Shown here: in pieces, positions 1-64,000 of the stretch
Layout of the letters: each line of letters opens with the position of its first letter
How positions within the stretch are numbered: position 1 is the stretch's first letter
Source of the DNA: Nitrosospira sp.
GTDB lineage: Bacteria; Pseudomonadota; Gammaproteobacteria; Burkholderiales; Nitrosomonadaceae
Assembly: GCA_013821425.1 (NCBI GenBank)
Contig: JACDGV010000002.1
Span: 124,001-188,000 of the forward strand
DNA length: 64,000 bases
Reading direction: 5' to 3'
Program-made: the position numbers and the translations under genes
Notes under the pieces: model-generated
Databases searched by the model: none
Told to the model about the DNA's origin: nothing
Seen by the model: only the letters and a program-made list of their open reading frames with translations

Positions 1-3000
1 ATTCCGGATCTTTCGGACGTTCAGGTCATCGTTTACACCGAGTATCCCGGGCAGGCGCCGCAGGTGGTCGAGGACCAGGTCACCTATCCGCTCTCTACCG
101 CCATGCTAAGCGTCCCTCGATCCAAAATTGTGCGCGGCCTCTCCAGTTTCGGTGTGTCGTTTGTGTACGTCATCTTTGAGGACGGCACCGATATTTATTG
201 GGCACGCTCACGCGTACTGGAATACTTAAGTTTCGCGGCAAGCCGCCTGCCAAAAGACGTGCAGCCGTCCCTCGGCCCGGATGCAACGGGAGTAGGTTGG
301 GTTTACCAATATGTAGTAACGGCCAAGAATCGCACTCTCGACGAGCTGCGAGCCATTCAGGACTGGTTCTTGCGCTACCAGTTAACTGCGGCGGAGGGGG
401 TATCCGAAGTAGCGAGTGTAGGTGGATTTGTAAGAACCTATCAGGTTACTGTTGATCCGCGTCAGCTACAAGCCTACGGCATACCGCTCCAGGAAGTGAG
501 CAAAGTCATCACCGCGAGCAACCGCGACGTTGGTGGACGCGTTATTGAGCTTGGGGAGACCGAATACGTGGTGCGCGGCAAAGGCTATTTGCGCGGCATT
601 GAGGATCTGGAAAAACTTGTCGTCAAGGTGCAAGCCGGTACACCGGTGTTGCTGCGCGACATCGCCCGAGTGGAGCTTGTTCCTGACGAGCGCCGCGGTA
701 TCGCCGAACTCGACGGCGAAGGAGAAGTTGTCTCGGGCATCGCGATAGCGCGGCACGGGGAAAACGCTCTGGACGTTACCCGCAACGTTGAAAAAAGAAT
801 CGATGAGATCGCACCGGGACTGCCGGAAGACGTTTCGATTCAGCCTGTCTACAACCGTTCCGAGCTGATCCACAGCGCCATCGCTACGTTGAATGAGGTG
901 TTCGTCGAGCAGATCATTATCATAGCAGTGGTATGCGTAATCTTCCTCATGCATGTGCGCAGCGCGTTGGTGGCGATCATCATGCTTCCCATCGGCGTGT
1001 TGATCGCTTTTATCGCGATGCATTTACTCGGCATTAACTCCAACATCATGAGCCTCGCGGGCATCGCCCTTGCGATCGCCGAGATGACTGACGCGGCCGT
1101 CGTTATGGTTGAGAATGCGCACAAGCATCTTGCCCGCCTGAATCCGGCCACCGACGCGGCGCGCCTGGATGCAGTTATCGCCGCCTGCAAGGAAGTCGGC
1201 CCGTCGCTATTTTTTAGCCTGCTGATCATCACGGTGTCGTTCCTGCCGGTGTTTACCCTTGAGGCCCAGGAAGGGCGCATGTTTCAGCCACTGGCCTATA
1301 CCAAGACTTTCGCCATGGCCGGTGCCGCGGTGCTTTCGATCACGCTGGTTCCGGTTTTGATACTGCTCCTGATCCGTGGCCGCATCCCACATGAGCAGGA
1401 TAATCCGCTGGGCCGCATCATGATCCGGACCTACCGGCCGGTAATAACCTGGGTGATGCAGTGGAAAAAGATCATCATTGCACTGGCACTCGCAGTGCTC
1501 GGGATTACTGTCTATCCGGCGCTCAAGCTGGGCACTGAATTCATGCCAACGTTGGACGAGGGCACGCTCCTCTTTATGCCGGTGACCCTGCCGGGCATCT
1601 CCGCTACGAAGGCGGCGGAAATCCTGCAGACGCAGGACAGGATCATCAAAAGCTTCCCGGAAGTGGCATCCGTCCTTGGCAAAGCGGGACGTGCCAATAC
1701 GGCCACCGACCCAGCGCCTCTGGAGATGGCCGAGACGATCATCAATCTGAAACCCCAAAGTGAGTGGCGCCCGGGCATGACCACCGATAAGTTGATCGCC
1801 GAAATGGATCAATCCCTCCAGATACCCGGAGTGAGCAATGCCTGGACCATGCCGATCAAGAACAGGACAGATATGCTTGCCACAGGAATTCGCACGCCGA
1901 TCGGCGTCAAGGTGTTCGGCAAGGATCTGGAGGAAATCGGGGTGCTTGGCAAGCAGATCGAGGCGGCTGTGAAAACTGTACCTGGAACCACCAGCGTCTA
2001 CGCCGAACGTACCACGGGGGGCTACTACCTCGATATCGAGCCCGACCGTATGGCGCTCGCCCGTTATGGATTAGCCGTCGGAGACCTGCTGGGGGTGATT
2101 TCCGTGGCGTTGGGTGGCGAGACGGTCACAACCACAGTGGAAGGCCGGGAGCGCTTCGGCGTTACTATTCGCTATCCACGCGCGCTGCGCAGCGACCCGC
2201 AGGCGATCGCCACCCAGGTATTGGTGCCAACCATGGGAGGAGCGATGATACCGCTTGGCCAGCTTGCGGGAATCAAGCTCGTCAAAGGCCCACCGAGTAT
2301 CCGCACCGAAAACGCGCTCCTGTCGGCCTACATCTTTGTCGATATTCATGGTCGTGACATCGGCAGCTACGTTGCGGACGCGCAGCAAGCAGTACATGAA
2401 CAGGTTCAATTTCCCCCCGGTTACTATGCAACGTGGAGCGGTCAGTTCGAATACATGCAACGCGCGACAGAAAAGCTGAAGATGGTGGTGCCGCTCACCA
2501 TCCTGATCGTGTTTCTCCTTGTATATCTGAACTTTAATCGTCTCACCGAAACACTGATAGTGATGCTCTCTGTGCCTTTTTCCGTAGTTGGCGGGATCTG
2601 GCTGGTGTATCTGCTCGATTACAATATGAGCATCGCGGTGGCGGTCGGCTTCATCGGTCTCGTCGGCATTGCCACTGAATCAGCGATGGTAATGCTAACG
2701 TTCCTCGATCACGCGCTCGAGGCCGTTACCGCAAAACGCAAAGCTGAAGGCGGGAAAGTCACCGTCGAAGATCTTTATGATGCAGTCGTTCAGGGCGCGG
2801 TATATCGGATACGTCCCGTAACGATGACCATTGCTGGAAGCGTTATGGGGCTGTTGCCTGTTATGTTGAGCAGTGGTATAGGGTCAGAAATGACGCGGCC
2901 CATTGCTGCTCCCATGGTCGGCGGCATGCTTTCCGCCACCGTGCTGACGCTGATCGTATTTCCCGCCGTTTATGCACTGGTCAAGGAATGGGGTATACGC

Positions 3001-3018
3001 AAGCACGAAGAAAAATAA
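1..3018 (+). CDS. cusA: CusA/CzcA-family heavy-metal efflux RND pump, 5' end outside window
   Basis: Inner-membrane subunit of a tripartite RND pump that uses the proton gradient to expel Cu(I)/Ag(I) or divalent metals from the periplasm. The frame is open from base 1 (IPDLSDVQV...), so about 40 N-terminal residues, including the first membrane helix, lie upstream. Seen: porter-domain motif PGQAPQVVEDQVTYP near the start, long hydrophobic segments around bases 890-1370 and 2490-2990, and the heavy-metal RND signature GIALAIAEMTDAAVVMVENA in the helix-4 region. A CusF-like gene follows after 312 bp, which favours copper or silver as substrate. Family membership is secure; the metal is inferred from context. 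Confidence 0.93.
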   Translation: MPDLSDVQVIVYTEYPGQAPQVVEDQVTYPLSTAMLSVPRSKIVRGLSSFGVSFVYVIFEDGTDIYWARSRVLEYLSFAASRLPKDVQPSLGPDATGVGWVYQYVVTAKNRTLDELRAIQDWFLRYQLTAAEGVSEVASVGGFVRTYQVTVDPRQLQAYGIPLQEVSKVITASNRDVGGRVIELGETEYVVRGKGYLRGIEDLEKLVVKVQAGTPVLLRDIARVELVPDERRGIAELDGEGEVVSGIAIARHGENALDVTRNVEKRIDEIAPGLPEDVSIQPVYNRSELIHSAIATLNEVFVEQIIIIAVVCVIFLMHVRSALVAIIMLPIGVLIAFIAMHLLGINSNIMSLAGIALAIAEMTDAAVVMVENAHKHLARLNPATDAARLDAVIAACKEVGPSLFFSLLIITVSFLPVFTLEAQEGRMFQPLAYTKTFAMAGAAVLSITLVPVLILLLIRGRIPHEQDNPLGRIMIRTYRPVITWVMQWKKIIIALALAVLGITVYPALKLGTEFMPTLDEGTLLFMPVTLPGISATKAAEILQTQDRIIKSFPEVASVLGKAGRANTATDPAPLEMAETIINLKPQSEWRPGMTTDKLIAEMDQSLQIPGVSNAWTMPIKNRTDMLATGIRTPIGVKVFGKDLEEIGVLGKQIEAAVKTVPGTTSVYAERTTGGYYLDIEPDRMALARYGLAVGDLLGVISVALGGETVTTTVEGRERFGVTIRYPRALRSDPQAIATQVLVPTMGGAMIPLGQLAGIKLVKGPPSIRTENALLSAYIFVDIHGRDIGSYVADAQQAVHEQVQFPPGYYATWSGQFEYMQRATEKLKMVVPLTILIVFLLVYLNFNRLTETLIVMLSVPFSVVGGIWLVYLLDYNMSIAVAVGFIGLVGIATESAMVMLTFLDHALEAVTAKRKAEGGKVTVEDLYDAVVQGAVYRIRPVTMTIAGSVMGLLPVMLSSGIGSEMTRPIAAPMVGGMLSATVLTLIVFPAVYALVKEWGIRKHEEK

Positions 3019-3330
3019 ATCCCTGTTGAGGAGATTGAAATATTCAAGAAATTATCTGGCAGGTTATTCACTTTCAGGCTATGCCTGATCGCTCTGCCTG
3101 CTATGAGCAGGCGGCAGAAACAACACGAACATGGCTAAAACCCCCGTCGAATGGCTTCCGAATCAAAATAATCCTAAGTTGATCTTTCATGCCTAAACAT
3201 TTTGGGGTTTGATCTACATCGAGATATACCCGGAATAGCCGGAGAGACTGCAATGAATGGTCGAGTGATTTAAACCAGCATTTTGGGTCAATCAAGCAAA
3301 CAAACCATTAATCAACCAAGGAGAAACGCA
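3019..3330. other. gap between cusA and cusF-like gene
   Basis: 312 bases without a convincing gene. The reverse-strand frame at 3101-3295 has no ribosome site and no recognisable motif. A purine-rich ribosome binding site (ccaaggag) lies at its right edge and belongs to the next gene. No clear terminator or promoter was identified. Confidence 0.5.
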
Positions 3331-3684
3331 ATGAAATCTACCCCAGCCCTCGCTTTAACCCTCGCCTTGTCCGCATCCACCCTTGTCGTTGCACAGTCTG
3401 GTGGTATGCAGGGCATGGATATGAAAGATATGGGCGAAACGCCGCAGGTCGACGAGCCCACAGATGTTACCCATCAAATGGCTGCGGTCGTCAAAGACGT
3501 GGATATGGCAAGTGGCAAGGTGACTCTTGCGCATGAACCGGTCAAGAGTCTGAATTGGCCGGCGATGACTATGGGGTTTAGAGTCAAGGATAGGACGTTA
3601 TTCGACAAGCTCGTGACGGGCAAAAAGGTCAAAGTCGAATTCATTCAGCAAGGGTCGGACTACCTAGTGACCGCTGTGAAGTAA
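3331..3684 (+). CDS. cusF: CusF-like periplasmic copper-binding protein
   Basis: Small periplasmic metallochaperone expected to bind Cu(I)/Ag(I) and hand it to the CusCBA pump. The ATG at 3331 is chosen because AAGGAG lies about 8 bases upstream; the frame is open further upstream without a better start. The 117-residue product has a signal peptide (MKSTPALALTLALSAS...), a Met-rich stretch GGMQGMDMKDMGE, then a single OB-fold domain. The CusF metal site is recognisable: His in LAHEP, Trp in LNWPAMTMGF and the two Met residues of that motif. It follows the RND pump in the same direction, so the two probably act together. Confidence 0.9.
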   Translation: MKSTPALALTLALSASTLVVAQSGGMQGMDMKDMGETPQVDEPTDVTHQMAAVVKDVDMASGKVTLAHEPVKSLNWPAMTMGFRVKDRTLFDKLVTGKKVKVEFIQQGSDYLVTAVK

Positions 3685-3706
3685 TGACTTGATGGCATCG
3701 GAATGC

Positions 3707-3771
3707 CTGATTTGCCGCAACACGGTTCGTTGTGCCTTCGAATCAAGGGGGATCTCCAAGATTATTGTGTG
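3707..3771 (+). repeat. diverged dispersed repeat, copy A
   Basis: About 65 bases (gatttgccgca ... ggt.c.ttg.gccttcgaatca.ggg...) resembling 7611-7676 at roughly three matches in four by eye, with the block gccttcgaatca identical. Copy A lies downstream of the CusF-like gene, copy B upstream of the copper storage gene. The rest of the 364-base gap (3685-4048) holds no gene I can support, only this block and the tandem repeat at 3895. Confidence 0.5.
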
Positions 3772-3894
3772 CGTTTGTGCATTGAGAATATGTTGCCCGC
3801 CCGCCTACGTTTTGGGAGCGCTTCGAAGGCCCAAGTCCAGTTCGATATCATCCGAGCCTGCACTTCCGAGGAGATTAGACCGACGCTGACGAAC

Positions 3895-3948
3895 GTGACA
3901 AACTTTTATAACAGCACTTTGGTGACAAACTTTTATAACAGCACTTTG
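3895..3948 (+). repeat. perfect 27-bp tandem duplication
   Basis: Two head-to-tail identical copies of a 27-base unit beginning gtgacaaacttttataacag, at 3895-3921 and 3922-3948. Identity is complete, so the duplication is recent or under selection. It lies between convergent units (cusF-like gene and the DUF3299 gene), outside any supported gene. Confidence 0.9.
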
Positions 3949-4048
3949 TTTGGTAACGCACCGAATGGCCCAAACATAAAGAGTATTTATTTGTCATATG
4001 AAATGACAGAAATGATTCTTTGGCGGCGGCAAAACTCAGGAGAGAAGG

Positions 4049-4693
4049 TCACGGATAGGGGACGACCCGTTCAGCTTTCAGCTGATAGCCGGCCTGACCC
4101 ATTTCGGTGTCAACCTTGCCGACTTGCATGAGGCCGTTGACCCACATGGTATCCATGGTGCGCATGTTGGCAACGGGTTTGGCCGTTCGAACATGAATAA
4201 TCTGGTTGGAAGGGGGAGGCGGCGTATGGATACAGGCGCCGAAGTAGGGCACCAGCAAAAATTCACTGACTTTATTGCCGGCCCTTTCCAGCGGAATTAC
4301 GAATCCGGGTATGCGAATGCGTTCGCCATCAAGGGATCGTTCCACCGGCGCACTCTTCCAGGCCTCGCGAATATTTTCCAGCGCTTGGATGGCACGCGGA
4401 TCGCTGTCTTTCATCTGGTCCAGCTGCAACCCTTTCAAGGGTGCCATCGGGTCCCAGCTCTTGGGCATCAAGTCATCCCACGTCTTTTCCTTGTAAGCCA
4501 CGGGAACTGCCTGAGGCGCGCGGTTGTTCTTGCTCTTCGCAGAAGCTGGGGGTGAAAGCCTCTCCCCAATGCGGTAATCCTTATTTTCGGCTGCCGAGGA
4601 AGGTTGCGTGGCAAGGACAATCCAGCCGATCAGGAAAAGAATGGCGAAACGGGGAAAACAAAGACGCAGATAGGGGGAGGTATCCATATTCAT
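4049..4693 (-). CDS. DUF3299 protein, last gene of a Zrg-like ABC locus
   Basis: Secreted or membrane-anchored protein of the DUF3299 family, 214 residues. Seen: an N-terminal hydrophobic signal (FAILFLIGWIVLATQ...) and the family core FLLVPYFGACIHTPPPPSNQ, whose Cys and His could hold metal. It starts 3 bases after the permease stop (4697), so it is the last gene of a four-gene reverse-strand operon with DUF2796, ATPase and FtsX-type permease genes. From memory, this order recalls the zinc-regulated zrg locus of Vibrio. The role in metal uptake is therefore by analogy, and the biochemical function of DUF3299 is unknown. Confidence 0.8.
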   Translation of the reverse strand: MNMDTSPYLRLCFPRFAILFLIGWIVLATQPSSAAENKDYRIGERLSPPASAKSKNNRAPQAVPVAYKEKTWDDLMPKSWDPMAPLKGLQLDQMKDSDPRAIQALENIREAWKSAPVERSLDGERIRIPGFVIPLERAGNKVSEFLLVPYFGACIHTPPPPSNQIIHVRTAKPVANMRTMDTMWVNGLMQVGKVDTEMGQAGYQLKAERVVPYP

Positions 4694-4696
4694 TCC

Positions 4697-5980
4697 TTAC
4701 AATCTTGGCGTTAAACCATCGGCAAGGGATAACCGGTAGGCGCGGTATCCGGGAATGAGACTAACCGCAAACCCGGTTGCCATCACCAGGAAAAGTAATC
4801 GCCACGCCTCGGGCGACAGCATGCCTGTCGCCAGCGAAACGCCCAGATGGGATTCCAGCATGGGCGCGGCGAACAGGCCCAGCAGGGCCAAACCAAGCAC
4901 ACCAAGCACTGAGCCCGCCACCACCACCATTAATCCCTCGATGGCCAGCAACATGAACACCACGCGCGGGCCGGCACCCACTGAGCGAAGAATTGCCAGT
5001 TCGCGCCTGCGTTCACCCAGCCCAGCCAGCACAACGGCAACCAGACCACTGAGGCCAACGGCGATAACCAAAGCAGAAATGGCCAGTAGCGATTTTTCCA
5101 CAATGCCGACAATCGACCATAGCTCATCCAGCGCCACGCCGGGTAATACGGCCAGTAGCGGCTCGCCTTTGTACTGGTTAACGAAACGCTGCATCTGGAA
5201 AACTCCTGCACGGCTTTTCAGGCCTATGAGGGCCGCCGTGATTTCCTTCGGGGCGAGGTCGAATTTACGCGCGAATTCAGCCGGAATGGACAGCCCCGGG
5301 ATCGGCGCGCCGCCTTGCCAGTCGAGATGAATCGCCTCGATAGCCTCGAGGCTTACATGGACGCTGCGGTCCACCGAGAGGCCGGTCCGTTTGAGAATGC
5401 CGCTTACCATGAATGGTTTGTCAGCATGCTCGGTCAAGCCCAGGTTTCCCGTACCGTGATTAAGCACGATGCTGTCGCCGCTACGGTAGCCCAGTTGCTC
5501 CGCCACATCGGCACCAATCACCGCATCGAAGATATCAACAAACGGCTTGCCTTCGGCAAATGCCAGCAATCTGCGATCTCCATAACGAAAATGCTCGAAA
5601 TAAGCCGTCGTAGTGCCAATTACGGCAAAACCCCGATGCGAGTCGCCCAGCGAAATTGGCACTGCCCATGCTACTGCCGGATGCTCTGCCATCGCCTCGA
5701 AACTCGACCAACGGATGTTATGTGTCGCGTCCCCGAGACGAAATACGGCATAAAGCATGAGCTGGATAGGGCTGGTGCGCGCGCCCACCACCAGATCCGT
5801 ACCCGATACGGACTGCGAAAAACTCTCTCTCGCCTGGGTGCGCAATTGCTCGACGCCCAGCAGCAACATGACTGAAAGCCCGATGCTAACGGCCATCAAC
5901 CCAAGCGTGAGGCGCCGGTTCCACGCGCTGGCAAACGCGAGAAACACCAGTGGCTTCAGTTCGCCCCCGAAGTTTCGCAA
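4697..5980 (-). CDS. FtsX/MacB-type ABC transporter permease
   Basis: Inner-membrane permease of an ABC transporter. The 427-residue protein shows the MacB/FtsX layout: one N-terminal membrane helix (LTLGLMAVSIGLSVMLLLGV), a large periplasmic domain, then three C-terminal helices (around SLLAISALVIAVGLSGLVAV, GLMVVVAGSVLGVLGLALLG and LLFLVMATGFAVSLIPG) with ERRRELAILRSVGA in the cytoplasmic loop. The only frame-opening start is TTG at 5980, overlapping the ATPase stop by 25 bases without a strong ribosome site; a GTG a few codons in is an alternative. It pairs with the ATPase at 5956-6669. Substrate is unknown, with zinc or another metal suggested by the neighbours. Confidence 0.85.
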   Translation of the reverse strand: MRNFGGELKPLVFLAFASAWNRRLTLGLMAVSIGLSVMLLLGVEQLRTQARESFSQSVSGTDLVVGARTSPIQLMLYAVFRLGDATHNIRWSSFEAMAEHPAVAWAVPISLGDSHRGFAVIGTTTAYFEHFRYGDRRLLAFAEGKPFVDIFDAVIGADVAEQLGYRSGDSIVLNHGTGNLGLTEHADKPFMVSGILKRTGLSVDRSVHVSLEAIEAIHLDWQGGAPIPGLSIPAEFARKFDLAPKEITAALIGLKSRAGVFQMQRFVNQYKGEPLLAVLPGVALDELWSIVGIVEKSLLAISALVIAVGLSGLVAVVLAGLGERRRELAILRSVGAGPRVVFMLLAIEGLMVVVAGSVLGVLGLALLGLFAAPMLESHLGVSLATGMLSPEAWRLLFLVMATGFAVSLIPGYRAYRLSLADGLTPRL

Positions 5981-6669
5981 AATTCGTTCAGATCCACGCC
6001 ACGGCTAAAATGGGATCCCAAGCGCTTATCATGGCTGACAAAAATCAGCGTGACGTTCTCATCGTCGCAGCGCCGCAGCAGCAGATCAAGAAATTCCGCC
6101 TGGCGCCCCGCGTCCAAAGCCGAAGTCGGCTCATCTGCAATGATCAGGTCGGGGTGTCCGATCAGCGCGCGTGCGGCTGCCACGCGCTGTTGTTGCCCAA
6201 CAGATAGGGCCGTCACCGGTTGTCGTGCTAACGTCATATCAAGTCCGAGTTGATCAAGCAACGCATCAGCCGAACGTTCCAGCGATGCCGCCGCGCCAGC
6301 CAATTGAAGTGCGCGCTGCCGCCGGCGCTTCGAGAATCGGCAAGGGAGGAGTATATTCTCGCGCACAGATAGGTATGGGACCAGATTGAATTGCTGGAAC
6401 AGAAAGCCCACGTGGTCCACCCGAAACCGGTCACGGGCACTGGAGCTCAGTGCGGTCAGGTCGGTATCGAGCACGCGCAAGCGGCACGGCTGTGGCAAGA
6501 GTACACCACCCATCAAGGCCAGCAGGGTGCTCTTGCCGCTGCCGCTTGGGCCTTGCAGAAAAACGCGTTCCCCGCACCTGACCTCAAATTGAGGGATCGA
6601 TAGACGGAACCCATGCTTGCCGGGCCATTGGAAAACCAGGTTCCTGATATCAATGACAAACGGGCTCAT
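5956..6669 (-). CDS. ABC transporter ATP-binding protein (LolD/MacB class)
   Basis: Cytoplasmic ATPase that drives the neighbouring FtsX-type permease. The 237-residue protein carries Walker A GPSGSGKST, a Q-loop in FLFQQFNL, signature LSVGQQQR, Walker B LIIADEPTSALD and the switch His in FVSHD. The ATG at 6669 follows the DUF2796 stop by 7 bases and the 3' end overlaps the permease start, so the genes are translated as one unit. Family is clear. Involvement in metal handling rests only on gene order. Confidence 0.9.
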   Translation of the reverse strand: MSPFVIDIRNLVFQWPGKHGFRLSIPQFEVRCGERVFLQGPSGSGKSTLLALMGGVLLPQPCRLRVLDTDLTALSSSARDRFRVDHVGFLFQQFNLVPYLSVRENILLPCRFSKRRRQRALQLAGAAASLERSADALLDQLGLDMTLARQPVTALSVGQQQRVAAARALIGHPDLIIADEPTSALDAGRQAEFLDLLLRRCDDENVTLIFVSHDKRLGSHFSRGVDLNEFCETSGAN

Positions 6670-6676
6670 GCCCAGG

Positions 6677-7324
6677 TTACCATTTTAATCGGCTGGATTC
6701 AGGCGACAGCCTCGCGCTAGCCTGTGTCTTGGGACCGGCGACAGCGGCATCAAGACGCTTCACGCCGGGAAATATCTGGAACAGTTTAACGTCCACTCCC
6801 TGTAAAGCCTGCGGTTGAGCGCAGTGAAATTGCCAGGTTGCTTCCAGTTCCCCATGCGCGTCGCTAGGCGCGGCTTGGAGCGTACCGCCGTTCATGCCCC
6901 GAGTATTTCCAGCGACACCGCCGCCAACAACTTTATCAGCGCTTCCGGCAACCTCGGCAGAAGGTATCAACAAGTCGGGGGGAAGCACGGGTGACTCCAG
7001 TTCGGTGGATTCCAACCGGCACTGGGCCCCGGGTGTAAAGATGAAAAGGCTATCAGTTCGGTGGAACTTGAATGCCATGGTCTTGACGGCCTGACGTTGT
7101 TTTTCATTTCGGGGCGCATGCTCGAACCCCACCAGATTATCCAGCGGAGTAATCAGGTTGATTTGCACGGTAGCGTCATCAATGGCGATTTCAAGGTGCG
7201 CAACGCCATGAATATGCGCACCCAGGCCGTGCGCCCAAACCGGCGATCCCAAGCCATAGGCCGCGGCCATGGCGGCAACTGCTTGTCCCTGAAAATACCA
7301 TGCCCGCCCCATTTTTTTGTTCAT
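6677..7324 (-). CDS. DUF2796 periplasmic protein (ZrgA-like) lacking a His-rich loop
   Basis: First gene of the ABC locus. The ATG at 7324 gives a standard signal peptide ending ...GLGSPVWAHG; a TTG start at 7393 with a better ribosome site (ggggagga) would add 23 residues and is possible. The mature N-terminus has the family motif AHIHGVAHLEIAI and then NLVGFEHAP; the C-terminal half keeps WQFHCAQP and LFQIFPGVKRLDA. Members I recall carry a His/Asp-rich metal loop in the middle. Here that segment is replaced by a Gly/Ser/Pro stretch (around VVGGGVAGNTRGMNGGT) without His clusters. A periplasmic binding role for zinc is inferred from the Vibrio ZrgA analogy only. Confidence 0.82.
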   Translation of the reverse strand: MNKKMGRAWYFQGQAVAAMAAAYGLGSPVWAHGLGAHIHGVAHLEIAIDDATVQINLITPLDNLVGFEHAPRNEKQRQAVKTMAFKFHRTDSLFIFTPGAQCRLESTELESPVLPPDLLIPSAEVAGSADKVVGGGVAGNTRGMNGGTLQAAPSDAHGELEATWQFHCAQPQALQGVDVKLFQIFPGVKRLDAAVAGPKTQASARLSPESSRLKW

Positions 7325-7393
7325 CTCTTTGCTCAATTCCAGATCGTATCGATTAAAAGGAGAAGCACATATCCATTTTGGATGCAGCAGCAA

Positions 7394-7782
7394 CTGGTAA
7401 TCGCTCCTCCCCGTATTCTCTGTAGATGCAAACTCTTTAACTTTAAGAATACCACGTCAAAAAGGCATGGCTGTTCCTATGCGCATTCCATTCTCTGATC
7501 CAACAAACTGCCCGAGCCGTCCTGGCACCGGTTTATCAATAACATGCCTTCGACAAGGTACATACGGCCGGAAGTTCAATATGCGCCTTCCGTGGGCGCC
7601 GCCTCAGGAACGATTTGTCGCACTGTGGTCCATTGCGCCTTCGAATCAGGGGAGGATCTTAAAAAATTATGTTCGCGACCGTACAGACCCTCCCGAACAG
7701 TAAGCCCATCGTGTTAAATGGTTTCTGTTTGTCCGTTAAAGCTGAAGACCAACCTGTTGGCCAACCTAAAGGAGCCGCTGCT
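7394..7782. other. divergent intergenic region between the Zrg-like operon and the copper storage gene
   Basis: About 390 bases between divergent genes, so it should contain both promoters. I could not pick a convincing Zur or CueR operator by eye. It contains copy B of the dispersed repeat (7611-7676). A frame from 7669 runs into the copper storage gene but has no ribosome site at its start. Confidence 0.4.
7611..7676 (+). repeat. diverged dispersed repeat, copy B
   Basis: Counterpart of 3707-3771, with gatttgtcgca, ggtcc.ttgcgccttcgaatca and ggatctt in the same order. It ends about 105 bases before the copper storage gene start. It could be a relic of a duplicated gene end or a shared leader; reading frames in both copies are short and do not agree. 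Confidence 0.5.
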
Positions 7783-8169
7783 ATGACTCACACCACCGAC
7801 CCCAAAATGCAAGCGTGCGTCGACGCATGTAATCAATGTTATCAAACGTGCCTGCACGAAGCGATGACTCAATGCCTGGAGGCAGGCGGCAAGCACGTTG
7901 AGCCCGATCATTTCCGCCTGATGATGAACTGCGCCGAGATCTGCCAAACCTCGGTTAATTTCATGCTGAGCAGTTCGGCTTTTAGCAATCAGACGTGTAG
8001 GGTCTGCGCCGAAGTCTGCGAGGCCTGCGCGAAGAGTTGCGAACAGATCGGCATGGAAGACTGCGCCAGAGTCTGCCGCGAATGCGCCGAGAGTTGTCGC
8101 CAGATGGCTGGTTCAGGCACTAACGAAAGCGCCGGAGCCCGGGAACGCGTTCCCGCAGACGATTTGTAG
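7783..8169 (+). CDS. four-helix-bundle copper storage protein (Csp-like)
   Basis: Cys-rich helical protein that stores Cu(I) in the core of a four-helix bundle. The ATG at 7783 follows AAAGGAG. The 128-residue product has 16 cysteines spaced mainly CxxC or CxxxC along helices (ACVDACNQCYQTC, TCRVCAEVCEACAKSC, DCARVCRECAESC), with HFRLMMNCAEIC between. There is no signal peptide, so it is probably cytosolic (Csp3 type). Copper storage fits an organism with copper-dependent ammonia oxidation and fits the Cus genes nearby. The short C-terminal tail (GTNESAGARERVPADDL) is not part of the fold. Confidence 0.9.
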   Translation: MTHTTDPKMQACVDACNQCYQTCLHEAMTQCLEAGGKHVEPDHFRLMMNCAEICQTSVNFMLSSSAFSNQTCRVCAEVCEACAKSCEQIGMEDCARVCRECAESCRQMAGSGTNESAGARERVPADDL

Positions 8170-8354
8170 CAGGCCTGGTTGCTTGAGAGGACCGTGATGT
8201 CTCAGCAATAAAGCCAAAGTTCAACCGTTGCTTCTTCTTTTATTGTCTTTACGGTAGCGGTGGCATCCACCGGGTGTGATTTTTAAAAGATAACACTCCA
8301 GGGGGGCGGGAAAAACGGCTCCTGGAAGGGTCGTCGTCCCAACCTCCGCCGAAA

Positions 8355-8453
8355 ATGAACGCCAACGCAGATCAGCAGCAGGACGTGGTAGTCGTGACGG
8401 GAAGCAGCGGCTTCATCGGTTCTGCCCTCGTCAAGAACAAAGGAGCCCTATAA
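8355..8453 (+). pseudogene. N-terminal stub of an NAD-dependent epimerase/SDR gene
   Basis: An ATG at 8355 opens a 32-codon frame whose first 28 residues contain a nucleotide-binding P-loop start (VVVVTGSSGFIGSALVK), after which it runs into unrelated sequence and stops at 8451-8453. TGSSGFIGSA is the classic extended-SDR motif. The matching C-terminal part of such an enzyme appears about 8.7 kb downstream (17.1-17.57 kb), so the gene was split by insertion, with loss of its middle. The break lies within a few bases of 8432-8440. Confidence 0.85.
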
Positions 8454-8455
8454 GC

Positions 8456-8869
8456 ATGAGCATACAACTCTATGGACGCTGGAATCTCCGCATCACCCAG
8501 GCGATTCACAACTGGGAGAATCGCTTCCGTATCGAGGGTGCGACCGCGGGCAGTGGCACTTATCCGCCCACCGTCGGTTTTGATGTCGTTGCTGATGGTG
8601 CAAGCTGGTCGTTGATCGCGGAATATCGGGAGTCTGATGCTGATAGCTGGAAACCCTCGGAGATGATGATCGACCGAGGAGTCGAGCGGGTGGATATCGC
8701 AGCCGTGATCGGTGCCGAGGATCCGCTCCCTTCCCGTGACCTCGAGGACATCCAGTGGGAAGATACCTCGGCGGCACGATGCTGGAGATCGCTTACCGGC
8801 CGAGGCGGCCGGTCAGGCCTTTCAGGCCTCCATCGCAATCACGGCAGCGGCTCAATCCCGCCCTCTTGA
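8456..8869 (+). CDS. unknown protein, first gene of the GC-rich foreign operon, probably frameshifted
   Basis: I do not recognise this protein. The ATG at 8456 (GGAG 11 bases upstream) opens 137 codons: MSIQLYGRWNLRI..., then TYPPTVGFDVVADGASWSLI and AEYRESDADSW, which reads like a small beta-rich domain. The reading frame looks right to about codon 105 (LEDIQWED). Beyond about 8772 a -1 frame has the high third-position GC of the operon (starting MLEIAYRPRRPV) and ends at TGA 8881-8883, overlapping the next gene's ATG as ATGA. So either a 1-base deletion (real or a sequencing error) or a -1 recoding event separates the two parts. The intact form would be about 142 residues and coupled to the next gene. 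Confidence 0.6.
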   Translation: MSIQLYGRWNLRITQAIHNWENRFRIEGATAGSGTYPPTVGFDVVADGASWSLIAEYRESDADSWKPSEMMIDRGVERVDIAAVIGAEDPLPSRDLEDIQWEDTSAARCWRSLTGRGGRSGLSGLHRNHGSGSIPPS

Positions 8870-8879
8870 AGCTGGAGGT

Positions 8880-11800
8880 ATGATGGTCACCCAGTTCAAC
8901 GACGTGCTTATGCAAAGAGTTCTGGCCGCCGGCGCGGACGATGCCGGCAGCGAGAGCATCGAGCCAGGCAAGCCGGGCTTCATCGCCGAGCTGGCGCTCG
9001 ATTGGTTGAACGGTTTAGCCGTCGGCAAACGCCTGTCTTCCTCACCGCTGATCAAGGTGATCGCCAAGGACGAGGAGGAAGGGACGATCACCTTCCTCAT
9101 CCGCGGCCGGATGAAGATCAACAAGGGCCGCTACTCGCCGTTCGTGCGGATCGAGGTCCGGCTCCTCACGACTCAACTGGGGGTCGACGCGGTCGCCACC
9201 TTCATCGCCGAGCTCAAGATCGTCGAGAGCGAGGCGGCGCCCGTCACCGAGGTACGCATGGGACTCGGCTACGACGGGCTGATCTTCTCGGGTCGCGGCG
9301 CAGCGCGGGTCACGCCCATCGGCTTCGGTCTCGACATCTTCCTCGGCGGGCTGAGCGACCGTGGCCTGATGATCGGCATCGACGTGTTCCTGCCGGTGCC
9401 CATCCCGCTCGGGCCGAGCGGCCTCGGCCTGAACGGCATCGGCGGCGACTATGCGCATAACTTCAAGCCGCGGCTCGAGTCCGGTCTCGAAGCCGAAGGA
9501 CCCATCCTCGATCTGGAGACGGGGGACACTCCACCCGAGGAGCCGGTCGAAGCCGTCCAGAACCCCACTGCGATCCACTATATCCAATGGGCGCGTAATC
9601 CGGACGAAGCACTCGACCGCTGGGTGGAGGCGCCGCCGGATGAGACCGCCATCGGCATCGGCGTGCGCGCCTACGTGAGCGACGTGGCCTCGGCCGGGAA
9701 CCTGCTGCAGATCGGGCCCGCGGGCTTCGCGGTCTTCACACCGGGGGCGGTCATCATCCTCGGCGGCGAGGGCAAGCTCCTCAACGCCGACACGATCGGC
9801 TTCGAGGCCTTCGCGGTGATCGACGCCGCAAGCGGCAGCTTCGCGCTTGGCGGCGGAGTCGAGGTCAAGATCCCCTCGTCGGGCGCCCTGATCGAGCTGG
9901 TGGGCAAGTTCGATTCCTTCTTCTCCCGCTCCGACCCCACCAGTTGGTTCATCTCGCTCGGTACCGAGCGAGACCCCAACCGCGCCAAGTTCCTCGTCAC
10001 CTTCTCCGCCAAGACCTATTTCGAGCTCAATCACTTTCGGGTCGCATTCGGCGTAGAGCTGCAGTGGAAGGAAGGCATCAAGCTCGCGAGCATCTTCGAG
10101 GTCTTCATCCTTGGCGGCGGCGGGTTGCGGGCGCTTATCGGGTGGAACCCCCGCCAGCTCGCCGGCGCCCTGAAGCTATTCGCCGAGGCGGGCATCAAGA
10201 TCCTCAAGATCACGCTGTCCGCCAAGCTCAACGTCGAGGTCTGGGGGCATGTGCCCCAGCCCCGCATCCTCGAAGCGACGACGACGATCACGCTGAACCT
10301 GCCGTGGCCGATTCCCGACGCCAAGATCAAGATCAAGCTCCCGCGCGAGAAGGACGACATCGCGCCGGAGGTCAAGGTGCCCTTCCGGGAGGGCGAGAAC
10401 ATCCGCACCGGAGCGCTTCATGCGCTGAGCGGCCGCCAGTGGGACCTAGTGGAGCCGAGCGCCAACGCCGTCGACCAGCCGTGGCCGGACGTGCATATCG
10501 TAGTCCACTTCTCCCGCCGCGTGACCGACGAGACCGGCAAGGTCCTGGGCGCTGCGGTCGCGGCCGAGAACAATGGCGGCTACGACGTCTTCCACAGGCT
10601 GACCACGCTCGAGCTGACGGACGTCACCAATGGCGTTCCGATCGAGGACATCCAGGCTGTCTGGGCCGAAAGTCCGGACGGCGAGACCGCGCAGCTGCAC
10701 GTGCTCGCGCAGGACCCCTATTCCTGGCTGTTCTGGAACGAGAGCGTTTCGAGCGCGATCGAGATACCTGAACCGAAGACCGTGCTGCAGCTGTTCGGAC
10801 TGGGTGAAGACGCGATGTTCGAGACGCCGCGCCGCTTCGGGAAGGTCGAGATGGCGCCGGCCGAAGCGGCGACGCTCAGCAACGCCTACTCCTTCGCGCT
10901 CCCCCGCCGGACCATCGCCTGCCCGGACATGACGCTGCTGCTGCGCACGCCCGGCGGCCAGCCGATCTTTGCCGACCAGTTCCGCTTCTACGTAATCGAA
11001 CATCGGACGGTGCCCACGACACAGGCGTTCGTAAGCCTGCCGGACATGCCCTTCCCGGCGATACCGACATCATTCACCGAGATTTTCCCCGACCTCTATC
11101 TCGTCGGCTATCAGGTCACGATTTCGGCCGGAACCGCGATCGACAAGGTGCGGCTCGTCAGTCAGGCCGTTGCAGCGGGCGTCGTCCAGGAAATCGTCCT
11201 CTACGGCGTCCTCTTCCGCGAGGTGCCGGTGCCGTCCCAGACCTGCCAGGAGCGGGTGATCCTGACGCCTGGCCGCTACCGGCTCGATCTCGCTGGCACC
11301 ACGAGCGCGGTATCGGTCGACGGAAATGCCGAGCCCGAACCGCTCGATTGGTCGCTGGCCCGGGAGTTCGAGGTCGTCTTCCCATACTCACTGCGGCCAT
11401 ATCTGCGCGACACGACCGTGGGCGACAGCCGGCTCTTCCGCGACGCCGCTTTCCGCTGGGACCCGACGCTCTACGGTATCGGCTTCCCCGCCTACCGCGG
11501 CTATCTCCCCGCCGTCAGGTTCATCGTCCCCTACCTCTCAGCGATGTTCCCGACGCTGCGCTTTCACCTCGCCTATGAGGAGGAAGGCGGCCCCGTCTAC
11601 AGCTTCACGGCGGAGCCGGGACCGACCGCCGGCGGCGAGAACAGCCTGCTGGAACCTACTGAGGACTTCCTCGACTGGGTGGGCTGCCCGATCGAGAGTG
11701 ACGAGGAGCTTCTCGCGCCCGAACCGCTACCGCAGGCGGGTAGCGCTGAGGTGCGCCTCATCTTCGACGCTCCCGACGGTCAATCGACCGTGCTGGACAG

Positions 11801-12923
11801 CTGGAACTGCGTGGTCTCGCGCTTCCTCGGCTTTGCCGAACAGATGGCGCTCGGTCAGACGACGCTCAGGCAGATCTACGACGCCGACGGGCCGCACACG
11901 ATCTCGCCCTGCCTCACGCCCGGCAACCTCGGCTTTGCGAACCGGCGCAGCATCGGGGGAGGGCGGCTCGATCCGCCAGTGTTCACGGCGACTCCGGTCT
12001 TGCCGCTGCCCGGCCCCGGGCCGCTTCTCCCCGCCGACTTCCCCATCGGCGGCAACCCGCCTTTCCCGGAAGAGCTGGACGAGCCGCCGCTTAACTGGCG
12101 CCTCCCGGGCGCTATCGCTGCACATCTCGAGGATGACAGCGTGCCGCTCCCGGTCGCCTTCGCCCGGTTCGCTGTCGATAGCGGAGTAGTGTTCAGCGAT
12201 CTGCCGGGCAACCCGATGTTCGGCCTTGCCAACCCCGTCGAGGAGACGGTGGTCGAGGGCATCGCCGATGCTTCGGGCCGGCTCTTCGCCATCTGGCTGC
12301 GCACCCCCGAGCCGGTCGACTGGCGCCGCTGCACGGCATCGCTTCGCATCCGCCACTTGGTCGACGACGACGGCTGTTCGCAGGACTACGCCTATCGCCG
12401 GCCGATGGACCTCACCATCGAGGTGCTGCCCGGCCCCGATGCGAGCTCGGCTTTCCTGGTCGGAAGCCTTGGCAACATCCGGACGCGGCTGCCTCGCGGC
12501 GAATATGAGCTCGTCCTGTCCTTCGATCCGGCGGCGGCCGACCTGCCGCGGCTGCGTCCCGGCCCGGCGATCATAGGTCCGAAGGAGACGGTCATGCTCA
12601 AGTTTCTCCAGGTGAGCGGACTCACCTGGCCGCTGCCGAATGCTGCCGTCGCCGTGCCTGCCCACATGCTCGCGCAGGTGTTGGCCGCCGCCGAGCGCAG
12701 CCAGCCCGGCATCATGGCGCTCGCGGCAAGTGCCCTTGAGGAGAGGGCAGACCTGGGGTTCGCTGCACTGAGCGGCTCATCTGGGCGCACATCCGCACCG
12801 CCTGCGCCGCTCGTGCCGCGCCTCGCCGAGCGCCGTGCGAGCGCGGCGGGTCGCTCGCCGGGGCGCCCGCGGCTGCAGGTGAAACCAGCCGAACGTCTCG
12901 CAGACGCGAGCCACCCGGCCTGA
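8880..12923 (+). CDS. large beta-rich protein of unknown function (1347 aa), perhaps DUF6603-like
   Basis: Core gene of the foreign operon. The ATG at 8880 is preceded by GGAGG and overlaps the previous stop; an open frame extends upstream to 8712 but with poorer codon bias. No signal peptide and no membrane helices. Residues about 80-470 are Gly-rich amphipathic strands (GLGYDGLIFSGRG, IGFGLDIFLGGL, GPAGFAVFTPGAVIILGGEG, FALGGGVEVKIPSSGALIEL, LNLPWPIPDAKIKIKLP). The middle looks like stacked beta domains with few cysteines, and the last 80 residues are Pro/Arg-rich and probably disordered. The strand pattern reminds me of the DUF6603 family, but I could not test this. GC and third-position GC are far above flanking genes, so it was acquired by transfer. 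Confidence 0.8.
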   Translation: MMVTQFNDVLMQRVLAAGADDAGSESIEPGKPGFIAELALDWLNGLAVGKRLSSSPLIKVIAKDEEEGTITFLIRGRMKINKGRYSPFVRIEVRLLTTQLGVDAVATFIAELKIVESEAAPVTEVRMGLGYDGLIFSGRGAARVTPIGFGLDIFLGGLSDRGLMIGIDVFLPVPIPLGPSGLGLNGIGGDYAHNFKPRLESGLEAEGPILDLETGDTPPEEPVEAVQNPTAIHYIQWARNPDEALDRWVEAPPDETAIGIGVRAYVSDVASAGNLLQIGPAGFAVFTPGAVIILGGEGKLLNADTIGFEAFAVIDAASGSFALGGGVEVKIPSSGALIELVGKFDSFFSRSDPTSWFISLGTERDPNRAKFLVTFSAKTYFELNHFRVAFGVELQWKEGIKLASIFEVFILGGGGLRALIGWNPRQLAGALKLFAEAGIKILKITLSAKLNVEVWGHVPQPRILEATTTITLNLPWPIPDAKIKIKLPREKDDIAPEVKVPFREGENIRTGALHALSGRQWDLVEPSANAVDQPWPDVHIVVHFSRRVTDETGKVLGAAVAAENNGGYDVFHRLTTLELTDVTNGVPIEDIQAVWAESPDGETAQLHVLAQDPYSWLFWNESVSSAIEIPEPKTVLQLFGLGEDAMFETPRRFGKVEMAPAEAATLSNAYSFALPRRTIACPDMTLLLRTPGGQPIFADQFRFYVIEHRTVPTTQAFVSLPDMPFPAIPTSFTEIFPDLYLVGYQVTISAGTAIDKVRLVSQAVAAGVVQEIVLYGVLFREVPVPSQTCQERVILTPGRYRLDLAGTTSAVSVDGNAEPEPLDWSLAREFEVVFPYSLRPYLRDTTVGDSRLFRDAAFRWDPTLYGIGFPAYRGYLPAVRFIVPYLSAMFPTLRFHLAYEEEGGPVYSFTAEPGPTAGGENSLLEPTEDFLDWVGCPIESDEELLAPEPLPQAGSAEVRLIFDAPDGQSTVLDSWNCVVSRFLGFAEQMALGQTTLRQIYDADGPHTISPCLTPGNLGFANRRSIGGGRLDPPVFTATPVLPLPGPGPLLPADFPIGGNPPFPEELDEPPLNWRLPGAIAAHLEDDSVPLPVAFARFAVDSGVVFSDLPGNPMFGLANPVEETVVEGIADASGRLFAIWLRTPEPVDWRRCTASLRIRHLVDDDGCSQDYAYRRPMDLTIEVLPGPDASSAFLVGSLGNIRTRLPRGEYELVLSFDPAAADLPRLRPGPAIIGPKETVMLKFLQVSGLTWPLPNAAVAVPAHMLAQVLAAAERSQPGIMALAASALEERADLGFAALSGSSGRTSAPPAPLVPRLAERRASAAGRSPGRPRLQVKPAERLADASHPA

Positions 12924-12939
12924 GTAGGAGGAGAACCCG

Positions 12940-15168
12940 ATGCCTATCTTCCTGTCGGCGCTCGGTTGGGTCACGGAGGCGCCCGAGGGCAACCGGCTGC
13001 GCTGGTCCGTGCCGGTCGATGAAGTGGTGGACGGCGCCTTTCGCGGTCTCCCCGTCTCCATCGTCGTCGAGCGGTCGCTGCTACCGCTGACGAGCTTCGG
13101 CGACACGACTTTCTTCAACACGCCAAGCTGGCCGATCCCGCTCGACTGGTGGGAGACGCTCGGCGATCTTCCGGTCGGCTTCGCGCTGGCGGTCCGTCTC
13201 GCCCTGCCGAAGCCGGTCCAGGCGATCCGGTTCATCTATCAGGGGCCAGAAAACAGGGCGCGCATCTTCTCGTCTGCGGGCGAGGTGCTGATGATCCGCA
13301 CGCTCATGCCCGGCCAGATCGTGCTGGTCGAAGGCACCGAGATCGCCGAGTTGGAGTTCCTGATCGGCGGCGCGACCCTGCTGCAGACTTCCATCCTCGA
13401 CCTCTTCGCCGGACATGACGCAGGCGTGAACTTTGAGCAGATCGCGGTGTTGAACCCGCGGGCGACTGCAACCATGGACCTCGTTACGGTCGAGGCGCGT
13501 CTCTCCGGACCGTCCGAGATCGACCCGGAGCAATGGGCCGCGTTCCAGGCCGAGATCGCGGCAGCCGCGATCGCAAGCCTCCCCGATGTCACAGAGCCCG
13601 CGTTCGCCGGTATCGAGAGGTGGGCGCAGTTCAGCGCATTGCTTGCCGTGCGTTGGCGCTACTCCCTTCTCTATGGATTTGGCTTTCTCGACGGACCGGA
13701 GGCTGGTCCTGGCACTGCCGCGGACAACATAGCGTCCGACTTGCTGCTCCAGGAGATGCCGACACGGCCGGTCATCTACCGCGTCCGCTGTCGCTTCGAG
13801 GATGGCAGCCTCCAGATCAGCAACCCGATTGTCGTGCCTCCCATGCCGGCCAGTCCCCTGGCGCCGCCGCAGGACCTCGCCTACGAGGGGCCTCGCGTGC
13901 GTCTGTTCGAGGGCGACGAGTATCTCTCCGAGGCGCAGCTGACTCTCGGCGCGAACGATCGGCGGGTCCGTGGCGTAGAAACCGAGGAGGAATTTGGACC
14001 GAGCCCCATTCTTGCCACCGCGGCCATCCCCAAGACCTATCTCTTCCAGAGCTGGGAGCCGACCGACAGCAATCAGCGGATGCGGATCAACCGCGTCGCG
14101 ACGTTGCCCTTCTATGATCTCCCGGTAAGCTGCCGAGCGCGGAGCCTCGACATCTGGGACCGGACGAGCGCGTGGAGCATGCAGACGCCGCCGGTTCTGC
14201 CGGTGTTCGAGCATAGCCCGCTGCCACCGACGCTCCTCGACGCGCGGCTGAAGGACGGATTGGTCACGGTTTTCCCCAATTCGCCCGGCAACAGCTTCGC
14301 CGGCTGGGAACCGGATCACGCGGCGGCGAACACGCCGGGCACGGTGCTTGAGGTCATGCAGCGCATCAGCGAGCCGGCGATCGTCGAGATCTCGCTCGGG
14401 CAATCCGAGTTCGTGAGCTCCGTCCAAGGCGATCGGTTCGAGCTCTTCCGGGCGCCTTTCCTGGCGTCGCTCGCCAACCCGGAACGTTTCGAGGGCGGTT
14501 ACCTCATCGCCGCAGGGATGCGCGCCACCATTCGGGAGATCGACGCCAGCAGCGTTGCCTTCTCGCCCATTCCGGACGGCGCCGATACTACGGCGATGCC
14601 GGGCGCGGGTACGGCGCGCCTGCAGCAGGCCCCGAACCATCCCGATCTTTTCGCGCCTGTCACGAGCTTCGACGTGAACGGCGTGCCGGATCAGATCGTC
14701 CTCGCCCCCGGGGCACCGGACCCAGTGGGCGCAGCCAAGACCATCTACTACGCACTCCGCGTCGACATGGGGATCGTGACCGGGGGGCTCGGCAACATGG
14801 TCGGTGTCATCCGGCACCCGGATCGGCCATCCACGCCCCCGCCGTTTTCGGTTGAGGTGCTCGGCGTCGATTTCTACAATCGCACCATGATCCGCATTCG
14901 CTTCGCCGAGGAGGCAAACGACGGCCCCTTCGTCGTCACTTGGGCGGACGGGATCATCGACGCGGCCGCCTATCATGATGCGGCGATCGAAGGCGACTAC
15001 GGGCCACAGATGGCACTGCATGGGCTTGAGCTTTTCGAGAGCTTATCGCTGCCCGTCCAGACCACGCTCGAGCGCACCGTCACGTTCGGCGTACAGGCGA
15101 AGACTGAAGGCGGCTATGTTTCCGGCTATGTGCTCCTGTCGGTCGTCCTGCCCGTCTATCAGCCATGA
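12940..15168 (+). CDS. unknown 742-aa protein with Ig/FN3-like segments, third gene of the foreign operon
   Basis: I do not recognise this protein. It starts 16 bases after the previous stop with a strong ribosome site (aggagg) and shares the same very high GC. It opens MPIFLSALGWVTEAPEGNRL with no signal peptide. Several stretches read like Ig/fibronectin-type strands: GNRLRWSVPVDE near the start, a YRVRCRFEDGSLQISNP strand pair, and a domain boundary CRARSLDIWDRTSAWS followed by PLPPTLLDARLKDG. The C-terminus ends in hydrophobic strands (SGYVLLSVVLPVYQP). With the 1347-residue neighbour it probably forms one functional unit, perhaps a structural or surface assembly. Any function is speculative. 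Confidence 0.8.
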   Translation: MPIFLSALGWVTEAPEGNRLRWSVPVDEVVDGAFRGLPVSIVVERSLLPLTSFGDTTFFNTPSWPIPLDWWETLGDLPVGFALAVRLALPKPVQAIRFIYQGPENRARIFSSAGEVLMIRTLMPGQIVLVEGTEIAELEFLIGGATLLQTSILDLFAGHDAGVNFEQIAVLNPRATATMDLVTVEARLSGPSEIDPEQWAAFQAEIAAAAIASLPDVTEPAFAGIERWAQFSALLAVRWRYSLLYGFGFLDGPEAGPGTAADNIASDLLLQEMPTRPVIYRVRCRFEDGSLQISNPIVVPPMPASPLAPPQDLAYEGPRVRLFEGDEYLSEAQLTLGANDRRVRGVETEEEFGPSPILATAAIPKTYLFQSWEPTDSNQRMRINRVATLPFYDLPVSCRARSLDIWDRTSAWSMQTPPVLPVFEHSPLPPTLLDARLKDGLVTVFPNSPGNSFAGWEPDHAAANTPGTVLEVMQRISEPAIVEISLGQSEFVSSVQGDRFELFRAPFLASLANPERFEGGYLIAAGMRATIREIDASSVAFSPIPDGADTTAMPGAGTARLQQAPNHPDLFAPVTSFDVNGVPDQIVLAPGAPDPVGAAKTIYYALRVDMGIVTGGLGNMVGVIRHPDRPSTPPPFSVEVLGVDFYNRTMIRIRFAEEANDGPFVVTWADGIIDAAAYHDAAIEGDYGPQMALHGLELFESLSLPVQTTLERTVTFGVQAKTEGGYVSGYVLLSVVLPVYQP

Positions 15169-15219
15169 CGCCTGTCGACTGGCGCAGTCAGGCCGACCCG
15201 ATCGCCACAGGCTTGAAAA

Positions 15220-15954
15220 GGCTCTGTTGCAAAAAATAAGAAGGGTGGTGCACTATTGTGTTTTTCAGGGCAGATCATCAATGTCAGATTTCAAATGGCG
15301 TCATTTTCGTGGGGAGATGATTCTGGGTTGTGTCCGGTGGTATTGTAAATAAGGGATCAGCTATCGTGATCTGGCGGAAATAATGCTGGAACGTGGTCTT
15401 GCTGTAGATCACGCGACGCTCTACCGTTGGGTTCAGCATTACGCGCCGGAAATGGAAAAGCGCCTGCGGTGGTATTGGAAACCTTCCATGGGCTACAGTT
15501 GGCGAGTGGATGAAACCTACGTCAAAGTAAAAGGGGAATGGACGTATCTCTACCGGGCAGTTGATAAACAAGGCCATACGATTGATTTTTACCTCTCCCC
15601 AACGCGCAATACCCACGCCACCCAACGCTTCCTGGGGAAGGCCCTGAAATCCATGAAAACCCTGGGCGCACCCCGGCGCTATCAATACCGACAAGGCTCC
15701 GCCTTATGGTGCCTGCCATTACCGAATTAAAAGCGGAAGGAAAGTGCCCGCCGGACACCGTACACCGGCAGGTAAAATACTTGAACAATATTATCGAAGC
15801 CGATCACGGCAAGCTCAAACGCTTGATAAACCCGGTGCGGGGCTTTAAATCGATGAAAACCGCCTTATTGAAAGGCAATTCGATATCTATAGCGCATAAT
15901 CAATCAGATCAAGGGCACAGTTCTGGTTTGTCATTTTTTTTTTGCAACAGAGCC
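15220..15954 (+). mobile_element. IS6-family insertion sequence, decayed (about 735 bp)
   Basis: Bounded by 17-bp terminal inverted repeats: ggctctgttgcaaaaaa at 15220-15236 and its complement ending at 15954 (...gcaacagagcc). These match the IS26/IS6-type end GGnnCTGTTGCAAA. Length and internal transposase fit the family. No 8-bp target duplication is seen (cttgaaaa left, ataatagc right), which suggests rearrangement after insertion or entry by cointegration. It sits at the right end of the GC-rich operon. Confidence 0.9.
15281..15899 (+). pseudogene. IS6-family DDE transposase, inactivated
   Basis: Starts MSDFKWRHFRGEMILGCVRW at 15281, then meets an in-frame TAA at about 15350 before GISYRDLAEIMLERGL. 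The catalytic core is recognisable: VDHATLYRWVQHYAPE, WRVDETYVKVKGEWTYLYRA (first Asp of the DDE triad), then LSPTRNTHATQRFL. Frameshifts near 15675 and 15710 separate this from INTDKAPPYG and ITELKAEGKCPPDTVHRQ. The conserved RQVKYLNNIIEADHG follows, and the C-terminus after GFKSMKTA is lost. At least one stop and two frameshifts make it non-functional. Confidence 0.9.
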
Positions 15955-16050
15955 ATAATAGCCACTTTGGAAAAAAAGGGCGTTTATTTTTCCTATACGC
16001 TGCCGCATAATTTTCTGTTTTTCATGGCATTGAAGACGAGGAGGATCAAG

Positions 16051-16428
16051 ATGGGCAAGGTAACAAAACAAAAAGAAATGGTCAGCGTTAAGTGGTATCA
16101 GATCATAACGGTGCACACGGATGAAGGCGTCATCTTTCGCCGTTATCACCATTTGAGCAGCGAAGAGCAACGAAGAATCGATCTCGGTGTAGCGACCGCG
16201 TATCGAGAATTAATAAAAACCAGAGCGGCGGATACATCTGGCGATCTAGGCGCAGAGCCCACTGTTCAAGAACTTTCGTGCGGGATCGACGCTCACCATG
16301 GCGGGGGCGGAACGATAAGCGTTGGGTGCTCCCATGGATTCTACTGGTGCGTTGTGTCGATAAGTGGCGACGAGGGTATCTCTGCCCAGTGTGGGAAAGA
16401 CACACCGACGCCAGCAACACCGGGTTGA
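16051..16428 (+). CDS. hypothetical protein, low support
   Basis: An ATG at 16051 with a good ribosome site (gaggagg, 8 bases upstream) opens 125 codons. The first half is plausible protein (KWYQIITVHTDEGVIFRRYH, SSEEQRRIDLGVATAYRELI). The second half turns Gly/Cys-rich without pattern (HHGGGGTISVGC) and may be read-through into unrelated debris. I do not recognise a family. It lies between the dead IS6 element and the ParB fragment, so a relic of the imported segment is likely. Confidence 0.4.
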   Translation: MGKVTKQKEMVSVKWYQIITVHTDEGVIFRRYHHLSSEEQRRIDLGVATAYRELIKTRAADTSGDLGAEPTVQELSCGIDAHHGGGGTISVGCSHGFYWCVVSISGDEGISAQCGKDTPTPATPG

Positions 16429-16619
16429 TGTCAAAATGCTCCTCGCTGGATCAAGGTACTGACCCGCTTCGGCTTCATTCCAGCCACCTGATTCACCCGC
16501 CCCCACCAGCCGATGACTGTCAGAGTCAGGTCAGCGTTCGTCTTGAAGGCGGATTCTTTCACGTTAAAGCTGCTTGACCTATCGCCAGCCAGTAGCCAAT
16601 CAAAAGATAGATGAGCCGA

Positions 16620-16916
16620 TTACTGCTCCTGTGGTTTAGCCGCCTTAAAGTTATCCGGCAGCCAACGCAAGCCGGATAACGTCTGCTCCGCCTGCCGTAC
16701 CAAATCGCCTTTTTTGAGGCCACTCATGCTTTGCGCGTGTTGAGGCGAAACGGTTTCAGCTACGATCGTGAGAATCCGATCTTTGCTGACGTGAGAAAGG
16801 TAGCTGTCCGCTGTTGGCTCCCACCAGTCGGCCATGTCTAGATTCAACGCGTTCATCAGGCCTGAAACCTCCTTTGACGGGATATTCTCCCGTTCCGCCA
16901 CGGTATTGTGTCTGGC
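16620..16916 (-). pseudogene. C-terminal fragment of a plasmid-type ParB partition protein
   Basis: The reverse-strand frame, closed upstream by a stop at 16917-16919, reads ...AERENIPSKEVSGLMNALNL, then MADWWEPTADSYLSHVSK, DRILTIVAETVSP and LSGLRWLPDNFK. The W.PTADSY...VSKDRIL and GWLP-type ending are typical of the C-terminal part of ParB/RepB proteins encoded by plasmids and integrative elements. The nuclease and HTH domains that should precede it are absent. It is evidence that part of the 8.4-17.1 kb insert came from a plasmid or ICE. Confidence 0.75.
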
Positions 16917-17005
16917 TCACGAAAAGGAAAAAATCGTACGCGTAATAGGCGTTCCGTCTGGTTAAGACCAGAGATGGATTCGCATTAGGTCAGGAAAGGC
17001 CGGAA

Positions 17006-17764
17006 TTGGCCCTAAAGCATCTCGTATTTGAAGTCGGTTGGGGTGTGCTCCAACCGGACACAGGGCATGGCAGATCAAGTGCGGAGCGACTTGCGACGAC
17101 ATGCCAATCGCTTAGCGTACAAAAACGTCCGTTTCGTGAACTGACCCCTATTTACGCGGGCCGCCTCGACACCGGCCAATCCTGGCTGCATCTTGATGAC
17201 CTGACCGAAGCGTTGCTGCAAATCGTCATGCACCGGCATGAGCTCCCGCCGGAACTGCCACTGCTGCTTGGCGAAAGCGAAGTCATGGGTTTCGATGAAA
17301 TCCAGCGCGAACTTGGGCAGTTAATTCACGGTGAGGCATGGCGAACAATAGAAATACCCAAGCTGGTGGCGAAAACAGGTGCGTGGATGGAAAATGACAT
17401 CCTTCAAGAGGATCCTTTCGTCAAGCCATGGATGATCGATTCATCCGAGGATCATTACGAGCTGGATACGTCGCGCGCACGCGAGCTGCTAGGGTGGAAA
17501 CCGCGATTCAGCCTCCGTGAAACGCTGCCGAAAATGGTTGATGCACTTAAACGCGACCCCGTCTCTTTCTATGGCGGCAATAAGCTCAACGAAGCAAAAG
17601 TTGCGGCGCAAAACGTGACAGCCCCAAAGGGCGAGCACGAGGGCAATGACCCGGTTGGCGCGCACGAGATGATGCGCGAACACATGCTGGGCATGCGCAA
17701 GATGCACTTCGACATGCTGTGGGTGCAGCATTATCTCAATCTGCTGCTGGGCGCAATGGGCTAA
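17006..17764 (+). pseudogene. C-terminal part of the split SDR-epimerase running into the start of a VKOR-like domain
   Basis: From about 17110 the frame carries extended-SDR C-terminal features: YAGRLDTGQSWLHLDDLTEA, LIHGEAWRTIEIPKLVAKTG, PWMIDSSEDHYELDTSRA and ARELLGWKPRFSLRETLPK. Upstream of that the sequence does not look homologous, so the stated start is only the first ATG. After the SDR end (KRDPVSFYGGNKLNEAKV) it continues into HMLGMRKMHFDMLWVQHYLN, the start of the membrane protein that follows, and stops early at 17764. The Rossmann half sits at 8355. The gene is dead: split by an 8.7-kb insertion and missing its middle. Confidence 0.85.
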
Positions 17765-18651
17765 CGCCACGATTGGTGTCTGGCTGCTGTTTGCAGATGG
17801 GCTACATAAACAGTGCCTGGGATCCGTTTTTCAGTGGGACCAAGAAACTGAACGGCACCGAAACGATCATTACCTCCGATGTCTCCAAGGCCTGGCCTGT
17901 GGCCGATGCAGGGCTTGGCGGAGTCGCATACATGTTCGAAGTATTGATGGGCGTAATGGGCGGGCGGCAACTCTGGCGGACCATGCCCTGGATGGTCACG
18001 ATGTTCGGGTTTGTCGTGGTGCCCCTGGGTACTGTCAGCATCTACTTCATTATTATTCAGCCGATTGTCATCGGCACCTGGTGCAGCCTGTGTTTGCTGG
18101 CGGGTATCGCGCTGCTGGTCATGATCCCCTACAGCCTGGACGAACTGATTGCGATGGGGCAATACCTGGCGCAAAGCGTTCGCCGCGGAGAGCCCTTCTG
18201 GCGCACGTTTTTCCGTGGCGGCGCGCAACCGGAGGGCGCCCGGGACCAGCACCCCGATTTTGACTCGCCGCTTGACGATGCCGCGCGCTCGGCTTACCGC
18301 GGCGTGACCATGCCCTGGACGCTGGTGGCCAGTACTGGGCTGGGTCTCTGGTTGATTTTTAGCAGGCTGATATTCGGGACCGAACCCCCAATGGCGGACA
18401 GTGATCACCTGGTCGGCGCGCTCATCATCACCGTGGCCGTTATCGCCATGGCGGAGGTCGCCCGTCCGCTGCGCTTTTTAAACATCGGCTTCGGTCTATG
18501 GCTGATCGCGGCGCCATGGATGCTCGAGGGTGCTTCCACGACCGCTTCAGGGACGGGAGTACTTGTCGGACTTGCGGTAGTTGCTCTAAGTTTTCCGCGG
18601 GGAAGGCTCAGCAAGGAGCACTACGGCAGTTGGGACCGCTTTGTTGTGTAA
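17765..18651 (+). pseudogene. vitamin K epoxide reductase/SPW-repeat membrane protein with internal deletions
   Basis: Remainder of a multi-helix protein of the VKOR plus SPW-repeat type. A short piece in one frame (WANATIGVWLLFA, 17758-17796) matches an early SPW helix. Then the frame starting at 17797 reads MGYINSAWDPFF, SKAWPVADAGLGGVAYMFEV, the VKOR segment IGTWCSLCLLAGIALLVMIP (with the redox CxxC) and C-terminal SPW helices (RPLRFLNIGFGLWLIAAPWM) ending SKEHYGSWDRFVV. Two deletions with frame changes, just before 17758 and near 17796, remove roughly 200 codons compared with full-length relatives I recall. An ATG at 17797 could still yield a 284-residue protein containing CxxC, but no ribosome site is visible. 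Confidence 0.8.
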
Positions 18652-18689
18652 CAAGGATAAATTTCAAAGGACACTTATTGATACCTAAG

Positions 18690-19110
18690 CAGCGCCAGAA
18701 AGCCGATCACGTCCATTGTCGCGGGTTCGGACATCACCTTCCTTGGCCAGATTTCCCGCAGCATCGATCGAAATGGGACCACCTCGCTCATCGCGAAGAT
18801 AGTCAATAGCTGTAGCTGTATGAGTGTTCGGGTCGAACGCGACGATGGTGCTTCGCCCAAATTACCTGCAAGCAGTTCTCCGCTGTACACGCCAAAGTCT
18901 TCCGGAGCGAAAGCCAAGCCTTAGGGGGTATCAGCAGACCGCGATCATTCCATATGTGCAGCAGGGCTGATGCGTCTAACTGTGCCAGCGCCCCAAGGTC
19001 CCGCGCCGCTCGCTTCTTTACCTCCAAGGATATGTCCCGGTCTTGCCAAGTCCTCCGGGGTCTTGGCATAGGGCATATATAGGCTCGTTCCGCCCGGGCC
19101 CGTCTCCGGC
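18690..19110 (-). pseudogene. relic of a TIGR03118-type secreted beta-propeller protein
   Basis: Reverse-strand pieces in several frames match the C-terminal repeats of TIGR03118 proteins, from upstream to downstream: SLYMPYAKTPEDLARPG, then ARDLGALAQLDASALLHIWN, then LAFAPEDFGVYSGELLAGNL followed by a frame change where GTI.AFDP would be expected. Stops and shifts between the pieces rule out a working gene. N- and C-terminal parts are missing. Confidence 0.65.
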
Positions 19111-19137
19111 CCGAAAGGCGGCTTGCCCCGGCACATT

Positions 19138-19282
19138 GAGGTATGGAACAAACCGTTGGAGTACGCAGGGAACAAAGTGAACGAACCGGAGTACGGCGGA
19201 GGGGTATTCGAAATAGACCGGGGGGTATGCGAACAAACCGTTGATACCCTGCTGGAGTATATGAAATAACCCTGGGAGTATA
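19138..19282. repeat. degenerate array of an 18-bp motif
   Basis: Four clear copies of a motif near GGGGTATNCGAANAAACC occur at 19138-19154, 19201-19219, 19222-19239 and 19254-19271, with partial copies (ggagtacg, gggagtatac) between and after. Spacing varies (63, 21 and 32 bases between starts), so this is not a CRISPR. It lies upstream of the TIGR03118 relic. A multi-site operator or a decayed low-complexity coding stretch are both possible. Confidence 0.55.
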
Positions 19283-19639
19283 CTGTGCCCGCACTGCGGC
19301 GCGGTTTCTGACTTCGCACAAGGGTCCGAAGGCATTAGAGTGAGCGTAATGGCCGCTCGTCAGGGGAAGATTACCCATGTAAGCAGTAATGAAAAGTTGG
19401 ACCAGTTCCACAGCCGATACCCGGCAAATCAGGTAAAGAATGGCAGGCTCGGAAGGGTCTGGTCGGCTGGAATACCGATGAGACAGGAGAAGCTCAACGG
19501 CGAGGGGAAATGACTTCATTTCGATATCGTGGCGGTGGACGACCGGCGCGCCCAAGCTTACCTCGCCCCTCGATGCGCTTTTGCTGTGGCAGGTGCGTGG
19601 ACACGAGAGTACTTTGACTTGTCGCGGGAGTGGAGCAGC
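19283..19639. other. gene-free debris between relics
   Basis: About 350 bases with no supported gene between the repeat array and the CopA fragment. Short frames exist but none has a ribosome site or a recognisable motif. It is consistent with decayed DNA. Confidence 0.45.
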
Positions 19640-19843
19640 TTTCCGATCATGCGGAACATCCAGCAGAATCTCGCCTTCGCATTTGGCTATAACGCGCTCG
19701 GTATTCCGATCGCAGCCGGTGTGTTTTATCGGGCTTTCGGGTTGCTTCTATTCCCGATGTTTGCCGGTGCCTCCATGGCGATGAGCTCAGTATCCGTGGT
19801 CACCAACGCATTGCGGCTTAATTGGTGTCAAATTATGAAATAG
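19640..19843 (+). pseudogene. C-terminal fragment of a copper-exporting P-type ATPase (CopA)
   Basis: The frame reads [20 protein letters not shown], then [19 protein letters not shown] and [20 protein letters not shown], the last two membrane helices and conserved end of CopA-type ATPases. The upstream part (19529-19639) does not match, and everything N-terminal (metal-binding, actuator, DKTGT domains) is absent. It points to loss of a copper exporter from a region that still holds other copper genes. Confidence 0.85.
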
Positions 19844-19901
19844 TATTGCAATTGTAGTGTTATTATTGTTTTTCATACTAACTCAACAGGGAGACAACAC
19901 C

Positions 19902-20255
19902 ATGAAATCCCGTACAGTTCTTGCCGTCCTGGCCACCCTCGGCTTACTCGCCTCCTGCGCACAAATCGATCCCCATCCGATGGACATGACTCGCGCTGAG
20001 CAGGCCGCGAAGACCTCCGCCGATCACAATGCATTAGCCAACCATTATGAAGCGGCAGCGAGAGCGTTACAGGCAAAAGCTAAAGCCGAAAAAAGAGAAC
20101 TGGCGGAGTATGAAAGGCATGCGCCTTACTACGGAAGGATGACAGAAGACCTGAAAGAACATTCCACCGCCCTGATTCGCGTCTATGAAGAGGCTGCGGA
20201 GAAAAACATGAGCATGGCGAAATCTCATCGCCGCATGGCGGAGCAGGCAAGGTAA
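19902..20255 (+). CDS. small outer-membrane lipoprotein, helical
   Basis: 117-residue precursor. The ATG at 19902 follows a GGGAG ribosome site. The N-terminus is a lipoprotein signal with lipobox LLASC, so Cys20 should be lipidated after cleavage. The mature part is charged and helical, with heptad-like Ala/Glu/Lys runs (AAARALQAKAKAEKRELAEY, EEAAEKNMSMAKSHRRMAEQ). No domain is recognised. It precedes a GDCCVxC protein in the same direction. A periplasmic stress or metal role is only a guess from neighbours. Confidence 0.8.
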   Translation: MKSRTVLAVLATLGLLASCAQIDPHPMDMTRAEQAAKTSADHNALANHYEAAARALQAKAKAEKRELAEYERHAPYYGRMTEDLKEHSTALIRVYEEAAEKNMSMAKSHRRMAEQAR

Positions 20256-20445
20256 ATAATGAGGGGAAATGTGTCAGCCCGACTCCCATGTATCCGATTG
20301 CCCGGCTTATCAGGCTCGCATACCATAGTACCGCAAAGTAATGGCATGTGGTACCGGCTATAACGAAAAGATGCCAGATCAGCTGACCGTACGCAACCGG
20401 GGATCGGTTGCGAAAAAGGCCAATTCCGCTTTTTGAGGCTTCTTT

Positions 20446-20664
20446 ATGAGTCACGAAACACCGGTCCTGGAATCCACGCTGACGTGTCCTCTCTGCGGTT
20501 ATGCCAAACAGGAGATTATGGCAACTGATGCGTGTCAGTTTTATTACGAGTGCCTGGGCTGTGGCACGCTGCTGTACCCCCGCACGGGCGACTGTTGCGT
20601 TTTTTGTTCCTTCGGGTCGGTCAAGTGTCCGTCAGTTCAGGAGAATTGGGGGTGCTGCGGTTGA
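20446..20664 (+). CDS. GDCCVxC-motif small Cys-rich protein
   Basis: 72-residue cytoplasmic protein of the small family named after its motif. Seen: an N-terminal CPLCGYAK zinc-ribbon-like pair, CLGCGTLLYPRTGDCCVFCS with the defining GDCCVxC, and a C-terminal GCCG. Relatives I recall occur in mercury and other metal-resistance clusters, some with selenocysteine at a motif Cys; here the codons are ordinary Cys. The ATG at 20446 is the natural start. The biochemical role is unknown; thiol-mediated metal handling is likely. Confidence 0.85.
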   Translation: MSHETPVLESTLTCPLCGYAKQEIMATDACQFYYECLGCGTLLYPRTGDCCVFCSFGSVKCPSVQENWGCCG

Positions 20665-20754
20665 GAAAATCTTCCAAAGCCCAGCAGACTTTTTGATGCT
20701 GCTCCGCTTTGTCTTTGTCGTCATGGGAATCGTTTGTCCCGAAATGCAAGACAG

Positions 20755-20773
20755 AAGGCCCACGGCCTTTTTT
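20755..20773 (+). terminator. intrinsic terminator
   Basis: A 6-bp stem aaggcc/ggcctt with loop cac, followed by a run of T (ccttttttg). It lies 90 bases after the GDCCVxC gene and would end that transcript. The rest of 20665-20973 shows no supported gene. Confidence 0.7.
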
Positions 20774-20973
20774 GCGTGATCTTTCAAGTCCGCAGGCTCT
20801 GGTTATCAGGGGAGGGGGCAGGAGCGCGTATGACCCCGCGTAGCCGGTGACCTTGTGCGTGGTACATTGTTCGCTTCCTGCATCGGTTTCGTTCCTATAG
20901 CGACTGTTGCGCTCGGTGGGGCAACGCGTGACATGACGATTGGCTCAATGGCTAAGCATTGCCGTGACCTGAA

Positions 20974-21555
20974 TTACTCCGAATCGCGAGAAGACCGCCA
21001 CCGTTTCACCCGGCTTGATTGCATGAGCTTGTACGCGAGCAAACTTAGCAGCAGCAATCCGATCAGCGGCCCTATCGCCGAACGAAACGTTTTGGCATAA
21101 TTAATCATCTCCACCCGTAATGGATACTGGTAATACACGGGGGGTACCGCCTCACCTGTGATAAACACCGTATATAATCCCTTGCCCAGACTGGTCTCTC
21201 CCTTGATAACCCCGTCCGGGTGGTAGGTGGGACGCAAGTATGTCACGGTTTCATCTTCTGTCTCGTTGGTTCCTCTTACTACCCGAATCCCTATGGGGAT
21301 CTCACGCAATGCGGGATCTACCAGATCCACCACCAGGAAGGTGTTGCCTTCCTTGGGTATATCCGTGCAGTATTGGTCGCTCGGTTCATATTGAGGCTGA
21401 TACGCACTCAAATGCACCATGCTGTTGTCCCCAAGCCGGCGCATGCAGGTATCTTCTTCCAGAGAAACTCTTCCATGCGCAGCGGCTGCGCCGCCGTAAA
21501 GCGCTGCGATAAGGGCCAGAGCCGAGGCGCCAGCCTGTATCACTTGCTTGTTCAT
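20974..21555 (-). CDS. conserved periplasmic protein with a C-terminal membrane anchor
   Basis: 193 residues. The ATG at 21555 is chosen (AAAGGAG 9 bases upstream) over a TTG two codons earlier. A signal peptide (VIQAGASALALIAALYGGA) ends AAAHG, so a His is at or near the new N-terminus. A beta-rich domain with two Cys follows (EEDTCMRRLGDNSMVHLSAY; YCTDIPKEGNTFLVVDLVDP), then a single helix IGPLIGLLLLSLLAYKLM and a basic tail. I do not recognise a named family. An N-terminal His after cleavage and surrounding copper genes make a periplasmic copper role conceivable, but unproven. It is transcribed divergently from the HxlR gene. Confidence 0.75.
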   Translation of the reverse strand: MNKQVIQAGASALALIAALYGGAAAAHGRVSLEEDTCMRRLGDNSMVHLSAYQPQYEPSDQYCTDIPKEGNTFLVVDLVDPALREIPIGIRVVRGTNETEDETVTYLRPTYHPDGVIKGETSLGKGLYTVFITGEAVPPVYYQYPLRVEMINYAKTFRSAIGPLIGLLLLSLLAYKLMQSSRVKRWRSSRDSE

Positions 21556-21855
21556 AATCAATTACTCCTTTAGTTTTATGCTTCCTTGCCTCTGCACATT
21601 GAACTCAAGTCTTTGTGTAATGCTCTATTTGTCAGGGAGGGGCGCGACAGGGAAAATAATCCCTACTAAAGCCAGCCAGGCTAAACTTCTCCTCCGGAGA
21701 AGCAGTAAAGCGAAGTGACTGAACTTAGCGCTTTCACTCGGTATTCGTCGCCTTACGCATTTTTCGAATTGTTCCATGCCCGATGAGAGGAATTATTCTG
21801 TCATTAAGACCTGACGAAGATTCGTGTAAAAGAATTTTCTTCTCCTCGCGTACGG

Positions 21856-21895
21856 TTGCATAATGCAAGTATAATTGATAAATTGCATCGTGCAA
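21856..21895 (+). promoter_or_regulatory. HxlR-type double operator around a -10 box
   Basis: Two palindromic sites, TTGCATAATGCAA (21856-21868) and TTGCATCGTGCAA (21883-21895), share TTGCA-N3-TGCAA and have centres 27 bases apart. A perfect TATAAT (21870-21875) sits between them. The HxlR-family gene starts 21 bases downstream, so autoregulation is likely. The remaining divergent region (21556-21855) holds nothing else I can support. Confidence 0.75.
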
Positions 21896-21916
21896 CTAAA
21901 AAAATAAGCTTGACCC

Positions 21917-22291
21917 ATGGCTAAACAAGATCAGATTAAGCGTTCGTCCTGCCCGGTTAGCTGCGCGCTTGACATATTAGGTGACAAGTGGACCTTGCTC
22001 GTCATCCGAGACATCATGTTTATGCATAAGCAATACTTCCAGGATTTTCTGGAGTCGCCTGAAAAAATCGCCTCCAACATACTTTCTGACCGGCTGAAGA
22101 AGCTGGAGGAGTGCAATATCGTCTCAAGGCAGCGTGACCCCGTGAACGCTCGCCGGGTCATTTATACATTGACCGACAAGGGTTACGATCTGTCACCGGC
22201 CATTCTGGAGTTGTTACGCTGGGGCGCAAAACATGATCCGGAAAGCGATCCGCACGAGTGCTTGTTCCGGGGCTCCAACAAGAGCTTGTAG
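21917..22291 (+). CDS. HxlR-family winged-helix transcriptional regulator
   Basis: 124-residue DNA-binding regulator. The family pattern is complete: CPVSCALDILGDKWTLLVIR at the N-terminus, FQDFLESPEKIASNILSDRL (recognition region), KKLEECNIVSRQRDP and YTLTDKGYDLSPAILELLRW. The N-terminal Cys pair (SCPVSC) is the typical redox-sensing Cys position in this family. A double palindrome with a -10 box lies directly upstream, so it probably controls itself. The next gene (DUF3293) is on the same strand about 60 bases on. The signal it senses is unknown. Confidence 0.92.
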   Translation: MAKQDQIKRSSCPVSCALDILGDKWTLLVIRDIMFMHKQYFQDFLESPEKIASNILSDRLKKLEECNIVSRQRDPVNARRVIYTLTDKGYDLSPAILELLRWGAKHDPESDPHECLFRGSNKSL

Positions 22292-22349
22292 TCCCGCGGT
22301 ATCTTCTAATCCCCATAACACTGTTTTTCATTTCCGCGCGGCGCCAATT

Positions 22350-22886
22350 ATGGCTACCATGGTTTATCGGGAGTCGAGGCGTCACAGCAAAAGAACTGAG
22401 CTGGCCGGACAGGACCGGAATACAAACCACGGAGCCGTGTTGCAGGACGCCCCAGAAATTTCCGCCGATGTTATCGCTTCTTACCGGGCTGCCGATTACC
22501 GCGCAGGAACGGTTGGTGATGCCTTTACCCTGCGTGTCAATCAGTACTCCGAACCGCTGGCGCGGCTTTTTACCGTTTCAGGTCATCAATGTGCTGTATT
22601 TATCACCGCTTGCAATCCGTTCGGAAGGCTTCAAAGTCATGAAGTAAACCTCGCTGCTTGTGCGCTGCTTCATCAGAGGTTGTGGCAACTGGTAAACAGG
22701 AAAGACCATATCATTGAGGGGGTTGGTTGTGACCCGGCAGGCTTGTGGCCGGCCGAGAAGAGTTTTTTGGCGCTTGGACTAGGTCTCGAGGCATCGCGGA
22801 ACCTGGGCAGGGAATTCTGTCAAAACGCGGTGGTATGGATGGACGAAGATGCAATACCCAAGCTGGTTTTGCTCCGTCAGGCATGA
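22350..22886 (+). CDS. DUF3293 protein
   Basis: Small cytoplasmic protein of the DUF3293 family, function unknown. Seen: VIASYRAADYRAGTVGDAFT, FTVSGHQCAVFITACNPFG, a region HIIEGVGCDPAGLWPAEKSF, and the end REFCQNAVVWMDEDAIPKLV, all in family order. The start is uncertain: ATG 22350 and 22359 lack ribosome sites, and a GTG near 22437 after cggag is an alternative that would remove an unusual basic N-terminus. It follows the HxlR gene and may be co-transcribed. Confidence 0.75.
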   Translation: MATMVYRESRRHSKRTELAGQDRNTNHGAVLQDAPEISADVIASYRAADYRAGTVGDAFTLRVNQYSEPLARLFTVSGHQCAVFITACNPFGRLQSHEVNLAACALLHQRLWQLVNRKDHIIEGVGCDPAGLWPAEKSFLALGLGLEASRNLGREFCQNAVVWMDEDAIPKLVLLRQA

Positions 22887-23041
22887 TTTCACGTATCATT
22901 GTCGGCAAGGTCGCCAGCACGGGGATGAGGTGTAGAACCGGTTCCTAGATAAATACTTATGAAACAGTATCCTGTCAGACTATCATCATGTTGTTTCCAG
23001 GATAAAATTGATCAGTAAGAGCCTTGAACAGCGCAGATATC

Positions 23042-23983
23042 ATGAATATTGAACGATTGAACACCGAGTTTGGAATTACTGATCACGTCAAATTCATCCA
23101 GGGTACGGCTGGTCTCCCCTTCATTAAAGTCGATAATGAAAGGGCCAGCGCCGTGATCTCGGTGTATGCGGGTCAGGTGTTATCCTTTCAGCCTGCCAAT
23201 GAGCTGCATAACTTGATGTTTCTTAGCGAAACAGCGTATTACGAGGCGGGCAAAGGTATCAAAGGCGGCACGCCGATCTGCTGGCCCTGGTTCGGGCCCG
23301 ATCCTGAACGGCGAGGGCGCTCCGCGCATGGTTTCGTGCGGACCCGCTTCTGGAGTGTAAAGAGCACGAGGGTGGCTGCCGATGGCGATTGCAGGATTAC
23401 GCTGGGTCTGACCGACACGCCCGAAACGAGGGCCATCTGGCCACGCTTGTTTGACCTGTCGCTGGAAATTACCGTTGGAGAGTCGTTGCATCTGGAGCTG
23501 GTCACCCGCAACCCAGCCGCGCAGCCATTTACCATAACACAGGCGTTGCATACCTACTTTAAAGTCGGTCATATTGATCAGGTGACGATACTTGGCCTGG
23601 AAGGACTCGAGTATGTGGATAAAGCCGACAATGGACTGGTGAAGCAACAGACGGAGCGGGTGATATTCGACAGGGAAGTTGACCGTATCTATCGCAACGT
23701 GAAAGAGAGGTTGGTGATTGACGACGCTGCCTTTGGCCGCCGGGTCCTGATCACATCGGAGGGCAGCAAAACGGTGGTGGTGTGGAACCCATGGGCAAAA
23801 ATCTCGAGTGAAATGGGTGATCTTGAAGACGATGATTACGAACGCTTTGTATGCGTTGAAACCGCCAACGCCGACCACGATGTGGTGGAAATACGCACCG
23901 GTGAGGAGCATCGATTGGTGGCAAATTATCGTGTAGAGCGGGACTTGCCGACGGCGCTGAAACAGATAAAGCCTTTGCAATGA
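23042..23983 (+). CDS. D-hexose-6-phosphate mutarotase (YeaD type)
   Basis: Cytoplasmic aldose-1-epimerase-fold enzyme expected to interconvert alpha and beta anomers of glucose-6-phosphate-like sugars. The 313-residue product contains KGGTPICWPWFG, the catalytic-His region GRSAHGFVRTRFWS, the second His in ITQALHTYFKVG, and VVWNPWAKISSEMGDLEDDD near the C-terminus with the usual acidic residues. The ATG at 23042 is preferred over an in-frame TTG at 23024; ribosome sites are weak for both. It ends convergent with hrpA, 20 bases apart. Confidence 0.92.
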   Translation: MNIERLNTEFGITDHVKFIQGTAGLPFIKVDNERASAVISVYAGQVLSFQPANELHNLMFLSETAYYEAGKGIKGGTPICWPWFGPDPERRGRSAHGFVRTRFWSVKSTRVAADGDCRITLGLTDTPETRAIWPRLFDLSLEITVGESLHLELVTRNPAAQPFTITQALHTYFKVGHIDQVTILGLEGLEYVDKADNGLVKQQTERVIFDREVDRIYRNVKERLVIDDAAFGRRVLITSEGSKTVVVWNPWAKISSEMGDLEDDDYERFVCVETANADHDVVEIRTGEEHRLVANYRVERDLPTALKQIKPLQ

Positions 23984-24003
23984 TGGAAGAGATTCCTGCG
24001 TAT

Positions 24004-27000
24004 TCAAGGGCTCACTTCTTCCCACAAGTTCTGCAGGCGCCTGGCGGAGACAGGGTAGGGCGTTTTCAATTCCTGGGCAAACAGCGAGATGCGCAACTCC
24101 TCCATTTGCCAGCGAAATTCGGCAAGATTGGGGTCGCGGACACCGGCTTGCCGATGCTTTTCCTGGCGTTGCTCATAATGGTTCCATAACCCGGCAATGA
24201 CCGCGCCATGGCGGGCATCGCGCTCCGGGTTGTCAGGGTATTTATCCAGACGCAAAGTCATGCCTTTCAGGTAGCGAGGCAGATGCTGAAGCTGCTGCCA
24301 GGGCGTGGCGGTTAGAAAACCCGGATAGATGAGCTTATCCAGTTGTATGCGCAATTGCGTCTGTAGCCGCACACCGGGGTCTTTTCTCGGTTTGCCTACA
24401 CCTGCACCCGCACCGGCGCCGGCGACCGACAGCTTGCCGAGCAGGGACTGGCATTCGTTCGCGATGTTTTGCACCAGCCGCGCAACGGCTTCAGTCACGG
24501 CGGGGAGCCGTGCACGTGCACGCTGACGCTGGGTGACGAATTCCTTCTCGGTCCGCGGCAACGTGTCCTCACCGATAAAGGCACGGTCGGCAATCGCGTT
24601 CAGCATGTCTTCGGTGAGCTTGTCCGCGCTTATGAGGATATGCAGTTGCAAGGTAGCCTGACCCAGGTATCGGCGTTGTCCGGCCAGGTTTTTTTCCAGT
24701 TGCTTCATTTGTTCGCTGAGTTCAAAACGCAGCAGTTGCCTTACGCCCCCCCGCATGGCCGCCTGCGCCGCCTCGCGAGTATCGAACAAATGGATGGACA
24801 CCTTTCCTTCCCTGTTGACCAGTGCGGGATAACCGGTAAGCTTTTCACCTGCACGGGTAAATCCAATTTCTTCGGGCAGGTCGCCAAAATCCCAGCATTT
24901 CACGTCATCACGCTCAATGGGAGTACGTTCGCCTGAATCCGGGCGAGAGAATGTCATTTGTGCCGCCTGGCCAAGCTGCGCCTTCAGTTGCGCAAGATCG
25001 CGGCTCATCGCCAGTTCGCTCCCGGCGTCGTCCACAATCCTGTAATTCATCAGCAGGTGTGGCGGAGGAGCTTCACCCTGCCAAACAGTGGGGACAACGG
25101 CGGCGCCGGTTTTGGCCCGGATAAAACTGGCCAGCGCCTCGGTTAGCCGCGTGGCTGCGAGCGGGGATACGGTAACGCCTGATTCCGCGCTCTCCAGGAA
25201 TTGTGTAACAAACTCGGGTACCGGCACAACCTGACGTCGTATCTGTTTGGGGAGCGCTTTCAGGTACCAGGTGACTTTTTCGCGGATCAATCCCGGCACG
25301 AGCCAGCCGAATTGCGCGTCTTTCAGCTTGTTGAGCAGTGGGAGCGGCACGGTAGCGGTGACTCCATCCAGCATATGTCCCGGCTCGAAACGGTAGGCGA
25401 GCGGCAACCAGACGCCATCTACGGTCACGCTATCGGGAAAGCGCTCTTCCGTGACAGTATTCGCGGCGTGGCGCATCAGGTATTCCCTGGTGAGGTAGAG
25501 CAGCCGCGGGTTTTCCCGCTCGGCCTGCCTGCGCCATTTCTCAAACCCCGCACCGTTGGATATTTCACCCGGGATGAGGGCATCGTAAAACGCAAAAATT
25601 TGCTGCTCGTTTACCAGAACATCCGGCCTGCGCGTCTTGTGTTCCAGTGCGGCGACATCCGCAATGAGCCTGCGGTTATGTTCGAAAAACGCCGCCTGGG
25701 TGGCGTATTCGCCCGCCACCAGCGCCGAGCTGATAAAAATTTCGCGCGCCTCCTTCGGGCTGATGTTGCCGTAATAGACCCGCCGTTGGGGCACCACTGT
25801 CAATCCGTATAATGTCACCCGCTCGAATGCCAATACCTGCGCCGGCTTTTTCTCCCAGTGGGGATCGAAGTAGTGCTTCTTGCAGAGCCCGCCTGCAATC
25901 CTTTCCACCCATAGCGGGTCGATTTTTGCCGCGCACCGTCCGTAGAGCTTGGCAGTTTCGGTCAGTTCCGCCGCCATTATCCACTTGGGTTTCGCTTTCT
26001 TCAGCACGGAGCCGGGGAAAATGGAAAATTTTATGCCGCGGGCTCCCAGATACTCGCCATCCGCGTCGGCCTTGAAACCGATATTTCCCAGCAGTCCCGC
26101 AAGAAGCGCGCGGTGTATCTCATCATAACCGGCGGGGATATCGTTGGACCTCAGTCCGAATTCCCCGACCAGCGCGTGCAACTGGCCATGGATTTCCCGC
26201 CACTCGCGCAGCCTTCGATGCGACAGGAAATTTTCCTGGCACTGCGCGATCAGCTTGCGCTTGGATTTTTTATGCTTCAACAACTCGTCGAAAAAATTCC
26301 ACAGCTTGAGATAACCAAGAAAATCCGAACGCTCATCCTTAAAGTGCTGGTGTGCCCGGTCCGCCGCCTCCTGCCGTTCGAACGGCCGGTCGCGCGGGTC
26401 CTGCACGCTTAGCGCGGAAGCGATAATGAGCACTTCGCTCAGGCAGTTCTCCTCTTTGGCCGCAAGAATCATGCGGGCAATCTTCGGGTCGATGGGAAAT
26501 TTAGCCAATCGCCAGCCAGTGCTGGTCAGTGCGTTTCTGTCATCTACGGCGCCGAGCTCCGCTAGCAACTGATATCCATCCACCACCATTCGCGGCAGTG
26601 GCGGGTCAAGAAACGGGAAATGCTCCACTTCACCGATCTTGAGGGATTTCATGCGCAGAATCACGGCGGCGAGCGATGAGCGCAGGATTTCGGGATCGGT
26701 GAATTCTTGCCGGGCCAGATAATCCTCTTCGGCATAGAGACGGATACAGATGCCGCTCATTACTCGCCCGCAACGTCCCGCCCGCTGGTTTGCGGAAGCG
26801 CGGGAGATTTTTTCCACCTGCAATTGCTCCACCTTGTTGCGGAAGCTGTAGCGGTTAAGGCGGGCCAGCCCCGTATCAATCACGTAACGAATGCCGGGAA
26901 CAGTCAGCGAAGTTTCCGCCACATTGGTAGCAAGTACGATACGTCTCAAGCTGCTGCCGCCGGATTTGAATACGCGCTCCTGCTCGGCGTAAGACAGGCG

Positions 27001-27894
27001 GGCAAACAGCGGAAGAATCTGCGCGCCACCATGGCTGCCGGCGCCTAGGCCGGAGAAAGCATGTTTGCGCAGCGCCTCGGCAGTCTCGCGGATTTCCCGC
27101 TCGCCGGGAAGAAAAACCAGCACATCGCCCGGGCCGCAGCGGATGGCTTCATCCACCGCATCGAGAATGGCCTGTCCGATATCGGCATCTTCCCTCTCCC
27201 CGGGGTCGTCCCGGGCTTCGCCTTTATTGCCGTCCCCGGTACCCCGATGAATGGGGTAGCTGAGAGGCCGGTAGCGCACCTCTACCGGATACATGCGGCC
27301 TGATACTTCAACCACGGGTGCGTCGTTGAAATGTGCCGAAAAGCGTTTTGCGTTAATTGTGGCCGAAGTGACGATCAGCTTCAGGTCGGGCCGTCGGGAC
27401 AGCAATTGCTTGAGGTAACCGATCAGGAAATCGATATTAAGGCTGCGCTCGTGCGCCTCGTCGATGAAGATCGTGTCGTAGGCAAGCAGCAATGGATCAC
27501 CCTGGGTTTCCGCCAGCAGCATGCCGTCAGTCATCAGCTTGATATACGTCCCCGGGCTCACCTTGTCGGAAAACCGCACCTTGTAGCCCACTGCATGCCC
27601 CAGCGGGCTGCTGAGTTCCGAGGCAATCCGCGCTGCGACCGTGCGCGCCGCGATTCGTCGCGGTTGGGTGTGGCCAATCATGCCTGCCACCCCGCGCCCG
27701 AGTTCAAGGCAGATTTTGGGCAACTGCGTGGTCTTGCCCGAGCCCGTTTCGCCACTGACAATTACCACCTGGTTTTCCCGAACCGCGCCTGCTATCTCCT
27801 CACGCCGTGCCACCACCGGCAGATCTTCCGCATAGACCGGTTTGGGCAAATTGGCAAGACGGGAGGAAATATCCTTTGCTGAAAAGCTTTTCAT
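24004..27894 (-). CDS. hrpA: ATP-dependent RNA helicase HrpA
   Basis: Large DEAH-box helicase (1296 residues, normal for the family) involved in mRNA processing and ribosome rescue. Helicase motifs are in order: Walker A SGETGSGKTTQ, DEAH in TIFIDEAHERSLN, SAT in IVTSATINAKRF, then TNVAETSLTVPGIRYVIDTG and QRAGRCGR. These are followed by the HA2/OB regions (ALSVQDPRDRPFERQ) and the HrpA-specific C-terminal domain (YLKGMTLRLDKYPDN, WEEVSP end). It starts with ATG at 27894. No operon partner is evident. Confidence 0.96.
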   Translation of the reverse strand: MKSFSAKDISSRLANLPKPVYAEDLPVVARREEIAGAVRENQVVIVSGETGSGKTTQLPKICLELGRGVAGMIGHTQPRRIAARTVAARIASELSSPLGHAVGYKVRFSDKVSPGTYIKLMTDGMLLAETQGDPLLLAYDTIFIDEAHERSLNIDFLIGYLKQLLSRRPDLKLIVTSATINAKRFSAHFNDAPVVEVSGRMYPVEVRYRPLSYPIHRGTGDGNKGEARDDPGEREDADIGQAILDAVDEAIRCGPGDVLVFLPGEREIRETAEALRKHAFSGLGAGSHGGAQILPLFARLSYAEQERVFKSGGSSLRRIVLATNVAETSLTVPGIRYVIDTGLARLNRYSFRNKVEQLQVEKISRASANQRAGRCGRVMSGICIRLYAEEDYLARQEFTDPEILRSSLAAVILRMKSLKIGEVEHFPFLDPPLPRMVVDGYQLLAELGAVDDRNALTSTGWRLAKFPIDPKIARMILAAKEENCLSEVLIIASALSVQDPRDRPFERQEAADRAHQHFKDERSDFLGYLKLWNFFDELLKHKKSKRKLIAQCQENFLSHRRLREWREIHGQLHALVGEFGLRSNDIPAGYDEIHRALLAGLLGNIGFKADADGEYLGARGIKFSIFPGSVLKKAKPKWIMAAELTETAKLYGRCAAKIDPLWVERIAGGLCKKHYFDPHWEKKPAQVLAFERVTLYGLTVVPQRRVYYGNISPKEAREIFISSALVAGEYATQAAFFEHNRRLIADVAALEHKTRRPDVLVNEQQIFAFYDALIPGEISNGAGFEKWRRQAERENPRLLYLTREYLMRHAANTVTEERFPDSVTVDGVWLPLAYRFEPGHMLDGVTATVPLPLLNKLKDAQFGWLVPGLIREKVTWYLKALPKQIRRQVVPVPEFVTQFLESAESGVTVSPLAATRLTEALASFIRAKTGAAVVPTVWQGEAPPPHLLMNYRIVDDAGSELAMSRDLAQLKAQLGQAAQMTFSRPDSGERTPIERDDVKCWDFGDLPEEIGFTRAGEKLTGYPALVNREGKVSIHLFDTREAAQAAMRGGVRQLLRFELSEQMKQLEKNLAGQRRYLGQATLQLHILISADKLTEDMLNAIADRAFIGEDTLPRTEKEFVTQRQRARARLPAVTEAVARLVQNIANECQSLLGKLSVAGAGAGAGVGKPRKDPGVRLQTQLRIQLDKLIYPGFLTATPWQQLQHLPRYLKGMTLRLDKYPDNPERDARHGAVIAGLWNHYEQRQEKHRQAGVRDPNLAEFRWQMEELRISLFAQELKTPYPVSARRLQNLWEEVSP

Positions 27895-28316
27895 GAAGTG
27901 ATCGGGCTGCCGAGGTTGCGTATTTTAACGCAGTAGAAAGGCTAATACGACTCGCAAAGACAATGGCGCGAGCATATGAAAAGGTATCTACCCTTGATTT
28001 CTCATGCTCATCGGCATGATAATCATAGGCGTATTCTGAACCAGCCGGGAGGCAGCACAATCCATACCTTATTGCATGCGATTTTTTACTGGTTTAACTC
28101 CTATGCCGGTAAGAAGGCGCCAGTGCCGATCGTGTTTGGAATTGCCGAAGGGGGTGATGGGTTTCTCAACCCAGGCACACCCCTTAAATAGGGGCACCTG
28201 AATAGGGGCAGCTGGGCTCTTCAAGCTAACTGCAGTCCCATAGACCGGGCTTGTATTGTATAGTTACCCATTTGGAGAATTTACGATCATCCGGATAATA
28301 ATAAGGACGACGCAAT
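27895..28316. other. divergent gap between hrpA and the Tc-like gene
   Basis: 422 bases between divergent genes. It contains a short tandem repeat at 28187-28214 and otherwise no gene or clear operator I can support. The frame at 27976-28191 has no ribosome site. Confidence 0.45.
28187..28214 (+). repeat. 14-bp tandem repeat
   Basis: aataggggcacctg followed directly by aataggggcagctg, 13 of 14 bases identical, about 100 bases before the Tc-like gene. It might be an operator or simple slippage. Confidence 0.7.
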
Positions 28317-29726
28317 ATGCGAGCCACCATCCAGTTTATCAACCCGGACAAGAAATTCGCCATCCTCACAAAACTCCTTAAGGTCATCAGGGGGATCACC
28401 AATCTGCGCCAGCACATTCTAGCTCATGGCATTTTGCTGGAGAAACTGGGCGCGAGCGAGGTAGAAGCACTACAAAAAACCCTGTCAAGGCACAGCCATT
28501 TCAGCTATCTGACTTCGCATAGTTCCATTCGGGTTCTTATTGCCGATGGCGAACTTCGCGCTCTGTTGGGGCTCGTAATGCCTATCCCCCGCAGACAGAA
28601 CGAGTTCACGGATATTTTCTGGAAAAAAGGTTTTACCATAGAAAAACTTGTTGCGAATCAGGCAGAGGAGCTCAGAAAACAGCTCGAGGCGATCGCTACC
28701 GTTATCATCACCGAAGATGCGCCGCAGACGCATTTTTGCATGGTCAGCGGACAGGTCGCGCAGAGAGACGGGGTTCCTCTCAGTGTTCGTGGCTTTACTG
28801 TTCGTGCCTTCGATTCTTTCTCCACGGACGATCTCGTGCCCTGTGGGACTACGGCCGCCCTCCAGATAAATGGGCTCTACCTTATCGACTACGCCTGGCA
28901 ATCCGACGGAAGGAAGGGACCCGATCTGCTTGTTCACGTTCTTGACCGGCAAGGCAACATCGTGGCGGAAGCAAAAAAACCTTCAGCCGCAATTCAGGAA
29001 TTCCTTGACATTACGGCACCTCAGTTATGTATTGTACGAGGCACAATCCTTGAAGCGAATGGCTACCCGCTGCCTGGTGTCGTTGTGCAGGCTTTCGACC
29101 GCGACATGCGCGAGGAAGCGTTACTTGGGCGCACGCTAACGGATGCGGAAGGGTTTTATGAAATTACGTATAGTAACGCCCAGTTTCGCCGCCCCGAAAA
29201 AGGGCAAGCTGATCTGATCGTTCGCGTTTTTGACGCGGACGAGAAAGGGGAGGGGGAGGAGATCACTGTTTCCGATATGGTATTCAACGCTCCACAGTTG
29301 CAGATTATCAATCTGGAGGTCGAGTCCAGGAGCTGCCCATCGGAATACGAGCGCCATCTTGCCGACCTGAAACCGCTAATAGAGGGCGAGCCGGTTGACG
29401 CATTGACCGATGAGGATTTACGTTTTCTCAGTGGCAAGACAGGCATTCCATTCGAGCAGATCAATTGCCTGCGTCTGGATGCGCGATGGTCATTTCAACA
29501 CGGACTGAAGCCAGCGGTGGCCTATGGTCTCTTCCGTCAAGAGTTGCCGGTAAACCTGCGCCGGCTGTTGGCGGAAAAACCAGCGCGCTTGCGAGAAGCG
29601 CTCGAGGCCTCGCTGGCGCACAATATTATCCCCGCGGCAATTGGTTTGCAAACTGATCAGGCTGTCGAGCAGCTTCTGTCCCTGGCCGACTCTCTGGTCA
29701 TTGAGCTGGATAGAAAGGCCAAGTAA
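28317..29726 (+). CDS. stand-alone protein resembling the N-terminal region of Tc-toxin A subunits
   Basis: 469 residues. No signal peptide. Two carboxypeptidase-regulatory-like beta domains in tandem: CMVSGQVAQRDGVPLSVRGF near residue 140, and CIVRGTILEANGYPLPGVVV with FDRDMREEALLGRTLTDAEG near residue 245. Then a helical segment SEYERHLADLKPLIEGEPVD, DEDLRFLSGKTGIPFEQINC and AYGLFRQELPVNLRRLLA. As I recall, this order (VRG...AFDRD...LLG...TDAEG...YSNAQFRRPEKGQADLIVRVF, then ...YGLFRQ.LP) is what opens many TcA-like proteins of more than 2000 residues. Here it ends as a complete short gene with a proper stop. Either it is an independent small module or the surviving 5' part of a toxin gene. 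Confidence 0.65.
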   Translation: MRATIQFINPDKKFAILTKLLKVIRGITNLRQHILAHGILLEKLGASEVEALQKTLSRHSHFSYLTSHSSIRVLIADGELRALLGLVMPIPRRQNEFTDIFWKKGFTIEKLVANQAEELRKQLEAIATVIITEDAPQTHFCMVSGQVAQRDGVPLSVRGFTVRAFDSFSTDDLVPCGTTAALQINGLYLIDYAWQSDGRKGPDLLVHVLDRQGNIVAEAKKPSAAIQEFLDITAPQLCIVRGTILEANGYPLPGVVVQAFDRDMREEALLGRTLTDAEGFYEITYSNAQFRRPEKGQADLIVRVFDADEKGEGEEITVSDMVFNAPQLQIINLEVESRSCPSEYERHLADLKPLIEGEPVDALTDEDLRFLSGKTGIPFEQINCLRLDARWSFQHGLKPAVAYGLFRQELPVNLRRLLAEKPARLREALEASLAHNIIPAAIGLQTDQAVEQLLSLADSLVIELDRKAK

Positions 29727-30240
29727 AGCGAGGGACTTGCAACCTTAGAATAGCCAGCAGTCGATGTCGTATGGGGTAGCTTGCTCAGTGTCAATGATCC
29801 AAAGCCTGTACGGTGCAGGGTGCCCGATATCACCTGAGCACTCCAAGAATGGCAACTTCCAACCCGATGTAGCGCTGGCCCCCGTCCCAGGCATGGGTTC
29901 AAGCCGCTGCGCATCAAGGCGTTCGCCTGATTTTGCCGCCTGCAGCGAGATAACCTGAAAGCTTTCGCTGTAATCGGGCACCGTGGAGTGCCCCATGATT
30001 CTGGGTCGACCGGGATTTCCATCGTATCAGGGGGAGCACATCATGCACTACTCCTTGGCACTACTCCGCCGCTGGTGCCGTTAAGATTTGAGCTTGCTGC
30101 CAACACCAGGCCATCGGGCAGCGGTAGCGCTACTGGGTGATAGTTGCGTAAATCAGGATTTCGTGTGATTTACTTGCTGGTATTTTACTGGATGAGGTCT
30201 ATAGTAATAGTATCTTGTTCGCGACGAGTTTTTATTAACA
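29727..30240. other. 514-base gap after the Tc-like gene
   Basis: No gene I can firmly support. A reverse frame at 29745-29996 (ending TEQATPYDIDCWLF) reads like protein but has no ribosome site and no recognisable family; it may be a relic. A ribosome site for the next small gene is not obvious. Confidence 0.4.
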
Positions 30241-30405
30241 ATGATCAGAAATCCTCGCACTAAACGTATCTTATCCGTCTCTCTCCTCGTACTCGGCGGC
30301 GTGCTGATGTTTCTGGCGCCCGAAAATTTCTGGATTGGCGCTGTTCTTTTTGCTCTTGGCCTTGGGGTGGAAATAGTGGGACTGGTACTCGCGCACCGAA
30401 AATAG
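30241..30405 (+). CDS. small two-helix membrane protein (54 aa)
   Basis: A short gene starting MIRNPRTKRILSVSLLVLGG with two membrane helices (LSVSLLVLGGVLMFLAP and IGAVLFALGLGVEIVGLVLA) and a basic end AHRK. The positive N-terminus and helix-turn-helix layout are typical of conserved small inner-membrane proteins in betaproteobacteria. The terminator 83 bases downstream supports an expressed unit. Function unknown. Confidence 0.7.
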   Translation: MIRNPRTKRILSVSLLVLGGVLMFLAPENFWIGAVLFALGLGVEIVGLVLAHRK

Positions 30406-30487
30406 GAAAGCACTCCTGTCCGGAATCAACAATCACGCCATGAGTACGGCGCGGTGATCAAGCTCGACCCAGTGCCTGGCGCATAAA

Positions 30488-30521
30488 AAACCCGAAGACC
30501 AACAGGGGAGCTTCGGGTTTC
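30488..30521. terminator. intrinsic terminator
   Basis: Stem aaacccgaag / cttcgggttt with a 13-base loop, flanked by A-rich (aaaaaa) and T-rich (caagttt) sides, so it may work in both directions. It follows the small membrane protein gene. The rest of the gap to 30757 contains nothing else I can support. Confidence 0.75.
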
Positions 30522-30757
30522 AAGTTTCTACTTACAAAGGAGGGACACTCATTCCAACAACTCACATATTAAAACGGTTACGAAAAAAGTCAAGCACACC
30601 AAACATTTTTATGCGCTTTGCCCGAATCAGGCAAATAACAGGAATGCGCCCCACGCAAGGAAAAGATCCGCAGACGGAGGGTGTCCGGGTGGCGCGCTGA
30701 TGGACGCAGCTGTGATAAGCTGGGCTCCTTCGTTTACTTTTTTCCGGAGATAAAGAA

Positions 30758-31285
30758 ATGTCCGATTTGGTGGTAATGGGTTTTGAAAACACCTTGAAAG
30801 CCGATGAGGTTTTGTGGAGACTGAGAGCCTTGAAAAGGAAAAACCTGATAGATCTTGAGGATGCCGTTGTTGTCGTTCGGGACGATGCGGGTGAGGTTCG
30901 CCTCAAACAAAGCATTGATCTTACCGCTCTCGACGCATCATATGGTCTGCTTTCAGGCGGGCTGCTGGGCACGTTGGCTGGAATGCTGTTCCTGAACCCG
31001 GCTGCCGGATTTTTAATCGGCGGGGTGATTGGCGGCAGCGCGGGAGCACTGACCGGCTCTCTTGCCGATTACGGAATCAGCGATGATTTCATCAAATCAC
31101 TAGCCGAAACGATACCGGTTAACTCATCGGCGCTTTTCATTCTTGTGCGCAAGGCGGAAACGGACAAGATTCTGGCTGAACTCTCCGGTACTAAAGGCAG
31201 ACTCTTGCAGACATCGCTGTCGCCGGACCAGGAAAAAAAACTTCAGGAAGCCCTCATGGGCTCAACGATGCCAGCCAGCCCCTAG
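30758..31285 (+). CDS. DUF1269 membrane protein
   Basis: 175-residue protein of the DUF1269 family. The N-terminal ferredoxin-like part (MSDLVVMGFENTLKADEVLW, LEDAVVVVRDDAGEVRLKQS) is followed by a Gly-rich double hydrophobic segment (LLSGGLLGTLAGMLFLNPAA, FLIGGVIGGSAGALTGSLAD) and a C-terminal domain (INSSALFILVRKAETDKIL-like). A ribosome site (ccggaga) precedes the ATG. Function is unknown; relatives are general-stress or envelope proteins. Confidence 0.88.
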   Translation: MSDLVVMGFENTLKADEVLWRLRALKRKNLIDLEDAVVVVRDDAGEVRLKQSIDLTALDASYGLLSGGLLGTLAGMLFLNPAAGFLIGGVIGGSAGALTGSLADYGISDDFIKSLAETIPVNSSALFILVRKAETDKILAELSGTKGRLLQTSLSPDQEKKLQEALMGSTMPASP

Positions 31286-31399
31286 TTTGCGGTTGCCCGC
31301 TTCGGGCTATGGTGGACATGGTGCAGGAAACCTGCGAGAAACCATCCCATCGGCGTGTGGTCGAAATATCCGGAATACTGGAAATGCAAGGAGATTCTC

Positions 31400-31924
31400 A
31401 TGAACCGACGCTCCGTACTGCAGGCTCTTTCCGCGCTGGCGGCAATGCCGTTGATTCCCGCCTGCTCTCGCGACATAACGGCGGCGGACGAAGCTGGGGT
31501 GGTAACGGTGCAGCGCCTGAAGAAGCCGCGTAAGGAGTGGCGTGAACTGGTTTCTCCTGAGGCTTACAAGGTGCTGTTCGAGGAAGATACTGAACCACCG
31601 AGCACGAGTCCGTTGAATTACGAAGACCGTGACGGCACCTTCGTTTGCGCTGCGTGTCATCTACCGCTATTTGATAGTGCGTACAAGTACGAAAGCCGTA
31701 CCGGATGGCCGAGTTTCACGCAACCCATTGCCGGACATGTAGGAACGAAGCGTGACTACAAGATGGTGTTTCCGCGCACCGAATACCATTGTGCGCGTTG
31801 CGGAGGTCACCAGGGTCATGTATTCAGCGACGGACCCCGCCCAAGAGGAGAACGATGGTGCAATAATGGCCTCGCTCTTCTATTTGTGCCGCGGGAGGAA
31901 CCCCTCCCGGCGTTGCGGAGCTAA
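31400..31924 (+). CDS. msrB: peptide-methionine (R)-S-oxide reductase MsrB
   Basis: Reduces methionine-R-sulfoxide in oxidised proteins. The ATG at 31400 follows AAGGAG. 174 residues: an N-terminal signal with RR (MNRRSVLQALSALAAMPLIP) and ACS, suggesting export (Tat or lipoprotein), then the MsrB domain. Zinc Cys pairs are present (CAACHLPLFDS and CARCGGHQGHVF), as are SRTGWPSFTQP and the catalytic Cys in GERWCNNGLAL (usual form RYCINSAAL). msrA starts 4 bases after the stop, so the two form a periplasmic methionine-repair operon. Confidence 0.94.
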   Translation: MNRRSVLQALSALAAMPLIPACSRDITAADEAGVVTVQRLKKPRKEWRELVSPEAYKVLFEEDTEPPSTSPLNYEDRDGTFVCAACHLPLFDSAYKYESRTGWPSFTQPIAGHVGTKRDYKMVFPRTEYHCARCGGHQGHVFSDGPRPRGERWCNNGLALLFVPREEPLPALRS

Positions 31925-31928
31925 TAGC

Positions 31929-32585
31929 ATGACAGTCATCAATCACCATCCTTTTCAGAAAAAGACTTCCGTCAGGTGGGTGTTCGGGTTAGTGGTTGCA
32001 ATGCTTTCAGCCTGCGAACAGCCGGGCGCGGACATCAAGCCAATAGCAGCCGCTTCCTCTACGGCTGTTGCGACCTTTGCCGGGGGTTGCTTCTGGTGCA
32101 CCGAGGCGGATTTTGACAAGATTCCCGGGGTAATCTCCACAACATCCGGCTATATCGGCGGGACAGTGGTGAATCCTACCTACAAACAGGTGGTTTCCGG
32201 CAAGACGGGGCATATTGAAGCGGTACAGGTGCGTTTTGACCCTGCCAAGACCAATTTCCCCAAGCTATTGGATGCATTCTGGCCAACAATCGATCCCGTC
32301 ACTCCCAACCGGCAATTCTGCGACAGCGGGACGCAATACCGGAGCGCTATTTTCTATCACGACGCGGACCAGAAGCGGCAAGCCGAGGCATCCAAAGCGG
32401 AACTTGAAGCCTCCGGCCGTTTCGTCCAGCCGATTGCGACCGAGATACTACCCGCGACCGAGTTTTATGTTGCGGAGGAGTATCATCAGGAATATTACAA
32501 GAAAAATCCCATTCGGTATTCGTACTACCGCAGCAATTGCGGTCGTGATTCGCGCCTGGCAGAGCTGTGGGGCATTTCAGAATAG
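31929..32585 (+). CDS. msrA: peptide-methionine (S)-S-oxide reductase MsrA, exported
   Basis: Reduces methionine-S-sulfoxide; partner of MsrB just upstream. The ATG at 31929 gives 218 residues with an N-terminal hydrophobic stretch and lipobox-like MLSACEQ, so it is probably an anchored periplasmic form. The catalytic motif is FAGGCFWCTEADFDKIPGV; QFCDSGTQYRSAIFY and EEYHQEYYKKNP follow as expected. Membrane-side Msr enzymes protect envelope proteins against nitrogen and oxygen radicals, plausible in an ammonia oxidiser. Confidence 0.94.
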   Translation: MTVINHHPFQKKTSVRWVFGLVVAMLSACEQPGADIKPIAAASSTAVATFAGGCFWCTEADFDKIPGVISTTSGYIGGTVVNPTYKQVVSGKTGHIEAVQVRFDPAKTNFPKLLDAFWPTIDPVTPNRQFCDSGTQYRSAIFYHDADQKRQAEASKAELEASGRFVQPIATEILPATEFYVAEEYHQEYYKKNPIRYSYYRSNCGRDSRLAELWGISE

Positions 32586-32600
32586 TAGAAGAAGCCCCAT

Positions 32601-33308
32601 TCATGCCCTGAACCTGTCCCTGAAGCCCCGGATGGTGTAGGGTTCAGGGATGGGATGTAAAGTCGGGCCTGAAATGGAATTGGGATTTTTTGCCCGGTTG
32701 GCCATGGCTTCCCGCTCGGCGTGGGGCTTGCTGCTTTTGTCCCTCCTGGTTCCGGATTGGCCCCCTTTCGAGGATCCGGGCACGGCTTCCTTCTCCTCTT
32801 TTGCCTCCCCTGCCTCTTTCGCTGCTCTGGCAGCATCCACTTTGGTTTGCAAATCCTGCAGGGCGTCGTGCCTCGCCCTCAGGCTGGCGCTTAAGGCCAG
32901 GTAATTGCGATATTCATTCTGTAACTGGGATTGCAATTGCGCATGTTGCATGATAAGGGATCTCCGCGCACTTTCCAGATGACGCAATTTTTCTTCCAGT
33001 TGACGCCGATTGTGGGAATTGCTTCTTGATTCCGCCGTTTTGGCGGCGAGGGAGACCTCCTGAATCTTCTGATCCAGTTGCATGAATATTTGGGCCATCT
33101 GGTTGGCGGCGGCGTTGTAACGCCGAAGATGCAGCTCCATCGTCTCGAAATCCGTCAGGGGCTGGCCGGTAGGACGCGAGATCAGTTCTGGCGCGTCACT
33201 GTCCAACAGGTCTTGTTCTCCCGCAAAAACGCTGGATAAGCATGCACCGAACGTGATGACGATTAAACCTGTGCTTCGCGCCAATGCGCGTACAAAACCG
33301 TTAGTCAT
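32601..33308 (-). CDS. secreted coiled-coil protein of unknown function
   Basis: 235 residues. A signal peptide (STGLIVITFGACLSSVFAGE) is followed by a long helical, Gln/Arg/Leu-rich region (residues about 55-160, for example LEEKLRHLESARRSLIMQHA and QLQSQLQNEYRNYLALSASL) that should form a coiled coil. The tail is charged and Pro/Ser-rich (GSSKGGQSGTRRDKSSKP). No family recognised. It is convergent with msrA, 15 bases apart, so no shared operon. Confidence 0.7.
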   Translation of the reverse strand: MTNGFVRALARSTGLIVITFGACLSSVFAGEQDLLDSDAPELISRPTGQPLTDFETMELHLRRYNAAANQMAQIFMQLDQKIQEVSLAAKTAESRSNSHNRRQLEEKLRHLESARRSLIMQHAQLQSQLQNEYRNYLALSASLRARHDALQDLQTKVDAARAAKEAGEAKEEKEAVPGSSKGGQSGTRRDKSSKPHAEREAMANRAKNPNSISGPTLHPIPEPYTIRGFRDRFRA

Positions 33309-33631
33309 GTAAAAGCTCCTGTAAGTGTTCGTTAGTCAGTCTTTTTATTAACGCCTGTGTTCAGGCAGCCCTGAATACGTTCCCCGCAATGCGCACGACG
33401 AAGCGTACCTTATTCTAAGATGCCAGGTAGCACCACGAGTCGGGAATTTCTGGCGCTCGCCGCTGAATGATAGATGCAGTTCCGCTATCCCGAATCAAGA
33501 AGCGCTTGGCAACGGTATTCGCGCTGGCTGGTATAAGCTAAAATGCACCCTTGCGGTACGACCGCTTTTTCTCTTATTAATTGGGAATCCAATCGGCGTA
33601 GCCGCCCCCCAGGGCGAGGTAATTTCCGGAA
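33309..33631. other. gap upstream of tmk
   Basis: 323 bases between divergent genes. No gene or convincing operator seen. A reverse frame at 33485-33706 overlaps the tmk start and lacks support. Confidence 0.4.
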
Positions 33632-34270
33632 ATGACAATTTTGACAGCGTCCAGGGGAAAATTCATCACGCTTGAAGGCATAGATGGCGCGGGCAAAAGC
33701 ACCCACCTCAGCTGGCTTGAAAACCTATTGCGTCGTCAGGGAAAAAGGGTAATCGTGACGCGCGAGCCCGGAGGGACGCCCCTGGGCGAGACGTTGCGCC
33801 AACTCCTGCTTGACAGGGGCCAGGTGATACATCCAGAGACCGAGGCACTACTGATGTTTGCCGCTCGGCGAGAACACTTGGACAAGCTCATACTGCCGGC
33901 GTTGGATCGGGGCGACTGGGTAATTTCGGACCGCTTCACTGATGCAAGCTTTGCCTATCAAAGCGGGGGAAGAGGCCTGCCTTCACGAAAACTCAATGTA
34001 CTCGAACATTGGGTGCTGGGGAAGTTCCAACCCGATCTGACGCTTTATTTCGATGTAACAGTGGAGTTGGGCAAGCAACGAACGAGCGCAATCAAGGCAG
34101 CGGACCGTTTCGAGAAAGAGCCGGAAGAGTTTTTTCGAAGAGTGCGCGACGCATATCTCGAAAGGGTGCGTATATTCCCCGGCCGGATGCGGCTGATCGA
34201 TGCAAACAAGCCCCTCGAAGAAGTTCAGAAATCGCTTCATGATGTAGTGATAAGTTATTGCGATGCATAG
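33632..34270 (+). CDS. tmk: thymidylate kinase
   Basis: Phosphorylates dTMP to dTDP. 212 residues, usual length. Walker A EGIDGAGKSTH, TREPGGTPLGE, the DRF motif in ISDRFTDASFAYQSGGRGL, and a LID region with basic residues (LGKQRTSAIKAADRFE). Its stop overlaps the holB start by 8 bases, the standard tmk-holB arrangement. Confidence 0.96.
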   Translation: MTILTASRGKFITLEGIDGAGKSTHLSWLENLLRRQGKRVIVTREPGGTPLGETLRQLLLDRGQVIHPETEALLMFAARREHLDKLILPALDRGDWVISDRFTDASFAYQSGGRGLPSRKLNVLEHWVLGKFQPDLTLYFDVTVELGKQRTSAIKAADRFEKEPEEFFRRVRDAYLERVRIFPGRMRLIDANKPLEEVQKSLHDVVISYCDA

Positions 34271-35384
34271 CTTATATCCCTGGCAGACCGAGTTGTGGCG
34301 AAAGCTGGGGCCGCGAGGAATATCGCTAGGGCACGCCTTACTGCTGCGAGGTAGAAAGGGTCTTGGCAAGTTGGCATTCGCCAGCTATCTGGCTAAATCC
34401 AGATTGTGTGAAGGCCCTTCGGTTAAGGGAGAACCATGCGAGGTCTGCTCAAGTTGCCACTGGTTTGAGCAAGGCAGCCATCCGGATTTTCGCCTGGTTG
34501 AACCCGAAGCAATATCAGCAAAGCCGGGATTGCCCGGGCTATCTGATGATAACGCGGGGGGTATGCTTGCCGACACCGCTCCGGGAGATGGAATAGAGTC
34601 AGCTACAGAGGGTGCGGCAACGGAGCCAGGAGGTTTGAAATCCAGAAAAAAAACAGGAAAACAGATCAGTGTCGGGCAAATTCGCAATCTTGCCGATTTC
34701 ATTAATACTTCCACGCACCGGAATGGCTACCGGATTCTCCTGATCCACCCGGCGGAAGCCATGAACCTTTCCGCTGCCAATGCACTGCTCAAGAGTCTGG
34801 AAGAGCCCCCCACGCGGACCTTATTCATTCTGGTGACTCATCAGCCACAGCATCTGCTCGCAACCATACGCAGCCGGTGCCATCAAATTGCAATGCCCGC
34901 ACCTGGTGCGACGGCCGCTATCACCTGGCTAAGGCAGCAGGGAGCCAAAAATCCCGAGATGTGTCTTGCTTCAGCTGGCTACGCTCCCCTGGCCGCGCTG
35001 GAATTCGATGATGCGGGCTATCTGGAACAGCACAGGATTTTCATCAGGCAAATCAGTGCGCCAGTAAATTTAAGCCCCATTGCACTAGCCGAGGAGATGC
35101 AAAACTCCGATCTTCCGACCGTGGTAAACTGGTTGCAAAAATGGTGCTATGATTTGATGAGTTTTCGCACTACCGGCAAAATTCGCTACCATCTCGATAT
35201 GCCCGATGCAGTAGAATCAGTGGCGCTCAATATTGATCCGCCTTCGCTGGCTTGTTATATCCGTACCCTTATTGATACAAAACAGCTGGCCAACCACCCG
35301 CTGAATGCCCGGTTATTCCTGGAAGAAATGCTGTTTTCCTACGCGATGGCCTTATTTCCCGAACGTAGCGCGCGCATTGACTGA
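34263..35384 (+). CDS. holB: DNA polymerase III delta' subunit
   Basis: Clamp-loader subunit. 373 residues with the degenerate, non-hydrolysing P-loop (LLRGRKGLGKLAFASY), a zinc-binding Cys group (CEVCSSCHWFEQGSHPDF), IRNLADFINTSTHRNGYRIL, NALLKSLEEPPTRTLFILVT and TIRSRCHQIAMP, all in delta' order. A Gly/Asp/Thr-rich insertion around residues 85-130 (between PEAISAKPGL and KQISVGQIRN) is longer than in E. coli. It overlaps tmk by 8 bases and is followed by tatD. No pilZ gene separates them, unlike in many relatives. Confidence 0.94.
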   Translation: MHSLYPWQTELWRKLGPRGISLGHALLLRGRKGLGKLAFASYLAKSRLCEGPSVKGEPCEVCSSCHWFEQGSHPDFRLVEPEAISAKPGLPGLSDDNAGGMLADTAPGDGIESATEGAATEPGGLKSRKKTGKQISVGQIRNLADFINTSTHRNGYRILLIHPAEAMNLSAANALLKSLEEPPTRTLFILVTHQPQHLLATIRSRCHQIAMPAPGATAAITWLRQQGAKNPEMCLASAGYAPLAALEFDDAGYLEQHRIFIRQISAPVNLSPIALAEEMQNSDLPTVVNWLQKWCYDLMSFRTTGKIRYHLDMPDAVESVALNIDPPSLACYIRTLIDTKQLANHPLNARLFLEEMLFSYAMALFPERSARID

Positions 35385-35432
35385 GGGGGAGCATTTGCTT
35401 GCTCACGTCCGGTAATATTCACCTATTCGACC

Positions 35433-36197
35433 ATGTTTGTTGACTCTCATTGCCATCTTGATTTTCCCGATCTATCCAATAATCTCCCTGAGGTGCTGGA
35501 TAAAATGCATGCGAATCATGTTAGCCACGCGCTGTGCGTAAGCGTCAACCTGGAAAATTTTCCCCGCGTACTTGCACTGGCGGAAACCCACCCTCATTTG
35601 TATGCCTCGGTCGGGGTTCATCCGGATTATGAAAATCTGGCCGAGCCGCAGGCGGCGCAATTGGCATCGCTTGCCGACCATCCCAGAGTGATTGCCATCG
35701 GGGAAACGGGTCTGGATTACTCTCGTCTCAAGGGCGATCTGGAATGGCAGCGGGAGCGTTTCCGGCAGCATATCCGGGCTGCGCGTCAATGCGGAAAGCC
35801 ACTCATCATTCACACCCGCGCAGCCGCCACGGATACGTTGCGTATTATGGCGGAGGAGGGAGCGAAAGACGCAGGCGGAGTGATGCATTGTTTTACAGAA
35901 AGCTGGGAAGTAGCCGAACAGGCGATGGAAATGAATTTCTATATTTCTTTTTCCGGTATTGTCACTTTCAAGAACGCGGTTACTCTGAAGGACGTGGCCA
36001 GGAGAATCAAACTGGAGAAAATGCTGATAGAAACCGACTCGCCGTATCTGGCGCCGGTACCTCATCGCGGCAAAATAAACGAGCCTGCATTCGTTCGGCA
36101 CGTTGCGGAAGAAATAGCCGCCTTGCGCGGCATCAGCGTCGATGAAGTTGCCGCAGCCACTACAGATAACTTTTTCAACTTGTTCAAGGCGGCCTGA
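35433..36197 (+). CDS. tatD: TatD-family metal-dependent DNase
   Basis: 254-residue TIM-barrel hydrolase. Metal ligands are visible: MFVDSHCHLDFPD at the N-terminus, AIGETGLDYSR, PLIIHTRAA, VMHCFTESWEVAEQ and the end motif IETDSPYLAPVPHRGK. It is third in the tmk-holB-tatD string and abuts the ankyrin gene directly. It probably acts in DNA quality control or turnover. Confidence 0.94.
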   Translation: MFVDSHCHLDFPDLSNNLPEVLDKMHANHVSHALCVSVNLENFPRVLALAETHPHLYASVGVHPDYENLAEPQAAQLASLADHPRVIAIGETGLDYSRLKGDLEWQRERFRQHIRAARQCGKPLIIHTRAAATDTLRIMAEEGAKDAGGVMHCFTESWEVAEQAMEMNFYISFSGIVTFKNAVTLKDVARRIKLEKMLIETDSPYLAPVPHRGKINEPAFVRHVAEEIAALRGISVDEVAAATTDNFFNLFKAA

Positions 36198-36854
36198 ATG
36201 ATGAGTTCATCAAGAAAATCCTTTGTCATGGCTGGTCTGTTGCTTGGGGCCAGCCTATGCCATCAGCCGGCTGCTGTAGCGGGTGTGTATGAAGATTTGC
36301 GCTGGGCGGTTGAAGATAATAACACCTCGGACATAGCAAAGCTGCTCGTCCGGGGTGCCGACCCCAACACCCCGGACGACCGCGGCAACACGCTGCTGAT
36401 GGTTGCGGTCCGGCACGAAAATGCCGAACTCGTCGATTTGCTGGTGAGTGCCGGCGCGAAGCTCAACCTGCGCAACAGGTACGGTGAAACGGCTATCATG
36501 CTTGCCAGCTACAAGGGGTTGGGGGATATCGTCGAGAAACTGTACATCAAGGGAGCGGAAATCAATCATGAGGGATGGAACCCGCTGATTTACGCCGCCT
36601 CGGGCGGCCACGCGAGAATTATCGAATTATTGCTCGAGGGCGGGGTGCCGATAAATTCCACATCCGAGAATGGCACGACGGCGTTGATGATGGCGGCGAG
36701 AGGGAATCACGTGGAGGCGGTGAGGGTTCTCCTCAAGAACGGCGCTGACCCCGATATGAGGAATGAATGGGGCAAGGGCGCGCTGGACTTCGCTTCAGAC
36801 AAGAATCATGGTGCCGTCGTCAAACTATTGAAAACCGGTGGGACTCGCGAATAG
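36198..36854 (+). CDS. secreted ankyrin-repeat protein
   Basis: 218 residues. A signal peptide (SFVMAGLLLGASLCHQPAAV) is followed by about five ankyrin repeats (for example GADPNTPDDRGNTLLMVAVR, GAKLNLRNRYGETAIMLASY, NPLIYAASGGHARIIELLLE and NGTTALMMAARGNHVEAVRV). Ankyrin stacks bind proteins; the partner is unknown. The ATG follows the tatD stop directly, so translation is coupled. Confidence 0.93.
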   Translation: MMSSSRKSFVMAGLLLGASLCHQPAAVAGVYEDLRWAVEDNNTSDIAKLLVRGADPNTPDDRGNTLLMVAVRHENAELVDLLVSAGAKLNLRNRYGETAIMLASYKGLGDIVEKLYIKGAEINHEGWNPLIYAASGGHARIIELLLEGGVPINSTSENGTTALMMAARGNHVEAVRVLLKNGADPDMRNEWGKGALDFASDKNHGAVVKLLKTGGTRE

Positions 36855-36895
36855 GCGCCCGTTCGGTCCGGCTGTCAATCATCAGGTAAGCCCGC

Positions 36896-37297
36896 ATGAG
36901 CATAATCGGTTTCAATCATTATAATTTGCGTGCTCCGCGCGAGCTGATGGATGAGCTCAAGGAATTCTATTGCGAGGTAGTAGGTCTCGCACAAGGACAG
37001 CGCCCGCCACTGGAGAGCTTCGGGTATTGGCTTTATGCTGGCGATCAAGGCATTCTCCATCTTAGCCAGACGCGTCAGGATGAATCGCGCCTTACGCATA
37101 TCGCCACCACGTTCGACCACATTGCCTTCACCTGCACGGATCGCCCGGGGATGGAGGCGCGCCTGAAGCAATACAATATCGAGTTTAGGACAGGAGAATT
37201 GAGCGCACTGGGTATAACACAGCTATTCTTCAAGGACCCAGCGGGAAACGGTATTGAGTTGAGCTTTGCCAGCCCTCGTGGCCCTGTGCATGAATGA
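36896..37297 (+). CDS. VOC/glyoxalase-fold protein
   Basis: 133 residues, a single vicinal-oxygen-chelate domain: [20 protein letters not shown] with the first metal-ligand His, [30 protein letters not shown] with another His, and [14 protein letters not shown] carrying the ligand Glu. The fold covers dioxygenases, lyases and resistance proteins; the substrate cannot be told. It follows the ankyrin gene by 41 bases on the same strand. Confidence 0.88.
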
Positions 37298-37341
37298 CGC
37301 GGTTTTTTGCGGCGGAGGATATTGCATAGCAATCAGCCTGA

Positions 37342-37751
<410 letters not shown>

Positions 37752-37811
37752 CTACTTTCCAGTGGAGCAGGGTGGATCTGGAATCCGCTCCGTTCGTCCG
37801 AAGACACGGGC

Positions 37812-38555
37812 ATGACTAGGCTGCTCACGGATAAGGTTGCGATTGTCACCGGCGCTTCACGCGGTATTGGCGCCGAGATCGCGCGAACACTGGCTCGGGC
37901 GGGGGTAAAAGTCGTCGTCAACTATACGGAAAATGCCCGGGCTGCCGAAGGTGTGTGCACGGCAATAAACGAAGCAGGAGGGGAATCCCACGCCATCAAG
38001 GCCGATGTGAGTAATCCGGCCGAAGTTCGGGTGCTCTTTGATACGGCTATGGATCGGTTCAAGCGGCTGGATATTCTCGTCAACAATGCTGGTGTGCTTC
38101 TTTCCAGGAAGATCGCCGATATCAGCGACGAGGAATTTGACCGTGTCCTGAGTATAAACACCAAGGGTGTTTTTTACTGTTTGCGCGAGGCTGCCGCGCG
38201 GCTGGCGGATGGGGGGCGCGTCATTAGTCTCTCCAGCACTGTTACGCGGCTTATGTTGCCCAACTATGGCGCTTACGCGGCAAGCAAGGGGGCTGTCGAG
38301 CAACTGACTCGTGTTTTTGCGAGGGAGGCGGGATACCGGGGCATCACCGCCAATATCGTTTCGCCTGGGCCCGTCAATACGGAAATGTTTACCACCGGAA
38401 AAAATGAGGAAACGATCAAGCGGATGGCAAGCATGTCCTTCCAAGACCGTGTCGGCGAGCCGGAGGATATCGCCAGGGTTGTGCTCTTTCTTGCGAGTAA
38501 TGAAGCTGGCTGGGTCACGGGACAGAATATCAGCACCAGCGGCGGCGCTGCCTGA
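37812..38555 (+). CDS. short-chain dehydrogenase/reductase
   Basis: 247-residue classical SDR, cytoplasmic NAD(P)H-dependent oxidoreductase. Seen: cofactor motif VTGASRGIGAEIARTLARAG, NNAG in ILVNNAGVLLSR, the catalytic Ser in VISLSSTVTRL, YxxxK in YGAYAASKGAVEQL and VSPGPVNTEMF. The N-terminal Asn of NYTENARAAEG favours NADPH. Substrate unknown. It follows the wrbA relic, which may once have shared its operon. Confidence 0.93.
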   Translation: MTRLLTDKVAIVTGASRGIGAEIARTLARAGVKVVVNYTENARAAEGVCTAINEAGGESHAIKADVSNPAEVRVLFDTAMDRFKRLDILVNNAGVLLSRKIADISDEEFDRVLSINTKGVFYCLREAAARLADGGRVISLSSTVTRLMLPNYGAYAASKGAVEQLTRVFAREAGYRGITANIVSPGPVNTEMFTTGKNEETIKRMASMSFQDRVGEPEDIARVVLFLASNEAGWVTGQNISTSGGAA

Positions 38556-38715
38556 ATACATTCCCGCCTGATCCTGGCGGATCGTGGACGGAGAGGGCAT
38601 CTGGGTGGCGGTTGCCGGGCTTCAGCCGGTCCCCATCAACACCCTTGCTTCAGATTTGACACGGGCGTCAATGGCGTCTATATTTACTGGAGGCTAAGGG
38701 CGGCTTGGAGGATTC

Positions 38716-39096
38716 TTGGAAGACCCCGACGATTGGTTCATCTACGAGACGGAATTATTCGTCGAGGAAGTTTCGCAATACCTGGGGGATTTTGAACTTA
38801 GCGCGCTAAGACGCCAACTGGTGCATGAACCTTTTGCCGGTAAGCTCATAACAGGCGCCTCGCCGCTTAGTCGTGTCGATTATGCTGGCGCGACTATAAT
38901 CTATTCGGTGAATTTGGCCAGACATACCATCACGCTGATTCAAATTGGCAAGGCTACAAGTAGTGCGGTCGAGATTGATGAGTCCGTAAAGCCGAAACTG
39001 AAGGAAATAACCGGGTTGTTGCGAAAGGGCGGTTACTTCGCGGCGGGTAAGGAAGCTTTTGAGTGGCTAATCGGTGTTGTCAAGGATTGGCTGTAG
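38716..39096 (+). CDS. RelE-fold toxin of a type II toxin-antitoxin pair, C-terminally extended
   Basis: 126 residues from a TTG at 38716 with a good ribosome site (ggagg, 4 bases). The N-terminal part (ETELFVEEVSQYLGDFELSA, FAGKLITGASPLSRVDYAG, IIYSVNLARHTITLIQIGK) fits a diverged RelE/HigB fold. About 45 further residues (VEIDESVKPKLKEITGLLRK...WLIGVVKDWL) have no match I know. The HTH gene begins 32 bases downstream, as usual for toxin-first (HigBA-like) pairs. mRNA cleavage is inferred from fold and context only. Confidence 0.75.
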   Translation: MEDPDDWFIYETELFVEEVSQYLGDFELSALRRQLVHEPFAGKLITGASPLSRVDYAGATIIYSVNLARHTITLIQIGKATSSAVEIDESVKPKLKEITGLLRKGGYFAAGKEAFEWLIGVVKDWL

Positions 39097-39128
39097 ACAA
39101 ATTAACCAGCACAGGAATGAGGCAGACC

Positions 39129-39440
39129 ATGAAAATTTCCGGTAAAACTGTCAAGGCGATGGAAGATGTTTTAACCTTTGAATCAGGTCAGCAGCACGGT
39201 GGTCGATTAACTCGGGTGAAGGCGGGAGACGTCAATGTGAAAGTCATCCGGGAAGGCCTGAAACTCTCACAAGAGAAATTTGCCGAGCGATTTGGTTTTT
39301 CTTTGGGAACGCTGAAGAATTGGGAGCAGGGCCGGCGCGTGCCGGAAGAGGCGGCCAGGATTCTTCTATGCCTTATCGAGAGCCAACCGAAGCTGGTGGA
39401 AAAAGAGGTAAGACGAGCTAAAATGAGTGTGACAGCCTGA
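39129..39440 (+). CDS. XRE/HigA-like antitoxin
   Basis: 103-residue helix-turn-helix protein. Seen: MKISGKTVKAMEDVLTFESG, VKVIREGLKLSQEKFAERFG and the recognition helix FSLGTLKNWEQGRRVPEEAA. This is the common form of antitoxins paired with RelE/HigB-like toxins. The ATG at 39129 follows the toxin by 32 bases. It should neutralise the toxin and repress the shared promoter before 38716. Confidence 0.85.
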   Translation: MKISGKTVKAMEDVLTFESGQQHGGRLTRVKAGDVNVKVIREGLKLSQEKFAERFGFSLGTLKNWEQGRRVPEEAARILLCLIESQPKLVEKEVRRAKMSVTA

Positions 39441-40034
39441 TTGGAAAAGCCGCAGTGCTTTGCATCACCGAGGATTTCCGAAGTTTCCTTACGACTGGTC
39501 TATTACCGGTGAAGCAGTGTGGCGGGTGCGACGGCGGTTCCAATTTTGAGGATCAGCAGACCACCCTTCACCGCTTAATAACATTAATTATCTGATACTT
39601 ATGGAATACTCTTGATAAACGGAGTGAATACCGCCATTACGCAGTTCTGCATGCCCGGAAGTATTAACTGGCTTTAACCACAACCGCAAAGGAGTGCACC
39701 GCCCGCTTGTCCTTTGCTTCCACATGACAAATCCCTGGTGCGAGCTTGCCGAAAACCACAAATAAGGGTACCAATCTTGAGTTGGGAAGGGCCGGGGTAA
39801 CCTGCTAACCACATATGGGAGATCAGTTTGGGAAGTAAGGCGCTCCTGCAAGCATTCACACATCACCGAAGACGGGTCGCTTTCAAGTAGCGCAGTCCAC
39901 CATGGATAAGCTTGCTGAAGCGGCTGCAGGTACGATTTGCTGTCGCAGTCTGTTCGCGCCATGACCGAGAAACCGCGTGCTGTCACTGCTTGCGCAGCAC
40001 CGCCCCGTGGATGCCCGCCGCAATGACGATGATG
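39441..40034. other. 594-base gap downstream of the toxin-antitoxin pair
   Basis: No gene I can support. A reverse frame at 39588-39986 has no ribosome site, biased toward Trp/Pro/Ser and without a recognisable motif. No tRNA, repeat or terminator found. Confidence 0.45.
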
Positions 40035-41084
40035 TCATACTTTTCCGGCATTTCCGGGAACTTCTGAATTGACGTTCGAGATCGCCAGAACGATTTTGCC
40101 GATGTGCGCACCGGATTCCATCAGTGCGTGCGCCTCGGCCGCTTTCTCAAGCGTGAAGACTCTGAAAATCTGTGGCCTGATTTCCCCCTGCCGCAACAAC
40201 GGCCAGACCTTCTGTTCCAGTTCCTGTGCGATCTGAGCTTTCTCGGCAACGCTGCGGGGCCGCAAGGTGGAACCGGAATGCGTCAACCGCTTGGTCAGCA
40301 TGGTCATCAGGTTCAGCTCCCTGGCTGGACCGTTCTGGACCCCGATCTGGATAATCCGGCCCTCCATCGCAGCGGCTTTGTAGTTGCGCGCGACATATTC
40401 GCCCGCGATGATATCCACAATGACATTAGCCCCTTTGCCATTGGTGAATTTTCGGGTTTCCTCGACGAAATCCTGAGTATGGTAGTTGATTGCCATATCG
40501 GCGCCGAGGTCAAGGCACGCCTGCCGTTTTTCCTCCGACCCCACCGTGACCAATACGGTTGCGCCGAAAGCCTTGGAAAGCATCGTGGCCGTGGTGCCGA
40601 TGCCCGAAGCCCCGCCATGTATCAGAACGGTCTCGCCGGCTTTGAGCTTGCCGCGCTGAAACAAATTCGTCCAGACCGTGAAGAAGGTTTCCGGTACTGC
40701 CGCACCTTCGATCAAGCTAAGACTTTGCGGTACCGGCAGGGTATTGCTTTCGTGCGCCACGCAATATTCCGCATAACCGCCGCCTGGGACAAGCGCGCAC
40801 ACCTTGTCGCCAGGTTGAAAACGCGCTGCGCCTTCGCCTGATATGACGACGTGTCCGGCAATTTCAAGTCCGGGTACCTGTGGCGCGCCTGGCGGCGGAA
40901 GATACAGCCCGCGCCGTTGCAGGACATCGGGACGATTAACCCCGGCCGCCGCGACTCTAACCAGAATTTCCCCATATCTGGGCCTGGGAATAGAATGCGA
41001 AGCGAGAACCAGCACCTCCGGCCCGCCTGGCTTCAGGATATCAATAGCGAGCATCAGTTGTTGGCTGGCGGGTTTGCAAGTCAT
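40035..41084 (-). CDS. NAD(P)H:quinone oxidoreductase, zeta-crystallin/PIG3 type
   Basis: 349-residue MDR-family reductase. Seen: GEILVRVAAAGVNRPDVLQR, PGAPQVPGLEIAGHV, the NADPH Rossmann motif LIHGGASGIGTTATMLSKAF, FFTVWTNLFQRGKLKAGE and IFRVFTLEKAAEAHALMESG, all typical of PIG3-like quinone oxidoreductases. No zinc ligands. The ATG at 41084 is the natural start. It detoxifies quinones or reduces enones; the true substrate is unknown. Confidence 0.93.
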   Translation of the reverse strand: MTCKPASQQLMLAIDILKPGGPEVLVLASHSIPRPRYGEILVRVAAAGVNRPDVLQRRGLYLPPPGAPQVPGLEIAGHVVISGEGAARFQPGDKVCALVPGGGYAEYCVAHESNTLPVPQSLSLIEGAAVPETFFTVWTNLFQRGKLKAGETVLIHGGASGIGTTATMLSKAFGATVLVTVGSEEKRQACLDLGADMAINYHTQDFVEETRKFTNGKGANVIVDIIAGEYVARNYKAAAMEGRIIQIGVQNGPARELNLMTMLTKRLTHSGSTLRPRSVAEKAQIAQELEQKVWPLLRQGEIRPQIFRVFTLEKAAEAHALMESGAHIGKIVLAISNVNSEVPGNAGKV

Positions 41085-41273
41085 GCTTATTCCTGCTATA
41101 GGTTAACCGCTTAACTCGCGACAGGGACGAAACAGCAATGCATGTCAGGTCTGTTAAATCACCCCGGCTTAAGCCCCTCACGCCTCGTGCTTGGCAAAGA
41201 CAGGGGTGTGTAGCGCCGTTATCACAATGAGTGTGCCCTATATGCCAGCAACTTCGAAGACGGGAATATTGCC

Positions 41274-41492
41274 GTGAGCGAGAGCGAGTGGTATTTTGAC
41301 GTCGGATATGTCGAGCTGCTGTACACAGCGCTGGTGGTCTGCATTTTTGTTGCCCTGTTTTTTTTTGCACGGTCCCACCGGAAGTCTGATCTTGCGACCA
41401 ACGTTATCGAGGAGAATAGCCCATTACTGGGCTTAATCGCGCTAGCTATAGTGCTATTCATTGTCAACAGGCTATTGGGGGATCTGTGGTAG
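41274..41492 (+). CDS. small two-helix membrane protein (72 aa)
   Basis: Starts with GTG at 41274 (MSESEWYFDVGYVELLYTAL). Two hydrophobic helices (LLYTALVVCIFVALFFFA and GLIALAIVLFIVNRLLGDLW) flank a charged loop (RSHRKSDLATNVIEENS). No family recognised. It is isolated between divergent and convergent neighbours. Coding potential rests on the membrane pattern and the absence of interruptions. Confidence 0.55.
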   Translation: MSESEWYFDVGYVELLYTALVVCIFVALFFFARSHRKSDLATNVIEENSPLLGLIALAIVLFIVNRLLGDLW

Positions 41493-41691
41493 TGCCAGAA
41501 TACGGGCCCGACTGGGGCGTAGAGCACGCTGCGACTCCGCCAGTTACTCATCAACAAGTTTCTGCAGCCATTGGCGTTCTTTCTGAGTTTCAGCCTGCAC
41601 CACTTCTCCTGTGTTGTTCAGGGCGTCCTTATGTGACTTGAGATTTAGCTTGGGCGTTGGGTCTAACCCTTCAATGGAAAGGATCAAGGTT

Positions 41692-43338
41692 CTAACGGAT
41701 GAAGTAATCCTGAAAATTAGGTCTCCGAAGCTCGCGAATATATTGGAAAGAGAACCCGGGATAGATCCCGATGATTTTTCCGGACTCCGTTTTGTACCAG
41801 CTTCTGCATCCCGCGCTCCAGACCGACGCGACCAGCTTTTTCTGCAACTCTTCATTATAGCGATTCATAGCATCCGGATTCACTGTGAGAAAACGTTTTT
41901 CACGTTTGATCAGTTCCTGGATGCATTGCAGGGCATAGTTCACCTGGACCTCGATAAAAAGAATTGCCGAGGTATGTCCCTGGCCTGTATTTGGGCCAAG
42001 CAGTATGAAAAAGTTGGGGAAACCAGCAACCGTGACGCCGCGGTATGCCTCCGGCTCCTCTCCCCAAGCCTCACCCAATGTGTACCCGTTCAGACCCGCT
42101 ACCGGCATCGATGACAATGTATGTCGAATATCGAACCCCGTCGCGCAAACGATGGCATCCACTTTCCGTCTCTGTCCGTCGCTGGTCATGATCCCGCTCG
42201 AATCAATTCGCGCGACCAGGCTAGTGACTAATTCCACATTGGACCGCATGAGAGCAGGGTAGTAGTTATTGGAGAGCAAGACCCGCTTGCATCCGAAGGG
42301 ATAGTCCGGACGCAAAGCCTCGCGCAGCCTTTTGTCCGGCACAAGACGCCGCAGATGCATCTCTGCCAGCTTGGAGGCGAGTTTTGCCATAACACTGCCA
42401 GGATTAAAGGCGAGCCTATTCAACTCATGGATCAGATAAAGAAGAAACCGATGGACCCGGGCAAAGAGCTTAAACCGGAATAATGTCTTTATCCACGAGA
42501 CGTAGCCGTGATTAATCCGGGGAATGATCCAGGCGGGCGAGCGTTGACAGACATAAAGGTTCGCAACAAGAGGTGCAATGCAGGGAATGAGCTGTACCGC
42601 GCTTGCCGCCGTTCCGATCACCGCCACTCGCTTGCCCTCGAACGGATAATGGTGATCCCATCGCGCGGAGTGGAACAGATGTCCTTTAAAGGTATCGATA
42701 CCCGGTATATCCGGGTATCGCGGCTCGCTTAGAGGGCCCGCGCTGCATATGAAGAAATTACAACTCAGATACTCGCCCTTTGCAAGCTGTAATCGCCACA
42801 GCCCGCGTTGGGAATCGAACCGGGCCTCGGTAAGTACAGTGTTGAATCTGATGCGGGGCAGGAGATCAAATTTTTCCGCAAATCGCGCGAGATATTTTTG
42901 GATTTCGCTTTGCGGGGCATAAGTCTGCGACCAATCGGGATTTTGATAGAAGGAGTATGAATAAAGGTGAGCCGGAACGTCGCACTCTGCGCCAGGATAA
43001 GCGTTATCCCACCATGTTCCACCGATGCCCTTGGACTTCTCGATAATGACGAATGAGGTAATGCCAGCGGCAAGCAGGGCTCTACCCATGCAGAGGCCGG
43101 AAACACCGGCCCCGAGGATCACCGCTTGGTATCGGTCGGCACGATCATTCTGGGGGGAGACGTTCACTGAAGGCGTTCGCGAAACTGCGTATTTCTCTAT
43201 TGCCTCAATTGGATATTGCCTCAACTGGAGGCCTGATACCAGACTCGTAGCTGTTTCCGGTCTCGCCACGACGGCCATCGTGGATGTGGAATTACCCACA
43301 TGATCTTGCAGAGACCTCTCGCCGGAGCAAGGCAGCAC
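41692..43338 (-). CDS. flavin-containing monooxygenase (Baeyer-Villiger type)
   Basis: 548-residue FAD/NADPH enzyme that inserts oxygen into organic substrates. Seen: FAD site VILGAGVSGLCMGRALLAAG, GTWWDNAYPGAECDVP, the fingerprint FKGHLFHSARWDHHY (FxGxxxHxxxW type), the NADPH site VAVIGTAASAVQLIPCIA and the C-terminal ATGFDI. The start is uncertain: GTG at 43338 or ATG at 43278, both with weak ribosome sites. Substrate unknown. The downstream gap 41493-41691 contains nothing supported. Confidence 0.9.
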   Translation of the reverse strand: MLPCSGERSLQDHVGNSTSTMAVVARPETATSLVSGLQLRQYPIEAIEKYAVSRTPSVNVSPQNDRADRYQAVILGAGVSGLCMGRALLAAGITSFVIIEKSKGIGGTWWDNAYPGAECDVPAHLYSYSFYQNPDWSQTYAPQSEIQKYLARFAEKFDLLPRIRFNTVLTEARFDSQRGLWRLQLAKGEYLSCNFFICSAGPLSEPRYPDIPGIDTFKGHLFHSARWDHHYPFEGKRVAVIGTAASAVQLIPCIAPLVANLYVCQRSPAWIIPRINHGYVSWIKTLFRFKLFARVHRFLLYLIHELNRLAFNPGSVMAKLASKLAEMHLRRLVPDKRLREALRPDYPFGCKRVLLSNNYYPALMRSNVELVTSLVARIDSSGIMTSDGQRRKVDAIVCATGFDIRHTLSSMPVAGLNGYTLGEAWGEEPEAYRGVTVAGFPNFFILLGPNTGQGHTSAILFIEVQVNYALQCIQELIKREKRFLTVNPDAMNRYNEELQKKLVASVWSAGCRSWYKTESGKIIGIYPGFSFQYIRELRRPNFQDYFIR

Positions 43339-43513
43339 CGTGGGGCTCTTTAAGGGCGATTATAAGAAAGGGAACTGAAGACCTGGGTTATAAAATTAAA
43401 TCTTGAACCTAGGTCATCTACGAGGAGATTACGGTACGTCCACGATATTGGGCCGACGGGGACGAATTTCTTAGTGCCACTCGAGTGCCAAAAAAGGTGA
43501 GGAGCCCCCCGAG

Positions 43514-44473
43514 TCAACTGGCTGATGGTACTTCGTTCGCCCCTTCATCGCCATCCAGATCAACCGCAGCTTCTATGAATACGCGGCTCGCCAGTATGTC
43601 CTCCGCCTCGATAGTCATCAGGTCGGTTCGTGAAAGGTTCTTTTTTGCTCCTTCAAACAATCGGTTTGCCTGGCGCAACCGCGCCCTGTCGAGCGCATTG
43701 CGAATCGAGCGTGCATTGGCAAAGTGCTCCATCCTCATTCGCAAGCGGATGTAGTCGCTGAATGCTTTTTCCCCTTCTGGACTGAAGCGGTAATTCTGTT
43801 CGGCCAGCATCAGCTTCGCGATTGCAAGCAATTCATCGGCACTATAATCCGGGAAATCAATGTGATGAGCAATACGCGAACGCATGCCGGGGTTGCTGTG
43901 AAAGAACTTATCCATGCGGTCTTTGTAGCCTGCCAGAATCACCACCAGATCTTCCCGGTTGTTCTCCATTGCCTGCAACAGAATTTCTATCGATTCCGCA
44001 CCATAGTCCCGTTCATTCTCCGGCTTGTACAGGTAATACGCCTCATCAATGAAAAGCACGCCTCCCATTGCTTTCTTCAATACTTCCTTGGTTTTTGGCG
44101 CGGTATGGCCGATATACTGTCCCACCAGATCGTCCCGTGTAACGGAAACAAGATGTCCTTCACGCACATAGCCAAGGCGATGCAGGATTTCGGACATGCG
44201 TAACGCCACGGTTGTCTTTCCGGTACCGGGATTGCCGGTAAAAGACATGTGAAGACTGGGCGCCCCGGCAGTCAAATCCAATTTCTTGCGCACGCGGTCG
44301 ACGAGCAATAGCGCTGCAGTCTCCCGGATACGTGTTTTTACCGGCTTCAGGCCGATCAATTCATCATCAAGCTTGTCCAGCACTTCCTTTATGTTGGAAG
44401 CGCGGAATTCTGCGTCCAGATCCACCGCACTATTATCCAGAGGGGGGGAAACGCCAATTGGGTTATTTTTCAC
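43514..44473 (-). CDS. cbbX: CbbX, red-type RuBisCO activase
   Basis: AAA+ ATPase that remodels red-type RuBisCO to release inhibitory sugar phosphates. 319 residues: Walker [17 protein letters not shown], the pore-loop region [16 protein letters not shown], Walker [21 protein letters not shown], sensor region [20 protein letters not shown] and Arg-rich [20 protein letters not shown]. It follows cbbL-cbbS on the same strand, confirming the form IC (red) enzyme. Confidence 0.95.
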
Positions 44474-44628
44474 GTTTGATCCTCAAAATAAAGTTATCAG
44501 GAATGGAACGGGCGTTTGCTATATCTGTTAGAGGAAGCAAAAAACAAGCAGATTCGAGGTTGGGCGCAGGCAAAATCCAATGTAACCACGGATATTATCA
44601 TCCATGTTCGCCTGCGCTCCAGACGGGT

Positions 44629-44651
44629 CCCCTTCCTCGAAGGGGAAGGGG
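44629..44651 (-). other. stem-loop between cbbS and cbbX
   Basis: ccccttcc (44629-44636) pairs with ggaagggg (44644-44651) over a 7-base loop, directly downstream of the cbbS stop on the reverse strand. There is no T-run after it, so partial termination or 3'-end protection of the abundant cbbLS message is more likely than full termination. Confidence 0.5.
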
Positions 44652-44660
44652 ATGGCCGTT

Positions 44661-45095
44661 TTAATACCTTTCGGCTTCGGGTTTGTCAGTCGCGTAGGAA
44701 TGAATAGTGTAACGAATGCTGCGACCTTCCGCTTCCTGACGTACCAGGTGAAAGCCTGGTTCTTTCTTCGGACGGTTAACGATGTACGACATGGTGGGGC
44801 TTTCAACCCCACGGGTCGAGTTGAATGCCGTTACCCGAATGTAATGATTGGGAAACGTCTTGCGGCAGTCATTGATCTCGGACAGGATGCCCGCAGGGTC
44901 TTTCAAGTCGAACATCGGGTTGCCGAACATTTCCCAATACGTATTGCGCGGATGCGGATCGTCCGTGTATTCAATGCCGATCGCCCAGTTGTTCTTCAAC
45001 GCGTATTTAATTTGCGCCGAAATCTGCTTGTCCGTCAGCGGAGGCAGGAAAGAGAACTGCCCTTGCGTGACAATGTTTCCTGAATTGGTCATCAT
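44661..45095 (-). CDS. cbbS: RuBisCO small subunit, form IC
   Basis: 144 residues. ATG at 45095 is preferred (AGGAG 9 bases upstream); neighbouring ATGs at 45092 and 45101 are possible. Seen: TQGQFSFLPPLTDKQISAQI, YALKNNWAIGIEYTDDPHPR, TYWEMFGNPMFDLKDPAGIL and YIRVTAFNSTRGVESPTMSY, with the C-terminal beta-hairpin extension (IVNRPKKEPGFHLVRQEAEG) that marks red-type small subunits. Co-transcribed with cbbL, 20 bases upstream. Confidence 0.97.
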   Translation of the reverse strand: MMTNSGNIVTQGQFSFLPPLTDKQISAQIKYALKNNWAIGIEYTDDPHPRNTYWEMFGNPMFDLKDPAGILSEINDCRKTFPNHYIRVTAFNSTRGVESPTMSYIVNRPKKEPGFHLVRQEAEGRSIRYTIHSYATDKPEAERY

Positions 45096-45115
45096 AATCA
45101 TTTACTCCTATATGG

Positions 45116-46639
<1,524 letters not shown>

Positions 46640-46680
46640 TTATCATAAACAACAGTCACGTGTTTTGATTGTTATGATAA
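46640..46680. promoter_or_regulatory. dyad in the cbbL-cbbR gap, likely CbbR operator
   Basis: ttatcataaacaa (46640-46652) and ttgttatgataa (46669-46680) are inverted repeats with one extra base in the left arm, separated by 16 bases. A spaced dyad between a LysR regulator and its divergent target is the expected place for CbbR binding. It lies 55 bases from the cbbL ATG and 45 from the cbbR ATG. Confidence 0.7.
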
Positions 46681-46724
46681 TATTTTGCTTATGGATGTTG
46701 AATGAATCTCTAATGTGGATGGCA

Positions 46725-47639
46725 ATGCTGCACGTTACTCTAAGGCAGTTAAAAGTTTTCGAATCGGTTGCGCGCAACCTTAGCTTTTCCCGCGCCGCTG
46801 AGGAACTTTATCTCACGCAGCCCGGTGTTTCCATGCAAATCAAGCAACTGGAAAACCACGTTGAACTGCCTCTTTTCGAACAAATGGGCAAAAAAATCTA
46901 TCTCACTGACGCGGGACGCGAACTTTATCACTATAGCCGCGCAATTTCCCAGCAATTAGCTGACATGGAGCTTGCGCTCAGCGAATTGAAAGGATTGGAA
47001 AGCGGCAAACTCAACATCTCGGTGGTGAGCACTGCCAATTATTTCGCCCCGCATTTGCTGGCTAAATTCTGCCAACGCTACAGTGGCGTAACCGTTAGCC
47101 TGAATGTTTCCAACCGTGAAACTGTCCTAAAACATTTGGCGGACAACGTGACGGACCTAGCCATCATGGGTCAGCCCCCCGCCAGCCTGGATATTGCCAC
47201 TGAATCATTCATGGACAATCCACTAGTGGTCATAGCCCCTCCAGATCATCCTTTATGCGCTGCCCGCCGGATTCCTGTAAAAAGGCTCGAGCTGGAAACC
47301 TTCCTGGTCCGGGAACCAGGGTCCGGGACACGCAGCGCAATGGAGCGGTTTTTTGCCTCGCACCAAATCACTATCCACAGGGGCATGGAAACGGATACAA
47401 ATGAAGCTATCAAACAGGCGGTTCAAGCGGGAATGGGCCTTGGGATCATGTCACTGCACACCGCTGAACTGGAACTGGAAACAAAACGGCTAAAGGTCCT
47501 GGATGTGCAGAATTTTCCGATCATGCGCCACTGGCATGTTGTGCATCGGAAAAACAAGCGTCTTTCAAGCGTGGCGCAAGCGTTCAGGGAGTTCTTGCTG
47601 AAGGAGGCGAGAGTGCTGATGCCAGGGATCCGAGGGTGA
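46725..47639 (+). CDS. cbbR: LysR-type regulator CbbR
   Basis: 304 residues from ATG 46725 (MLHVTLRQLKVFESVARNLS); an ATG at 46713 is also in frame. HTH: SFSRAAEELYLTQPGVSMQI; C-terminal sensor part with LNISVVSTANYFAPHLLAKF and LEIMGQ-type region LAIMGQPPASLDIATE. Divergent from cbbLSX and 139 bases away, the standard position of the CbbR activator, which responds to RuBP/NADPH-type metabolites in relatives. Confidence 0.93.
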   Translation: MLHVTLRQLKVFESVARNLSFSRAAEELYLTQPGVSMQIKQLENHVELPLFEQMGKKIYLTDAGRELYHYSRAISQQLADMELALSELKGLESGKLNISVVSTANYFAPHLLAKFCQRYSGVTVSLNVSNRETVLKHLADNVTDLAIMGQPPASLDIATESFMDNPLVVIAPPDHPLCAARRIPVKRLELETFLVREPGSGTRSAMERFFASHQITIHRGMETDTNEAIKQAVQAGMGLGIMSLHTAELELETKRLKVLDVQNFPIMRHWHVVHRKNKRLSSVAQAFREFLLKEARVLMPGIRG

Positions 47640-47706
47640 GACGCTGAAAATATCGCTCACGCAGTTCCCATTCCTGGTTCTACACAAAGAGGGTTTTGGT
47701 AACGGC

Positions 47707-48465
47707 TCAGCGACGCCCATCGTACCAGATCGGGAGCTGTTTCTTGTCTTGCAATGAGCGCCGTGGGTGCAACAGCACGCGCAGGATCTGCCCTAACATC
47801 TCTCCAGCTGAGTAGAGCAGCACCTTGCGAGAAGACGTCTCCAGGGGATGTCCTCTCAGAATCACAAATTGTAGACCGCGTTTCCGCCCCCATTGCTTGA
47901 GTTGCTGGCTTAAGGTAATTTCATCAGCAGCGTAGAGTTCCTGGTTAAAACCACCGACTTCATGAAATGCGTCACTGCGGCAAACGACCAAGGCGCCCGC
48001 AGCCCAGCGAAACAGAATCGACGTTACGGTCCAAAGTTTTAATATTCCGTCTGCCCACCACGGCAATCCATCCATTTTTATGGTGCTGCCACAACCTACG
48101 CTCTTTCCCTCTTCAATCAGCCGCAGGATATCTCCAAGCAGCCCGGGACTTAAAATGCTGTCGGCATCCACAAACAGCAGCCAGTCTCCGGTGGCCTTGG
48201 CGGCACCGGTGTTACGGGCCCGGCCGATCTGGTTGATCGGCTCAAAAACAACCTGAGCGCCCGCCTGCCTCGCAACGTTAGCGGTGTTGTCGGTGGAGTT
48301 GTTGTCGACCACGATGATTTCGGCCGTAAAGCCAGGCTTGTGATGCGCGGCTAATGCTGTAGAAATAGATTGCAGACAAGGCCCGATCAGACGTTCTTCG
48401 TTAAACGCTGGAATGACAATCGAGAGATGCATTGAAAATCGGTTCGGGTGTGGAGTCGAAGCCAT
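47707..48465 (-). CDS. family 2 glycosyltransferase
   Basis: 252 residues. GT-A fold motifs: LSIVIPAFNEERLIGPCLQS, EIIVVDNNSTDNTANVARQA, QIGRARNTGAAKATGDWLLF with DXD as VDADS, and a later GGFNQELYAADEITLSQQLK. Two hydrophobic stretches near residues 150-175 and the end suggest membrane association. The ATG at 48465 has a weak aggata upstream. Acceptor and sugar are unknown; lipid- or polysaccharide-linked transfer is likely. Confidence 0.88.
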   Translation of the reverse strand: MASTPHPNRFSMHLSIVIPAFNEERLIGPCLQSISTALAAHHKPGFTAEIIVVDNNSTDNTANVARQAGAQVVFEPINQIGRARNTGAAKATGDWLLFVDADSILSPGLLGDILRLIEEGKSVGCGSTIKMDGLPWWADGILKLWTVTSILFRWAAGALVVCRSDAFHEVGGFNQELYAADEITLSQQLKQWGRKRGLQFVILRGHPLETSSRKVLLYSAGEMLGQILRVLLHPRRSLQDKKQLPIWYDGRR

Positions 48466-48656
48466 TATTATCCTGGAAAAGGGCCGTGTGCTAAAGGATA
48501 TGCAAGGGTATTAGGCGGAAAGGGAAGGGGAGGAATTTAAAAAACACATTAGCTATTCCGCCCCAATTCAATCCAAAAAACCAAATCAAAAGCGATGCTA
48601 GCGAAAATTTACGGTACGCACTGCGGTGGTTGTACTTTCGGTTAAGGAGCATAACC

Positions 48657-48850
48657 ATGAAATGTCCAGTATGTGAAAAAGGCGAAACGGTGCAGGAAAC
48701 CCGCGATTTGCCCTATACCTACAAAGGACAAGAAACGGTATTCAAGGCAATTAGCGGCACCCTGGTGTACTGAATGCGGCGAAGTATTTTTCAGGCTGGG
48801 CTACCTTGATAAAACATATGACGGTGTTGGGTGCGTTTAAGAAACAGGTT
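48657..48850 (+). pseudogene. MqsA/YgiT-type zinc-finger antitoxin remnant, frameshifted
   Basis: ATG at 48657 after AAGGAG opens MKCPVCEKGETVQETRDLPY, TYKGQETVFKAISGT and then stops. With one base removed near 48765 it would continue TWCTECGEVFFRLGYLDKT, restoring the second CxxC of the MqsA zinc ribbon. A later piece AFKKQVDSKEK (48829-48861) resembles the MqsA linker. The HTH half is absent. The frame at 48806-49078 contains this piece and then unrecognised sequence, so I do not call it a gene. The rest to 49169 holds nothing supported. Confidence 0.7.
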
Positions 48851-49169
48851 GATAGCAAAGAAAAACCTGAGGCTTATTGGTGGGGAGTATGTTGCTGTGG
48901 CAACCAAGCAGTTGCCAGACCCAATACAGCAAAGGAAGAGTTTCAGGAAACGGTTATGGAGGTTCCCAACATGGGCAAAGTGAGGTTTGCCTGCAGGCGG
49001 GTTAAATCAAAACATCATAAATCCGTTCATGTATTCCGTTCATGTATTCTGGAATGCGATAACTGCCGTGAAAATTGAGTAAGACAGGGGAGGGTTGCGC
49101 GGCGCTTAAGTCCATACCTGTAGCCCGGCCTTATTAAATGTCACGCAACCGTTCCAAATGCGAATCCCA

Positions 49170-49939
49170 TCAAAAAGTACAGGTTTCACCATCCTCAGGT
49201 ACTAACACGCGTTGTGTCATGCCCTTTTCGCTGAGGAACTCCCGCAGTTCTTTTCTCGACAGCATGGCGTGGTTCACGGATTCCATGTGGCTCGCAATAA
49301 GGGTTGCCTTGGGAGCTGCCTTGTAAACCTCGTAAACATCCTTTTTATCCATGATAATGGGTTCGTATCCGAGCACTTGCGCGTCTCCACTGTTGAGGAT
49401 GACGACATCGGGGTCATATTTCTTCAGATTTTCCTCGACTCCCTCATACCAGACCGTATCGCCAGCGATATAAACCGTTTTTTCATTGGGGTGCTTGAAT
49501 ACAACACCGGATACAAGGCCTAATAGGTCAGCGTATTTTTCAACAGTTTTTTCTCCGCCATGCCTGCCCGAGGTTTTGATGAGCGTGATGTCACCAAAAA
49601 CCGTTTTCTCCCCCATAACCCGGATGTTCTTGAAGCCTTGCCCTTGGATTACCGCTGCATCATTCTCGTTTTGCGTAAAAATGAGCATGTCCTTGGGCAC
49701 TAGCTTTATGGCCGCGTCGTCCCAGTGATCCGTATGAACATGGCTAACAATGACTGCATCCACGTCAAGGATCTCGTCCATCGGAATAGGCAGATCGACG
49801 ACGGGATTGGCTATGTGACTGTTGGGCGTACCTTGAAATCCTGGAAAAGCTCCCTTTTCTCCCAGCATGGGATCAACCAGGAATTTTTTCCCCGCATATT
49901 CGATAATGATTGTGCATTTCGTAACTGTTGGAATTTCAT
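49170..49939 (-). CDS. metallo-beta-lactamase-fold hydrolase, N-terminal frameshift
   Basis: The open frame 49170-49868 has the family core: AVIVSHVHTDHWDDAAIKL (HxHxDH), SGRHGGEKTVEKYAD, VYIAGDTVWYEGVEENL and ASHMESVNHAMLSRKEL. Relatives begin with MK.QQIRNAT...YAGKKFLIDPML. Here ATG at 49939, with gaggag upstream, gives MKFQQLRNA, and the next frame gives TIIIEYAGKKFLVDPMLGEK; one base is missing near 49911-49913. Either a sequencing error or a real inactivating deletion. It follows the TetR gene on the same strand with 35 bases between. Substrate unknown. Confidence 0.8.
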
Positions 49940-49974
49940 GAGAAATACTCCTCTGTCTAAATGATCAAGAACAA

Positions 49975-50655
49975 TCAAGCTTCCGATCCAATAATCAAAT
50001 TACCGCCACCGTTGGAAGAAGCATGAAAAGAGCCGCGCGAGATGCCAGTAGCAGACAATACGGAGTGTTCCGATTCTCTAGCTGAACACTCCATGCATCG
50101 CAGGACATCCTGGGCGGCAAGCCGTGCGATACGGGCGGCCTGACTGTTTTGGGTGACCATCGCCGTTATGATCGCTCCCTCTATAATCAGGCCCAATTTC
50201 TGGGTGACGATCTCCGGATCCCGGGCTCCGCTCTCTATAACCAGTACCCTTAGCCGCTCAATTATCTGGTCCCGATAAGCGCCGGCCACATCCTTTACCC
50301 AAGCACTATCCTTTTCACTTTCCGCCACAGCGTTGATGAATACACAGCCGAAGAAGTCTTCCTTCTCGAACCAGTTCTCCAGTAGATCGAAAAGGGCGAG
50401 GATGCGATCTTTAGTAGAACACTTCAGACTAGGCAGATCCAGATCGAACCAGTGAAACCACATACTCGCTTCCGTATGCAGCACTGCCTTGAGCAGATTT
50501 TCTTTTGAGCCGTAATGCGTGTAGAGACTGCGGCGGGCCACGCCTGCTTCCTCAAGAATCTGCGAAATACCCGTTGCATGTATTCCGGCACGACAGAACA
50601 ATCGCCGCGCGGCCAGAAGCAATTTTTCCTCCGTCGATTTGCGAGCTGCCTTCAT
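49975..50655 (-). CDS. TetR-family transcriptional regulator
   Basis: 226 residues from ATG 50655 (the codon before it is also ATG). HTH: TEEKLLLAARRLFCRAGIHA, TGISQILEEAGVARRSLYTH, YGSKENLLKAVL. The C-terminal ligand domain includes FFGCVFINAVAESEKDSAWV and GLIIEGAIITAMVTQ, close to the AcnR/NemR-like group with a conserved Cys in GCVFINA. A perfect 20-bp palindrome lies just upstream, and the hydrolase gene follows, so the two probably form an autoregulated, electrophile- or quinone-responsive unit (inference). Confidence 0.92.
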   Translation of the reverse strand: MKAARKSTEEKLLLAARRLFCRAGIHATGISQILEEAGVARRSLYTHYGSKENLLKAVLHTEASMWFHWFDLDLPSLKCSTKDRILALFDLLENWFEKEDFFGCVFINAVAESEKDSAWVKDVAGAYRDQIIERLRVLVIESGARDPEIVTQKLGLIIEGAIITAMVTQNSQAARIARLAAQDVLRCMECSARESEHSVLSATGISRGSFHASSNGGGNLIIGSEA

Positions 50656-50696
50656 CAATCCATTTCCTCCGCGATCTGTAAACCCATCTTTCGAAC

Positions 50697-50716
50697 AGTA
50701 GACTGATCAGTCTACT
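50697..50716. promoter_or_regulatory. perfect 20-bp palindrome, TetR operator
   Basis: AGTAGACTGATCAGTCTACT is its own reverse complement and lies 41 bases before the TetR ATG. TAGACTGATCAGTCTA has the form of operators bound by TetR regulators such as NemR. Autoregulation is expected. Confidence 0.85.
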
Positions 50717-51190
50717 TTCATTCTAGACTCTGAATGAAGACATTACAAGAGGCAAGAAATGAATTCTTTTGATTTGTCATTATGAGGATTTATAAACGGG
50801 GGCCTTTTTGGCGGGGGAAGCAAAACCATCGGCGGACAAGTGTGGGAAGGGATGGTGTTCAACAGCGACCTACTTGCGAAAACCAAGTGGCTACAGCTGG
50901 AAATCAAGGCCGCGTCCGATGTGATCACGACCACCAATGTCAGAAAAATCGCCTCAGGCGGGCTATCCTGCCGCACGCGCTGCGCTGAGCATCCAAACCG
51001 GTCTGCCGCCTCGCGCACTTTCTGGCGTATCCTCCGGCGGCATATTACCGGGAAGAGAAAAGGCAGGTATCCTCCAGCCAATTCCCGTGCCTAACAAAGG
51101 CAGCGCCTGCATGGATAACACCTCAGGCCCGTGGGCAAACAGCCGGGACCTTCGGGAACAGAAAAACGGCAGTCTTCAACGTACGCTGGC
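50717..51190. other. 474-base gap, possible gene relic
   Basis: No intact gene. A forward stretch at about 50800-50960 reads GQVWEGMVFNSDLLAKTKWL and QLEIKAASDVITTTNVRKIA, which looks like former protein but is followed by frame loss. I could not assign a family. A reverse frame at 50743-51081 is probably its shadow. Confidence 0.4.
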
Positions 51191-52081
51191 TCAGTTCCGT
51201 TCCACCCCGTCCTTTCCCGAAGGTTCCCCAGCAGGGGCTTGGGTCGGCGCCCCGCGTGCATTGATGGGATAGCTATCGCTAAGCCCGATAAAAGGCTGAA
51301 TCAACATTCGATCAAGGCGCTCCCAAGCTGCATCTCTAAAAAGATTGATGCCAATGGTCATCCCTTCGTGGCCATCCCTGGGTTGATCTTTATAGGTGCC
51401 CAGCAGCAGGTCCCACCAAGGCAGGTTGAATCCGAAATTGGAGTTCGTCTCATCGGGGTGCCAGGAATGGTGGACCCTGTGCATGTCGGGTGTAACCACC
51501 ACCCAGCGGAGAACCCGGTCGAAGGGCAGGGGGATGCGCAGGTTGCCATGATTGAACATAGATGTTGCATTAAGTAATACCTCGAAAATGAGTACTGCAA
51601 GCGCAGGTGCACCCAAAGCGACAATGACTGCCAGTTTGATCCCCATGGAGAGCATGATTTCAAGGGGATGGAAACGCACGCCGGTGGTCACATCAAAATC
51701 AAGGTCGGCATGATGCATGCGATGCAATCGCCAAAACGAGGGAACCGCATGAAGCAATACATGTTGAAGGTAAATGGCGAAGTCGAGGATGATGACAGCA
51801 ATCAAAACCGACATCCAGCCCGGAAGGGCAAAAACATTCAGCAATCCCCATCCGCGCCCCTCACCCATCAGGGCAATCCCGATAGCGGCAGTTGGAAATA
51901 CCATCCGGACCATTAGCGCATTCAGCACCGAGATGCCGAGGTTGCCCGGCCAGCGAGTGCGCCGCCTCAGGCTTCGCTTCCGCCGTGGCAGCAGCGATTC
52001 CCAAATACCGACGGCAACGAGAATTGTGATGAAAAACCCCATGCGGATGATGGGTTCATCCTCCAAAACAGTGACGTTCAC
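51191..52081 (-). CDS. sterol desaturase/fatty-acid hydroxylase family membrane enzyme
   Basis: 296 residues from GTG 52081, chosen for GGAG 7 bases upstream; the frame stays open to a TTG at 52117. A di-iron membrane enzyme: several helices (MGFFITILVAVGIWESLL, VLIAVIILDFAIYLQHVLLH) and His boxes HVLLH, RLHRMHH, and HRVHHSWHPDETNSNFG, with NHGN between. The last box (DETNSNFGF) matches the bacterial subgroup of unknown substrate. Hydroxylation or desaturation of a lipid is inferred from family. Confidence 0.92.
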   Translation of the reverse strand: MNVTVLEDEPIIRMGFFITILVAVGIWESLLPRRKRSLRRRTRWPGNLGISVLNALMVRMVFPTAAIGIALMGEGRGWGLLNVFALPGWMSVLIAVIILDFAIYLQHVLLHAVPSFWRLHRMHHADLDFDVTTGVRFHPLEIMLSMGIKLAVIVALGAPALAVLIFEVLLNATSMFNHGNLRIPLPFDRVLRWVVVTPDMHRVHHSWHPDETNSNFGFNLPWWDLLLGTYKDQPRDGHEGMTIGINLFRDAAWERLDRMLIQPFIGLSDSYPINARGAPTQAPAGEPSGKDGVERN

Positions 52082-52418
52082 CTTTGTTCTCCATAACGTC
52101 CTGCTACGCCTCCACAAAGGTTAACCCAGTAGATTTAGAGGAATGCCCGGAGGTGTAAGGATGGACCATGAGAATGTGCATGAAGGGCGAGCAAGAATGT
52201 CCTGTCCGGTTCTTTCTTGAGGCCGGGAGCCGACCCCAAGACCGTGCATAGCAACATTATTGTTCCCAAAACAGTCTAATATAAAATAGAAGCTGATAGA
52301 GAGCCACCTGTGCGAAGAGCCACATGTGCGAGTCTCGCATCGCGTGTATACGGACGGGAAGCCGGCCATTGGTAATGGGCTGATGGGCACTTGCCACTAG
52401 ACAACCACAGGAGTTTAC
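52082..52418. other. gap between desaturase and small membrane gene
   Basis: 337 bases between divergent genes. Nothing beyond expected promoters; the reverse frames at 52121-52439 have no ribosome site and no family match. Confidence 0.4.
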
Positions 52419-52610
52419 ATGGAATTTGGGATCATACAATGGCTGGTAGCCTCCACCATTTTTTTCGTTGTGCCATTCTGGAGAATTTGCAAGCGCGCCG
52501 GCTTCCAGCCGGGCCTGTCATTTCTCGCATTAATACCGGGAGGAATGTTAATCCTTTTATGGGTGATAGCATTTGCAAAATGGTCCGCCTTCCCGGAAGA
52601 GAAAAAATGA
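52419..52610 (+). CDS. small two-helix membrane protein (63 aa)
   Basis: MEFGIIQWLVASTIFFVVPF is the first helix, then WRICKRAGFQPGLSFLALIP with a second helix GGMLILLWVIAFAKW and a charged end (PEEKK). The CxRAG...P..SFL.L.P pattern is familiar from small conserved inner-membrane proteins. Ribosome site aggag precedes the ATG. Function unknown. Confidence 0.75.
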   Translation: MEFGIIQWLVASTIFFVVPFWRICKRAGFQPGLSFLALIPGGMLILLWVIAFAKWSAFPEEKK

Positions 52611-52684
52611 GGTATTAATGCCGATTAAAGCGTTCAATGTCACGTTTTCACTCGGCTCTATTTAACATAATATACATTATGCGC

Positions 52685-52852
52685 AAAATAGGGGGAAACA
52701 ACATTCAGACTGAATTTGCTTTATGTGTGCTTGTGCACAGAGTTACCGAAGTCTATTGGCGAGAATATATCCAGGCGTCTACTTTTTTTCTCCCTCTTGT
52801 AGTAGATGCCACTGGCCCGGCATAGGCCAACTACTCCTTGCCGGGCCTTTTT
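52685..52852 (+). ncRNA. candidate small RNA
   Basis: A gene-free stretch with two consecutive stem-loops: ggcgtctac/gtagatgcc (about 52772-52809, one G-T pair) and then a strong terminator hairpin. A taatat-like -10 near 52666 within the near-palindrome CATAATATACATTATG could start it. No conserved family recognised; the boundaries are guesses. Confidence 0.35.
52814..52852 (+). terminator. strong intrinsic terminator
   Basis: ggcccggc (52814-52821) pairs with gccgggcc (52840-52847) and is followed by ttttt. It has no gene directly upstream on this strand except the small membrane gene ending at 52610, so it may end a separate transcript. The remainder to 53139 is empty apart from the next gene's ribosome site. 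Confidence 0.85.
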
Positions 52853-53139
52853 CTTTCTCAGGAACCCCAGTCAAGCGCTCCTCTACGTGCCGATTTCCCC
52901 ATGACTCTTCCTACCCGCTAAAAAACCCAGAAAAAAAACCCGCAACCCCCCTCGCTCGGAAATCGGATTACTCACAGGATCCCTACAGCGCTGATGGCAG
53001 GATGTGTCCAACTGGGCAACTTCGCTCGCCGGTCCTTCAGACACGCGTACAGAACCGCCGACTATTATTGACGGGATTTCTTTTCTAAAAATACCATCTA
53101 TAATTTCCCCGAAAACTCCATTCAACGAAAGGAGGAGAC

Positions 53140-53658
53140 ATGAAATTTATAGCTTTTGCGGTTCTGATGGGCTTGCTTACTACTACGGCGACCACCACGC
53201 GTGCGGCGGATACCCCTTCCTTATTTACTCAGCCTGACGCTCAAAGCATGTTCCGGGATGCCCAGCAACATGTCAAGGAGCTGATGAAAACGGGAAAATA
53301 TGTAGAAGCATCTGAATACATGAGCATTTATCAACGGCTGGCATGTGAAGCGGCCGAGCAGCAAGCAGGCAGGAGCACGGAGGAAGGCATTGCCAATTGT
53401 GCCCGTAATAATCAGGCGGGAATGAGCGCCAGCAGCGTCCAGCAGCGACAACAGGAACTGTTCGCGGCTGAGCCTATGTCGGCAAGTAGCCTGGCCCCTG
53501 GCATCAGCGTAATCCAGCGTGCGGTGCCGGGCTCGCCTACATTCGTGGACGGCTCGGCACCCTCGCTTCTTATCTTTGACCCGCGTACCGACACTGAACG
53601 ATCTGGTTCGCGGACTGATCCGATACCAACGACCGATCCCTGGACTGGAGCACGTTAG
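53140..53658 (+). CDS. secreted protein of unknown function
   Basis: 172 residues, ATG at 53140 after AAAGGAGG. A signal peptide (MKFIAFAVLMGLLTTTATTT) ends RAAD. The mature part has a helical section (DAQQHVKELMKTGKYVEASE, with one pair of Cys at LACEAAEQQ and NCARNNQ) and a Pro/Ser-rich tail. No family recognised. Likely periplasmic. Confidence 0.75.
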   Translation: MKFIAFAVLMGLLTTTATTTRAADTPSLFTQPDAQSMFRDAQQHVKELMKTGKYVEASEYMSIYQRLACEAAEQQAGRSTEEGIANCARNNQAGMSASSVQQRQQELFAAEPMSASSLAPGISVIQRAVPGSPTFVDGSAPSLLIFDPRTDTERSGSRTDPIPTTDPWTGAR

Positions 53659-54075
53659 GAAACTGCCGAAGTGTCGACGCATGCGGACGTAATTCCAGCC
53701 TCATCGAGATCGCTTTTCCGCCCTTACCCTTCCCCGCTTTTCTGTCATCACTTCTGCGGAAAAGCGCGCCCGGCTCGGATAGCAATGCCAGGAACGATTT
53801 CCTGTTCCTGGAGTTCGCCTGAAATACTCCTGTGCATTCCGATGTCTCAGGTAGTTCGGCTACCGTGCAGGCACGCAGCGAAGTTTACCAATTTATTGTT
53901 GTATACCTTTACAGTCAATATCCAGCTTTGTGAGCCTATAATTTGTTTTTCTTACGCTTCAGCACGTTACGCCACACTACTAAGCTCGGCACGAATATTG
54001 CTTTCAAAGGATACGGGGTTGTATCCCGTCGACGCTTTAAGAATAAGCAATAGCAACTTCAAGGGGAATGGAAAC
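53659..54075. other. 417-base gap upstream of the PEP-CTERM gene
   Basis: No gene supported. A small UUCG-type hairpin ggtag-ttcgg-ctacc occurs near 53850, of unknown meaning. An open frame runs through the gap into the PEP-CTERM gene but lacks a ribosome site. Confidence 0.4.
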
Positions 54076-54450
54076 ATGCACATGATTGCAACCGCAGCAT
54101 TTATAGGAATTCTGACGGCAGGGGGAGCGCACGCGGCTGAAAAAAAAGCGGATTACCGACCGAACCATACGGCTGTTCATCCATCCGCAAAGGCCAGTGT
54201 TCATCCATCGGCAAAGGCCAGTGTTCATTCATCGGCTCATGCCCGTGTTAATGCGCCAGAAAAAAAATGGACTCCCCCACCCGGCCGCTTGCCGGACTCC
54301 ATAATGACGAGCCTCGTGTGGGATACTGATCCCAAACAACAAATTCCCATGAGATTCAATCAGGTCGCTGAGGTACCCGAACCTGGAAGCATCGCACTTA
54401 TCGGTATTGGCTTGCTTGGCCTGATCGCATTACAAAAACGCAAAAAATAA
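54076..54450 (+). CDS. PEP-CTERM exosortase-target protein with internal repeats
   Basis: 124 residues from ATG 54076 (a second ATG two codons on). Short signal peptide (MIATAAFIGILTAGGAHA), a low-complexity region with three copies of HPSAKASV-like units, then the sorting signal VPEPGSIALIGIGLLGLIAL and a basic tail QKRKK. PEP-CTERM proteins are cut and anchored by exosortase (EpsH) and linked to exopolysaccharide. The exosortase is not in this window. Confidence 0.88.
   Translation: MHMIATAAFIGILTAGGAHAAEKKADYRPNHTAVHPSAKASVHPSAKASVHSSAHARVNAPEKKWTPPPGRLPDSIMTSLVWDTDPKQQIPMRFNQVAEVPEPGSIALIGIGLLGLIALQKRKK
54175..54246 (+). repeat. three 24-bp tandem repeats inside the PEP-CTERM gene
   Basis: Copies at 54175-54198, 54199-54222 and 54223-54246 begin gttcatccatc, gttcatccatcg and gttcattcatcg. 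The first two differ by one base; the third is diverged. Each adds eight residues in frame, so copy number can change length without breaking the gene. Confidence 0.9.
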
Positions 54451-54799
54451 TCGCAAGAACAAGGTAGGGTCCGGCCGTTTCCTCAAATTTTTGCCCGAGT
54501 ATGGGTATTTGTGGAGCGTACCAGTAAAATCAGGGGATTTCAGGGGCGCATAAAAAGCTCCTCCAGATTTCCGTTGAATCTCCTGTAGAGTCTTCTATAG
54601 AAACTAAAAACGCCGTTCGCGCCAGTGCTACAAATCTGTTCTGTGCTTCCACCTTCCAAGATATTTTCCTAAGTGTCGCAACTCCAATTCAATCTTACAG
54701 TTGGAGGCTAGCGGGTCGGATAGTTCTGAATTGGAACTACGGGAATTCCGGTGTATCATCCTTGCCTGGCAAAGTACACAACAGACTAGGAGGCAAATT
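54451..54799. other. gap between PEP-CTERM and NrfJ-like genes
   Basis: 349 bases, no gene supported and no clear terminator. A strong ribosome site (aggagg) at its right edge serves the next gene. Confidence 0.4.
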
Positions 54800-55144
54800 T
54801 TGAAAATATCTCGCCTGGCAATAGCGTTTTCCATCGGCCTTGCGCTATTGACTCCAGTACATGTACTTGCAGCAAAGGTGAGTGCCAATGCGCCTAATAC
54901 AACGGTAGGAATGGCCGCTAATGAGGGGAAGGTCCTTTCCACCCTCGATGCGCCAGGCTATACCTACATGGAACTGGCAAACACCGAAAAACGTTTCTGG
55001 ATTGCCGCGCCAACGACCAGGGTGAAAGTCGGCGATCGTATACGGTTCGAGCAGAGTATGGTGATGAAGGACTTCAACAGTAAAACGCTAAACCGGACTT
55101 TTGACCAAATTATTTTTGTCAATTCGGCAACGGTACTCAAATAA
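54800..55144 (+). CDS. NrfJ-related periplasmic protein
   Basis: 114 residues from a TTG at 54800, chosen because AGGAGG lies 8 bases upstream. A signal peptide (ISRLAIAFSIGLALLTPVHV) is followed by a small OB-like domain with family motifs GKVLSTLDAPGYTYMELANT, FWIAAPTTRVKVGDRIRFEQ and KTLNRTFDQIIFVN. Relatives occur with cytochrome nitrite reductase (NrfJ) or alone. No heme motif. Role unknown. Confidence 0.75.
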   Translation: MKISRLAIAFSIGLALLTPVHVLAAKVSANAPNTTVGMAANEGKVLSTLDAPGYTYMELANTEKRFWIAAPTTRVKVGDRIRFEQSMVMKDFNSKTLNRTFDQIIFVNSATVLK

Positions 55145-55190
55145 AACAGAAAATACTTTAACTATAGTTCATATTGAATTGATTATTTTT

Positions 55191-57332
55191 CTATTTCCTC
55201 ATACTTGGAGGCCTGACAGCCTTCTTGGGAATAATCCCTGACTCTGGTTCAACAAACCCCACGAACAGCTTGTTTTTCAACCGCTTTATCTCATCTCGAT
55301 ATTCAGCCGCTTTCTCAAATTCCAGATTCTTTGCAGCATCGAGCATTTGCTTCTCCCACTGTTTTATTTCCTTCGCGAGTTGCATTTCACTCATGGAATC
55401 ATAGTGGGCCTGCACTTGAGCAGCTTTGAGTTGCTGCTGAGCCGTTTCAATATTGTAAATTCCGTCAATCAGGTCTTTGACTCGTTTATGCACACTACGG
55501 GGTGTAATGCCATGCTTCTGGTTAAATAATATTTGCTTGTTGCGCCGGCGTTCAGTTTCGCCCATTGCGCGGTGCATCGAATCTGTGACCCTGTCCGCGT
55601 ATAGAAGGGCGGTACCATTAATATGGCGCGCCGCACGGCCTATCGTTTGTATTAATGAGCGTTCCGAACGCAGGAAGCCTTCCTTATCGGCGTCCAGTAT
55701 GGCCACGAGAGAGACTTCTGGGATATCCAGGCCCTCACGCAGCAGATTGATACCCACCAGCACGTCGAATTTTCCCAACCGCAGGTCTCGAATGATTTCT
55801 ACTCGTTCCACAGTATCTATGTCGGAGTGCAGGTAGCGCACCTTTATACCGTGGTCCGACAAATAATCCGTCAAGTCCTCCGCCATGCGTTTGGTTAGCG
55901 TCGTTACCAGTACGCGCTCATCCCGAGCGGTACGCAGAGTGATCTCTGACATAACATCGTCGACCTGGGTAGTGGCAGGGCGCACCTCTATCTGCGGGTC
56001 CACAAGTCCGGTCGGGCGCACCAGTTGCTCCACCACTTGCCCGCTGTGCACCCGCTCGAACTCCGCCGGCGTGGCTGATATAAACACCGTTTGCGGCATA
56101 ATTTCCCTGAACTCGTCAAAGCGCAATGGTCTATTGTCCAGCGCTGAAGGAAGCCTGAAACCATAATCCACCAGGTTTTCCTTACGCGAGCGGTCCCCCT
56201 TGTACATGCCACCTACCTGCGGGATGGTGACGTGGCTTTCGTCGATCACCATCAGGGTGTGGGGAGGCAGATAATCCATCAGGGTAGGTGGCGGCTGTCC
56301 CGGTTTCTTCCCGGATAGATGCCGGGAATAGTTCTCGATACCTTTACAGAAACCGAGTTCGTTAAGCATTTCGAGGTCGAAACGGGTGCGTTGTTCGATA
56401 CGCTGAAGTTCAACCAGCTTATTGTGCTGGTGAAAAAAATCTATACGCTCCGCCAACTCGGCCTTGATCGTGTCTATCGCGCGCAGTGTAGTGCTTCTGG
56501 GGGTTACATAATGGCTCGACGGATATACCGTATAGCGCGACACTCTTTTCAAGGTGTGTCCGGTGAGCGGATCGAATAGCGTCATGCTTTCCACTTCATC
56601 GTCAAATAACGATAAACGCACCGCGGTTTCGGAGCTCTCTGCCGGAAAAATATCCAGCACGTCTCCCCTCACCCGGAACGTTCCACGGGCGAATTCGAAT
56701 TCGTTGCGCTCATATTGCATTTCTGTCAGACGCTGTATCGCTTCCCGTTGAGTAATTTTTTCGTGTTCGCGCAAATGCAGGATCATGCCATGATAATCTA
56801 CCGGATCGCCTATGCCGTAGATGCACGAAACAGTAGCAACGATAATGGCATCATCACGCTCAAGGAGGGACTTGGTGGCCGATAGGCGCATTTGCTCGAT
56901 GTGCTCATTGATGGCGGAATCCTTCTCGATAAACAGGTCGCGTGAAGGAACGTAGGCTTCAGGCTGATAATAGTCGTAATAGGACACGAAATACTCGACA
57001 GCATTTTCCGGGAAGAACTCCCGCATTTCGGCATAGAGTTGGGCTGCCAAGGTTTTGTTCGGTGCCATGATAATGGCCGGGCGACCCAACCGCGCGATTA
57101 CGTGAGCCACGGTGAAGGTCTTGCCGGACCCGGTCACCCCGAGTAGGGTCTGAAAAGCGAGGCCATCCTCTATCCCCTCCATCAGCTTTTCGATCGCTTC
57201 AGGCTGATCGCCGGCTGGTTCGAATAACTGATGCAATTTAAACGGGCTATTGGGGAAGGTAATGATCACAGGTATAATTCGCGGGCTCAATTTTTCGAAT
57301 TTCAATTTCTTGTCTTGCGCCAATTTTATCAT
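55191..57332 (-). CDS. uvrB: excinuclease ABC subunit B
   Basis: Damage-verification helicase of nucleotide excision repair. Walker [17 protein letters not shown], the beta-hairpin [40 protein letters not shown] and the C-terminal UVR coiled coil ([20 protein letters not shown]). 713 residues from ATG 57332. E. coli UvrB is 673, and homology starts at [17 protein letters not shown], so a GTG at 57269 (residue 22) may be the true start; ribosome sites are weak for both. Divergent from the aminotransferase gene. Confidence 0.97.
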
Positions 57333-57367
57333 GCGGCCGCAACCCGCATCGGTATAAGGAAATTATC

Positions 57368-58594
57368 GTGAACCTCTCGAAGCGCGTTCGGACCATCAAG
57401 CCCTCCCCTACCCTCGCCGTTACCGCGCGAGCGGCCAAGCTCAAGGCGGAAGGCAAGGACATTATCGGACTGGGTGCCGGGGAACCGGATTTCGATACGC
57501 CGCAGCATATCAAGGATGCGGCAATTGCCGCCATTAACCGGGGCTTCACCAAATACACCGCGGTGGGCGGCACTCCTGGCCTCAAGAGCGCCATCATTTC
57601 AAAATTCAAACGCGAAAACGGGTTCGATTACAGCCCGCGGCAAATACTGGTTTCATGCGGCGGCAAGCAAAGTTTCTTCAATTTAACGCTTTCGGTCATT
57701 AACCCAGGCGATGAAGTCATCATACCTGCCCCCTACTGGGTATCGTATCCGGACATCGTGCTGATTGCCGAAGGGAAGCCAATCATCGTCGAGGCAGGTA
57801 TAGAGCAGGGGTTCAAGGTTACCGCGGCACAACTGGAAAAAGCCATTACCCGTCGCACAAGAATGTTCGTTATCAACAGCCCCAGCAATCCTTCCGGCGG
57901 AGTGTACACCTCGGACGAGCTTGAAGCCCTGGGTAACGTACTACTCAAATACCCCGACATCCTGATCGCTACCGATGACATGTACGAGCATATCCTGCTC
58001 ACCGGCGGAAAGTTCGTGAACATACTCAATGCCTGCCCTGACTTGTATTCCCGCACGGTGGTGCTGAACGGAGTGTCAAAGGCCTATGCAATGACAGGAT
58101 GGCGCATCGGTTATTGCGGCGGTCCGGAGCATGTCATTACCGCTATGGAGAATGTGCAGTCCCAGAGCACCTCGAACCCCGCCTCCATTTCGCAAGCTGC
58201 CGCGGAAGCGGCGCTTAATGGCGATCAAACCTGTATTGCGCCCATGGTAGCCGCGTTCAGGGAACGTAACCGGTTCGTAACCAACGCACTCAACGTCATC
58301 CCCGGCATTCAGTGTCTTTTATCAGAAGGCGCGTTCTACGCCTTTGCTGACGTCCGAAAAGCAATTGGCGAACTACACGCCGGGGGAGTAATCACGGATG
58401 GTAGCGATATAGCCTTCAGCGAGTATCTATTGGAATATGCGGGGGTCGCGGTAGTGCCAGGGTCGGCTTTTGGCAGCGAAGGGTATATCCGTCTCTCTTT
58501 CGCAACTGCCATGGCCAATCTGGAAAATGCACTAGGACGTATCGCAAAAGCCCTGGCCCGAGGCAAAGCCGGCCATGGCTGCCACCAACTTTAG
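57368..58594 (+). CDS. PLP-dependent class I aminotransferase (aspartate type)
   Basis: 408 residues. Seen: LSKRVRTIKPSPTLAVTARA, IIGLGAGEPDFDTPQHIKDA, VGGTPGLKSAIISKF, NSPSNPSGGVYTSDELEALG, ATDDMYEHI and the PLP Lys in LNGVSKAYAMTGWRIGYCGG. Closest in pattern to AspC/AatA enzymes of the Ib group, making aspartate, and prephenate-derived arogenate in some. An ATG at 57368 follows aaggaa. Divergent from uvrB; no operon seen. Confidence 0.94.
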   Translation: MNLSKRVRTIKPSPTLAVTARAAKLKAEGKDIIGLGAGEPDFDTPQHIKDAAIAAINRGFTKYTAVGGTPGLKSAIISKFKRENGFDYSPRQILVSCGGKQSFFNLTLSVINPGDEVIIPAPYWVSYPDIVLIAEGKPIIVEAGIEQGFKVTAAQLEKAITRRTRMFVINSPSNPSGGVYTSDELEALGNVLLKYPDILIATDDMYEHILLTGGKFVNILNACPDLYSRTVVLNGVSKAYAMTGWRIGYCGGPEHVITAMENVQSQSTSNPASISQAAAEAALNGDQTCIAPMVAAFRERNRFVTNALNVIPGIQCLLSEGAFYAFADVRKAIGELHAGGVITDGSDIAFSEYLLEYAGVAVVPGSAFGSEGYIRLSFATAMANLENALGRIAKALARGKAGHGCHQL

Positions 58595-58813
58595 CACCTT
58601 CTTTTCTTGCAGCGAGGCCGCTCGCGGGAGGCGCAATAAGTTGTATATTTACTCGCGCTTGCGATCACGTCAGAAGTGTTCACGACTGCGACAAAAACCC
58701 GTTTAGCACGGTTCATCGCAGACAGCGGTACCGGAAGTACCGAACGGGTGGCTGGCTGAACGGTATCTCGGCGCACCGATTTTGCCCCCCACAGGGACCA
58801 TCAGGTTCTCTTC

Positions 58814-59902
58814 TTACCAGTATCCGGGCGGCACCATGTAGAGCCCGGTATCCCATTTCCATTGACGAATGGGATTTTCAGTCATCGCATCCTTATCGTC
58901 AGGCTGCGCGGTCCAATGGAAATCACACACGCTGCCCTGGTGGCCGACAAAGGTGTGGACCCCGCCATTCGCAACACCAGCAAAAAACGGCACGTTCTCA
59001 AGCTTTTCAAGAAGTGCTTCGGTGTCGCTATTCGGGGTGACCTCACGGTAGCCAGTGATGACTGCGTCGCAGCGCACGCCGATCGATCCCGGAACCGGTG
59101 ATTTCCAAACCCGTGCCTTGGCCTTTGCCATGTTAAGTGCAGCCAGTTTCTCCCGCTCTCCGGAATCCCCCAGATCGTCTGCCGTTCTGGGGCAGTAAAA
59201 CACAGCCGTCCAATCGTCTTTCTGCAGTTCCTCGCAGAGAACCGTGCCACGGAGGTCCGCCTCCTTCACTCTGCTGTTTATCTCGGCAAAACGGACCTTG
59301 TTGCCCGCGCCTTCGTACGCTGCTTTCACGTTTTCAAGCACCCAGCCGATACAGGAGCTCTCCTTAATGCGGGACGCCTGGCCGGACGCGTTTTCTATGA
59401 CGACAAATCCGTGCCCGAGGGATGCCATCCGCCAGTTACCCAGGCTCATCGCATCTATCCGATTTTGCAGCGTGGAACGGTCGCCCCTTAGAATGGCGTC
59501 ATGGAAAGGCGAATGATCGCCGTAGTAGAGCCCCACCCCGGTATTCTCAATGGCAGTCCTGTGAGCATTACTGTTGTCCGAAATACTTTTGTCACCGAGT
59601 TCCGCCAGCTTCCTCCAATTCACCATTTCGCCGTCGGTAGCGTCAGAATTTCGCGTCTCAGTGAACAACCATTCGGCGATCGATAAGGCCGGTGCGTCCG
59701 ATATGGTATTGACGTTGCCATCATGGTCGTAGTTATCGATGACCTCCCACAGTTTCTCCAAATTCTGTCCGGTTCCCGAGATAACGCCATTACCAGTGAT
59801 GCCGCGCAAGTCCAGTTCCGGATACGCGGTTCGCAACGCGACGGTATCAATCAATTTTCCCTTTAAACGATTGATGAAAGTAGCATGGTCGAGTGAAGGC
59901 AT
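58814..59902 (-). CDS. unknown 362-residue protein
   Basis: ATG at 59902 is chosen because aggagacataaa lies directly upstream; the frame is open to 60190 but the extra part is the low-complexity repeat. The protein (MPSLDHATFINRLKGKLIDT, ELDLRGITGNGVISGTGQNL, EVIDNYDHDGNVNTISDA) has no signal peptide or membrane helix. The N-terminal DYDHDGN-like string could be an EF-hand-like calcium loop. Later motifs include GLYYGDHSPFHDAILRGDRS and VFYCPRTADDLGDSGEREKL. No family recognised. An A/G repeat lies about 30 bases before the start. Confidence 0.75.
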   Translation of the reverse strand: MPSLDHATFINRLKGKLIDTVALRTAYPELDLRGITGNGVISGTGQNLEKLWEVIDNYDHDGNVNTISDAPALSIAEWLFTETRNSDATDGEMVNWRKLAELGDKSISDNSNAHRTAIENTGVGLYYGDHSPFHDAILRGDRSTLQNRIDAMSLGNWRMASLGHGFVVIENASGQASRIKESSCIGWVLENVKAAYEGAGNKVRFAEINSRVKEADLRGTVLCEELQKDDWTAVFYCPRTADDLGDSGEREKLAALNMAKAKARVWKSPVPGSIGVRCDAVITGYREVTPNSDTEALLEKLENVPFFAGVANGGVHTFVGHQGSVCDFHWTAQPDDKDAMTENPIRQWKWDTGLYMVPPGYW

Positions 59903-59930
59903 TTTATGTCTCCTGGTAGTCAAGGCAAGT

Positions 59931-59971
59931 GGAAAAGGGGGAAAGGGGAAAGGGGGAAAGGGGGAAAGGGG
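59931..59971 (-). repeat. AAAGGGGG-type simple repeat upstream of the unknown gene
   Basis: About five imperfect copies of an 8-base unit (gggggaaa with 4-5 G) in 41 bases, read as CCCCTTT on the coding strand, ending 29 bases before the ATG at 59902. Such tracts change length by slippage. Its position next to the ribosome site region could alter promoter spacing. Confidence 0.85.
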
Positions 59972-60379
59972 CGGGATTGTAATAACGGTTCCCGATTCCT
60001 TTCGTTCGTTATTTACTTTAGCAGCAATCCGGAAGATTTCAATGTTCGTTTCAATCGAGCAATGCAATGGTGAGCTTCCATACCTGATGAGATCATCAAG
60101 GCAGTTAAACGGAAAACGGCAGGACTCAGCAGTCCGTGGCAACACGTGCAAGATGAGCGCGGAAAGCGGCGACTGCAAGCACAAGCCCATCAGCGAAAAC
60201 TCGCTATCAGCGCGGAGAAAGGCAGGGGCCTACAGATCGCAGACGCAAAACGGTTCTATTTAGCTATTGACGCCTCCGATCAGGGCCTATAGTCTCTTAA
60301 AGAGAACTGTCAAGTAAATCGAGATATGATCTGGCAAGGGACCCTGCTCGCCCCCCCTTCCTACCCTTGAAGACTATTA

Positions 60380-60536
60380 TCTGGTTCAGAATGGACAATT
60401 GTTCGCGATAAATGCGCTGCCCGAACCAAACTCCCTTGTCTTGCTGGGGATCGGCCTCACCGGATTTGCGGTCATGCGTCGCGCTATCAGACCGTCCCGC
60501 TTCATTGCGATGCGTCGGGTGGCACTTTGCGGGTAG
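60380..60536 (+). pseudogene. orphan PEP-CTERM tail
   Basis: A forward frame without any start reads LEDYYLVQNGQLFAINALPE and PNSLVLLGIGLTGFAVMRRA, ending RFIAMRRVALCG*. LPEPNSLVLLGIGLTGFA followed by RR is an exosortase sorting signal. No upstream coding sequence belongs to it, so it is the tail of a lost gene. It overlaps the end of fliR on the other strand. The gap 59972-60379 contains nothing else supported. Confidence 0.8.
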
Positions 60537-61308
60537 AAGCCGCTGTTTCCAGCATGACTTCCAGTCCTTCCGCTATGAGTCGCTCGATCACCGGAGTAAA
60601 ATAAGCAAGTGACAGCATCAATGTCACCATCCCTACCATAAGAGTAATCGGGAAACCTACTGCAAAAACATTGAGTTGGGGAGATGCGCGGGTCAAAATG
60701 CCGAGCGCCAGATTGGTAATCAGGAGCGCGGCGACCACAGGTAAGGAGAGTTGCAGGCCCGCGAGGAAAATTTTGCCTCCCCAATCCGCCAGATTTTTCC
60801 AACCCGCAGCGGAGAACGGCTCGGCAGAGATGGGAAACGCGTAAAAACTCTCAGCCAGCACCGATAGCATCAGCAGATGACCATTCAGGGAGAGGAACGT
60901 CAGGGCGGCGAACAGGCCAAGGAATTTTCCCATCACGAGCGTACTGCCATCACTGTGTTGAGTAAAAAAGGTCGCAAACCCCAAGCCCATTTGCAGCCCC
61001 GCTATCTCACCAGCCATTTCCACCGCGCTGAACACGATACGCATCGCAAGACCCATTGCCAGCCCTATCACGACTTGCTGCCCCAGCACGAATAATCCTT
61101 CGACTGACCCCGGTTCGACTCTTGGCATCGGCCCGATCGCGGGCGCTACGACCAACGTAATGAGAACACCGAGCCCGATCTTCACGCGCATGGGGATTGC
61201 GATGTTCCCCAGAACCGGCGCCATTGCCAGCAGCGCCAGGATGCGGGTTAGCGGCCACAAGAACGCGGTCAGCCATGCGTGAAGATCGGCGGAGCTGAAG
61301 GTAATCAT
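60502..61308 (-). CDS. fliR: flagellar export protein FliR
   Basis: 268-residue membrane protein of the flagellar type III export gate. Hydrophobic segments include FLWPLTRILALLAMAPVLGN, IGLGVLITLVVAPAIGPMP, LFVLGQQVVIGLAMGLAMRI and LPVVAALLITNLALGILTRA, then SPQLNVFAVGFPITLMVGMV, which is conserved. It is the last gene of fliMNOPQR here. Its C-terminus overlaps an orphan PEP-CTERM tail on the other strand. Confidence 0.96.
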   Translation of the reverse strand: MITFSSADLHAWLTAFLWPLTRILALLAMAPVLGNIAIPMRVKIGLGVLITLVVAPAIGPMPRVEPGSVEGLFVLGQQVVIGLAMGLAMRIVFSAVEMAGEIAGLQMGLGFATFFTQHSDGSTLVMGKFLGLFAALTFLSLNGHLLMLSVLAESFYAFPISAEPFSAAGWKNLADWGGKIFLAGLQLSLPVVAALLITNLALGILTRASPQLNVFAVGFPITLMVGMVTLMLSLAYFTPVIERLIAEGLEVMLETAASTRKVPPDASQ

Positions 61309-61365
61309 CTAGGGGAAGTTCAATCGATCGGACGTCCGGAGTCTCCTGTAGAGTTTGTTCAACTA

Positions 61366-61635
61366 CTATCCCACCGCCGTCGGGATTCCCTCCAGCACTT
61401 CCCGCATATAATCAGTCATTACCGAAAGCATCCACGGCCCGGCCAGGACAAGAGTCGCAAATAGCGCTACCAACTTGGGAATAAAGGATAAGGTCATCTC
61501 GTTGATCTGCGTTGCAGCCTGGAAAATACTCACCAGCAAGCCTGTAGCCAGCGCAGCCAGTAGCAGCGGCGCGGAAACTAACAGGGTTATCTCCATGGCC
61601 TTCTGGCCCAATGTCATTACGCTTTCAGGGGTCAT
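61366..61635 (-). CDS. fliQ: flagellar export protein FliQ
   Basis: 89 residues (family standard) from ATG 61635; a TTG six codons earlier is less likely. Two membrane helices: AMEITLLVSAPLLLAALATG and PKLVALFATLVLAGPWMLSV, with FQAATQINEMTLSFIPK between, the FliQ signature. Works with FliP and FliR as the export channel. Confidence 0.96.
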   Translation of the reverse strand: MTPESVMTLGQKAMEITLLVSAPLLLAALATGLLVSIFQAATQINEMTLSFIPKLVALFATLVLAGPWMLSVMTDYMREVLEGIPTAVG

Positions 61636-61708
61636 GTTGTTTTTCTCTTCCAAGAGGGTGGGAAGCCAAGCCCGGTGAGGACGTGAGTTTTCCTGTTTTG
61701 TGTCGCCG

Positions 61709-62482
61709 TCAATAGAAACTCTCCGCCAGTGATCCGATCAGCATATGCCAGCCATCGACCAGCACGAACAGCATAATTTTGAACGGTAATGCCACGAGGG
61801 CGGGCGATACCATCATCATGCCCATGGACATCAGCACGGAAGCGACGACCATGTCGATAATAAGAAAGGGAATGAATACCGTAAAGCCGATCTGAAAGGC
61901 GGTTTTCAGTTCACTGGTGACAAATGCCGGAACTAGTATTCGCAACGGCACGTCTTCGGGGCCGTTCAGTAGCGGACCACCGGAGAGCTTGACGAACAGT
62001 GCCAGATCCGGCTCCCGCGTCTGTTTCATCATAAAAGCTTTGAGGGGGGCCGCGCCCTTGTCCAATGCCTGCGCCATCGTAATTTTGTCTTCAGTGTAAG
62101 GCTGGTACGCATCCTCGTGAATTCTGTCGAACACAGGACCCATTACAAAAAAAGTAAGAAACAGGGCGAGCCCGACGAGTACCTGGTTGGGCGGCGAAGA
62201 CTGGGTGCCGAGCGCCTGGCGCAGCAACGAGAGCACGATGATTATGCGGGTAAAGCCTGTCATCATCAGCAGAGCGGCCGGGAGGAAGGTGAGTGCCGTC
62301 AGCAACAGCAGGGTTTGGAGGCTTATCGAATAGTTTTGTCCACCGCCCGGGGTGGGCGTGCTGGTGAACGCCGGCAAACCGGAAGTCTGCGCCAGCGCTA
62401 ATAAAGGCGCGGCAAGCAAGGCTACTCCCAGAATGATTCCTGATGCGGTTCGCGCCAGAAACGGAACGCCATTATTTGACAT
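61709..62482 (-). CDS. fliP: flagellar export protein FliP
   Basis: 257 residues from ATG 62482, overlapping the fliO stop by 11 bases; the frame is open further upstream. An N-terminal signal ([17 protein letters not shown]) is followed by [60 protein letters not shown] and [20 protein letters not shown], all core FliP motifs. Confidence 0.96.
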
Positions 62483-63020
62483 GTTGTTCACCGTCGCGCC
62501 TTTCCGCCACCTGCCTGAGCCAACCGGGAAAAGGAGCATGGGTTCCGACGTCGCTGCCAGCGGTAATCTCGCCTTTAGGCATGCTATGCAATGCCGTTAC
62601 ATGGCCGGGCGCCACGCCGATGACCAGCCAGGTGTCGGCAACTTCCACCAGCACCACTCGCTCACGCTGCCCAACTACTGAACTGCCGATAATCTTGACG
62701 GCGGCAGCAGCGCTTCGCTGCATGCCGGCAAAGCGCCTAAGCAGCCAGGCACAGCCCGCGATCACGGCAAGCACGACCACCAGACCGAGCATAACCTGGA
62801 GCATGCCCCCGTAGGAGGCGGAAGTGTTGCTTGCTACCTTCGTTGCCTCGATCGCATGGGCTAGCGTGCCGGAAAGCCAAAATACCGCAGCAGTGAGAAA
62901 ACTCGTTCCCCGAGCGCAATTCCGGCAACGCAATGGCCCGCCATGTTGGAATAATTTATTTCTAATGGTGCTCATTCTGAAGTCAGGCCTGCTTGCGCTG
63001 CCGTCGGAGGAGATGTTCAT
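62472..63020 (-). CDS. fliO: flagellar protein FliO
   Basis: 182 residues from ATG 63020; the start is uncertain (ATG 62975 also in frame). A signal-like segment ([17 protein letters not shown]) precedes a membrane helix ([20 protein letters not shown]) and the FliO domain ([37 protein letters not shown]). It stabilises FliP during assembly. Sits between fliN and fliP as usual. Confidence 0.88.
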
Positions 63021-63054
63021 GTTGTTCACGTTTTCGGTGTGAGGGCTTGGCGGT

Positions 63055-63510
63055 TTAGCGGTTGAGCTTGCGAATCCGCTCGCTGGGAGTGATGATGTCA
63101 GTGAGCCGGATTCCGAATTTTTCGTTGACCACCACCACCTCGCCCTGGGCAATCAGATACCCGTTCACCAGCACATCCATTGGCTCGCCTGCCAGGCCAT
63201 CAAGTTCCACGACCGAACCCTGGGCCAGTTGGAGAAGATTCTTGATCGCAATTTTGGTGCGCCCCAACTGCACGGTGAGCTGAACCGGTATGTCCATAAT
63301 CATGTCCATGTCATGATTAGCCGTTGCCTTTTGCGGGCTCGTGAATTGTTCGAAAATCGGAGAAGAGGCGGCATCTGCTGTGCCGGTCTTGGTATTTTCC
63401 TGCTCCGCCACACGAGCTGCCGGATTTATATTTTTTGTGGACACGTCAGTTACCTCAGGTTTATTCGTGAAGGGTCGCCTCGAAAGGTTGCGGCGGTCAT
63501 CCGGGTTCAT
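63055..63510 (-). CDS. fliN: flagellar switch protein FliN
   Basis: 151 residues. Variable acidic/Ala-rich N-terminal part, then the SpoA-type domain: IMDIPVQLTVQLGRTKIAIK, NLLQLAQGSVVELDGLAGEP, DVLVNGYLIAQGEVVVVNEK and FGIRLTDIITPSERIRKLN. Part of the C-ring with FliM and FliG. Overlaps the fliM stop by 4 bases. Confidence 0.96.
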   Translation of the reverse strand: MNPDDRRNLSRRPFTNKPEVTDVSTKNINPAARVAEQENTKTGTADAASSPIFEQFTSPQKATANHDMDMIMDIPVQLTVQLGRTKIAIKNLLQLAQGSVVELDGLAGEPMDVLVNGYLIAQGEVVVVNEKFGIRLTDIITPSERIRKLNR

Positions 63511-64000
63511 TCGTTACTCGCAGAAGTGAGCATCTTTTCCATGCGCAGCGCATACCGGCCGTTGGAAATTCCATACCGGCATTCCATCACGGGTACGCCG
63601 TCCACGCTTGCGGTTACGAATTCCGGTATATCCAGGGGAATCATATCTCCCACCTGCATGTTGAGTATTTGATCGAGCCTCACCTGCACATGCGTCAGGT
63701 TTACCAGCATCGTAACCTCCGCCGACTGTACCTGTTTCGACAAACGGCCGACCCATCGCTTGTCGACCTCCAGCGCCTCGCCCTGCACACTGCTGGAGAG
63801 AAGGTCGCGAATCGGTTCGAGAATGGAATACGGCATGCAAATGTGCATCTCTCCTACTACCGTCCCAAAATTGACTTCGAATGAGGTGGCAACGACAACT
63901 TCGTTAGGTGTGGCAACATTCGCAAAATGGGTATTTGTTTCGGCGCGAACATATTCGAACTCGATCGGATAAACGGGATGCCATGACTTGCTATAGCTGT
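63507..64000 (-). CDS. fliM: flagellar motor switch protein FliM, N-terminal part outside window
   Basis: Open from the window edge to a stop at 63507; 164 codons of the C-terminal part are present. Seen: VVVATSFEVNFGTVVGEMHI, CMPYSILEPIRDLLSS, VNLTHVQVRLDQILNMQVGD and MIPLDIPEFVTASVDGVPV. Binds CheY-P and forms the C-ring. First gene of the string in view; the CheY-binding N-terminus is not visible. Confidence 0.96.
   Translation of the reverse strand, partial: SYSKSWHPVYPIEFEYVRAETNTHFANVATPNEVVVATSFEVNFGTVVGEMHICMPYSILEPIRDLLSSSVQGEALEVDKRWVGRLSKQVQSAEVTMLVNLTHVQVRLDQILNMQVGDMIPLDIPEFVTASVDGVPVMECRYGISNGRYALRMEKMLTSASNE

Follow-up and report, generated by a model that had tools for sequence, protein, structure and literature searches.

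DUF6603 (PF20248) is a catalogued domain for which, to our knowledge, no function has been described. No paper on DUF6603 was found among open-licence PMC papers, which is weak evidence of novelty because only open-licence PMC papers were covered. As for its distribution, PF20248 is present in 8 of 349 Pseudomonadota genomes, where the DUF6603 gene is accompanied by partners designated B, C, and D, found at E ≤ 1e-5 in 8/8, 8/8, and 7/8 loci, respectively, counts that include the query locus and in which two of the eight loci come from one genus; in one of the eight, a single ORF is matched by both B and C. On plasmids, 13 records carry DUF6603, the hosts being Streptomyces, Embleya, Paenibacillus, Paraburkholderia, and three haloarchaea, and in 6/6 plasmid loci examined among these 13 records, large uncharacterised genes follow DUF6603 on the same strand. 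Homologues of B, C, and D follow it in Paenibacillus and one Streptomyces plasmid; two other Streptomyces and two haloarchaea carry a different partner set, the members of which are homologous among themselves. A new observation is that, in Pseudomonadota, Streptomyces, Paenibacillus, and haloarchaea, the DUF6603 genes examined lead co-oriented runs of large uncharacterised genes. It is conceivable, at a chance clearly below even, that mobile DNA has carried through bacteria and haloarchaea an undescribed machine of several proteins, built from DUF6603 proteins and their giant partners; the gene pair described here would then be its minimal two-subunit form. In the following, true DUF6603 is referred to as class I, and the compact, divergent branch of the type described here as class II.

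The locus lies in a stretch of 64,000 nucleotides (the window) from Nitrosospira sp. (contig JACDGV010000002.1), the source genome of which is 3.14 Mb. A search of this genome for ammonia monooxygenase gave no hit, but the control used with it gave none anywhere either. Gene 2 (8880–12923, forward strand, 1347 aa) is an intact ORF of the DUF6603 superfamily, and its partner gene 3 (12940–15168, forward strand, 742 aa) is also intact and begins after a gap of 16 bp on the same strand. Shine-Dalgarno-like stretches (GGAGG and AGGAGGAG), recognised by eye, stand before gene 2 and gene 3, in keeping with the strong ribosome sites named in the first-pass annotation. In gene 2, the DUF6603-superfamily region spans 9285–10469 of the forward strand (residues ~136–530), and a C-terminal conserved region with WLRTPEPVDWRR and LPRGEY spans 12165–12560 (forward strand, residues ~1096–1227). 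Viewed by eye, the DUF6603 region consists of Gly-rich strands in which hydrophobic residues alternate. No signal-peptide-like N-terminus was detected in gene 2 or gene 3 by a simple hydropathy scan, as had been said of the large protein; over 19 residues, hydropathy peaks at 1.68 in gene 2 (borderline, stretch at 275) and at 1.41 in gene 3.

The longest open stretch comprises 1404 codons; in 100 base shuffles, the corresponding value averages 266 and does not exceed 487. Genes 2 and 3 are open throughout (2089 codons), with strong third-position GC. The GC content at 8456–15168 is 66.0%, while across 320 kb of the contig, 600 overlapping windows of that length outside it average 55.7% (sd 2.0, maximum 61.9%), and 0/600 reach 65%. 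Similarly, GC3 is 0.855 in gene 2 and 0.821 in gene 3 versus 0.545–0.698 in the 14 other measured genes of the window, which bears out the earlier remark that GC and GC3 exceed those of all neighbours. From the long open frames and the outlying GC and GC3, it follows that genes 2 and 3 are real and foreign in composition. They may well have been horizontally acquired as a two-gene module and be translated together, which forms part of the best explanation of the locus, an explanation that we hold tentatively, as a whole, at a little under an even chance.

Gene 1 (8456–8869, forward strand) is a different case. It had been described as an ORF of 142 residues with an ATGA overlap, but it stops at 8869 (137 aa), and the TGA at 8881–8883, which overlaps the ATG of gene 2, lies in a frame other than that of the gene 1 ORF. 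The reading frame of gene 1 changes after ~8726, where codon-position GC shifts from position 3 towards position 2, and this change reflects either a genuine mutation or an error in sequencing. No relatives of gene 1 were found among 72,556 plasmid and 50,697 phage records or in the other loci compared with it. Since it lacks relatives in the sets searched, gene 1 is excluded from the conserved unit.

Relatives of the pair are rare. On a plasmid of Azospirillum thermophilum, tblastn against plasmids gave a relative of gene 2 with 36% identity over 81% of its length, immediately 3' of which lies a relative of gene 3 (34% identity, 97% covered); the large protein corresponds to WP_109332721 and WP_109332723, the gene being in two overlapping frames with the N-terminal part in the second frame, and the gene 3 relative is WP_109332724. 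A first single-protein scan of genome contigs returned 15 pattern matches and 0 relatives, whereas a pattern scan built on a two-sequence alignment, covering 84,980 species genomes, returned 43 pattern matches and 1 relative, a scan from which members without the exact patterns escape. That relative is Myxococcus xanthus AM003 (NZ_JABFNS010000041.1), which carries the full-length pair with gene 3 directly downstream. Five scans of viral contigs gave no relative. Of the trio, whose conservation as a unit had been suggested as a check, genes 2 and 3 are conserved together, being adjacent in 3/3 genomes holding the full-length family, and gene 1 is not, being absent beside both the A. thermophilum and the M. 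xanthus pairs.

The window genome was the sole match in surveys of 299, 61, and 398 genomes (1 each), the M. xanthus genome was the sole match in surveys of 145 and 195 genomes (1 each), and a survey of 337 genomes yielded one new distant relative (G552); these samples overlap, and the search prefilter may overlook remote members. The survey of 398 genomes, all Pseudomonadota, used a profile of the DUF6603-like region and recovered only the window's own member, and gene 2 was found in 0/22 congeners searched. The A. thermophilum and M. xanthus proteins are 54–62% identical to each other; counted over aligned codons, the values are 55–62% between these two and 37–39% to the window proteins. The pair is under constraint, with dN below dS in 6/6 comparisons; for the two Azospirillum–Myxococcus genes the values are 0.32 versus 0.70 and 0.38 versus 0.91, where the dS estimates are uncertain owing to codon bias at high GC.

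The surroundings of the pair suggest an insertion. On the right, an interrupted epimerase/VKOR/SPW gene is preserved in its 3' part, in two frames (17006–18651, forward strand), which from ~17108 matches residues ~187–836 of another copy in the same genome, an open frame of 845 aa. On the left, a short stretch (8355–8435, forward strand) with VVVVTGSSGFIGSALVK, a motif which we take to be of Rossmann type, looks, on visual inspection, like the beginning of the 845-aa copy and would be the 5' remnant of the broken epimerase-like gene; its tblastn match is not significant alone. Both fragments thus appear to be parts of one interrupted gene, the match on the right supporting this and the left side being assigned by likeness, which agrees with the broken chromosomal gene noted earlier around the cluster. 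Residues ~25–187 of the 845-aa copy have no counterpart at either side, so the insertion was apparently accompanied by loss. Between the two fragments lie gene 1, the pair, an IS6/IS240-like element, and ~1.1 kb of other DNA; the element (15220–15954, forward strand, 735 bp), 3' of the pair, has identical 14-bp terminal inverted repeats and a broken transposase. It could be argued that the pair is a functionless passenger here, a fossil island adjoining an insertion element and a host gene that are both broken, a view with which the frame break in gene 1 (whether mutation or sequencing error), the broken transposase, the interrupted host gene, and the lack of gene 2 in the congeners agree. However, the 2089 open codons with their strong third-position GC, and the excess of dS over dN for the pair between the two other genomes, speak against decay, and we consider this view rather unlikely.

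The relationship of gene 2 with DUF6603 is indirect. PF20248 gave no match to gene 2 at E ≤ 1 and none anywhere in the source genome. Residues ~165–523 of gene 2 match Mycetohabitans proteins of 2337–2496 aa (blastp E 7e-20). The latter are in turn similar over ~800 residues (E 6.6e-54) to a 2009-aa protein of G552, which itself reaches only E 0.084 against PF20248; a protein from an A. oryzae plasmid groups with the Mycetohabitans and G552 proteins, and M. endofungorum proteins of the Mycetohabitans group carry the DUF6603 annotation. In hhalign, with E-values that refer to single profile-pair comparisons, the gene 2 family scored 99.6% (E 5.9e-25) against the four Mycetohabitans, G552, and A. 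oryzae proteins, these four intermediates scored 97.5% (E 5.8e-12) against 13 DUF6603 sequences, and all seven sequences together scored 97.4% (E 1.5e-11, 387 columns) against DUF6603; the 13 domains were located with a model built from a set of eight stretches, a wrong-strand row included. Reversed DUF6603 sequences as a control gave 8.4% and 3.2%, the gene 2 family alone gave 13.5% against the 13 sequences, and scores of 0.4–7.6% were reached with the smaller set of eight DUF6603 stretches, in which one had been read on the wrong strand. Because the direct score is 13.5% and PF20248 has no match, the DUF6603 kinship of gene 2 rests on the intermediates. By profile comparison, residues ~136–530 belong to the DUF6603 superfamily through these intermediates and not to the Pfam family as defined, so that the DUF6603-like link suggested in the first-pass annotation was right at the superfamily level. 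What is new is a family below Pfam detection that is tied to DUF6603.

A large same-strand ORF lies directly 3' in 5/7 class II loci (window, A. thermophilum, M. xanthus, G552, and A. oryzae); in two Mycetohabitans loci (of four records), a phospholipase D-like gene separates the DUF6603-like gene from its large partner, which lies upstream. The Pseudomonadota B-C-D run was not seen in the window, where only gene 3 and the IS element follow gene 2. The family profile of gene 3 scored below 1% against all other partners, the D family included. All three members of the gene 3 family have G-x-x-L-[RH]-W at residue 17, and this motif, which is similar to a common beta-sandwich pattern, is also present close to the N-terminus of Mycetohabitans proteins and of several D proteins. 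It is present in 6/14 partner proteins, three of the six being one family, and in 0/9 DUF6603-side proteins, with a per-protein shuffle rate of 0.2–4.2%, although it was noticed first and tested afterwards; the sharing of this motif between gene 3 and D proteins may be taken as a lead only. The Ig/FN3-like strands ascribed earlier to gene 3 were seen by eye only, and a search at E ≤ 1 gave no Pfam model, nor is there a hydrophobic N-terminus as in an adhesin of the FN3/Ig type.

Searches against known families were negative for the window proteins. Pfam, NCBIfam, PHROGs, and PADLOC gave no significant match for the three proteins; PADLOC defence models gave none at E ≤ 0.1 for these three and four partner proteins; PDB sequences matched genes 2 and 3 and one of the two family profiles at chance level only (best E 0.29–0.68 over these searches, 0.29 for the profile), and the other profile had no matches to PDB sequences. 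No enzyme motif or known enzyme domain was found in the pair with Pfam and NCBIfam, as had been remarked at the outset.

The M. xanthus AM003 pair stands amid phage-tail genes, preceded by a baseplate hub and base_V and followed by Baseplate_J and a weakly matching Tail_P2_I (E 0.0085), a Paenibacillus DUF6603 gene is ~9 kb from a baseplate V gene, and the source genome of the window has an eCIS-type cluster (eCIS_core, AAA ATPase, Baseplate_J, gp25, and base_V; ten proteins scanned). These findings raise the question of whether the pair is the cargo or effector complex of a phage-tail-like contractile injection system. However, portal, terminase, and tape-measure genes also belong to the Myxococcus element and make it prophage-like rather than eCIS; this lowers the probability of an injection-system origin, since head genes are among them; moreover, transposase and glycosyltransferase genes adjoin the pair there. 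The eCIS-type cluster of the source genome is on another contig, and the compared stretches have no significant similarity to the pair; no tail gene is annotated within 15 kb in A. thermophilum or in two Mycetohabitans loci; PHROGs, searched for phage structural proteins, matched neither the window proteins nor the Myxococcus pair; and gene 2, gene 3, and the DUF6603 domain had no hit in 50,697 phage records. Among the loci examined for it, a tail or injection cluster around the pair was seen in M. xanthus only. The signs of a role as injection-system cargo are inconsistent between loci, and we regard such a role as improbable.

Genes near some relatives encode phospholipase D-like, metallo-beta-lactamase-like, M64 peptidase-like, and PhoD-like proteins, and these enzymes vary by locus; other neighbours of relatives include an annotated CATRA/CHAT conflict locus and phage-tail genes. 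No accessory enzyme was found beside the window pair. The patchy spread, together with plasmids, recombinases, and insertion elements, fits a mobile trait used towards other organisms. We favour, again at slightly less than an even chance, the explanation that the pair is an acquired two-gene module of the DUF6603 superfamily that forms a beta-rich scaffold working with accessory enzymes, in which the binding, the scaffold, and the purpose are the conjectural parts. Genes 2 and 3 would constitute the compact, divergent class II branch of an undescribed DUF6603-centred system; two soluble proteins with no evident signal peptide would assemble together, in the cytoplasm, into a beta-rich scaffold; such scaffolds may carry or position accessory enzymes; and the purpose would most likely be contact or conflict with other organisms. 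The earlier suggestion of a structural assembly or secreted particle is likewise what we infer for the pair, in its assembly form, and has the same conjectural standing. The Gly-rich alternating hydrophobic strands of the DUF6603 region, seen by eye, and the phospholipase D-like neighbour in Mycetohabitans would also suit a protein that binds or moves lipid via a long beta-groove and for which gene 3 would act as adaptor; Pfam lipid-transfer families gave no match, and we deem such a function very improbable. The compactness of the window branch (two genes, ~2,100 residues) makes the system practical to express and solve.

Compared with known systems, the A. thermophilum plasmid pair is close to that of the window, with the same two genes in the same order at 34–39% identity; it differs in that the large gene is in two frames, gene 1 is missing, and the genes overlap by 4 bp (spacing −4 bp) in place of the 16-bp gap. 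The M. xanthus AM003 pair is alike in having both genes in this order and at full length, also at 34–39% identity to the window, but it lies inside a prophage-like element, has no gene 1, and shows the same 4-bp overlap (−4 bp). The Mycetohabitans proteins share with gene 2 the DUF6603-like region and a short C-terminal motif, WLRTPEPVDWRR, which is weakly common to them; they are nearly twice as long as gene 2, and their large partner stands upstream beyond the phospholipase D-like gene. With DUF6603 (PF20248), most of the domain can be aligned to gene 2 via the intermediates, and large same-strand partner genes are found in both; however, gene 2, at 1347 aa, is below Pfam detection, while the DUF6603 proteins examined are about 780–3350 aa, and the B, C, and D partners of the Pseudomonadota run are not recognisable beside gene 2.

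Left of the insertion, the foreign-looking island within the broken epimerase-like gene, positions 64-8169 of the window include genes for an RND pump (ACR_tran), an FtsX/ABC transporter pair, a ZrgA-like protein for zinc uptake and a DUF326 protein rich in cysteine, and this stretch is perhaps a metal-handling neighbourhood. Inside the insertion, gene 1 shows a frame change; likewise, the large gene of the pair on the Azospirillum thermophilum plasmid (L003) is divided between two overlapping frames, at 14540-14977 and 14974-18759, and the breaks in both genes may reflect either sequencing error or true frame changes.

True DUF6603 genes of Pseudomonadota (L025-L032) head a conserved run of the large uncharacterised genes B, C and D, for example at L030:2077-18745. 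Upstream of this run, two genomes of one genus carry a fatty-acid-synthesis-like set, judged by eye, and a metallo-beta-lactamase-like gene, and one of the two also has an M64 peptidase gene. A second set of giant genes follows DUF6603 on both Streptomyces and haloarchaeal plasmids (L050, L051, L052 and L053), and its homology between bacteria and archaea reaches cross-domain E values down to 2.5e-88 (blastp).

The window's genome also contains an eCIS-type gene cluster on a different contig (C48:30000-65000; L010 and L011), encoding an eCIS_core protein of 1637 aa, an AAA ATPase with a winged helix, a Baseplate_J protein of 1002 aa, gp25 and base_V; no significant similarity was found between the window's pair and the compared stretches of this cluster. 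In Myxococcus xanthus AM003, contig G356:C315 (L012-L014 and L006) bears a prophage-like element with terminase, portal, tape measure and baseplate genes. Its tail module holds transposase, GGDEF and glycosyltransferase genes; the DUF6603-like pair is located within this same tail module.
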